33,237 bases of DNA, taken from positions 1-33,237 of IMG/VR virus record IMGVR_UViG_3300044655_001004; one strand, given 5' to 3'. Positions within the stretch are counted from its first letter, which is position 1. Each line of letters begins with the position of its first letter. A program made the translations under genes and the position numbers. The notes beneath the pieces are model-generated. The model saw only the letters and a program-made list of their open reading frames with translations. It had not been told where the DNA came from and searched no databases. The DNA is from a virus. Positions 1-33,237 of this stretch are shown piece after piece.

Positions 1-837
1 GTCATCATATACTTCTGGATGTGCTGTATATACAGAATGACCTTCTTTCATTGGAAAATGTTTTTCTGCCCAAGCTGAAACTGTTTTATGGAAATCTCCG
101 TTAGCATCTTGTTGTCCATAAACATTTGGGTCCGGTCTTAATATAGTATGACCATGTTCGGAAACATATGGTTTTAATGCTACTCTACCAATTCTTTTTC
201 CATCTCGGTGGAGATAAGCAACATGTGTACCATGCTGAATATCTTTTTTAATATAATTATGATGCATTCCACCACTAGTTCCACAAGATTTATCCGGAAG
301 TCCCATACAAGAAGTCCATGATTCTTTTCCATCTGCACTTTTATTTCCTGATGACATTTCCGCAACGCCGTGAGGATCTCTTCGAACTTCTATAGAAAAA
401 TTCCCGGACTTTGCTCCAGCTTTTGCTCCCATTTCAGCATGTTTCTTTTGAAGATCGGGATTATCGGATAATAAAGCACCAATTTTTTGTTGTTGTTTCT
501 TTCTTACTACTTCACCTTTTCTTGGTCCTTCTGGTATAGTAGTTTCAATTTCTCTTTCGGCATGTGTAGAAGATACTGGATAAAATCCTTTCTTTTCTAA
601 ATGTTGTTTTACTTCTGGGTGAACTGTTGTCGATGTTGATGGGGTATTTGATTTTTGAAGAGGGATATCTAATCTACCATTTTCATCAAAAGGAAGATGT
701 TTAGATATCTCCGGACCTCTTGCTGGAGATTTCAATTCCGAAGTCCATCCAGAAACTAATTTCTTTTGATCTGGTGAAAGTTCTTCGAATAGAAGTTCTT
801 CTAGAAATAAATTAGTAAATTGCTTAAAAGAGAGCAT
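1..837 (-). CDS. Putative internal head protein, C-terminus cut by window edge
   Basis: An open frame of 279 codons starts at ATG 837 and runs without a stop to base 1, so the C-terminus is missing. I do not recognise a named family. The N-terminus MLSFKQF followed by a hydrophobic, acidic stretch (LEE at residues 12-14) resembles the short targeting peptides that T4 internal head proteins carry, which the prohead protease cuts after LxE or IxE; this role is inferred. A central block has SSGN, then SWTSC, a second Cys followed by Gly, and a GTHVAYL segment (about residues 165-220). The neighbour at 891-2702 has the same start motif and an SGN...W...C...CG block, so the two look paralogous. 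Upstream, a late promoter lies inside a terminator loop and the leader is only about 15 bases, with GGGG as the only SD-like sequence. Surely coding; function uncertain. Confidence 0.8.
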   Translation of the reverse strand, partial: MLSFKQFTNLFLEELLFEELSPDQKKLVSGWTSELKSPARGPEISKHLPFDENGRLDIPLQKSNTPSTSTTVHPEVKQHLEKKGFYPVSSTHAEREIETTIPEGPRKGEVVRKKQQQKIGALLSDNPDLQKKHAEMGAKAGAKSGNFSIEVRRDPHGVAEMSSGNKSADGKESWTSCMGLPDKSCGTSGGMHHNYIKKDIQHGTHVAYLHRDGKRIGRVALKPYVSEHGHTILRPDPNVYGQQDANGDFHKTVSAWAEKHFPMKEGHSVYTAHPEVYDD

Positions 838-838
838 A

Positions 839-879
839 AAAAACCCCAGAAATAATAATATTTATATTCTGGGGTTTTT
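839..879. terminator. Bidirectional hairpin terminator after the 603-residue gene
   Basis: A perfect 13-bp inverted repeat (AAAAACCCCAGAA at 839-851 and its complement at 867-879) encloses a 15-base AT loop. A-tracts and T-tracts flank both sides, so it can work on either strand. It lies 11 bases beyond the stop of the gene at 891-2702 and would end that transcript. The loop also holds a late promoter motif for the next gene. Confidence 0.85.
859..866 (-). promoter_or_regulatory. T4-type late promoter (TATAAATA) inside the terminator loop
   Basis: Minus-strand TATAAATA, the exact T4 late -10 consensus, 21 bases upstream of ATG 837. Transcription would start around 850-853, inside the hairpin, so the leader would carry only the half-stem next to the gene. 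The match is exact, but the motif alone can arise by chance in AT-rich DNA. Its position directly ahead of a gene supports it. Confidence 0.6.
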
Positions 880-890
880 AGGACTTTTAA

Positions 891-2702
891 TTATGCCGCT
901 TTGATTGGTATAACTTTTCTTTCTTTCTTCTGTGGGTTTAGAGTTTGTGGTTGTGCAGTATAATCATGACCAGATCCATCTGTGTGTCTAGCAGCCATCA
1001 CTTTATCTGGATGATTTACTTCTAGAACACCAGTTCTTCCGTGAGTATCGGCTTCTTCGTGTTTAATATCATTAACATCATGGAACATTTCACCATGTTC
1101 TACCTTTTCTCCCGGTGTAGCAGCCGTTGGACTGTTTACAATTGCTGCACCAACTCTTCTTCCAAATCTATCTCTATTGTTTCCAATATGTTTTGGATCA
1201 TATTCTCTTGGATCGAATCTAGCATCATGTTTATGACCATGTAGAGCAACATTATAATCCTGATAATGGATTCTATGGGCTTTCCCATTTATTTGCTTCA
1301 CAACATAACCATGTCCATGTGGATGATGATATCTGTCTTCTCCTTCGACTTTTGCGTGTCCTTCTAAATGTTCTCCTTCGTGTGGTTCTGCATGTAGATC
1401 ATATCTTCTAACAGTTTTAATATTTTTGATTGTATCATCTCTAAATTTAGTGGCTTTCTTCACATCTTCTTTCTTTTCTCCAGTCAATTTAGATTTTTGA
1501 CCAGGAGTTTTTTGATACTTCAATAACATCCCTTCGCCCTTAGAATCTTTGGCCTTTTTAGATCTTCCGCCAACGATTACATACTGATTTCTAGGATTAT
1601 CACCAGAAGTAGCATTACGGAGTTCTCTTTCACGTTTTATGTTGGATTTAGTAATTTTTCCATTTTTATGAATAGGACCAGTATCGGAACCGATTGTATA
1701 AACATTATGTTCTGGATCGTGAATGGTGCTTATATGTTCTTTTCCATAATTGAAAAGCATTACGTGATGATGTGCCGCATCTTTTGTGTCATCATCAGTC
1801 TTAATTTCGCCTTTCTTTATTTTGTGGAGGGCATTGTTAAGAGCATCTTTGCTTTCATCGGTAACATTAGTTCTTACTGCAATAGATTCCCCTTTCTTTC
1901 TTGCCTTCTTAGCATCTTCTAAAGTATGATGTGCAGCTAATAAATGATAATCTAAATGTGGTGAATGACCAGCACCATGTCCATGAGATTCATCTGTTCT
2001 TCTGGAATCATGTTGAATTTGTGAATCAAGATCTTGTTTAGCATAATTTTTTGTGAAATTATATGTTCCAAGCTGTGCTAAACATAATCCTTTTCTCTCT
2101 CCTTGTGGACCACCACAAGCAGCAGTTTGTTTATGACATGTATTAACCCAAGTTTCCTTATTACCATGTTGATGATAATTCCCAGATGCCATTCCTGTCG
2201 CGCCAAGAGTATGAGAAATTTGTCTTCCATTTTTATCAACAACACCTTCGCCTTGAATGGTGGCTAATTTTTTATTTGCGGTATATAATTTATTTTTTAC
2301 TGCGTGGTGTAAACCTTTTAATTGTTTTTCATTCAAAGGTTTATTTACATCGTCCAGTAATCCGTGAGCAACCGCCAATCTTCTTGTTGCACCTTCAATT
2401 TGAGATTTTCTTTCGTGCTCTGGTTTTGAAAAATGATTTTTTAAATGATCTTCGACAGATTGAATTCTTTCTTGACCTTTGATTGGAAGATCTGTATCCT
2501 TTGATTTACCGTATGCTTTGTCCAGATTTGCTCTATTTGCATCTCTAACTTTTCTAAGTTCAGATTTTTTCAATTCGGTTTTTTCATCTGCATCGGTTGG
2601 AGTATCATAATAAGTTTCATCTAGAAAATCATAATATGATAGCCACATGATGTCATCACTTACTATCAAAGATTCGTCTAGAAATTGTTTGAATTTTAAC
2701 AT
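891..2702 (-). CDS. His-rich putative internal head protein (603 aa)
   Basis: A strongly charged, histidine-rich 603-residue protein without membrane segments. It starts MLKFKQFLDES, with LDE at residues 8-10 matching the LxE cleavage rule of T4-type prohead proteases. This suggests, by inference only, a head-targeting peptide and packaging or ejection with DNA. Residues 172-215 hold SGN, W185, C189, C196-G and C207-LA..G, a cysteine layout vaguely like phage 'gene product 88' proteins; residues 262-283 continue with an Ala/Lys helix and an AVRTN strand. The C-terminal half has many His-Gly pairs. The protein shares its start and the SGN...W...C...CG block with the partial gene downstream. 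Start ATG 2702 is preceded by AGAGAG. It is transcribed from the late promoter at 2738-2745 and ended by the 839-879 hairpin. No enzymatic function can be assigned. Confidence 0.8.
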   Translation of the reverse strand: MLKFKQFLDESLIVSDDIMWLSYYDFLDETYYDTPTDADEKTELKKSELRKVRDANRANLDKAYGKSKDTDLPIKGQERIQSVEDHLKNHFSKPEHERKSQIEGATRRLAVAHGLLDDVNKPLNEKQLKGLHHAVKNKLYTANKKLATIQGEGVVDKNGRQISHTLGATGMASGNYHQHGNKETWVNTCHKQTAACGGPQGERKGLCLAQLGTYNFTKNYAKQDLDSQIQHDSRRTDESHGHGAGHSPHLDYHLLAAHHTLEDAKKARKKGESIAVRTNVTDESKDALNNALHKIKKGEIKTDDDTKDAAHHHVMLFNYGKEHISTIHDPEHNVYTIGSDTGPIHKNGKITKSNIKRERELRNATSGDNPRNQYVIVGGRSKKAKDSKGEGMLLKYQKTPGQKSKLTGEKKEDVKKATKFRDDTIKNIKTVRRYDLHAEPHEGEHLEGHAKVEGEDRYHHPHGHGYVVKQINGKAHRIHYQDYNVALHGHKHDARFDPREYDPKHIGNNRDRFGRRVGAAIVNSPTAATPGEKVEHGEMFHDVNDIKHEEADTHGRTGVLEVNHPDKVMAARHTDGSGHDYTAQPQTLNPQKKERKVIPIKAA

Positions 2703-2737
2703 ATGTTTTTCTCTCTAAAGTAGAAATAATTTATTAA

Positions 2738-2745
2738 TATTTATA
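2738..2745 (-). promoter_or_regulatory. Late promoter for the 603-residue gene
   Basis: Exact TATAAATA on the minus strand, 35 bases upstream of ATG 2702, in the 207-base divergent gap. Spacing leaves room for a leader with the AGAGAG ribosome site. It faces away from the plus-strand late promoter at 2795-2802. Confidence 0.8.
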
Positions 2746-2794
2746 CAAAAGCACATTGCACGAAAGGCTTGACTTTTTATCAAATTTGTGATAT

Positions 2795-2802
2795 TATAAA
2801 TA
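2795..2802 (+). promoter_or_regulatory. Late promoter for the RlpA-like gene
   Basis: Exact TATAAATA on the plus strand, 107 bases upstream of ATG 2910. It implies a leader of about 100 bases containing two inverted repeats (2808-2827 and 2875-2892). Confidence 0.75.
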
Positions 2803-2807
2803 TTCTA

Positions 2808-2892
2808 CCGACCAAATCTTTGGTTGGTGTTAGATAACTTTTTATTAAAAGTAATCTTAATCATCAAATAGTAAAACAGCAATCCTGCTGTT
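2808..2892 (+). other. Structured leader of the RlpA-like gene
   Basis: Two inverted repeats lie in the predicted transcript. 2808-2827 is an imperfect palindrome around ACCAAA-TC-TTTGGT. 2875-2892 is a 7-bp stem (AACAGCA and TGCTGTT) with a 4-base loop, ending 5 bases before the AGGAG ribosome site at 2898-2902. The second could tune access to the ribosome site; no known riboswitch class is recognised. Confidence 0.4.
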
Positions 2893-2909
2893 CCAATAGG
2901 AGAAAAACG

Positions 2910-3248
2910 ATGAAATTTAAATTAATTGCCAGTTTGTTATTATTAGCTTGTTCGTCTGTTTCGTTGGCTGAAACATGTACTGCCTCTTGGTATGGTGGTT
3001 CTTTTCATGGTAAAAAAACCGCATCTGGAAAACCTTTTAATACCCATGCTATGGTGGCTGCACATAAACGCTTTCCATTCGGAACCAAGGTATTAGTCAC
3101 AAACTTGACAAATAATAAACGAACTAAGGTTATTATTTTGGATCGCGGTCCTTTTGTAAGAGGAAGATGTATTGATCTTTCTCATGCGGCTAAAAGTGCT
3201 ATCGGAATGGGAGGAACTGCAAAAGTCTCCCTTGAAGTCATTAAGTAA
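2910..3248 (+). CDS. Secreted RlpA-like double-psi beta-barrel protein
   Basis: A 112-residue protein with a signal peptide (Lys-rich start, Leu-rich core residues 5-12) and an RlpA-type double-psi beta-barrel over residues 24-110. The signatures are SWYG (26-29), FHG, TASG (37-40), AAH (50-52), PFGT (56-59) and DRGPF (78-82) with GRCIDLS. RlpA proteins cut or bind denuded glycan strands at the septum. The Asp of DRGPF is present, but the Glu normally following TASG or TANG is Lys41, so lytic activity is doubtful. Cleavage could be after SLA20, or at C14 as a weak lipobox (LLAC). It lies alone between its own late promoter and a hairpin at 3288-3315, with SD AGGAG seven bases before ATG. Probably acts in the host periplasm late in infection; whether for lysis, entry of later phage or wall remodelling is unknown. 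Confidence 0.85.
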   Translation: MKFKLIASLLLLACSSVSLAETCTASWYGGSFHGKKTASGKPFNTHAMVAAHKRFPFGTKVLVTNLTNNKRTKVIILDRGPFVRGRCIDLSHAAKSAIGMGGTAKVSLEVIK

Positions 3249-3259
3249 AAATATATAAT
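3232..3259 (+). promoter_or_regulatory. Possible sigma70-type promoter for gp33-gp59
   Basis: TTGAAG (3232-3237), a 16-base spacer, then a perfect TATAAT (3254-3259), overlapping the end of the RlpA-like gene. This could give early expression of gp33 and gp59 separately from the late gene upstream. The hairpin at 3288-3315 would lie in its leader, which weakens the case or implies attenuation. Confidence 0.35.
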
Positions 3260-3287
3260 TTTATTAGTGACTTGAATGGAAATCTAC

Positions 3288-3315
3288 AAGTTCCCTCATT
3301 TTGGGGGAACTTTTT
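3288..3315 (+). terminator. Hairpin terminator between RlpA-like gene and gp33
   Basis: An 8-bp stem AAGTTCCC (3288-3295) and GGGAACTT (3305-3312) with a 9-base loop, followed by three more T. It lies 40 bases after the RlpA-like stop and 17 bases before the gp33 start, and probably ends late transcription of the RlpA-like gene. Confidence 0.65.
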
Positions 3316-3331
3316 AACAGTGAGGTTAATA

Positions 3332-3556
3332 ATGTCTCCGAAACTAGAAGAAATGGAAAGGTTTTCTAAGAAAATTATAGAATTAGTTGAAAAGGATAAT
3401 ATTGGATATATAGATGCCATTACTGAATATTGTCAGGATGTTGGCTTGGAAATGGAAGTTGCTGCAAAACTGATTACTCCATTTATAGTTTCCAAAGTAA
3501 CGGAAGAAGCCATGACCAACAATTTAATAGAAAAAATTCCAGTATTACCAATTTAA
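3332..3556 (+). CDS. gp33: gp33 late-transcription coactivator
   Basis: A 74-residue, mostly helical acidic protein matching the T4 gp33 family. The core reads YIDAITEYC at residues 31-39 and VAAKLITPFI at 48-57, the signature region of phage late-transcription coactivators. gp33 bridges host RNA polymerase (beta flap) and the gp45 sliding clamp, and with gp55 activates TATAAATA promoters such as those in this window. I chose ATG 3332 because GAGGT lies five bases upstream; a longer TTG-started frame would run through the hairpin. gp59 follows after two bases, and the order 33-59-32 matches T4. Confidence 0.85.
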   Translation: MSPKLEEMERFSKKIIELVEKDNIGYIDAITEYCQDVGLEMEVAAKLITPFIVSKVTEEAMTNNLIEKIPVLPI

Positions 3557-3558
3557 TT

Positions 3559-4143
3559 ATGTCAGCAATTGATGCGTATAAATTATACAATTCTTTGAAA
3601 TTACATTTCAATACAGAACAATACGATTACTTTAAATATTCCGGTAAAACAAAATCAAGATTTATACCAAATAACCAAATCCACGCTTTTGAAAAATTAT
3701 ATAAAAAATATAATTCAGATCTCCAATCTTTTTATATTGCTAATCTTCTTGATAATCCAAAAGCCTATATATTTGACTTATTATCAGAAGAAGCAAATGA
3801 AAGATATATGTCTTTCTTGAAGAAAAATGAATCCTTGACTTATTTATTTAAACAAGATATAATAAATCTTTTAGATCGAAATGAAGATTTCAATTCAATT
3901 TTTATTCCTTCGAAAGATTGTCCGATATTAATGAAAGAAGTCTTAAAAGAAAAGACTAATTTAGAAACATTATTAATACTTAATTCTATACTAAGATTTT
4001 TTCCTAATTGGAATAAGAATATGAAGGATAATATAATATGGGATCAATTTAAATTGAAATGTATTAAATATTTCCCATTTATGAAATTTGATAAAGATAA
4101 AATGAAAACTATTTTAAAAACGGAGGTAAAAAAATTGAGCTAA
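3559..4143 (+). CDS. gp59: gp59 loader of the replicative helicase
   Basis: A 194-residue basic helical protein (T4 gp59 is slightly longer, 217). The N-terminal part has AYKLYNSLK near residue 6 and FKYSGKTK near residue 24, then a segment ending SFYIANLLDNPKAYI, aligning with the first half of T4 gp59. The C-terminal half is Lys/Ile/Asn-rich helix. gp59 binds fork DNA and gp32 and loads the gp41 helicase. Start ATG 3559 aligns with the T4 N-terminus; a TTG start at 3430 would overlap gp33 by more than 120 bases. No clear Shine-Dalgarno is visible, so translation is probably coupled to gp33. Confidence 0.85.
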   Translation: MSAIDAYKLYNSLKLHFNTEQYDYFKYSGKTKSRFIPNNQIHAFEKLYKKYNSDLQSFYIANLLDNPKAYIFDLLSEEANERYMSFLKKNESLTYLFKQDIINLLDRNEDFNSIFIPSKDCPILMKEVLKEKTNLETLLILNSILRFFPNWNKNMKDNIIWDQFKLKCIKYFPFMKFDKDKMKTILKTEVKKLS

Positions 4144-4164
4144 ATAAACTATATTATGTGTTTT

Positions 4165-4193
4165 TGGACAAGTTGTTAATACGTTGCTAATAT
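4165..4193 (+). promoter_or_regulatory. Sigma70-type promoter and possible operator for gp32
   Basis: TGGACA (4165-4170), exactly 17 bases, then TAATAT (4188-4193), a good host-type promoter 24 bases before ATG 4217. An 11/10-base near-repeat, TTGTTAATACG (4173-4183) and TTGTTATACG (4195-4204), overlaps the promoter and reaches the GAGG ribosome site. In T4, gp32 represses its own translation by binding an AT-rich unstructured leader; this leader is equally AT-rich, but an operator role for the repeat is inference. Confidence 0.55.
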
Positions 4194-4216
4194 ATTGTTA
4201 TACGAGGTAAATAAAA

Positions 4217-5113
4217 ATGTCATCATTTTCAAATCTAAAACGTTCCAGTGGCTCTTCTCTCGAAAAGCTATCAAAAGCTGTCGAAGCTATGAGTTCTTCT
4301 AATTATTCCAATGACGATGATAAGTATTGGAAGTGTGAACTGGATAAGTCATCTAATGGATATGCAATTATCCGATTCCTTCCTGCCCCTCCGAAAGATG
4401 GAGACGATGGTCTTCCTTGGGTTAAGTATTACGATCATGGATTTCAAGGCCAAGGTGGTTGGTATATCGAAAAGTCTCTGACTTCAATTGGTCAAGATGA
4501 TCCTATGAGTCAATATAACACAGAACTTTGGAATTCTGGTATTGAAGCTAACAAGGAACAAGCTAGGAAGCAAAAGCGAAGACTACACTATGTTTCCAAC
4601 ATTTATGTTGTTAAAGATCCAAAGCATCCAGAAAACGAAGGAAAGGTATTTCTATTCAAGTTTGGTAAGAAGATTTTCGAAAAGATCACCCAAGCTATGA
4701 ATCCTCAATTTGAGGATGATAAGGCTATTGATCCTTTTGATTTTTGGAATGGAGCTAATTTTAAGCTAAAGATTCGTAAGGTTGATGGTTATCAGAATTA
4801 TGATCTATCAGAATTTGATTCTCCCGCTCCACTCTTTGATGACGATGATAAGATGGAAGAACTTTGGAATACAGAACATTCTCTCAAGGAACTACTAGAA
4901 CCAAAGAATTTTAAAACTTATGCTGAACTAAAGGCTAAGTTGGATCGTGTCCTCGGAATCACTTCTGCATCAGTTCCTCGTTCTTCTACAGTTGAAGCTG
5001 TTAAGGCTCAACGCATTGAAGATAAGGAAAAGGAAGTTGAATCTGCTTTCGTGGATACTCTAGAGGAAGATTCCGATCTGGATTATTTCTCCGCTCTACT
5101 AAACGAAGATTAA
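4217..5113 (+). CDS. gp32: gp32 single-stranded DNA-binding protein
   Basis: 298 residues with the T4 gp32 plan: a basic N-terminal cooperativity segment (LKRSSGSSLEKL, 7-18), an OB-fold core (about 25-240) with VSNIYVVKDP, GKVFLFKFGKKI and ANFKLKIRKVDGYQNYD, and an acidic tail (EEDSDLDYFSALLNED) for partner proteins. It coats single-stranded DNA in replication, recombination and repair. The zinc loop of T4 (one His, three Cys) has lost its cysteines: H74 may correspond to the T4 His, but positions 85-100 contain no Cys, and the only Cys in the protein is C40. Zinc-less gp32 is also my recollection for cyanophages. Lys codons are 27 AAG to 5 AAA, opposite to the AAA preference of its neighbours, suggesting selection for high expression. 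Confidence 0.95.
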   Translation: MSSFSNLKRSSGSSLEKLSKAVEAMSSSNYSNDDDKYWKCELDKSSNGYAIIRFLPAPPKDGDDGLPWVKYYDHGFQGQGGWYIEKSLTSIGQDDPMSQYNTELWNSGIEANKEQARKQKRRLHYVSNIYVVKDPKHPENEGKVFLFKFGKKIFEKITQAMNPQFEDDKAIDPFDFWNGANFKLKIRKVDGYQNYDLSEFDSPAPLFDDDDKMEELWNTEHSLKELLEPKNFKTYAELKAKLDRVLGITSASVPRSSTVEAVKAQRIEDKEKEVESAFVDTLEEDSDLDYFSALLNED

Positions 5114-5120
5114 AATAATT

Positions 5121-5144
5121 GGGGGGCTTAAGCCCCCCTTTTTT
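5121..5144. terminator. Strong bidirectional terminator between convergent operons
   Basis: GGGGGGCTT-AAGCCCCCC (5121-5138), a perfect palindrome, followed by six T on the plus strand. It lies seven bases after the gp32 stop and touches the stop of the minus-strand gene ending at 5143. On the minus strand the exit side reads AATTATTTTA, so it probably also ends the long gp4-to-hydrolase transcript. Confidence 0.9.
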
Positions 5145-8100
5145 ATACTATTCTTATTACTGAATATTGAGCTTTTTGTAGAATCGATTCTTCATTCCTA
5201 ACACCCATCTGAATACCCATAGCTCCGGAACTCGATCCCGCTCTTTGATCACCAGATTTAAATCCGGGAGAACCACCACCAGAACCTCCACCTCCACCAC
5301 CAGCATTTCCTATGGCAGTAGAAGAACCACCACTACTGGAAGCAGATTCTCCACCACCAGAACTACCAGATCCCATCATAGACGAGAATGAGGACTGTAA
5401 CCCATCTAATGCTCCCCCCATCATAGAACTTCCTTCACTCATTAAAGAAGATGTTCCCAAAGCACTACCAATGCCAGAAACTCCCAAAGATTCTAACATT
5501 CCTCCAGAAGAATCTCCGTGTTGTTGCTTCATGGATGCTACATCATCCCCCGCTCCTTTTGAAGCAATTCCATCACCCATTCCAAATAAACTTCCAATAC
5601 CACCAAAAATAGCACCACCTAAATCTTTTCCAATTTTTCCCAATCCAGAAAGTCCTTCTCCTATATCCCCCATACTTCTTGGTTGAATTGGGGTGGATGT
5701 TCCACCACTCCCAGCACCAGTTTTCGGATCGAATGTTTCTCCACGGGCTTGTCTTTTTAAATATTCATCTTTGCCCATTCCACCCATAGTTGGGAATCCT
5801 TCTTCTCTTTGAATTCCTAAATTTTTCATCATCATTTCATCTAAAGAACCGCCATTACCACCTTCTCTTCCGGGATATTGACCAGTTCCTTCTTTTGAAA
5901 CTGTTGGATTAAATCCACCACCAAATCCTGTAACACCAAGACTTCCTAGAATTCCACCAACTCCTCCAGTCGATCCTAATGCTCCACCAAGCAATCCACT
6001 AACAGCATCTCCGATTCCACCACCACTAGAAATACTATTAAATAAACCACTCAATGCTCCACCACCAGCACTTCCTATAAGTCCACCCATAGGACCACCA
6101 AAAGTATTTCCAAGCAATCCTCCCATACCACCAAGGTTTCCGCCACCATTCATCATTCCGCTAAGATTTCCTAATAGTCCTCCAACTTGACCTATAGTTT
6201 TAGCTGTTCCACCAAATCCTGTGACACCAAGACCTCCTAACATTCCACCAATATTACCCATGCTACCCAGCATTCCAGGAATGCCAAATACATCTTCTCT
6301 TCTGTTGGGCATTCCACTACCATCGACACCACTTCTTCCTGGATAATTTCCTCCAAAACCTCTTAGAACACTTCCTAATCCACCAAGCATTCCACCACCC
6401 ATCATACCACCAACTCCACTAAGAACTCTTCCTAATCCACCTAAAGTACCAGAAGCACCGTTGCCAATTCCTCCCATTCCTGGAAATCCTGGAATTCCAA
6501 ACCCGAAACCATCTTCTCTTCTATTTGGCATTCCGCTACCATCAACTCCGCTTCTTCCCGGATAATTTCCTCCAAACCCTCCCATGCCACCAAATGTTCC
6601 CCTTCCCATTCCAAGCATTCCATTTACAGAATTTATAATGCTTCTAGGATCACCACCTTTCATTCCAGCAATTCCAGACATAATACTAGAAATACCACCA
6701 GACATTGTTCCAGCAGTAGAGAATATATTACCAAAAGAACCAAATGGATTATTTCCTTGTTGAGTCTGTGATCCAAAATTTTCCGAAACTAATGAAGAAC
6801 TCATATCTGCTTGTACATTATTTTCCGGAGCAGCAGTTGGTTGTTCGGTTGAAGTTTCATCTTCTTTAGATGCTGTCGGTGTCTCTTCTTTTTCATCACC
6901 CTTTTCAGCCATATCTCCTGTATTAGAAGCAATAGTTGATAAAAGATTCGTCATTCTCTCGAAATCCGGAGCATATGCTTTTCCTTTTTCTTCTCCACCA
7001 CCAAGTTCTGCAACTTTTTCATCGAATTTTGGTAATAGATTTTCTCCACCCATACCGCCACCAAGTCCACCTAAAATGGTTGCAAGACCACCAAATCCTG
7101 TCATTCCTTCAGAATCAGCTTCTGCTCCTAATTTTGCAAATGCTGCATCTAGAGCAGTTCCACCACTAGGAGTTGCTTCTTTTGATGCAGAAACGGGTTC
7201 TCTTATAACTGGTTCGTTGGTTTCCTCTTGTTCAGATTCCTCTTCTCCATATCTTCCTCCTTCTGGAAGTTGTTTTTCTAGTTTTGCGTAAGTTGATGAT
7301 TCTCCTTCTTTTGTAAATTTAGAATATTTTTCTGCAGCTTCTTTATTTGCAAAATTTACGTGAATGTGTCCACCAGTAGAATGTTTTGATGGATTTTTAT
7401 ATTCATTTATTATTTTAAAATCTTCTTCTGATAATCCAGAACCAATCAATTGTTGTTTAACGAAATTGGAAGCTTCGCTAGAATATTTTGCGTCTTTTAA
7501 AGAAAAGTCCAATCCTAATCCTTTTGTATGTTTTGATTTTGGATTGGCTTTTCCATGATATTCATCATTAAATGCGCTAAACCTATTAAGTCCTCCGGGA
7601 AGATCTTTTTCTTGGGCTTGAATGACTCGTGCAAGGTTTATTGTACCTTCTTCAGTTTCTCCTCCTTTAAATGCTTGACCGTCTAATCCCCCCTTCACTC
7701 TTAATTCCGAAGTTTTTACCATATTTTTTGAAGTTTCGTCGTTATCTTCTATGCCTGTCCACTTTTTGAGTTTGTCTATTCCTTTATCGACTAAAGATGG
7801 TTCTTCCTTTTTTGGAATTCCAGCAATAGAAGCATGTTCTCTATAGCCTTTTTTCCAAAAGTTTAAAAATTCTTCTGCTCCAAGAGCTTTTCTTCCAGGA
7901 ACATTGCTTTTAATGTTTCTTTGTAATGTTCCTGGCAATTGAGAAAAACTTCTCCCTTCTTTTGCATATTTTACTAAATCTATTGCCCCTTGTGGTCCTT
8001 GTTGATGAGCAATATATAACATTTCTGGAGTTGCTTCTATCCCAGCCTTCTCTAATATTTTTTTATTATCTAAAGATAATCGAGCAGCAGCCATTGCATT

Positions 8101-9072
8101 TGCTCTTGGATCGAATTCTTTTCCTCTAAGTCCATATGATTTTGCAGTACTTGGTATGAATTGATATAATCCAGCAGCTTTTGATCCCTTATTAAATGCA
8201 GTAGGATTTCCTTTTGACTCTATGTGTGCCATAGTTCTCAAATAGTTTTCATCTAATCCAGATTTTTCCGCAGTTTCTTTAATTATAGAAGCGATTTCCG
8301 GCTTGAATGAGAACTTTCCTTGTTTTGTGCCATATTCAACATCATCCCATCTTTTTATTGTCCCGCTCCCCGGTTTTCCCGGTTCTCCCAGCATTGGACC
8401 AGTTCTTGGACCATCACTAGGTTCTCGTTGAAATATTTTAGGAATTTTTCCACTACCATCATCAGTTCCTCCCGGAGCATTAGGAAAAAATCCTCCCAAT
8501 CCCGGAGAAATACTAGTTGATCCTAGCTTTTCAGCAGCCCAACTCAAAGCAGAAGAAACTGCTTTAAATCCAGCAACGGCAGCAACCAACGTTGCAATTG
8601 CTGGAGCAAACCCTCCAATAGCAGTAATCAATCCACCCATTTTTGGAATAAACGATCCGAATGCTCCAACCAACCCACCAATGGTGGACATAAAAGAACT
8701 ATCTTCTCTTTTACCTTCTCTTACGGCAGTAACTACTTGTTTTTGCGAATCTACCATTTGTTTCTGGAAGTCTTGTGGTTTGACCTGCAACTCCATTTGT
8801 CTTTCTTGATCTTCTTTTCTATTGAAGTTCAATTGTTGCATCAATACATCATAGATTCTATCTAGAGAATTAATAACTTTCTCTTGATTTACTATTTCCG
8901 TTTGGGTATTTTGCTGCGTTGTAGCAGGAGCGGCATTTACATTAACAACAATTGATCGACTTTCACCACCTCCCTCTTTTCCACCAACCGCAGACATAGC
9001 TGCTGGTAAATTAGCATTTGAAGTTTTTAATTGTCCTATCAATTGAGCAATTGATGTTCCTGTATCTGCCAT
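5143..9072 (-). CDS. Tail tape-measure candidate with transglycosylase and M15-like peptidase domains
   Basis: 1309 residues. Residues 1-120: Gln-rich helical N-terminus, probably coiled coil. 128-180: hydrophobic Gly/Ala segment fit to cross a membrane. 258-412: SLT-type lytic transglycosylase with catalytic E285 in HIESKGNP, then GLYQF (301-305) and a PSTAKSYGL motif. 450-585: M15/VanY-like zinc peptidase with H515, D522 and HIH 569-571. After about residue 620 the protein is a Gly/Met/Ser-rich low-complexity region with internal repeats. The first two domains should cut glycan strands and peptide cross-links during tail penetration. Position directly after gp26 and the gp51-like gene, two hydrolase domains and the hydrophobic segment all fit a tape measure; T4's gp29 is much shorter and lacks them, so this role is inferred. 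SD AGGAAA precedes ATG 9072. It ends at the shared terminator. Confidence 0.85.
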   Translation of the reverse strand: MADTGTSIAQLIGQLKTSNANLPAAMSAVGGKEGGGESRSIVVNVNAAPATTQQNTQTEIVNQEKVINSLDRIYDVLMQQLNFNRKEDQERQMELQVKPQDFQKQMVDSQKQVVTAVREGKREDSSFMSTIGGLVGAFGSFIPKMGGLITAIGGFAPAIATLVAAVAGFKAVSSALSWAAEKLGSTSISPGLGGFFPNAPGGTDDGSGKIPKIFQREPSDGPRTGPMLGEPGKPGSGTIKRWDDVEYGTKQGKFSFKPEIASIIKETAEKSGLDENYLRTMAHIESKGNPTAFNKGSKAAGLYQFIPSTAKSYGLRGKEFDPRANAMAAARLSLDNKKILEKAGIEATPEMLYIAHQQGPQGAIDLVKYAKEGRSFSQLPGTLQRNIKSNVPGRKALGAEEFLNFWKKGYREHASIAGIPKKEEPSLVDKGIDKLKKWTGIEDNDETSKNMVKTSELRVKGGLDGQAFKGGETEEGTINLARVIQAQEKDLPGGLNRFSAFNDEYHGKANPKSKHTKGLGLDFSLKDAKYSSEASNFVKQQLIGSGLSEEDFKIINEYKNPSKHSTGGHIHVNFANKEAAEKYSKFTKEGESSTYAKLEKQLPEGGRYGEEESEQEETNEPVIREPVSASKEATPSGGTALDAAFAKLGAEADSEGMTGFGGLATILGGLGGGMGGENLLPKFDEKVAELGGGEEKGKAYAPDFERMTNLLSTIASNTGDMAEKGDEKEETPTASKEDETSTEQPTAAPENNVQADMSSSLVSENFGSQTQQGNNPFGSFGNIFSTAGTMSGGISSIMSGIAGMKGGDPRSIINSVNGMLGMGRGTFGGMGGFGGNYPGRSGVDGSGMPNRREDGFGFGIPGFPGMGGIGNGASGTLGGLGRVLSGVGGMMGGGMLGGLGSVLRGFGGNYPGRSGVDGSGMPNRREDVFGIPGMLGSMGNIGGMLGGLGVTGFGGTAKTIGQVGGLLGNLSGMMNGGGNLGGMGGLLGNTFGGPMGGLIGSAGGGALSGLFNSISSGGGIGDAVSGLLGGALGSTGGVGGILGSLGVTGFGGGFNPTVSKEGTGQYPGREGGNGGSLDEMMMKNLGIQREEGFPTMGGMGKDEYLKRQARGETFDPKTGAGSGGTSTPIQPRSMGDIGEGLSGLGKIGKDLGGAIFGGIGSLFGMGDGIASKGAGDDVASMKQQHGDSSGGMLESLGVSGIGSALGTSSLMSEGSSMMGGALDGLQSSFSSMMGSGSSGGGESASSSGGSSTAIGNAGGGGGGSGGGSPGFKSGDQRAGSSSGAMGIQMGVRNEESILQKAQYSVIRIV
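6292..6580 (-). repeat. Two-copy protein repeat in the Gly-rich region
   Basis: A unit with FGGNYPGRSGVDGS then GMPNRRED occurs twice, about 216 bases apart (roughly 6515-6580 and 6295-6360). The DNA copies differ almost only at silent positions, so the peptide is being conserved. A degenerate third copy (YPGREGGNGG...REEGFP) lies nearer the C-terminus, around 5790-5880. Confidence 0.7.
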
Positions 9073-9081
9073 TGTAGTTTC

Positions 9082-9264
9082 CTATCTTTGTAATTTACTT
9101 AATCTTTCGTTTTCTTCCGCTATGTAATTTTCTAATTGGGAGACATAAACGGCTCTCTCCCAAGGAAGCATGTCTTCTAATTCACTTAGACTATACTTGT
9201 GATGCTGTATTAATATAAAGTTGGTTTTATAATAATTCTGCAAATTATCATGGCAAAAGATCAT
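9082..9264 (-). CDS. gp51: gp51-like baseplate hub assembly protein / tail chaperone partner
   Basis: A 60-residue protein: Asn/Tyr-rich start, HHKYSLSELEDMLPWERAVYVS (22-43; motifs SLSELEDMLPWER and VYVSQL), then a charged helix. I assign it to gp51-like proteins of T4 relatives by motif and by position after gp26; it is far shorter than T4 gp51. Its ATG (9264) overlaps the gp26 stop as ATGA, and its frame is -1 relative to gp26. No well-placed ribosome site precedes the ATG: the nearest, GAGGGA, is 17 bases away. Coupled initiation or frameshifting (tract at 9267-9276) must express it. It may act as a free protein, as the C-terminal part of a gp26 fusion, or both. Confidence 0.65.
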   Translation of the reverse strand: MIFCHDNLQNYYKTNFILIQHHKYSLSELEDMLPWERAVYVSQLENYIAEENERLSKLQR

Positions 9265-9989
9265 TCGAAAAAATTTTCGAGTCCCTCGATTTTGATGGTA
9301 TGATCAAAACCACATTTGGAACATTTAACATTTAATACCTTTTGAAGTTTAGGCATCTGTTCAAAGAATTTTTGAATTTTATTAAACTGATCCACATTTA
9401 GAGATTCGATAAAATCATTAAGTTCTTCTTTCTTGGTTTCTTTTGCATAATAGAACTGATCATCATCATAGATATAATCGATACAAGAAATAACAACATC
9501 AAAAACTGCTTTGGCAACGGAACTAGTATTTCTCATTTTTTCTAAAGTAGAATAATCTGGGAATTTCATTTTTACACCAACATTAGCAGTCAATGGAATG
9601 ACATCTTTATATTCTTCGGAATCCAATTTGATATCCAACAAATTATAAGTTAAATCTAATCTATTTTTACAAACTTCTCCTGTTTCTTCATCAATTGTAT
9701 TCTCGCAGCGATATTTCAAATCTACCTGTTCACCAACCGATCTTGCTCTCAGATTGATAAAAAAGAATTCAATATCAACTGCCGCCAAGGAATCAACATC
9801 AATTTCCGTGATACAACAATTTTTAATAATTTGTTTAATATTTTCATTAATGAAATCTGGTTTATCAGATTCCAAAGCCAATAATAAAATCTTTTGTTCT
9901 TTTACTGTAAATGGTCTAAACTTTACTTTTGTTTTAGATAAAGGCAATACTAAATCATAAACTGGTAAATTAATTTTTGGTAAACTCAT
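9261..9989 (-). CDS. gp26: gp26 baseplate hub subunit / tail assembly protein
   Basis: 242 residues matching the T4 gp26 family: LPKINLPVYDLVLPLSKTK at 3-21, KFRPFTVKEQKILLLALES at 23-41, and VDIEFFFINLRARSVGEQ at 71-88. Two cysteine pairs, C95/C107 and C223/C226 (CSKCG), could form a zinc ribbon. In T4, gp26 takes part in hub assembly. Here it stands before a small overlapping gene and a tape-measure-like gene, the order of G/GT chaperones and tape measure in other tailed phages. SD AGGAAA lies upstream of ATG 9989. Slightly longer than T4 gp26 (208). Confidence 0.85.
   Translation of the reverse strand: MSLPKINLPVYDLVLPLSKTKVKFRPFTVKEQKILLLALESDKPDFINENIKQIIKNCCITEIDVDSLAAVDIEFFFINLRARSVGEQVDLKYRCENTIDEETGEVCKNRLDLTYNLLDIKLDSEEYKDVIPLTANVGVKMKFPDYSTLEKMRNTSSVAKAVFDVVISCIDYIYDDDQFYYAKETKKEELNDFIESLNVDQFNKIQKFFEQMPKLQKVLNVKCSKCGFDHTIKIEGLENFFE
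9267..9276 (-). other. Candidate programmed -1 frameshift site joining gp26 to gp51-like frame
   Basis: In gp26 frame the mRNA reads GAA-AAT-TTT-TTC-GAA-TGA. This contains two overlapping canonical slippery heptamers, A-AAT-TTT (9276 to 9270) and T-TTT-TTC (9273 to 9267). A -1 slip on either continues as CGA (Arg), then ATG, the first codon of the gp51-like gene, with no stop, giving a fusion of about 302 residues. GAGGGA five bases upstream is SD-like. A weak 6-bp AT stem (9232-9237 with 9243-9248) lies downstream. Confidence 0.55.
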
Positions 9990-10014
9990 ATCATTTCCTT
10001 TTATATAAAAAAAT

Positions 10015-10022
10015 TATTTATT
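10015..10022 (-). promoter_or_regulatory. Weak late-promoter-like motif before gp26
   Basis: Minus-strand AATAAATA, one mismatch from TATAAATA, in the 46-base gap between the repeat protein and gp26, 25 bases before ATG 9989. It could boost gp26 expression but may be chance in AT-rich DNA. Confidence 0.25.
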
Positions 10023-10035
10023 ATGCAAATCAAAT

Positions 10036-12000
10036 TTAAAATAATCCCAATGGATTTTGTATACCACTTCCAGGACTCAATACAACTGGTTTTGGATATT
10101 GATATGGAGGATTTTGTGCTTTTAATTCCGTTTCCAGATCTTTAAATGCTTGAGTAACTTCTGGTGGAGTTTTAATCCAATCAGAAAATTCAACTGTTTT
10201 TGTTTGTCCTTCTTGATTTGTATAATTTACACTATATTTAACTTCCATTAGATTTTCCTTTTGTATGACTGCTTTCGATGGAGCGGGTGGAATCTCTGGA
10301 ATTTTTGTATTATTTTTCAAAGCATCCATTATTTCATATGAAATTGTAGGAGTTTTTATTTCCGACTGCACAGATTTCGATTTACTAACTCCATTATATG
10401 TAAATGTCACGTTAGTAGTTAAAATTTGAGTAGCAGGAGGCTTTATCTCTGGTGGCTTTTCTGGTGGTGGTGCTACTGGTCTAAATCCAGAATCATCAGC
10501 TATCTCTGGTGGCTTTTCTGGTGGTGGTGCTACTGGTCTAAATCCAGAATCATCAGCTATCTCTGGTGGCTTTTCTGGTGGTGCTACTGGTCTAAATCCA
10601 GAATCATCGGCTATCTCTGGCGGCTTTTCTGGTGGTGGTGCTACTGGTCTAAATCCAGAATCATCAGCTATCTCTGGTGGCTTTTCTGGTGGTGGTGCTA
10701 CTGGTAATGGATCAGAAACTTCCGGAGGCTTTTCTGGTGGTGGTGCTACTGGTCTAAATCCAGAATCATCAGCTATCTCTGGAGGCTTTGAAGGCGCTGG
10801 TGTTGGAACTAAAGGAATAGAAATCTCTGGTGGCTTTGAAGGCGCTGGTGTTGGAACTAAAGGAATAGAAATCTCTGGTGGCTTTAGTGGAGATATAGGT
10901 GCTACAGGTAATGGATCAGAAATCTCTGGTGGCTTTTCTGGTGGTGGTGTTGGAACTAAAGGAATAGAAATCTCTGGTGGCTTTAGTGGAGATATAGGTG
11001 CTATAGGCAATGGATCAGAAATCTCTGGTGGCTTTTCTGGTGGTGGTGCTACTGGTCTAAATCCAGAATCATCAGCTATCTCTGGTGGCTTTGAAGGCGC
11101 TGGTGTTGGAACTAAAGGAATAGAAATCTCAGGTGGCTTTAGTGGAGATATAGGTGCTATAGGTAATGGATCAGAAATCTCAGGTGGCTTTGAAGGCGCT
11201 GGTGTTGGAACTAAAGCAATAGAAATCTCAGGTGGCTTTGAAGGCGCTGGTGTTGGAACTAAAGGAATAGAAATCTCAGGTTGATTACTTGGAGATGTAT
11301 TATTGTTTGGAGAATTTTCTTTTTTCTCATTTGGCGTCGGCGGTTTTGGTGGTGGTAATACTGGAGGTTTCAATGCTGCATTGTCTTTTGCTTTTTTAGA
11401 TAATGTTTCCACCAAAGATTGCCTTTGTTGTTCTTGGCTCAATTCTCCAGAAGAAGATCCTCCAGGGAATACTTTGAAATATCGATAAGCTAGAACTACA
11501 TTTAATCTGTTATAATCATTTACTTGCGCCCAACTTAAAGGCATTGAATATACTTCTGCCGGAAAAGCATCTACCAAATATACTGTGTATGCCTCTTTTC
11601 CATCCAATGACATTTGCGTGATTTTAATATCTGTGCAATAATTAACTTTATATTCAAAATCGAACTTAACTCCATTGTGTTGTTTTCCAGATATAATTTC
11701 CATCCAAGCATCAAAAAAAGTTTTTTCTTTCATATCATCTCCGCAAATGAATACCATTGCAGATTTATTATATGTATTTTGGACTGGATAATGTTCAATT
11801 GGACCGTATGTTTTTTGATCTATGAGAACAAATGCTCTTGCCGGTAATTCCGCCTGTTCGCATCGAAATTTTGCTATTGATCCACCACCAACCGCTCCTG
11901 CCAATTTTGCTGGAGGGATTATCTCGACTTCAAAATTACATGGTCGGGATAACTCGGTTTTAAATGATGAAATAAATTCATTTATGTTTGCGACTGCCAT
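10036..12000 (-). CDS. Tail-tube-family protein (gp54/gp19-like) with proline-rich repeat arm
   Basis: 654 residues. 1-182 is a tail-tube fold resembling T4 gp54/gp19: RPCNFEVEI (19-27), FRCEQAELPARAF, TFFDAWMEIISG, then VDAFPAEVYSMPLSW and NRLNVVLAYRYFKV. I favour gp54, the tube initiator, because it lies with gp26 and gp51-like genes; gp19 itself is less likely. 183-243 is a Gln/Pro/Asn linker. 244-519 is 16 tandem units of 16-19 residues ending KPPE[IV]. 520-654 holds two copies of a short beta motif (TFTYNGVSKSKSVQ...KTP and SVNYTNQEGQTKTVEF...KTP). The repeats would make an extended stiff polyproline-like arm; a decorating or host-surface role is speculative. SD AGGAAC precedes ATG 12000. 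Confidence 0.8.
   Translation of the reverse strand: MAVANINEFISSFKTELSRPCNFEVEIIPPAKLAGAVGGGSIAKFRCEQAELPARAFVLIDQKTYGPIEHYPVQNTYNKSAMVFICGDDMKEKTFFDAWMEIISGKQHNGVKFDFEYKVNYCTDIKITQMSLDGKEAYTVYLVDAFPAEVYSMPLSWAQVNDYNRLNVVLAYRYFKVFPGGSSSGELSQEQQRQSLVETLSKKAKDNAALKPPVLPPPKPPTPNEKKENSPNNNTSPSNQPEISIPLVPTPAPSKPPEISIALVPTPAPSKPPEISDPLPIAPISPLKPPEISIPLVPTPAPSKPPEIADDSGFRPVAPPPEKPPEISDPLPIAPISPLKPPEISIPLVPTPPPEKPPEISDPLPVAPISPLKPPEISIPLVPTPAPSKPPEISIPLVPTPAPSKPPEIADDSGFRPVAPPPEKPPEVSDPLPVAPPPEKPPEIADDSGFRPVAPPPEKPPEIADDSGFRPVAPPEKPPEIADDSGFRPVAPPPEKPPEIADDSGFRPVAPPPEKPPEIKPPATQILTTNVTFTYNGVSKSKSVQSEIKTPTISYEIMDALKNNTKIPEIPPAPSKAVIQKENLMEVKYSVNYTNQEGQTKTVEFSDWIKTPPEVTQAFKDLETELKAQNPPYQYPKPVVLSPGSGIQNPLGLF
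10444..11271 (-). repeat. 16 mosaic tandem repeats coding KPPEI-ending cassettes
   Basis: 828 bases, 276 codons. There are three cassette types: A (SIPLVPTPAPSKPPEI, 16 aa), B (SDPLPIAPISPLKPPEI, 17 aa) and C (ADDSGFRPVAPPPEKPPEI, 19 aa). Order: A A B A C B A/C B A A C B/C C C C C. Units 7 and 12 are hybrids, and unit 14 lacks one Pro codon. DNA copies are nearly identical, so recombination or slippage is recent. Confidence 0.95.
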
Positions 12001-12010
12001 TTAATTGTTC

Positions 12011-12757
12011 CTATTTTTTAGATTTGTTCTCGATAAATTCTTCTAATGGCAAAAATATAGAAAAACCCCATTCGTGTGGTTTTATCTCCAATGCTTGACC
12101 TTGTATATGATTAGTTAAATACCATTTTATACATCTTTTAAAATTCGGATATTTTTGAATATTTTTAACTAATGTACTATAATTTTGATTTATTTTCATT
12201 CTATTATTTGGTACATCATATGTTCTAGAGTTTAAAAGACCTAATAATAAATTTGTTCTATCTCTCCCAGAAACATAATGTAAATTTAAACCCAAAAATC
12301 CATTAGTTTTAACATCTAATGCTATTACTAAAGGATATTTATCCCAAATTGGAAGTGTTTCCTTATGTTTAGGATCATAATGATAATGATACATACCTCC
12401 AAGAAAGTTTGTTATGTTTTCCGGATTACGAGAATCTGGAATTTTGGAAACTCCCATTCTTATTAATTTTGTCTTTGCCTCAAGCCATTCTACAGATGTA
12501 CGTTTTAATCTTTCCATTTGTCCTGCGTTTTCGGCTGATCTAAATCTATCAGCCATATTAGGAAGTTCTGCATATCCAAATGCAGTATTATTAAGATGTT
12601 TTTGTATATGTTTTGGGGCCGGAACGGGACTTACTCTACCAGAGGAATACTTCTCTAACCACATACCCATACCAAGATAAAAAGGATTGAAAACATAAGT
12701 TTTTCCCTCATATTTCAATTCCTGCATTTCTGTATAATCTAAATGTTCTAGTCCCAT
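12011..12757 (-). CDS. Conserved T4-like myovirus protein next to gp4
   Basis: 248 residues. The central part has YHYDPKHKETLPIWDKYPLV (motif YDPKxKxTLPxxDxxPLV), then NGFLGLNLHYVSGRDRTNLL, and near the C-terminus FKRCIKWYLTNHI and HEWGFSIFLPLEEF. I recall this conserved pattern in structural-gene regions of cyanophages and other T4 relatives, but cannot name it with confidence. In T4, gene 2 (DNA end protector) adjoins gene 4, so a head-completion role is one guess. The start overlaps the gp4 stop by one base (TAATG), so translation is coupled. Confidence 0.75.
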   Translation of the reverse strand: MGLEHLDYTEMQELKYEGKTYVFNPFYLGMGMWLEKYSSGRVSPVPAPKHIQKHLNNTAFGYAELPNMADRFRSAENAGQMERLKRTSVEWLEAKTKLIRMGVSKIPDSRNPENITNFLGGMYHYHYDPKHKETLPIWDKYPLVIALDVKTNGFLGLNLHYVSGRDRTNLLLGLLNSRTYDVPNNRMKINQNYSTLVKNIQKYPNFKRCIKWYLTNHIQGQALEIKPHEWGFSIFLPLEEFIENKSKK

Positions 12758-13215
12758 TATTTTAATCCAAAAATTTCTCTTTCAGTCATCAATTTAAAAA
12801 TAATTTTTCTTTCCTTACAATATCTATCAGCAGCTTTCCATTTTGCGGAATTTATACCCCAAGTATAAACCTCATTAATATATTTTTTGGTTATTCTATT
12901 TTTCACTTCTGGTTCTATTGTTTGATGTAATGGTTTAATTTCTATTAAATATTCTATTATTTGCCCTTGTGAGTTTTTTATTTTTGCATATACATCTGGA
13001 AAATACCTATGATATTTTCCATCTATTGGAGATAAATATGGAATAACTATTTCTTCAGAGGAATACTCAATAACATTTGGATTCGTATCCATCCAATTTA
13101 AAACTTTTTTTTCCCACGAAGATCGAATCCAAATATTATTATAGTCTCCCCTATATTTTGCATAATTTTTTGGTCGCCATAGCTGCGGTTTTGGATAACT
13201 TTTATTATTTGCCAT
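12757..13215 (-). CDS. gp4: gp4 head completion protein (nuclease-like fold)
   Basis: 152 residues, close to T4 gp4 (150). Motifs: IRSSWEKKVLNWMDTNPNV (30-48), EEIVIPYLSPIDGKYHRYFPD (54-74) and EYLIEIK (88-94). SSWE, FPD with D74, and E92-I-K94 form a PD-(D/E)XK-like arrangement. In T4, gp4 is needed to finish DNA-filled heads before tail joining. I chose ATG 13215 over the in-frame TTG at 13227 because the late promoter at 13234-13241 would start transcription at about that TTG. First gene of the minus-strand tail operon. Confidence 0.85.
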   Translation of the reverse strand: MANNKSYPKPQLWRPKNYAKYRGDYNNIWIRSSWEKKVLNWMDTNPNVIEYSSEEIVIPYLSPIDGKYHRYFPDVYAKIKNSQGQIIEYLIEIKPLHQTIEPEVKNRITKKYINEVYTWGINSAKWKAADRYCKERKIIFKLMTEREIFGLK

Positions 13216-13233
13216 GATAAATTTCAAATTAAG

Positions 13234-13241
13234 TATTTATA
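13234..13241 (-). promoter_or_regulatory. Late promoter for the gp4-to-hydrolase operon
   Basis: Exact minus-strand TATAAATA 19 bases before ATG 13215. It is the only clear promoter for six tightly spaced or overlapping genes down to 5143. Seven bases separate it from the plus-strand late promoter. Confidence 0.8.
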
Positions 13242-13248
13242 TTTTTTA

Positions 13249-13256
13249 TATAAATA
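13249..13256 (+). promoter_or_regulatory. Late promoter for the gp48-onward operon
   Basis: Exact plus-strand TATAAATA 30 bases before ATG 13287. It drives the long baseplate operon; gaps between the following genes are a few tens of bases at most. Confidence 0.8.
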
Positions 13257-13286
13257 ATTATTATTTAACAGAGTTTTTGGAAAAAT

Positions 13287-14348
13287 ATGCCCGTCTATAA
13301 CGCAAAAAATCCATTAGAAAGTTTAAACGGATCTCCTTATACTTTTAGTAGTTTAACATATCCTCTAGAATTTGATGACATTGCAAATTTTGGACACTAT
13401 ATGAATTTTTATATTAATGTTAATAAATCTACGAAGTACATGTCCGGAGGAAGTTATAACGTTGCTACTAATGGTTCTACTGCTGTAGATTATTCAAAAG
13501 TTTATACACCAGCATATAATTCCCAGCTTCCTGGTGGCGGATATCAACAAACAGAAGCCACAACTCTTGGTGGTAATGCGGGGTTTCCTGGAGGAAATCC
13601 ATTTTATGTCGGATTGGCTCAAGATGTATTATCAAATTTAGGCTTTTCTTTCGATCAAGAATCTTTAAATAAATTATCTCAAACTCGTATTACGCAAGCA
13701 ATATCACTTTACATTCCAGATTCTATGAGTTTTGCATGTAATTATGACTGGCAGGATGCTTCTTTAACTGAAGCTGGTGGAAAGGCATTAAAATATGGTC
13801 AACTTGGTGGTGGTGCTATTCAAGCCGGGAGAGATTACCTAAAAGGAAAAGCATCTGAAGGTTTGAGACATCTTGGTGCTGCTGCTTTATCAGATATATT
13901 GATGGGTGGAGGACAAGGAGGAATTGGTGATATAGCAATGGGGATGGCAGGATTTGCTGTAAATCCTCAAATATTCGTTTTATTCAGAGGTGTTGATTTA
14001 AGAACATTCCAATTTGATTTTATTTTTACTCCAAAAAGTCCAGCAGAAGCAGCTAATGTTAGAAACATTATCAAAGCTTTTAGATTCCATGCTGCGCCAG
14101 AAATAGATAAAAGTATCGGTAGATACATGATTGCACCTTCCACTTTTAATATTGAATATATGTATAAGACTAGTAGGAATGAAAATATATTCCAAATGTC
14201 AACGTGCGTATTACAAAAATTATCAGTGGATTATGCTCCATATGGTTGGGCTACTTATAATGATGGTATGCCTGTACAAACACAGCTATCTATGGTATTC
14301 AAGGAAACAGAAATATTAACCAAAGAACGTATCAATCAAGGATATTAA
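13287..14348 (+). CDS. gp48: gp48 baseplate-tail tube cap protein
   Basis: 353 residues (T4 gp48 is 364). The Gly/Ala-rich centre (180-230) is followed by NPQIFVLFRGVDLRTFQFDF and FTPKSPAEAANVRNIIKAFR, then FHAAPEIDKSIGRYMIAPSTF and VDYAPYGWATYNDGMPVQTQL, the pattern of gp48-type tube-cap proteins. It sits on the central baseplate hub and starts tail-tube polymerisation with gp54. A weak GGA lies six bases before ATG. Confidence 0.8.
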   Translation: MPVYNAKNPLESLNGSPYTFSSLTYPLEFDDIANFGHYMNFYINVNKSTKYMSGGSYNVATNGSTAVDYSKVYTPAYNSQLPGGGYQQTEATTLGGNAGFPGGNPFYVGLAQDVLSNLGFSFDQESLNKLSQTRITQAISLYIPDSMSFACNYDWQDASLTEAGGKALKYGQLGGGAIQAGRDYLKGKASEGLRHLGAAALSDILMGGGQGGIGDIAMGMAGFAVNPQIFVLFRGVDLRTFQFDFIFTPKSPAEAANVRNIIKAFRFHAAPEIDKSIGRYMIAPSTFNIEYMYKTSRNENIFQMSTCVLQKLSVDYAPYGWATYNDGMPVQTQLSMVFKETEILTKERINQGY

Positions 14349-14379
14349 AAAGGACGTTTCTCTTTACTTAAGGAAAAAA

Positions 14380-14757
14380 ATGTTTTCTATAACTACAAAG
14401 CCAACAGAGGAAACCAGACAAAAAATGTCCGAAGTTAAGAAAGGAAAAGAGAGTACATTTAAGGGTAAATCGCAACCCGAAAGTGCAAAATTAAAAATTA
14501 GTATTTCCTCAAAAAAATCTTGGGAAAACGAAGAAACCAAAAAGAAAATGAGAAATAAAGGGAATTCAATTGAGATTTTAGATATGAATATGAATAGAAT
14601 TGGAATTTTGAATGGAAATTATGAGATGAAAGAAAAAGGATTTAATCTTTCTTGTGTACATAAAGTTATATCTGGAAAATATTCCCAATATAAAGGATAT
14701 ATCTTTAGAAAACTTTTAGAAAAACAAGAATCATATTTAGATATAACGGTCGTATAA
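14380..14757 (+). CDS. Homing-endonuclease relic: NUMOD DNA-binding modules only
   Basis: 125 residues with nuclease-associated modular DNA-binding motifs and no catalytic domain. Residues 8-30 (TEETRQKMSEVKKGK, FKGK) and 37-58 (KLKISISSKKSWENEETKKKM) are NUMOD3-like; 64-112 (a GNYEMKEKGFNLSCVHKVISGK helix-turn-helix, then YKGYIFRKL) is NUMOD1/IENR1-like. GIY-YIG or HNH motifs are absent, and only 31 bases separate it from gp48, so the nuclease part is not hidden upstream. It interrupts the structural operon between gp48 and gp53, as free-standing homing genes do in T4 relatives. SD AAGGA at 14370-14374 is good, so it may still be expressed, perhaps as a DNA-binding protein. Confidence 0.8.
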   Translation: MFSITTKPTEETRQKMSEVKKGKESTFKGKSQPESAKLKISISSKKSWENEETKKKMRNKGNSIEILDMNMNRIGILNGNYEMKEKGFNLSCVHKVISGKYSQYKGYIFRKLLEKQESYLDITVV

Positions 14758-14758
14758 A

Positions 14759-15670
14759 ATGCCTCAATATTTTTTCAAATATCCAAAACGTCTTGTTAAT
14801 GGGATTTTATTAACAGATCTTATTACAAGAGTAAAAATTGCAGACAAATATATTGACGAAGATTCTTTATATTATCAGTATGAATTTAAAGATTCTGATA
14901 CTGCTGAATCTATTGCACACAAATATTACAAAAATCCAGAATTGCATTGGATTGTTTTATTAACAAATCAAATATTTGATGTTAATTTTGATTTCCCAAT
15001 GTCATACGATGTGTTCAAAAGTTATATATTAGACAAATATAAAAATACTGGTGCTGTAAGTTCTTTAAAAATAGAAAGTCAAGGTTCTGGGTACGTTGAT
15101 GGATACTACGACAACATACCAATAAAAGTACAAAATTCAGAAGAATTTGATATTGTTGGTAGCGGAGCACTTGTCGATTTTACTGTTGGATCTGGAAAAG
15201 TCACAAATATATCAGTCTTTAGAGGGGGATCTGATTATAATGCAAACACTATATTTACCGTTGATAATTCGTATCTAGGAGGAACTGGTAGTGGATTGGA
15301 ACTTTCTATATTAAGTTTTATGGACGGAATAGAATATGCTTCAACGACGATTGATCCAGAATTTGGATATCAAAAAACCGTTAAAGTTACAGACACACGA
15401 ACAGGAGAGATAATATCCAAACAATATTATAGTATTGGAGAGGATGCATATTATAATTTATATGAAGGAACAGATCCATTCAAAAAAATAGTTCAGTTAA
15501 AAGATGGAACAGAAATTAAATATGAAACTATTCGATCTACATTAACTACTATATATGATTACGAAGAATATATTAATGAGAAAAAGAGAAATATAAAAAT
15601 ATTAAAACAAGAGTATTTTCCAATGGCGGTTGAAGAATTTGTAAAATTGATGAGTATGTTATATGTCTGA
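14759..15670 (+). CDS. gp53: gp53 baseplate wedge protein with inserted beta module
   Basis: 303 residues against 196 in T4. The N-terminal part carries the wedge signature: ESIAHKYYKNPELHWIVLLTN (about 58-78), LysM-like in gp53. The C-terminus has EYINEKKRNIKILKQEYFP and VEEFVKLM, as in gp53. The extra length lies in residues 100-185, an inserted module with QGSGYVDGYY, VGSGALVDFTVGSGKV and GGSDYN. gp53 joins wedges in the baseplate. It follows the homing relic by one base and has no good ribosome site. The end overlaps the next gene by eight bases. Confidence 0.85.
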   Translation: MPQYFFKYPKRLVNGILLTDLITRVKIADKYIDEDSLYYQYEFKDSDTAESIAHKYYKNPELHWIVLLTNQIFDVNFDFPMSYDVFKSYILDKYKNTGAVSSLKIESQGSGYVDGYYDNIPIKVQNSEEFDIVGSGALVDFTVGSGKVTNISVFRGGSDYNANTIFTVDNSYLGGTGSGLELSILSFMDGIEYASTTIDPEFGYQKTVKVTDTRTGEIISKQYYSIGEDAYYNLYEGTDPFKKIVQLKDGTEIKYETIRSTLTTIYDYEEYINEKKRNIKILKQEYFPMAVEEFVKLMSMLYV

Positions 15671-17072
15671 TTTAGTTAGTACCATTACGGATTTTTTAGG
15701 ATTAACAAGTCCTACCGATTTTCTTTTAAAGAAATGTAGAATTATATCTGCCGATGGTAAACCAATGGAATTTAGGTTAACAAGTGCCGAATTAAATTAT
15801 TACGAAGATATATTTGGCAATGCTTGTTCTGGAAATTTAATTCTTTCCGATTCTTCTAATCAACAGAACGAAAAATCTTTCTGTGGTGACGAATTCCTAC
15901 AATTAGAATTATTTAAACCCGGACAGGATGATTCTGAACCATTAAAGAAATATTGTAGAATTTATAATATGGAAGATAGAAATTTAACTAAAGATTCTAA
16001 TGAAAATTTTGTGTTAAATTTTTCAACGGAAGAGATATTTTTGTCAGAACAATATAGAGTATCTAAATCATATAAGCAAAAGAGAATAGATGAAATTGTA
16101 GAAGACATCGCAAAGACATATCTTAAAATCAAAGATCCTATAGATAAAATAAAAACATTAGGAAAATATGATATTATCATTCCAAATTTAAAGCCAATGG
16201 AAGCTATAAATTGGCTTTGTACACACGCTATATGTGAAGATACTAGAATTGTTGGAGCCTCCTATCTATTTTTCCAAGACAAAGATAAATGGAATTTTAA
16301 ACCATTTGTTGCTATATACGGAGATTATTCAAAGTATGGTAAATATTATGACAAATATTGGTATGGTGTAAAAAACGATGGAGAAACAGAGGCTACAGAT
16401 CCTTCTGGCTGGGAAGTGAAAAATATAATTTCATATGAGATTATGAACAATTATGACATGCTAGAAGCTACTCAAGACGGTATATTTTCTAATAAATTAT
16501 TTTGGAATGATAATTTTAAAAGATTACACGAAAAAGAAGAATTTGATTATGAAAAATATTTCAATGATAAAATGATGCAATTATCTTTATATAAAGGTTA
16601 TCATTCATACCATTTGATGAGTAATGCAAAAGATCGTTTTAAAAAGAAACATAATGAAGTACCAGATACTGTTGTTAAAATGGGGTTTAGGACAAAAAAT
16701 AATAGAATAGATATATCCATTCCTCATAGATATGTTCAAATGAGATTAGCTTCCGCCATAAGATTGAAAGTTGCTGTTCCTGGTGATACAAATTTGACAG
16801 TTGGCATGGTTGTATATATTGATTTAAGATCGGCTGGTCCAGTTCAAGCACCTAATACGGAATCGTCCAAAAAACTAGATAAATTTTATTGTGGACGTTA
16901 TATGATAACCGCTATACATCATAGAATAGATCAAGAACAAAACTTTGAGACTACTATGGAACTCTGCAAAGATGCCTATGATAAAGCAGTTTCAACCCAA
17001 GATTTCCCAGGATTGAAATCATTTACAGAAAGCGAAGATTTAATTAAAGCAAGAACGCAAGGAACTTTTTAA
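15663..17072 (+). CDS. gp27: gp27-like baseplate hub protein
   Basis: 469 residues (T4 gp27: 391). Assigned by position just before the gp5-like gene and by hub-type motifs: LNYYEDIFGNACSGNLILSDS near 44-64 and a tube-domain end RYMITAIHHRIDQEQNFETTMEL. The fold is a tail-tube-like ring that joins tube and spike. Tyr/Lys-rich inserts (about 200-330) are unlike T4. Overlaps gp53 by eight bases, so translation is coupled. Fairly sure as a hub protein; the one-to-one equivalence with gp27 is inferred. Confidence 0.7.
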   Translation: MSDLVSTITDFLGLTSPTDFLLKKCRIISADGKPMEFRLTSAELNYYEDIFGNACSGNLILSDSSNQQNEKSFCGDEFLQLELFKPGQDDSEPLKKYCRIYNMEDRNLTKDSNENFVLNFSTEEIFLSEQYRVSKSYKQKRIDEIVEDIAKTYLKIKDPIDKIKTLGKYDIIIPNLKPMEAINWLCTHAICEDTRIVGASYLFFQDKDKWNFKPFVAIYGDYSKYGKYYDKYWYGVKNDGETEATDPSGWEVKNIISYEIMNNYDMLEATQDGIFSNKLFWNDNFKRLHEKEEFDYEKYFNDKMMQLSLYKGYHSYHLMSNAKDRFKKKHNEVPDTVVKMGFRTKNNRIDISIPHRYVQMRLASAIRLKVAVPGDTNLTVGMVVYIDLRSAGPVQAPNTESSKKLDKFYCGRYMITAIHHRIDQEQNFETTMELCKDAYDKAVSTQDFPGLKSFTESEDLIKARTQGTF

Positions 17073-17074
17073 TT

Positions 17075-18625
17075 ATGATTAATGATACTAATGTACCAGG
17101 ATTAGATGGATTTGTTTGGTGGACTGGAATTGTTGAAGGAAGAAATGATCCAGAAAAACTTTCTAGAATCCAAGTGAGAATGTTTGTTCATCACACAGAT
17201 GATAAAAAATTAATTCCATCACAAGATTTACTATGGGCAATACCAGTTTTCCCTTCCAATGTTTCCAATAATACCTATGGAGTAAAGGAAGGAGATGCCG
17301 TATTTGGTTTTTATATAGACGGAAAAGATGCACAACAACCCTATATTTTTGGAAGATTTCCAGATAAACCAGCAAAAATGTATCCTGCTTCTAAAGGATT
17401 TTCTGATCCTGCTCTAGATATAGGAGGAAGACCAGTAGAAGTTGCTTCAAGAACAATGGTTGATAGTGAAGGTTTGAGATATACTGATTCTGGTCCAAAG
17501 AGATACCCAAATCCATTAAATGAACAAACAACTAGTAGACTTGCTAGAAATCAAAATATCGACAAAACTCCTCTTCCATTTATTAAAAGCAATATTAAAA
17601 AAGGAATAGAACTTCCAGCGGGATTGGTATGGGACGAGGTTTCACCGGATTATGAAGCAAAATATCCATATAATGATTCTAAACAATCTGAATCTGGACA
17701 TTTTATAGATGTAGATGATACACAAAAGAAAGAACGAATTAATTTGATGCATAGAACGGGTACTATGCAAGAAATGAGACACACAGGAACTATTCATAGA
17801 AAAGATTTAAAACATGCTGTAAGATTAGTTCATGGTAGCGACCTGACAAACATTAGAGGAAATAGCTACCACACAACAGAAAGATGGACTAGAATTAAAT
17901 CCAAAGGAAGAGCCTTAGTAGATATAGATGCAGATGCTAGATTGAACGTCGCTGGAACTTTAAATTTAAATGTTGGAGGAGATTTAGTAATAAAAGTTCA
18001 AGGTAAAATATATATGGGAGCCACTGGTGCTGGTGTTCCGATAGTTACTCCAAAAAATGCTTGTGCTGGCGAAACTGTATTGCCTAGTCCTACGGGAGAT
18101 CCGATTGTTATAGATTCTTTTCGAACAGTTTTAAAAGGAGTGGAATGTGCTCCACATACCCATTTATATTTTCCCGGAGAATATGGACAAGCTCCAACTT
18201 CTGGTCCAATAGGTGTTGGATATACATCTCCAGATTTTGCTGTTTGTGGTGGATCTGGAATTGCTCCAATGGGAATGTCTTATACAAATAAACCAGAAGC
18301 ATTTATTGATAATGAAATCAACGTGTCTTGTATTGCTGCTACAGAAGACGAAGCGAAAAAGAAGAGTTTTGAACAATGGTTACAAGAACTTCTTGATAGA
18401 ATAACTGGTCCTGGTGCTGGTGGTGCTGGAGCTAAATGGTGTTTCCAATATCCAGATGGAACAGAAAAGTGCGTTGATACACATCATGCAACTTCTGATG
18501 CTGAAATTTTAATGTATGCTTGGTGTTCTGGTGCTACTGGGGCAACTGGCAAAGAAAATTCTACAGGAATTACAACACCATATACCCCACCAGAAGGATA
18601 TGTTTGTCCTGGTCCTGGTGGTTAA
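17075..18625 (+). CDS. gp5: gp5-like central spike protein without lysozyme domain
   Basis: 516 residues. 10-105 is an OB fold of gp5/VgrG type (GFVWWTGIVEGRNDPEKLSR, VKEGDAVFGFYIDG, PYIFGRFPDKP). 228-335 is a beta-helix-like stretch (THRTG-type turns, then LVDIDADARLNVAGTLNLNVGG and VIKVQGKIYMG). Between them, T4 gp5 has a lysozyme of about 165 residues; here there is a polar linker of about 120 residues with no lysozyme motifs. C-terminus: GVECAPHTHLYFPGEYG, Cys-containing turns and a short Gly-X-Y tail (GATGATGK). It forms the membrane-piercing spike; peptidoglycan cutting probably falls to the protein at 5143-9072. AGGA lies 11 bases before ATG. Confidence 0.8.
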   Translation: MINDTNVPGLDGFVWWTGIVEGRNDPEKLSRIQVRMFVHHTDDKKLIPSQDLLWAIPVFPSNVSNNTYGVKEGDAVFGFYIDGKDAQQPYIFGRFPDKPAKMYPASKGFSDPALDIGGRPVEVASRTMVDSEGLRYTDSGPKRYPNPLNEQTTSRLARNQNIDKTPLPFIKSNIKKGIELPAGLVWDEVSPDYEAKYPYNDSKQSESGHFIDVDDTQKKERINLMHRTGTMQEMRHTGTIHRKDLKHAVRLVHGSDLTNIRGNSYHTTERWTRIKSKGRALVDIDADARLNVAGTLNLNVGGDLVIKVQGKIYMGATGAGVPIVTPKNACAGETVLPSPTGDPIVIDSFRTVLKGVECAPHTHLYFPGEYGQAPTSGPIGVGYTSPDFAVCGGSGIAPMGMSYTNKPEAFIDNEINVSCIAATEDEAKKKSFEQWLQELLDRITGPGAGGAGAKWCFQYPDGTEKCVDTHHATSDAEILMYAWCSGATGATGKENSTGITTPYTPPEGYVCPGPGG

Positions 18626-18632
18626 AATAATT

Positions 18633-18640
18633 TATAAATA
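18633..18640 (+). promoter_or_regulatory. TATAAATA motif directly before gp25
   Basis: Exact plus-strand TATAAATA in the 19-base gap, ending four bases before ATG 18645. If active, the transcript would start at or just inside gp25, giving a leaderless message or serving only gp6 onward. No other ribosome site is visible for gp25. Could be chance. Confidence 0.4.
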
Positions 18641-18644
18641 ACAG

Positions 18645-19058
18645 ATGGAATTACAAAATTACATTAAACCAGTAGAAAAAATTGTTTTCGCAGATTTAGA
18701 TCTGGCGTTTAACATTCATCCTGTCAAAAAAGATCTGGTTTTAAGTACTAATACCAATGCGGTTAAACGAGCATTAAAAAACTTGGTTCTAACCAACCAT
18801 TACGAAAGACCATTTCATCCAGAAATTGGTTCCAATGTAATAAAATTATTATTTGAACCAATGACTCCATTGGTAGAAAATTACTTGGAAACGGAAATAT
18901 ATAATACTATAGTAAATTTCGAACCGAGAGTTAAATTGCAAAGCATTGAAGTGAATGGAGATGATGAACGAAATGGATATGTTATTATCATCACATATTA
19001 TGAAGTAAATTCTACAACTCCTATAACAATAGACTTTTTACTAGAAAGATCAAGATAA
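18645..19058 (+). CDS. gp25: gp25 baseplate wedge protein
   Basis: 137 residues (T4: 132), GPW/gp25 family. Motifs: FADLDLAFNIHP (15-26), NAVKRALKNLVLTNHYERPFHPEIGSNV (37-64), LFEPMTPLVENYLETEI and the closing ITIDFLLERSR. gp25 joins the wedge core to the sheath and starts sheath assembly. gp6 follows within ten bases with AAGGA between, a conserved 25-6 order. Confidence 0.92.
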   Translation: MELQNYIKPVEKIVFADLDLAFNIHPVKKDLVLSTNTNAVKRALKNLVLTNHYERPFHPEIGSNVIKLLFEPMTPLVENYLETEIYNTIVNFEPRVKLQSIEVNGDDERNGYVIIITYYEVNSTTPITIDFLLERSR

Positions 19059-19067
19059 GGATAAAAT

Positions 19068-21134
19068 ATGCCAGGTGTAAATAATAATATACAACTTACA
19101 GGATTAGATTTTGACGAAATCAAATCTAATTTTAAGACATTTTTAAGAGAACAAAATGTCTTAAAAGATGCCAATTATGAAGGCAGTGCATTATCCATTT
19201 TATTAGATATTTTAGCATATAATACCCATTATAATGCCCACTATTTAAATATGGTGGGAAATGAAATGTTTCTTGATACTGCTACAAAAAGAAGTTCAGT
19301 CATTTCTCATGCAAAAACATTGGGATATCTTCCAAGATCCATTACTGCTCCAACGGCAACTATAGATATTCATTTCGAAGGCGTTACTTCCGAGCAAATA
19401 GTTTTACCAAAATATACAAAATTTATAACCGAAACCATCGATAATACGAATTTCCCTTATGTGACATTAGAAGAAGTTATCATCACAAAAGATAAATTCA
19501 ATACTACCGCAAACGCCATAAATTTACAAATAAAACAAGGCGAACCTCTAACATATTCTTTTTTATATAATGTTATACAGAATCCAAAAGCTATTTTTAG
19601 AATACCAGAATCCAACGTAGATCTATCAACATTAAGAGTTATTGTACAAAAGTCAACAATTGATGTCAACAATACAATTTATAACTATCCAGATGATATT
19701 TTAGCATTGGATGGAGATTCTGAAGTATATTTCATACAAGAAACATTCGATGGTTATTATGAGTTATATTTTGGAGATGGTATAATAGGGAAAAAACTAC
19801 AAGATGGCAATATAGTAGTAATTAATTATCTAGCAGTTTCTGAAAATATAATACAGAACGTGTCAGAATTTACACTGGTTTCTGATTCCATAGGAAATTA
19901 TGGTGATATTATAATAACGACCACAATTCCCGGAAATGGCGGAATGGGTAAGGAAACACTAGAAACCATAAAATATATGGCTCCAAAAGCGTATGCCGCA
20001 CAAGAAAGAGCAGTTACTGTTAATGACTATATTACTTTGATACAAAAGAATTCTGGACAATTTCCAATAGATTCTGTCAACGTTTGGTCGGGAGATCAAA
20101 ATGATCCTCCTATGTATGGTAAAGTTTTTGTTGCTGTAAAACCAAGAGGTGGATATTCCCTAACTTTAGCACAAAAGAACAAATTAAGAAATAATATAAT
20201 AAAACCAATGAGCATTTTAACAGCAGATCCTGTTGTCGTAGATGCAGATTATATCTATGTAAAGATATTAGCCGATGTTTTATATAATCCAGCAAAATCG
20301 ATGGTTTCTAGCGAAGAGTTGAAGTCATATATTAAATATGTAATATCTCAACAAGCCAAAATTTCATTGAATACGTTTAATTCTACTCTAGTATTACCAG
20401 ATATAATTAATGTTGTTAGAAATTCAAATCCATCAGTAATAACAAATGAATGTAAAATTACCTTGCAAAAAAGGATTTTACCGGATTTAAATAGAGCAGA
20501 AAACTATAATATTAATTTTGGAACAAAAATAAAAAGGGATATTTTAAGAAATTCCGTTTCTATATCCCCTTCTATACAAGTGATAGATACTAGTATAGGA
20601 CCATTGACACTACGACCAGAAGTATTTTTTGAAGAAGTGCCATCTTCAGCATCGTCAATACAAAAAATTCAAATCATCAATGCTGGATTGAATTATACCT
20701 CAACTCCAACAGTTACAATATATGGAGATGGTTCTGGAGCAATGGCTCATGCTGTTGTAAAAAATGGAAAAGTTTCTGATATAATCATTGATAATCCTGG
20801 TTCTGGATATACACAAGCAACCGTAGATATTAGTGGTGTTGGTATATTAGCTTCAGCAAAAATAATTTTAGACTCTCAGTTTGGTTATTTAAGAACTTAC
20901 TATTTTAATAATGGGTTAAAAGTTATATTAAATTCATCTGCTGGTACTGTGGATTATTCTACAGGATTAGTTACATTAACTAATTTTAAACCACAAGCAA
21001 TAAATAATTCATTGCAACAATTAAGTATAAATGTTGCTCCTGATACTACAATAATAACTTCCAATATGGATAAAATATTGACGTTAGATGATACTGATCC
21101 GGATTCCATTACTGTCAATTTAACAGCAAGATGA
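19068..21134 (+). CDS. gp6: gp6 baseplate wedge protein (baseplate J-like)
   Basis: 688 residues (T4: 660). N-terminus: LDFDEIKSNFKTFLREQ (14-30) and ALSILLDILAYNTHYNAHYLNMVGNEMFLDTATKRSSV, the typical gp6 start. J-like core near 305-420: QERAVTVNDYITLI, VNVWSGDQNDPP, YGKVFVAVKP. Residues 530-600 hold a GSGY beta module (INAGLNYTSTPTVTIYGDGSG ... NPGSGYTQATV). gp6 dimers ring the hub and drive the baseplate switch. SD AAGGAT. Its last codons overlap the next start as ATGA. Confidence 0.92.
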   Translation: MPGVNNNIQLTGLDFDEIKSNFKTFLREQNVLKDANYEGSALSILLDILAYNTHYNAHYLNMVGNEMFLDTATKRSSVISHAKTLGYLPRSITAPTATIDIHFEGVTSEQIVLPKYTKFITETIDNTNFPYVTLEEVIITKDKFNTTANAINLQIKQGEPLTYSFLYNVIQNPKAIFRIPESNVDLSTLRVIVQKSTIDVNNTIYNYPDDILALDGDSEVYFIQETFDGYYELYFGDGIIGKKLQDGNIVVINYLAVSENIIQNVSEFTLVSDSIGNYGDIIITTTIPGNGGMGKETLETIKYMAPKAYAAQERAVTVNDYITLIQKNSGQFPIDSVNVWSGDQNDPPMYGKVFVAVKPRGGYSLTLAQKNKLRNNIIKPMSILTADPVVVDADYIYVKILADVLYNPAKSMVSSEELKSYIKYVISQQAKISLNTFNSTLVLPDIINVVRNSNPSVITNECKITLQKRILPDLNRAENYNINFGTKIKRDILRNSVSISPSIQVIDTSIGPLTLRPEVFFEEVPSSASSIQKIQIINAGLNYTSTPTVTIYGDGSGAMAHAVVKNGKVSDIIIDNPGSGYTQATVDISGVGILASAKIILDSQFGYLRTYYFNNGLKVILNSSAGTVDYSTGLVTLTNFKPQAINNSLQQLSINVAPDTTIITSNMDKILTLDDTDPDSITVNLTAR

Positions 21135-24100
21135 TACCAGAAAATTATAGAAACTTTTTAGCGATAGCTAAACAACTTCCCCAATTTATTAGGGATGAAG
21201 ATTCGTATGAAACTTTTATATATTTCTTACAGTCATACTATGAATGGTTAGCGCAACCTTTAAATATCGAAGACAGATCCAAAAATATCTTAAACTATAA
21301 AGATATTGATAATACTCTTGATGAATTCGAACAGTTCTTTTTCAATGAATTTTTACAATATTTTCCAGAAGAAACTTTAATAGATAAAAGAAAATTAGTA
21401 AAATTTTCTAAAGAGATTTATAGAAGAAAATCCACACCAGCATCATTTAAGTTCTTATTCAGATCCATATATGGTTCGGATTGCGAAACCACAGAGACAG
21501 AACAATTCGTATTAAAAGCCTCTGATGGTAAATGGGCTTCTTCTAGAACGGTAAAATTAGATACATTAGACTCTCGATTTTTGAGGATCGATAATTATCT
21601 AATTTTTGGCGAAACATCACACGCAACAGGAAAGATAGAAAAATCCCAAGTCTCTTCTAAAAAAATAGAAATATTTTTAAGTGATATTAATAGAGGTTTT
21701 ATTTCCGGAGAGACTGTAAGAATAGTAGATTCGAAGTTAAACGATGTTATAATCGATGGATCTAATTTAGTTTCAAAAGTTGTAGGATTGGTTAGATCTA
21801 TTATACCCAATTCAAGATTTAGAGGATTGAACTATGATGTAGGAGATCCTGTAATTCTTTTTGATGGGTTAAATGAAGATGTTGATAATCCTATTGGAGC
21901 TACTGCCAAGGTCGGAGCAGTTAATCCCGGAACCGTGGGTAATATAACTCTTAAATATGGTTCAGAAGGATTTAGACCATATCCAGAAAGCGAAATAGTT
22001 TTTATAGGTGGAGGAGACGCGGTAACAGTTCAAGCAACAGCCGCTGTTACTGGTATAGATATATCTCGTCCAAGAGAAATTGACTTGATAATGCAGGATG
22101 TCATATATCCATTTAGAAGTACATTCTTAAATGAATCTACATATCAATTTCCAGCAATGCCTACTGCAAATGCTAATACAAAGTTAATAGATGCTCTACA
22201 TGAAACATCTTTCACAACATATCCTATAGCAAACGTTGCTCTATTTACTGGCGGTTCTGGATACACAAAAGTACCTCTTGTAAATGTATTATCGAAATAT
22301 AACATTATATCAAATAATGCGTCGATAATAGGAACTTCTAGTATAGAAAAATTAAATATTCTTGGTGATGTTGAAATCATTTCTGGTGGAACAGGATATG
22401 TGGTCAATAACACCATTAATTTTATAAATGGATCTGGAGTTGGTGCATATGCAAATGTAAGCCAAGTAGCAGCAAATGGAGCTATAGAAAAAATAACTTA
22501 TGTCAGAGCACCTTCTACTGTTGGACAATATCCTCTGGGTGGAATGGGATATTCCATATTACCAACATTAACTGTAAATTCTGTTTCTGGAAATGGGGCA
22601 ATTTTGCGAATTAATTCCGTTCTTGGCGATGGAGAATCTATAAAAGCTTCTACAGATGACATTGGAAAAGTTGAAAGAATCGATGTTATCGAAGAAGGGG
22701 AAGATTATGTAACCGCACCTAAAGTTTCTTTAAGAATTGTTGATATGATATTAACTGGCGTTTCTAGATCAGATCGCCCAGAAAAGAATGAGTTAATTTA
22801 TCAAGGATCTGTATCTTCTCCAAGTTTTAAAGCTAATACATATTCATTCGAAGTAATCGATGAAGAAAACGATTATTATCTAGGAAGATTCTATAATTAT
22901 ACCGGAACTTTGAATCATAATATGAGTATAAAAGCGGATAAAATTAGTTCCGGAGATGCATTCTATGAATATGATATTTTAGACACTTATAATATAAATG
23001 ACTTTGAAAATGGCATAATATTCTATGGAAACGGAAGAGCAAGAGCTAATGCGTTTCTTTTAGATGGAACAACAGCATATGATGGAAAGTATTTAAATGC
23101 CGATGGACATTTAAGTTCTTATTGTAGACTACAAAATGAAGTATATAATAATTATACCTATTTTATTGATGTTGAAAAGTCATTCTCATCTTATAAAGAA
23201 CTTGTTCAGAATTTATTGAATCCTGCTGGAAGTCAATTCTTAGGGAAACATATAATAAAAAACAAAGAAGATATAGATTTAGAACTTGTCACAGATTCTG
23301 GATATAAAACTGCAAATTTAACTAGTTATGCAAATTCATCTGTCAATGCAGTCATCGTATCTACACAAACGAATGGCGGAAATATAATTAAATTTAGTAA
23401 TATAACTCCATACGTCGGAGTTAGTAACTTATCTAATATAATTTCACCAAATAATAAGGTTTCGATAAAAAATAATTCGTATTCTGTATATGAATATGAA
23501 ATAGTCGTTAAAAGACCAGAATTCATTTTAAGTTTTCCTTCATTTGGAGCGAGAGTATATCAAGGAAATGGAACCAATCCAAGTTTTTATGGTAAATTCC
23601 ACTCGGCAAAGATAATCAATGAAAAAGAAAAAATATATTCGGTTAGATTATACGATTGCTATGGTAGAATATATGCTCAAACAGCATCACAAATATATTC
23701 TGATATAGAAACTACGAATGATAAATTTTATTATTATGATGTACAAACAAATTATAGTGTATCCCCATATACCGATGGATATTATACATATAATAATAGA
23801 GAAATATATTACTCGGTGGTTTCTGATGTATATATTTCGAATTCCACAATAGTATTGAATGATTATTATTTACTAAGATACAATAATGTGGCTTATGGAT
23901 ATGCCACATCAAACACATTTATTGTAACAGAATTGACTGGAAATTTCGACCGAATAAATAATGGTAATTATTCATCGTCTAGAAAATTTAATGATATAGT
24001 GTTCTCTACAGATAAGTTATATATTCAAAATAATTCTGGAGTTGTTGTGAATTCCATTGATTATAACGATGGAATTATTTACTGTAACAAAGTATTAACA

Positions 24101-24181
24101 AGTGTAGGAAATTCTACTTCTCCCGTACTTTTAAGTGTAGAAAGAAACTTTAATTCAAACGAAATTTTAATAGAATATTAA
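21131..24181 (+). CDS. gp7: gp7-like baseplate wedge protein
   Basis: 1016 residues (T4: 1032). The N-terminal 130 residues (FIYFLQSYYEWL, IYRRKSTPASFKFLFRSIYGSD) match the region that lies near the C-terminus of T4 gp7, so the domain order differs. Residues about 220-540 contain several GGSGY-type units (NVALFTGGSGYTKVP, EIISGGTGYVVNN, VIEEGEDYVTAPKV). The rest is Tyr/Asn/Ser-rich beta structure. Position between gp6 and gp8 fits gp7, which links gp6, gp8 and gp10 in the wedge. Equivalence by place and the short homologous domain; ATGA overlap with gp6. Confidence 0.75.
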   Translation: MIPENYRNFLAIAKQLPQFIRDEDSYETFIYFLQSYYEWLAQPLNIEDRSKNILNYKDIDNTLDEFEQFFFNEFLQYFPEETLIDKRKLVKFSKEIYRRKSTPASFKFLFRSIYGSDCETTETEQFVLKASDGKWASSRTVKLDTLDSRFLRIDNYLIFGETSHATGKIEKSQVSSKKIEIFLSDINRGFISGETVRIVDSKLNDVIIDGSNLVSKVVGLVRSIIPNSRFRGLNYDVGDPVILFDGLNEDVDNPIGATAKVGAVNPGTVGNITLKYGSEGFRPYPESEIVFIGGGDAVTVQATAAVTGIDISRPREIDLIMQDVIYPFRSTFLNESTYQFPAMPTANANTKLIDALHETSFTTYPIANVALFTGGSGYTKVPLVNVLSKYNIISNNASIIGTSSIEKLNILGDVEIISGGTGYVVNNTINFINGSGVGAYANVSQVAANGAIEKITYVRAPSTVGQYPLGGMGYSILPTLTVNSVSGNGAILRINSVLGDGESIKASTDDIGKVERIDVIEEGEDYVTAPKVSLRIVDMILTGVSRSDRPEKNELIYQGSVSSPSFKANTYSFEVIDEENDYYLGRFYNYTGTLNHNMSIKADKISSGDAFYEYDILDTYNINDFENGIIFYGNGRARANAFLLDGTTAYDGKYLNADGHLSSYCRLQNEVYNNYTYFIDVEKSFSSYKELVQNLLNPAGSQFLGKHIIKNKEDIDLELVTDSGYKTANLTSYANSSVNAVIVSTQTNGGNIIKFSNITPYVGVSNLSNIISPNNKVSIKNNSYSVYEYEIVVKRPEFILSFPSFGARVYQGNGTNPSFYGKFHSAKIINEKEKIYSVRLYDCYGRIYAQTASQIYSDIETTNDKFYYYDVQTNYSVSPYTDGYYTYNNREIYYSVVSDVYISNSTIVLNDYYLLRYNNVAYGYATSNTFIVTELTGNFDRINNGNYSSSRKFNDIVFSTDKLYIQNNSGVVVNSIDYNDGIIYCNKVLTSVGNSTSPVLLSVERNFNSNEILIEY

Positions 24182-24183
24182 AT

Positions 24184-25821
24184 ATGGCCATTTCAACAAA
24201 TAATATTGGGTTATTAACAACATCGTTCAGAACTCATGATATAGAGAAATTTTATTATTCTCCTATATCGCTTTTGAGTGATACTAACGATTTGATTAGC
24301 AACATATATTGTTTTATAGGATATAGAAATCCGGATACAGCAAATTCACTGCAAACACCTATAGAATCTAATGCTTATATAAAAAGCGTTTATAAAAGTA
24401 TGTTTGCTGCTAAAAGAATAACAAACAATGAATTATCCCCGGTTATAGAAAAAATAAAGTGGACAGCAAATACATATTATGACATCTATACAGACAAAGA
24501 ATTTATATTTAAAAAAGATATTAATGGAAAATTATTAAAGAAATTTTATGTTATTAATAGATTTGACCAAGTATTTAAATGCCTATGGAATGGTAAAACT
24601 CGTAGCAATACTTATAACATTACATCAATAACAAGATCGAATACTATAGTCTCTATAACCTATTCTGGATTAAATACATATTCCATCGGAGATTATATTA
24701 CTATACAGAATTCAAAACCTTCTGACTATAATGGAACCTATCGAGTTATATCGGCAACAAATGGAGTTGCCAATGTTGCATTTGGAATAGATGAATCCTA
24801 TAAAATAGGAGTTGCAAATACATTTATTTCTGGGGGTATGATTAATAAAGCACCTCTATCTTCTGTAGAACCATATTTGGATTCTGGAACATTTGATACG
24901 TCTTTATTACAGATAACATCAGATGGATATAAGTGGAAATATATCTATACCATAGATAAAGGAAGAAAAGAAAAATTTTATGATAGTAATTATATTCCTG
25001 TTCCTATAAAACAAGACGAGCCACCAAATATAAATTCTACCTCATCCAAAGCGGGTAGTATAGATATCGTTGGACTTATCCAAGGAGGATCTGGATATTC
25101 TCCTGGAACTGATACAGTGGACATCAGAATAACTGGGGATGGATATAATGCAAATGCTATAGCATATGTTGCTTCAAATAGCATTGTTGATATTTTAATG
25201 ACTAACACAGGATATGGCTATACATATGCTGATATATCAATATTACCATCTACAAATTTATCTGGAAATGGCGCAAATGCTGAAATTTATATTTCTCCAA
25301 TTGGTGGTCACGGATTTGATCCAATAGAAGAGTTTGGATGTGATACTATTATGATCACTTGCGAATTTCAAGGATCGGAATCTAATAAAATACCCACCAA
25401 TTTAGAATTCAATCAATTAGGATTAATGATTAATCCATATGCATTAGATTCTGACGAATTACATGCTAATGGAAGCATATATACTATGTCAACGGTATTG
25501 TTATTAACTCCATCAATAGCACCATTTCAGCAAGGAGAACTTGTTTATCAAGGTAATAGTATAACAGATTACACGTTTATTGCAGAATGTTTATCATTTG
25601 ATACTACAACCAATGCATTATATGTTATAAATAGTGTAGGTATTCCCAGTCCAAATTATGCTATTATTGGTCATTCTTCTGGTGGATATGCAATTATATC
25701 GGGTGTTTCTAATCCAACAATGTCCAGATTTACAGGGAATATTGTTTATGTAGAAAATATCGAAACAACACAAAGAGATTCTTCAGACACCGAGCAATTT
25801 AGGCTTATTGTAAAATATTAA
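24184..25821 (+). CDS. gp8: gp8-like baseplate wedge protein with beta-module insertion
   Basis: 545 residues (T4: 334). N-terminus LLTTSFRTHDIEKFYYSP and NIYCFIGYRNPDT parallel the gp8 start (TSKFRTEKMLNFY, FITFGR). Later YKWKYIYTIDKGRKEKFYDSNYIPVP fits gp8's WEYLFEI and YIVVPWP region. Residues 295-375 are a GGSGY module (LIQGGSGYSPGTDTVDI ... NTGYGYTYADI). It dimerises in the wedge beside gp7 and gp10. Begins two bases after gp7. Confidence 0.8.
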   Translation: MAISTNNIGLLTTSFRTHDIEKFYYSPISLLSDTNDLISNIYCFIGYRNPDTANSLQTPIESNAYIKSVYKSMFAAKRITNNELSPVIEKIKWTANTYYDIYTDKEFIFKKDINGKLLKKFYVINRFDQVFKCLWNGKTRSNTYNITSITRSNTIVSITYSGLNTYSIGDYITIQNSKPSDYNGTYRVISATNGVANVAFGIDESYKIGVANTFISGGMINKAPLSSVEPYLDSGTFDTSLLQITSDGYKWKYIYTIDKGRKEKFYDSNYIPVPIKQDEPPNINSTSSKAGSIDIVGLIQGGSGYSPGTDTVDIRITGDGYNANAIAYVASNSIVDILMTNTGYGYTYADISILPSTNLSGNGANAEIYISPIGGHGFDPIEEFGCDTIMITCEFQGSESNKIPTNLEFNQLGLMINPYALDSDELHANGSIYTMSTVLLLTPSIAPFQQGELVYQGNSITDYTFIAECLSFDTTTNALYVINSVGIPSPNYAIIGHSSGGYAIISGVSNPTMSRFTGNIVYVENIETTQRDSSDTEQFRLIVKY

Positions 25822-25830
25822 GGAAAAAAT

Positions 25831-28800
25831 ATGGCATTAACATTCCAAAATGGTCCATACTGGGACGACTTCGACACTAATAAAAATTTCCACAGAATTC
25901 TATTTAAGCCTGGATATGCTGTCCAAGCAAGAGAATTAACTCAAGCCCAAACAATTTTACAAAATCAAATTACTAAATTTGGTAATCATATTTTTAAAAA
26001 TCATTCTATTGTTTCTGGTGCTGGAACCACTTTAAATTTTAGTGTTTATTTTCTAAAGTTAGAGCCATTTGACCAATTTGACAATGAAATAATTGCCGCA
26101 GATTTTAATAATGTCACCGTTACAAATTCTGATGGGACTATTGTTGCCAAAGTAGTTCACACAGCAGAAAAATTCGTTGATAATACCGGAGCGGTGGTAG
26201 ATCCACCTACATTAATATTATCATATACTTCCGGAGAACATTTTACCAGCGGAGACACCGTAATAATTGTAGATACTGATATTTCCGCAATAGTTATCGA
26301 TGCCAATTCACTATATCAGCCAAGTACTGGAAAATCTTCTATTGCATCCATATCAGATGGAGTAATGTATATCGATGGATATTTCGTTTCTGTTCAACAA
26401 CAAACTGTTTCCGTAGATGAATATTCCGATGCTCCCTCTGCAAGAGTTGGACTTTCTATCAGCGAATCAATATTTGACTATAATGATGATCCATCTTTAT
26501 TAGATCCTGCTCTCGGTTCTTCCAATTTCCAAGCTCCTGGTGCTGATAGATATAAAATATTACTGACTCTTATATCAAAACCTCTTGTCATAGACGAAGA
26601 CGAGACATTTATTGAATTATTAAGAATCGATGCTGGTAAGTTATTAAAATCCGTACAATTTACAGAATATTCTATTATAGATGATTATTTTGCTAGACGA
26701 ACATTTGACACAAACGGAGATTTTATCTCAGAAAAATTCAAATTAACTACGGAATCGATACCATCTTCTAGCAATACCTTCATGGTAAAAGTTGGTCCCG
26801 GAAAAGCATTTGTTAGAGGATATGTAGTAGAAAATCAAAGTGATGCTTCTTTTGTATGTCACAAAGCAAGAGATTATAACACAGTAGAAAATTCTACAAT
26901 GTTTATGGGATATGGGAATTACCTATATTGTGATACTGTAACAGGATTAATAGATCAAAAAGGATACCAATCAGTAGATTTCCATGTTGTAAAAACACCC
27001 GCCAATTTGACTAATACTTCTTCCGCTCAATACATTGCAACAAAAGCTGGTACTGCAAAAATTAGAGGCATGGATTTCCAATTTGCTCCAAATTCAGCAA
27101 ATTCCAAATCTTTCATTTATAAAATGTCTTTCGTTGATATACAAACTAATACATTAACAGGATATTCAGCTAACACATACGAAGTCAATAATTCAATTGT
27201 ATTACCATCAACATTTTCGTCCACCGCAAATGCGTATAAAGGTTTATATATAACCATCGATAGTGGAGTTGATGCTGGAGATTTATTACAAATAATTTCG
27301 TATAATGGTACTAATAAAGTAGCGCAGTTAAATAAATCATTTAGAAGAACCCCAGAAGCGAACGTTTCATTTAAATTATTATTTACTACAAAAGATTTTG
27401 AATCTTTCTATGCTCAATCTAACACTGTTACAAAAGGAATAATTAATAGTTCTAGTAAAGTTAATGGAGTAGATTCTGGTGATGTTGTCTTTTCAAATGT
27501 TTCTGAACAAGAATTAATTTATCCATTCGAAAATAGTTTCATTAAAGAAAATTCTATAACAAATTCAAGTTATCATTCGTGGATAAAATTCGAAAATAAA
27601 CCAATAAATGGTTCTATTCAAGTTCCAGGAACAGGAGTAATGGAATTTGAAATTGGTACTGATGGTGTCCTAAACACATCGGAAATAAACGAAAACTTCA
27701 TTTGTGTTATAAGAAATCCAGGAACATCTGGATTGGCATATGGTGATATAATTTCTTTTTCCGGAAGTTCTACAGATGGTATAACTATAAGTTCTTTATC
27801 CACAACAGCAACAATCAACAAAAGCACATGGACTTCAACTACAATCGATATCTATGCCAAAGTTTGGATTAAAAACGCAAACGATCCAACATATGTACAA
27901 AAAACAAAAACAATTGTTAGTGCAAATGTATCTAGTGTTAATTATACCGGAACCCAAGTAACTACAAATGTGCATGTCGATCTTGTAAATGCTCAAGTAT
28001 ATTATAAAAAAGGAACATTTAATAGCACAAAACAATCTCTGTATATCGCAGATGTTAGAAGAATAATTAAGATTATTGATACACAAAGAGCAAATACTGT
28101 TCCAACTGCTAGTATGTTGACAAATCCTCTTTATGATGTAACTAGATATTATTCGTTCGATAATGGACAACGAGATAATTATTACGATCATGCATCTTTA
28201 TCATTAATTAATGGTTCTCCTGCACCAAAAGGAAATTTATTAGTTCTGCTTTCATATTTCAATCATACCGGAGGAGATGGATTCTTCATCGGAGATTCAT
28301 ATCTAAATGTTCCATACGAAAGTATTCCAAAATATATTTCAAAATCCGGGAAAACATATAATCTTAGAGATTCTATCGATTTTAGACCAAAAGTTAAAAA
28401 TGCAAATTCATCATTTGCATTTGAAGATTCTGTTTCAAGTTCCCCAATCGGGATTCCGGTAGACGGAACAAATCTGGTATCGGATTATTCCTATTATCTG
28501 GGGAGAAAAGATATTATTGTAATCTCAAAAGATAAATCAATATCTTTGATCGAAGGGATTTCTTCTACAAATCCAAAAGAACCAAAAGAACCGGATGGAT
28601 CGATAATTATCGGCAGACTGACCCATGAGCCATATACTTCATATGTTCCTGGAGAAGATACTGTCGGAACGTCTTCTTCTCTAAACGTACAGTTTGTAAA
28701 TCATAAGCGTTGGAGAATGGAAGATATTACTTCACTAGAAGAACGAGTTAACAGATTAGAATATTACACATCTTTAAGTAACATAGAACAGAGTGCAAAA

Positions 28801-31800
28801 AATCTTCAAATTCCCGACGAGTTTGGTAACAATAGATTTAAAAATGGCATTTTAACAGACGACTTTACTTCATACAAAGTCGCAGATGCTTATAGTCAAG
28901 ATTTGGCTTGTTCAATTTCTCAAGCAAAAAGAAAGTTATTTGCTAGAACAGATGTCGCAAATTATCCATTATTTTTAAGAGATGCATTATATAGTAATGG
29001 TGTTGTCAGAGATTCTGATGATTTAAATTATAAAGTACATTATGATGGGTTGATTTCATATGCAACTCTTCCATATAATACAATGCCTCTAGCGACACAA
29101 CCATATGCTACAGGAACGGTCAATTTGAATCCGTTTATGTTCATTGGAATTGAAGGAGTTTGTTATATAAGTCCATCTATTGATAATTGGATTTCAACTT
29201 CAAGACTCCCAGACATTTTAATCTCTTCCACAGATCCAGGATTTAGGGTTTCTGTAGAATCTAATACTAATAATGTATTTGCGGATTATCAAACTATAAC
29301 GTCTACAGAAAGACCTCCAGTAACGACTACCAGTGAAATACAGTTTAAAACTAATACCACCGATTATGGCGATCCTAACAGAAATTTCCCATCTTTAATG
29401 ACAGAAGATGAGGTATTGGATTTCTTTACTTTATATGGATCTGAAGAATATTATGGAGGAAAACCGTTATTTAATGCTGCTATACTAGGGTTAGTTCCTC
29501 CTCTAAAAACAAAACCAATTCCAACGGGAGTTACAATAATAAATTGGGGTGCTGGAGGATATTTGGGACATTTACAGGCAACCATAGCACAGTTCCTTTG
29601 GGAAAAATATAGTAAGACTGGTCTTTGGTCTGGTATTGGAACCACGACTTTATCAACGGTTTCAACAAGCACAGATACCCAAACAACAGATGTTAAAATT
29701 TGGGGAAATTGGCAAAATGTTACTGATACATTTGATCAAAATAATGGGTTTGTAACCGATGTATCAATGAATCCTTATATTAGATCTCAACAGATTCAAT
29801 TCGTTGCAAAGGATTTATTGGTAAATAGCCCAATGAGTTGTTTCTTCGATGGTGTTGATATTACTAATAGAATTAGACAATCCAATATTATAGAAGTCAA
29901 TAATACAGTATTATACTCAAATATTAGATCAAAATTAATTCCAGTAACTAAAACATTCCAAGTTGGAGATGTTTTGGCATATTATGATACATCGACAACT
30001 TCGTATAAAAAATTCGCAAAAGTTGTTAATGTTCACACCAACACTTCAACTCAAATTTATAATAGTGCAAATGTTAATATTGGTGTCATATTAAGACAAA
30101 AACTGGATCTAGGATCTGATGTAGATTCTACCATTTATGTTAAAAATAATAACCTCAATTCAAATGTATTTGCTTTAACTATAAATGGTGCTGGTGCTAC
30201 TACTGGAATAAAAGCCCAAGCAAATCTTGCTTCTATATCAAGACTTTCTGGAAAAATAAAGAAACAATATAGCAGTAATCAAATAGTTATTCCTAGAATG
30301 TATTCTGGAGAATTTACGAATAATCAATCAAAATATATTGATAGAGATTTATTTGTTATATATCCAGACACCCAAATCAGTTATAGAATTGTTTCTGGTA
30401 GAGAAGATAATACAAATAATGAAATTGTATTGATGACAAATAATAATTCTACTATTGCTGTCAATTCTATTGCAAACGCAATATTTGATATCAAACCAAT
30501 AAATCCATCTGGAACATTGAGAAGTGATAGAGTTGGATCTGTTTCTGGAACATTCTATCTTCAAGGAAATCAATTTAAAACCGGAGAAAAGATTTTTAGA
30601 GTGGATAATAGAACCGGAGGAAATTCTGGAACAGAAACTACATTTGCTCAAACTAAGTTCTTTGCTTCATCTTTAAATGTTCAAAAACAGAATTTGAACT
30701 TCTCTTCAGATCCAAGTAAAATCTCTGGTAGCAAAACTACTAGTAGTAGTTCTAATACCGTTAATACAGTTAAACAAACATATGCCTCTACAAAAATTGT
30801 AAATTATGTAGATCCTGTATGTCAATCATTTATAGTATATTCGAACGAAGCACCCAATGGAGCATTTGTTAAATCGGTTAAATTGTTCTTCAAAACAAAG
30901 CCAACAACCCATAATTCTCCTGTCACTGTATCGATATTAGAGACTATAAATGGATATCCTTCTGGAGACTTTTTGCCACATGCTACCGTGGTGTTGAATA
31001 CAGATGAGATTAACGTATCAGAATCTCCTAGTATCGAAGACGAATCTACATGGACGGAATTTGTATTCCCTGTTCCTGTATATATTCGACCAGAAACCAT
31101 GTATGCATTATTGGTAAGAACAAATTCTAATGAATATTTCATATGGACTGCAGAATTAGGTGAGTATGCTTTATCAAGCACAGCAGGAGGACTTACAAAT
31201 TATAAAATTGCTCAGACTCCATATATTGGAGAATTATTCTTATCTCAAAATACAATAACATGGGCAGCAGATCAAAATAAAGATTTGATGTTCCAATTGA
31301 CTAGATGTGATTTTGATGTTAGTAAAAACCCATCTATAGATTTCGTGGTTCCAACGAAATTACCACAAAGACATTTAGTAGATAATGCTATTTCGTATTT
31401 GGAGGATGCAAATACTGTTGCCGAATTCGGTTCTTCCTATACAACAAATCAAGATAGATTAATCAGCGCCTTTAATGTAACGGCATCTGATTTGACTTTC
31501 GATGTTGCTCCAATAAGATATACGTATAAAGCAACTATAGCGTCTCCAAGAGAAACTGAGGTATTCCCACATCCAATAACTCCGGGAAAATATGGAACTG
31601 CTACTTATGATGACATATATTTGGACGATGGTAAGGGAGAAAGAATTTTAGTTGCAAATTCGGCAAATTCCTTTGTTTTAACAGCAACATTAAGTTCTAG
31701 AGATTCTTTCATAAGTCCTGTAATTTCGGAATCCGGAACAACTTTATATGGAGTAAAATGGGCTATCAATGATTTAGGATTGGCAAATAATAATTTTATT

Positions 31801-32466
31801 ATTATCGATGGTGGTACTGGATATTCTAATAGTTCCGTGATAACTATTAGCAGAACTTCTAATACTACTGGAGAAACTGCTATCGTTAATCCTGTTGTAA
31901 AAGCAAATGGAGAAATAGATAGAATTGATGTTATCTATCCTGGATCTGGTTATGCTTCTACTCCAACAATAACAATAGATGATCCAAGTAGAAGCGGGAA
32001 TTCTAATGCTGAAATTATCATTGCAGGAGAAACATCTTCCAGAGGAGGAAATGCACTTCTAAGATATATCACAAAACCAGTGACTCTTGCCCCAGGATTT
32101 GATGCTGGTGATATTAGAGTATATTTTACAGCATATAGACCAGTAAATTCTGACATTTATGTTTATTATAAAATATTGGATAGAAATGATGTTCAACAGT
32201 TTGCAGATGGTGATTGGCAATTGATGACTATGATATCAGGAGATTCATTATATTCATCTTCTAGAAATGATGTTAGAGAATTTGTTGCTGCACCGGGAAT
32301 AGATTTAGTTGCTGATAATAAAGTTTCTTATGTAAGTAAATCTTCTGGAGAAACATATATCAACTTCTATCAATTTGCTATAAAAATTGTATTGTCTTCT
32401 CCCGATTCAACAAGAGTTCCATATTTAATAGATTTAAGAGCTATTGCATTACCAGAGGCAATTTAA
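25831..32466 (+). CDS. Giant baseplate/fibre structural protein (DUF4815-type N-terminus)
   Basis: 2211 residues, largest gene here. Start GPYWDDFDTNKNFHRILFKPGYAVQARELTQAQTILQNQI matches the widespread N-terminus of cyanophage structural proteins that I associate with DUF4815. About 740-870: RRIIKIIDTQRANTVP, FDNGQRDNYYDH and LRDSIDFRPKVKNAN, also of this family. About 1660-1790: CQSFIV...APNGAFVKSVKLFFKTKP, GYPSG and RPETMYALLVRTNSNEYFIW, a beta-sandwich-like segment. About 1990-2070: GGTGYSNS and PGSGYASTPTITI, the beta module shared with gp53/6/7/8. It takes the place of T4 genes 9-10, so an outer-wedge or fibre-attachment role is likely but inferred. SD AAGGAAA precedes ATG. Confidence 0.8.
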   Translation: MALTFQNGPYWDDFDTNKNFHRILFKPGYAVQARELTQAQTILQNQITKFGNHIFKNHSIVSGAGTTLNFSVYFLKLEPFDQFDNEIIAADFNNVTVTNSDGTIVAKVVHTAEKFVDNTGAVVDPPTLILSYTSGEHFTSGDTVIIVDTDISAIVIDANSLYQPSTGKSSIASISDGVMYIDGYFVSVQQQTVSVDEYSDAPSARVGLSISESIFDYNDDPSLLDPALGSSNFQAPGADRYKILLTLISKPLVIDEDETFIELLRIDAGKLLKSVQFTEYSIIDDYFARRTFDTNGDFISEKFKLTTESIPSSSNTFMVKVGPGKAFVRGYVVENQSDASFVCHKARDYNTVENSTMFMGYGNYLYCDTVTGLIDQKGYQSVDFHVVKTPANLTNTSSAQYIATKAGTAKIRGMDFQFAPNSANSKSFIYKMSFVDIQTNTLTGYSANTYEVNNSIVLPSTFSSTANAYKGLYITIDSGVDAGDLLQIISYNGTNKVAQLNKSFRRTPEANVSFKLLFTTKDFESFYAQSNTVTKGIINSSSKVNGVDSGDVVFSNVSEQELIYPFENSFIKENSITNSSYHSWIKFENKPINGSIQVPGTGVMEFEIGTDGVLNTSEINENFICVIRNPGTSGLAYGDIISFSGSSTDGITISSLSTTATINKSTWTSTTIDIYAKVWIKNANDPTYVQKTKTIVSANVSSVNYTGTQVTTNVHVDLVNAQVYYKKGTFNSTKQSLYIADVRRIIKIIDTQRANTVPTASMLTNPLYDVTRYYSFDNGQRDNYYDHASLSLINGSPAPKGNLLVLLSYFNHTGGDGFFIGDSYLNVPYESIPKYISKSGKTYNLRDSIDFRPKVKNANSSFAFEDSVSSSPIGIPVDGTNLVSDYSYYLGRKDIIVISKDKSISLIEGISSTNPKEPKEPDGSIIIGRLTHEPYTSYVPGEDTVGTSSSLNVQFVNHKRWRMEDITSLEERVNRLEYYTSLSNIEQSAKNLQIPDEFGNNRFKNGILTDDFTSYKVADAYSQDLACSISQAKRKLFARTDVANYPLFLRDALYSNGVVRDSDDLNYKVHYDGLISYATLPYNTMPLATQPYATGTVNLNPFMFIGIEGVCYISPSIDNWISTSRLPDILISSTDPGFRVSVESNTNNVFADYQTITSTERPPVTTTSEIQFKTNTTDYGDPNRNFPSLMTEDEVLDFFTLYGSEEYYGGKPLFNAAILGLVPPLKTKPIPTGVTIINWGAGGYLGHLQATIAQFLWEKYSKTGLWSGIGTTTLSTVSTSTDTQTTDVKIWGNWQNVTDTFDQNNGFVTDVSMNPYIRSQQIQFVAKDLLVNSPMSCFFDGVDITNRIRQSNIIEVNNTVLYSNIRSKLIPVTKTFQVGDVLAYYDTSTTSYKKFAKVVNVHTNTSTQIYNSANVNIGVILRQKLDLGSDVDSTIYVKNNNLNSNVFALTINGAGATTGIKAQANLASISRLSGKIKKQYSSNQIVIPRMYSGEFTNNQSKYIDRDLFVIYPDTQISYRIVSGREDNTNNEIVLMTNNNSTIAVNSIANAIFDIKPINPSGTLRSDRVGSVSGTFYLQGNQFKTGEKIFRVDNRTGGNSGTETTFAQTKFFASSLNVQKQNLNFSSDPSKISGSKTTSSSSNTVNTVKQTYASTKIVNYVDPVCQSFIVYSNEAPNGAFVKSVKLFFKTKPTTHNSPVTVSILETINGYPSGDFLPHATVVLNTDEINVSESPSIEDESTWTEFVFPVPVYIRPETMYALLVRTNSNEYFIWTAELGEYALSSTAGGLTNYKIAQTPYIGELFLSQNTITWAADQNKDLMFQLTRCDFDVSKNPSIDFVVPTKLPQRHLVDNAISYLEDANTVAEFGSSYTTNQDRLISAFNVTASDLTFDVAPIRYTYKATIASPRETEVFPHPITPGKYGTATYDDIYLDDGKGERILVANSANSFVLTATLSSRDSFISPVISESGTTLYGVKWAINDLGLANNNFIIIDGGTGYSNSSVITISRTSNTTGETAIVNPVVKANGEIDRIDVIYPGSGYASTPTITIDDPSRSGNSNAEIIIAGETSSRGGNALLRYITKPVTLAPGFDAGDIRVYFTAYRPVNSDIYVYYKILDRNDVQQFADGDWQLMTMISGDSLYSSSRNDVREFVAAPGIDLVADNKVSYVSKSSGETYINFYQFAIKIVLSSPDSTRVPYLIDLRAIALPEAI

Positions 32467-32467
32467 T

Positions 32468-32683
32468 ATGTTAAGTAGAGTAAAAGGAACAGATTTTTTA
32501 CGAGATTCTAATAATATGGCTTTACTAAATAATAATACTGCAGAGTTAGAATCGTATAAAACTAGAAGACAACAAATGAAAAGACAACAGGAAGAAATGG
32601 ATACTATTAAAGAAGAAATTTCTTCCGTCAAAAATGACATCTCGGAAATTAAGCAGTTATTATTAAAAGCATTAAATAAATAA
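32468..32683 (+). CDS. Small coiled-coil protein
   Basis: 71 residues. Residues 1-25 (MLSRVKGTDFLRDSNNMALLN) are followed by a long amphipathic helix rich in Gln/Lys/Glu with heptad Ile/Val/Leu positions (MDTIKEEISSVKNDISEIKQLLLKAL). Probably an oligomeric assembly or connector protein for the flanking baseplate and fibre proteins. I recall similar small proteins after the DUF4815 gene in related phages, without a known function. ATG 32468 begins just past the stop of the giant gene. Confidence 0.75.
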   Translation: MLSRVKGTDFLRDSNNMALLNNNTAELESYKTRRQQMKRQQEEMDTIKEEISSVKNDISEIKQLLLKALNK

Positions 32684-32694
32684 AGGATAGATAA

Positions 32695-33237
32695 ATGCCA
32701 ATAGTACAAATATCTTTAGCAAACACATTCTTCGAATGGCTTGGTACTACAGTAAATCTTGTTCACTATGCAAATTTACTAGAAACGGGAAATTATGAAA
32801 AATCTTCGAATACATTATTCATAAATTCTCCCGGAACAGGGTTTGTTTGTAATTCTTCGGCAGCTTTTAATAATCCAACAAACTTCAATAATCCGGGAAC
32901 ATCTATTTCGGTTTTGAATGATGGATCATTCTCATCTAATATTCATGTATCAAAATTAATAAATCTTCCAGGATTTGTAGTTAGTAATACCGGAATATCT
33001 ACAAATAATTTTACATTAAGTGTTTCTACAAACACTGTTTTTGTTTCTAATACTTTAAATGCAAATGCAAATACATTAAATATTACGACAAAAGGAGATT
33101 CTAGATTTTTATCTAATACCATTGTAGTAAATAGTAATACAACAACATCAAATGCAAATACATTAAATATTAGAGCTATTACGGCAAACGTATTATCAAA
33201 TAATGCTATTTTAACCAGCAATGCTATCACATCAACT
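32695..33237 (+). CDS. Tail-fibre-like structural protein, N-terminal part
   Basis: 181 codons to the window edge, no stop. N-terminus ISLANTFFEWLGTTVNLVHYAN (about 6-27) resembles the short attachment segment at the start of many phage fibre or virion proteins. The rest is Asn/Thr/Ser-rich with repeated beta-type units (SNTLNANANTLNI, SNANTLNI), typical of trimeric fibre shafts. AAGGATAG precedes ATG 32695. An opposite-strand frame here is a shadow. Fibre identity is inferred; the C-terminus is missing. Confidence 0.75.
   Translation, partial: MPIVQISLANTFFEWLGTTVNLVHYANLLETGNYEKSSNTLFINSPGTGFVCNSSAAFNNPTNFNNPGTSISVLNDGSFSSNIHVSKLINLPGFVVSNTGISTNNFTLSVSTNTVFVSNTLNANANTLNITTKGDSRFLSNTIVVNSNTTTSNANTLNIRAITANVLSNNAILTSNAITST
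33062..33172 (+). repeat. 24-base direct repeat in the fibre-like gene
   Basis: CAAATGCAAATACATTAAAT and the next four bases occur identically at 33062-33085 and 33149-33172. The period is 87 bases (29 codons), giving NANTLNI each time. Probably part of a longer shaft-repeat series beyond the edge. Confidence 0.7.

Follow-up and report, generated by a model that had tools for sequence, protein, structure and literature searches.

The question raised by this locus is whether gene 26 of a T4-like phage codes for one tail assembly chaperone or for two. The locus lies in a window of 33,237 nt, which is the whole stretch of DNA analyzed (IMG/VR record IMGVR_UViG_3300044655_001004) and to which all locus coordinates refer, and it is organized along the minus strand as a gp26-like gene, a small gp51-like frame, and a 1309-aa tape-measure-like gene, in that order. 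The gp26-like gene (9261 to 9989, minus strand) codes for a 242-aa protein that matches PF12322 (E 3e-60) and phrog_150 (E 1e-67) and that, from these matches and the resemblance of residues 1 to 87 of its AlphaFold2 model to solved chaperone structures, is a putative short tail assembly chaperone (TAC-N, the equivalent of lambda gpG). The gp51-like frame (9082 to 9264, minus strand; 60 aa counted from its ATG) has a match to phrog_634 (E 2e-23), a family annotated as "baseplate hub assembly catalyst." A further match, to the C-terminal end of phrog_150, was a first hint that gp26 and gp51 are one protein elsewhere; by these family matches (PF12322, phrog_150, and phrog_634), both domains are homologous to the T4 gp26/gp51 family. 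The 1309-aa open reading frame (ORF; 5143 to 9072, minus strand) begins 9 nt downstream of the gp51-like frame, matches lytic tail protein phrogs, and contains an SLT transglycosylase domain at residues 263 to 332 (PF01464, E 7e-11); its position and length suggest that it is the tape measure gene. The C-terminal half of its product is very Gly-rich, and the SLT domain is embedded in the protein. Rfam and tRNA scans of the 33,237-nt window gave no matches.

The 3' end of gene 26 reads GAG GGA CTC GAA AAT TTT TTC GAA TGA, with the stop codon at 9263 to 9261, and contains a slippery heptamer, T TTT TTC (9267 to 9273, minus strand), that fits X XXY YYZ in the zero-frame phase and lies one codon before the stop. 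A second heptamer, A AAT TTT (9270 to 9276, minus strand), overlaps it in the same phase, and both had been recognized as in-phase X XXY YYZ sequences in a preliminary description of this DNA. The −1 frame is open from about position 9303, and a ribosome slipping by −1 on T TTT TTC would next read CGA (Arg), then the ATG at 9264 to 9262, and would meet no stop until 9084 to 9082. The predicted fusion is thus 241 + 1 + 60 = 302 residues in length with a junction reading ...FF-R-MIFCHDNL..., and the minus-strand sequence bears out the earlier claim of a stop-free fusion of about 302 residues entered through a single Arg codon. On the sequence comparisons that follow, gene 26 of this T4-like phage very probably makes both a short and a long chaperone by −1 ribosomal frameshifting.

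Related loci were taken from IMG/VR and phage records, and frameshift-type contigs long enough to judge were counted. In all 179 of 179 related viral contigs, the frame that encodes the gp51 domain is −1 with respect to that of gp26, and it is +1 in none. When the set is thinned to 99 representatives sharing <80% gp26 identity, an in-phase T TTT TTN is present in 98 of them, and it is present in 53/54 and 30/31 representatives at further cutoffs of 60% and 50%. The 98 carriers have TTTTTTC (74), TTTTTTT (21), or TTTTTTA (3), and in most of them exactly one codon separates the heptamer from the stop. The residue preceding the Phe-Phe varies (Ser, Asn, Asp, Ala, or Gly) and its codon is always NNT, a constraint that, judged against the genes' own codon usage and assuming independence, has log10 P values of −20.5, −10.9, and −5.2 at the 80%, 60%, and 50% cutoffs. 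At other FF or FL dipeptides in the same genes, T TTT TTN is found in only 24 of 321 cases, and the heptamer at the junction is therefore not a matter of chance. The A AAT TTT heptamer is present in only about a fifth of representatives, and only where an xxA AAT codon pair occurs by coincidence, so that of the "double" slippery site proposed initially, T TTT TTN stands and A AAT TTT is incidental. The sole representative without T TTT TTN (L012, 3001 to 3675) reads GAT CTT TTT ACG TAA with its gp51 domain still in the −1 frame, and it may use a different slip site.

The best-surviving alternative is that gp51 is a separate 60-aa protein, translated by termination-reinitiation at the ATGA (9261 to 9264, minus strand) in which the gp26 stop overlaps an ATG. 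This overlap is common to this phage, its 88%-identical relatives (L003 to L006), and few others, and an NTGA overlap is present in only 9 of 98 representatives; when the junction is aligned across relatives, as the preliminary description had proposed, the heptamer, its phase, and the −1 frame are kept and the ATGA overlap is not. It is thus a lineage-specific feature that is not conserved and is not needed for the frameshift reading. No ATG, GTG, or TTG is found in the first codons of the −1 frame in 70 of the 98 representatives, yet conservation of both the −1 frame and the domain reaches as far as the slip site. The homology begins directly after the Phe-Phe, as FF[R/Q]xxxxHxxLxxYYxxNFxLMQHHKYSLTELENMIPWER, and is ungapped in nearly all representatives. 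With approximately 70% of representatives devoid of a start codon near the junction, only frameshifting could express the whole gp51 domain. Where starts do exist, none among the 98 representatives is preceded by a Shine-Dalgarno (SD)-like 4-mer at initiation spacing, and this includes the ATG at 9264 to 9262 in this phage, for which the lack of a well-placed ribosome site had already been pointed out. Termination-reinitiation also leaves the conservation of T TTT TTN unexplained, and as the general route to gp51 it has only a slim chance of being correct, but it could supply a minor additional 60-aa product in this particular lineage. Public annotations often miss or truncate gp51, with the region left empty in S-CAM8 and DSL-LC03 and begun at an internal ATG in Syn33 and Melnitz-3.

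The frameshift reading is further favored by sequences upstream of the slip site. An SD-like GAGGGA (9282 to 9287, minus strand) is a candidate frameshift stimulator, and its GAGG (9287 to 9284) is separated from the T TTT TTC heptamer by 10 nt. The same spacing separates the SD-like element from the slippery site in dnaX, and the earlier view that the GAGGGA lies closer than in dnaX does not hold for the conserved heptamer. The GAGG is about 19 nt from the ATG and so is too far away to serve initiation. A conserved "EGL" has its Glu five codons ahead of the first slip-site Phe, and this Glu is encoded by GAG in 53 of 78 representatives, compared with 21.5% elsewhere in these genes; anti-SD pairing upstream of the slip site is stronger than the synonymous expectation (P = 1e-8). 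This codon enrichment also bears on the possibility that a fusion mRNA is made by transcriptional slippage on the run of six or seven Ts, with no ribosomal frameshifting. The run is homopolymeric, but polymerase slippage needs neither an in-phase heptamer nor an upstream SD-like codon, whereas the in-phase placement (98/98) and the enriched SD-like codon both fit ribosomal slippage. Six or seven Ts are also short for productive transcriptional slippage, and the chance that it accounts for the fusion is slimmer still than that of reinitiation.

Downstream of the slip site, a conserved hairpin or pseudoknot was considered as a stimulator and rejected, as no consensus RNA structure was found across the whole set or in the clade of this phage; the downstream region of this phage itself has a z of −0.33, in agreement with the initial remark that no strong structure is visible. 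Compared with shuffled sequences, the +6 to +70 regions do have a slight average gain in folding stability (mean z −1.55, n = 53, P = 2e-6). Three relatives (L056, L138, and L182) have strong lineage-specific hairpins of −14 to −17 kcal/mol, approximately 9 to 50 nt downstream of the slip site as counted from its first Phe codon, and these are absent from the clade of this phage.

T4 itself is organized differently, with genes 26 and 51 on opposite strands. T4 gp51 (249 aa) contains a complete PF12322 domain (residues 1 to 201, E 4e-52) followed in frame by the gp51 domain; its domain order is that of the predicted fusion, and T4 gp26 corresponds to the short form. T4 thus has two paralogous genes and no frameshift, whereas this phage has one gene 26 and a predicted −1 slip. 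Relatives lacking the heptamer, to which the preliminary description had drawn attention as a check on the frameshift, behave accordingly, and phages of the T4 type have a gene, gene 51, that encodes the fusion without a shift. These loci also leave next to no room for the idea that the T run merely reflects a conserved Phe-Phe at the gp26 C terminus and that the neighboring frames have no translational link, because, although several T4-type gp26 proteins retain Phe-Phe without any frameshift, it is mostly encoded in the T4-type loci examined by TTC TTT after GAG or GAA, with T TTT TTN absent, and even in frameshift-type genes the other FF and FL dipeptides rarely carry the heptamer. PF12322 is present once in frameshift-type records, including the full records of S-CAM8, DSL-LC03, Melnitz-3, and Desulfovibrio phage 7757, and twice in T4, Phi1, and Campylobacter WX1; a single copy is present in the 33-kb fragment analyzed here, which may be incomplete. 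No record compared has both the slippery site and a second PF12322 gene copy. It seems reasonably likely, if well short of assured, that U UUU UUN drives frameshifting across this large phage group together with a dnaX-like stimulator that is under selection, the internal SD-like GAGG located 10 nt upstream, and largely without conserved 3' structure. In this view, T4 has exchanged frameshifting for a second copy of the gene in which the fusion is permanently in frame, the slippery site and second copy being mutually exclusive.

In the frameshift reading, most ribosomes would stop at the TGA at 9263 to 9261 to give the 242-aa short chaperone (TAC-N). A fraction would slip back one base by tandem re-pairing of the P- and A-site tRNA-Phe on U UUU UUC, helped by the internal SD-like GAGG 10 nt upstream, and would then read Arg and continue into the gp51 domain to give the 302-aa long chaperone (TAC-NC, the equivalent of lambda gpGT). 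By analogy with lambda gpG and gpGT, which coat the tape measure and recruit tube subunits (PMC5009743), coating of the tape measure protein would fall to the short form, and recruitment of tail tube subunits to the long form by way of its C-terminal domain. We infer the slip itself, its efficiency, the action of the stimulator, and the binding to tape measure and tube proteins, and the chaperone roles would be carried over from lambda.

The predicted structure of gp26 is consistent with a chaperone. Among the PDB structures re-aligned with VIA-align, the three best matches of its AlphaFold2 model (pLDDT 87) are 3FGX (Z 8.0, root mean square deviation [rmsd] 3.6, 85 residues aligned), HK97 gp13 (2OB9; Z 7.4, rmsd 4.2, 84 residues), and YqbN (3KLU; Z 7.0, rmsd 4.2, 85 residues), all of which are named as phage tail assembly chaperones in PMC9603447. 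The fourth is the PICI protein 5IR0 (Z 5.4), and the next unrelated structure has a Z of 3.2. These matches are limited to the first ∼90 residues and lie in a Z range of 7 to 8 that can be nonspecific, and they argue with moderate strength that the short form has a chaperone fold. A gp26 profile has no significant match among PDB sequences, and a Foldseek comparison of the model to the PDB gave none at E ≤ 0.001, with 3FGX, 2OB9, and 3KLU among the weak hits. VIA-align of a T4-type gp51 model returned no chaperone, which we do not count against the chaperone reading; in this model, the C-terminal domain is composed of three helices after the junction helix.

The analogy to lambda G/GT proposed at the outset is thus supported by the structural match, and it extends to a short and a long chaperone predicted from one gene with a −1 slip near its 3' end. 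Lambda G/GT precedes the tape measure gene H, and gene 26 is directly upstream of a long gene whose tape measure role is suggested by position and length. The lambda slippery site is G-rich, unlike the T TTT TTC here, and lambda gpG is smaller than gp26; no sequence relation between gp26 and lambda gpG was found in the family scans. The abstract of the 2022 study by Vladimirov and colleagues reportedly states that frameshifting appears conserved in several T4-like groups, with T4 relying on its genes 26 and 51. The preliminary description had regarded the arrangement as undescribed for gp26/gp51, which is incorrect, as Vladimirov, Gautam, and Davidson (Virology 2022, 566:9-15) identified T4-like chaperone genes and are cited for the short-plus-fused two-gene form in the PRFect paper (PMC10885494) and, in the Adele paper (PMC12846349), for poly-T slippery sequences in the TAC-N genes of T4-like phages. 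As represented in these citing papers, the genes are the same and have the same poly-T signal near the 3' end of TAC-N, with no difference in kind; the phage here is an uncultured one that had not been described. In reviews as late as 2016, T4 had been listed as the exception to the conserved tail frameshift (Atkins et al., 2016; PMC5009743). The site is, judging from the conservation described above, almost certainly real and not new in kind, being another case of the lambda G/GT strategy, which was known from phage tails at large and, since 2022, from T4-like phages. The 2022 account gains support from this locus: among the T4-like phages examined, the marine and freshwater ones not of the T4 type have the frameshift throughout, and the two-gene arrangement of T4 is the alternative solution. 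Our own calculations comprise the statistics, the SD-like enrichment, and the copy-number tally, any of which the 2022 study may already contain. A further comparison is the TAC gene of phage Adele and of Vandenendeviridae/Andersonviridae phages, which likewise has a −1 shift, at a conserved GTTTTT, and whose −1 frame stays open through a stretch annotated as "intergenic," although these phage families differ from this T4-like phage (PMC12846349).

Other genes in the window also have features of note. A 603-aa ORF (891 to 2702, minus strand) is without a Pfam or PHROG match, and a secreted-looking 112-aa DPBB/RlpA-like protein (2910 to 3248, plus strand; PF03330) possibly has a lytic or cell wall function. 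A 125-aa ORF with a NUMOD3 motif (14380 to 14757, plus strand; PF07460) is likely a homing-endonuclease-type gene or a remnant of one and is flanked by genes for a gp48-like tube cap and for a baseplate wedge. The gp19-like tail tube protein (654 aa; 10036 to 12000, minus strand; phrog_45 in residues 4 to 197) has a long repeat extension and a separate C-terminal stretch, an unusual make-up for a tail tube protein; the repeats (10444 to 11296) are tandem Pro-rich units of PPEKPPEI(A/S)DDSGFRPVAP and similar sequences, with a period of 48 to 57 nt and more than 10 copies.

Follow-up and report, generated by a model that had tools for sequence, protein, structure and literature searches.

A probable tail-tube initiator with a reshuffled proline-rich cassette array and an appended C-terminal domain in a T4-like myovirus fragment

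Tube and baseplate-core proteins are usually regarded as the rigid, invariant heart of the contractile tail. In T4, gp54 is present in six copies at the junction between baseplate and tube (PMC3004832). When the sheath contracts, it is carried into the periplasm together with the tube tip, and the events of envelope penetration are described as still unknown (PMC7600766). Tube proteins with appended domains are already known, as lambda gpV, T5 pb6 and the YSD1 tube protein carry Ig-like domains C-terminal to the tube domain (PMC8718954). These are major tube proteins of non-contractile tails, and their Ig folds are attached without a long variable linker. Outside phage tails, the proline-rich linkers of TonB and TolA span the periplasm. 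Both proteins have a proline-rich, length-tolerant linker followed by a small globular C-terminal domain (PMC12204202). The protein described here is a probable initiator of a contractile tail that bears a presumably flexible arm, made of a long proline-rich array and a small domain apparently unrelated to the Ig types.

The window, i.e., the whole stretch of DNA analysed, is a 33-kb IMG/VR fragment (33,237 nt) from a T4-like myovirus. Its tube-initiator-like gene (12000-10036, minus strand), defined by its ORF and translation, encodes 654 aa and matches phrog_45 with an E-value of 1.1e-26; the match of residues 4-197 to this tail tube family reaches 9.6e-28. Searched with the full-protein model, Foldseek retrieves T4 gp19 and further chains from the tubes and baseplates of T4 and Klebsiella phage KP1 (best E 3.7e-7, probability 1.00). 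The immediate neighbours, also on the minus strand, are a gp2-like DNA end protector upstream (12011..12757; phrog_429, E 9e-42) and a gp26-like baseplate hub protein downstream (9261..9989; PF12322, E 3e-60, and phrog_150). As in T4 gp54-type initiators, which lie apart from the major tube gene, the gene adjoins gp2 and gp26 and not the sheath gene, and the same order gp4-gp2-X-gp26 can be found in Pelagibacter phage HTVC008M and Stenotrophomonas phage Ps15, where X is annotated as a baseplate tail tube initiator ("putative" in HTVC008M) and shares the tail-tube fold. The fragment does not extend to the phage's own gp19, and the distinction between initiator and major tube protein was drawn from the nearest outgroup with a long record (L024/G004, 91 kb), which has two tube-family genes: identity is 49% to the paralogue beside gp2 vs 21% to the other tube gene. 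Given the tube fold, the synteny and this difference in homology, the tube-initiator identity put forward in the original prediction is well supported by sequence comparison. The protein shows every testable feature of a gp54-type initiator; its place as a hexameric ring between gp48 and gp19 and its copy number are carried over by analogy from T4 (PMC3004832).

What sets the protein apart is found beyond the tube domain. None of the gp54-type homologues examined (176-324 aa) has the proline-rich array or the C-terminal domain: outgroups at 46-49% identity encode a 176-177 aa protein devoid of both, and more distant initiators exhibit unrelated C-terminal tails with few prolines, in agreement with the earlier expectation that a tube initiator normally needs no such arm. 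On the minus strand, the gene encodes an N-terminal tail-tube domain (residues 1-197, 11410..12000; from phrog_45 and identity to L003 and L024), a proline-rich lead-in that in translation is unlike the cassettes (residues 198-243, 11272..11409), 16 proline-rich cassettes of three types with hybrids (residues 244-519, 10444..11271; from the parse, Tandem Repeats Finder and the model), and a C-terminal domain followed by the stop codon (residues 520-654, 10036..10443; from AlphaFold and sister-clade identity). As modelled, the protein would so have three parts, namely a folded ring domain, a disordered proline-rich linker and a folded terminal domain. The array had been placed on a tail-tube protein from the DNA alone, and this part of the claim stands; the array is, however, internal, and the 135-residue domain that follows it had been overlooked. 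Because the array links to a conserved, folded C-terminal domain, its likely function shifts from decoration to tether.

By translation and exact parse, the array comprises 16 in-frame cassettes over 276 residues (35% Pro), in the order A A' B A C B A/C B A A C B/C C C(del) C C. Cassette A, SIPLVPTPAPSKPPEI (SIPLVPTPAPS-KPPEI), accounts for five units, one with a P>A replacement, cassette B, SDPLP[IV]APISPLKPPEI, for three, and cassette C, ADDSGFRPVAPPPEKPPE[IV] (ADDSGFRPVAPPPE-KPPE[IV]), for five full units and one (unit 14, 10558..10611, minus strand) lacking a single proline codon. The remaining two are the A/C hybrid SIPLVPTPPPEKPPEI (unit 7, 10921..10968, minus strand) and the B/C hybrid SDPLPVAPPPEKPPEI (unit 12, 10669..10716, minus strand); KPPE[IV] terminates all 16 cassettes. 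Sixteen units, three types, both hybrids and the one-codon deletion had been read beforehand from the DNA, and each is exact on translation of 12000-10036 (minus strand). The DNA copies are nearly identical, with 11 variable codon columns within cassette types, eight of them purely synonymous. Seam codon markers are common to neighbouring units of different type, AAGCCACCTGAGATT being found in all of units 1-3 and AAGCCACCAGAGAT in all of units 4-9, while AAGCCTCC starts units 10 and 11, which fits local block duplication or conversion.

In the array, 22 residues are basic and 40 are acidic, and Cys is absent. A chance or purely compositional repeat is excluded by the exact cassette parse and by a Tandem Repeats Finder score of up to 820 (threshold 50). 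A match to PF00379, the insect cuticle protein family (25.5 bits, best stretch 16 repeat residues), was judged a composition artefact. When two degenerate cassette patterns were run over viral contigs, the only matches were to the tube-initiator gene of this group, and an array common to other genes or phages was rejected on this basis. The "polyproline-like rod" first proposed is not supported, as AlphaFold gives the array a pLDDT of 31-41 and no secondary structure, with structured regions at both ends (a weak model, mean 49.7): the array would be extended or disordered at most. Nor is there support for an array lining or decorating the tube. In polyproline-II conformation (0.31 nm per residue), the 208-312 residues of the known arrays would correspond to a contour of 64-97 nm when fully extended, real end-to-end distances being shorter. 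In the searchable literature, which lacks most subscription journals, no phage tail tube was found to be described as bearing an arm of polyproline or rich in proline. Within these bounds the appendage is undescribed, but with Ig-like domains already known on tube proteins, it is a variant rather than a new kind.

Arrays of this type were found in two clades, all contigs being fragments: the window clade (the window, L002/L045 and L016/L046) and a sister clade (L003, L004, L005, L006, L043 and L044). Compared with the window, the sister clade is 93-94% identical in the N-terminal domain and about 82% identical in flanking DNA. Its cassettes are different and differently ordered, with a PPV[NI]T.PIAPTPAPA[IM] type and a 20-residue PPV[NI]TFPIAPDGTGGVLPVA type in the N-terminal part of the array and B- and C-like units in the C-terminal part; an identical repeat order in diverged relatives, which had been named as the finding that would count against recent shuffling, was thus looked for and not encountered. 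Despite the replacement of cassette sequences, a proline-rich array of 208-312 residues is kept in both clades. Within the sister clade, L003 and L004 show no mismatch over 3274 bp upstream and 1598 bp downstream, but encode proteins of 666 and 562 aa, respectively; the 104 residues correspond to three in-frame blocks of 1, 4 and 1 cassettes. Two further contigs, L006 and L044 (both from sample 3300044633), agree with the L004 allele from either side, and the stretches that they have in common with L003 extend to 6078 bp (99.98%) and 4691 bp (100%), respectively. The predicted length variation between isolates is therefore borne out by alleles of 562 and 666 aa whose flanks, compared over kilobases, differ at one position at most. 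Recent reshuffling is likewise supported by the near-identical repeat DNA and by whole-cassette differences between contigs with near-identical flanks; judging from these sequences, the array looks as if it is being reshuffled now. Among phages that show no differences in the kilobases of flank examined, the length of the arm varies by about 100 residues, which offers a natural length series for probing the role of a flexible appendage at the tube-baseplate junction.

Over the first 110 of its 135 residues, the C-terminal domain has an AlphaFold pLDDT of 75-91, and is predicted to form strand-strand-helix twice (bb-a-bb-a) before a disordered tail of about 20 residues. It is 72% identical in the sister clade, with a dN/dS of 0.13 (approximate, as dS of about 1.5 is near saturation), and the N-terminal domain has a dN/dS of 0.03 against L003; at the sequence level, both domains flanking the array are under purifying selection. 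No relatives of the C-terminal domain were found in Pfam, PHROGs, annotated phage records or nine other related phage records, nor among PDB sequences (best E 0.15), and a scan of the genome collection gave 324 pattern matches, none of which was confirmed. Fold comparison gave only uninformative matches, with Foldseek E-values no better than 0.04 against PDB and BFVD and a best VIA-align Z of 3.4, although the low-confidence tail of the model may depress both scores; dsRBD- and protein-L-like folds among the VIA-align matches were not accepted as meaningful, and TonB_C is not among them. Pfam contains no Ig/Big match either, and the predicted strand-strand-helix repeats look unlike an Ig sandwich. 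An internal duplication, suggested by the two strand-strand-helix units and their common IKTP motif, is insignificant by sequence shuffling (p 0.15 and 0.31).

Taken together, these observations make it fairly probable that the protein is a gp54-type initiator with a disordered, length-tolerant tether to its C-terminal domain, and that this tether evolves as cassettes are duplicated and deleted. Fold and synteny suggest that the N-terminal domain forms the first tail-tube ring on the baseplate; the proline-rich array would act as an extended tether, probably present six times per tail by analogy with T4, holding the small folded C-terminal domain away from the ring. The array may grow, shrink and form hybrids by unequal recombination or slippage at the common KPPE[IV] seams. 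Only whole codons would ever be gained or lost, as selection preserves the reading frame into the C-terminal domain while being lax about length. The tether is suggested by the tolerance of whole-cassette changes, the retention of proline-richness and the purifying selection on the terminal domain. With no relative known for this domain, any binding role can only be guessed at. Because T4 gp54 enters the periplasm, a partner in the host envelope is possible, but one in the baseplate during assembly is at least as likely. The arm can be put forward as a specific candidate for a factor at work while the envelope is being penetrated or afterwards.

One narrower form of the tether reading holds that tether and C-terminal domain are delivered to the periplasm and bind peptidoglycan, a periplasmic protein or an inner-membrane protein, for which the analogy with TonB and TolA, i.e., a proline-rich, length-tolerant linker ahead of a small globular C-terminal domain, can be invoked (PMC12204202). 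The N-terminus of the present protein is, in contrast, a tail-tube domain, with neither transmembrane anchor nor motor-binding part, and its C-terminal domain has no Pfam match to TonB_C at E up to 1 or to any binding domain, so that the likeness is only an analogy of design, not membership. The C-terminal domain evolves faster (dN 0.20) than gp26 (0.07) and the N-terminal domain (0.03), as expected of a partner-facing part, but would also fit mere laxity. Host contact of this kind appears unlikely, and slightly more doubtful still is its fuller version, in which long, rapidly reshuffled tethers are pushed into the envelope of the host along with the tube tip, and a partner in the periplasm or inner membrane is captured by their C-terminal domains in a TonB/TolA-like design.

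It can also be hypothesized that the array is a neutral minisatellite that slippage has enlarged in a C-terminal region both exposed and tolerated, and that need only stay in frame and soluble. Gains and losses of whole cassettes between identical flanks, cassettes that differ between clades, the lack of an array in the nearest outgroups and an in-frame tandem duplication in the neighbouring tape-measure-like gene are all consistent with this. However, eight of the 11 variable codons within cassette types are purely synonymous (the copies not being independent), the long proline-rich array has been retained in both clades while its cassettes were replaced, and the domain after it is under purifying selection, which together render neutrality improbable. 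A tail-length ruler coupled to the tape measure was rejected, as the two array alleles of different length go with identical sequence in the overlapping part of the putative tape-measure gene (about 1110 codons).

That short-read assembly produced the unit order and number in some contigs is very unlikely: L002, L005, L006, L016/L046, L043 and L044 start or stop inside the array, the usual sign of a repeat break, and L003 contains a 159-nt exact repeat, but the longest exact repeat of the window array (84 nt) is shorter than an ordinary short read, the first 14 units recur in the same order in a separately assembled contig (L002, IMG sample 3300042882; 99.97% identity over 6.8 kb), and hybrid cassettes of L003 (as 31-mers) are missing from L004. 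Specifically, 45 31-mers of L003 have no counterpart in L004 and 41 127-mers of L004 have none in L003, so neither contig can simply have arisen by mis-assembling the reads of the other. The exception would be an assembly of L004 with k ≤99, where every L004 k-mer occurs in L003 and a short-k assembler could have collapsed part of the array. The existence of the array is beyond doubt; only the exact copy number in L003 is soft, since its 159-nt repeat could have led to a mis-assembled count of B units.

Several other genes of the window deserve mention. The putative tape-measure gene (5143-9072, minus strand) encodes a transglycosylase (SLT) domain, and the C-terminal half of its product is long, repetitive and rich in Gly. 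In L043 (sample 3300042396), at about 4150-4400, this gene has a 132-bp (44-codon) tandem duplication that is missing from the otherwise nearly identical L003 and L044; it is therefore also length-variable within the group. Gly-Tyr-rich modules, e.g., SQGSGYVDGYY, NAGLNYTSTPTVTIYGDGSGA, TGGSGYTKVPLVNV, QGGSGYSPGTDTVDIRI and DGGTGYSNSSVITI, are alike in several baseplate proteins (14759-15670, 19068-21134, 21131-24181, 24184-25821 and 25831-32466, plus strand), which gives the impression that a single small module has spread among baseplate genes by copying, and the gp53-like protein has cross-family PHROGs matches. In the baseplate operon, a small ORF with a NUMOD3 motif (14380-14757, plus strand; E 4e-6) separates the gp48-like gene from the gp53-like gene; it seems to be what is left of a homing endonuclease, or the DNA-binding part of one standing alone. 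A 112-aa protein (2910-3248, plus strand) that seems to start with a signal peptide and contains a double-psi beta-barrel (RlpA-like; DPBB_1, E 8.5e-19) is possibly a phage-encoded, secreted protein acting on peptidoglycan. A 603-aa His-rich protein starting with MLKFKQFLDES (891-2702, minus strand) has no match in Pfam or PHROGs, and a gp59-like helicase loader (3430-4143, plus strand; PF08994, PF08993) is found beside a gp32-like ssDNA-binding protein.
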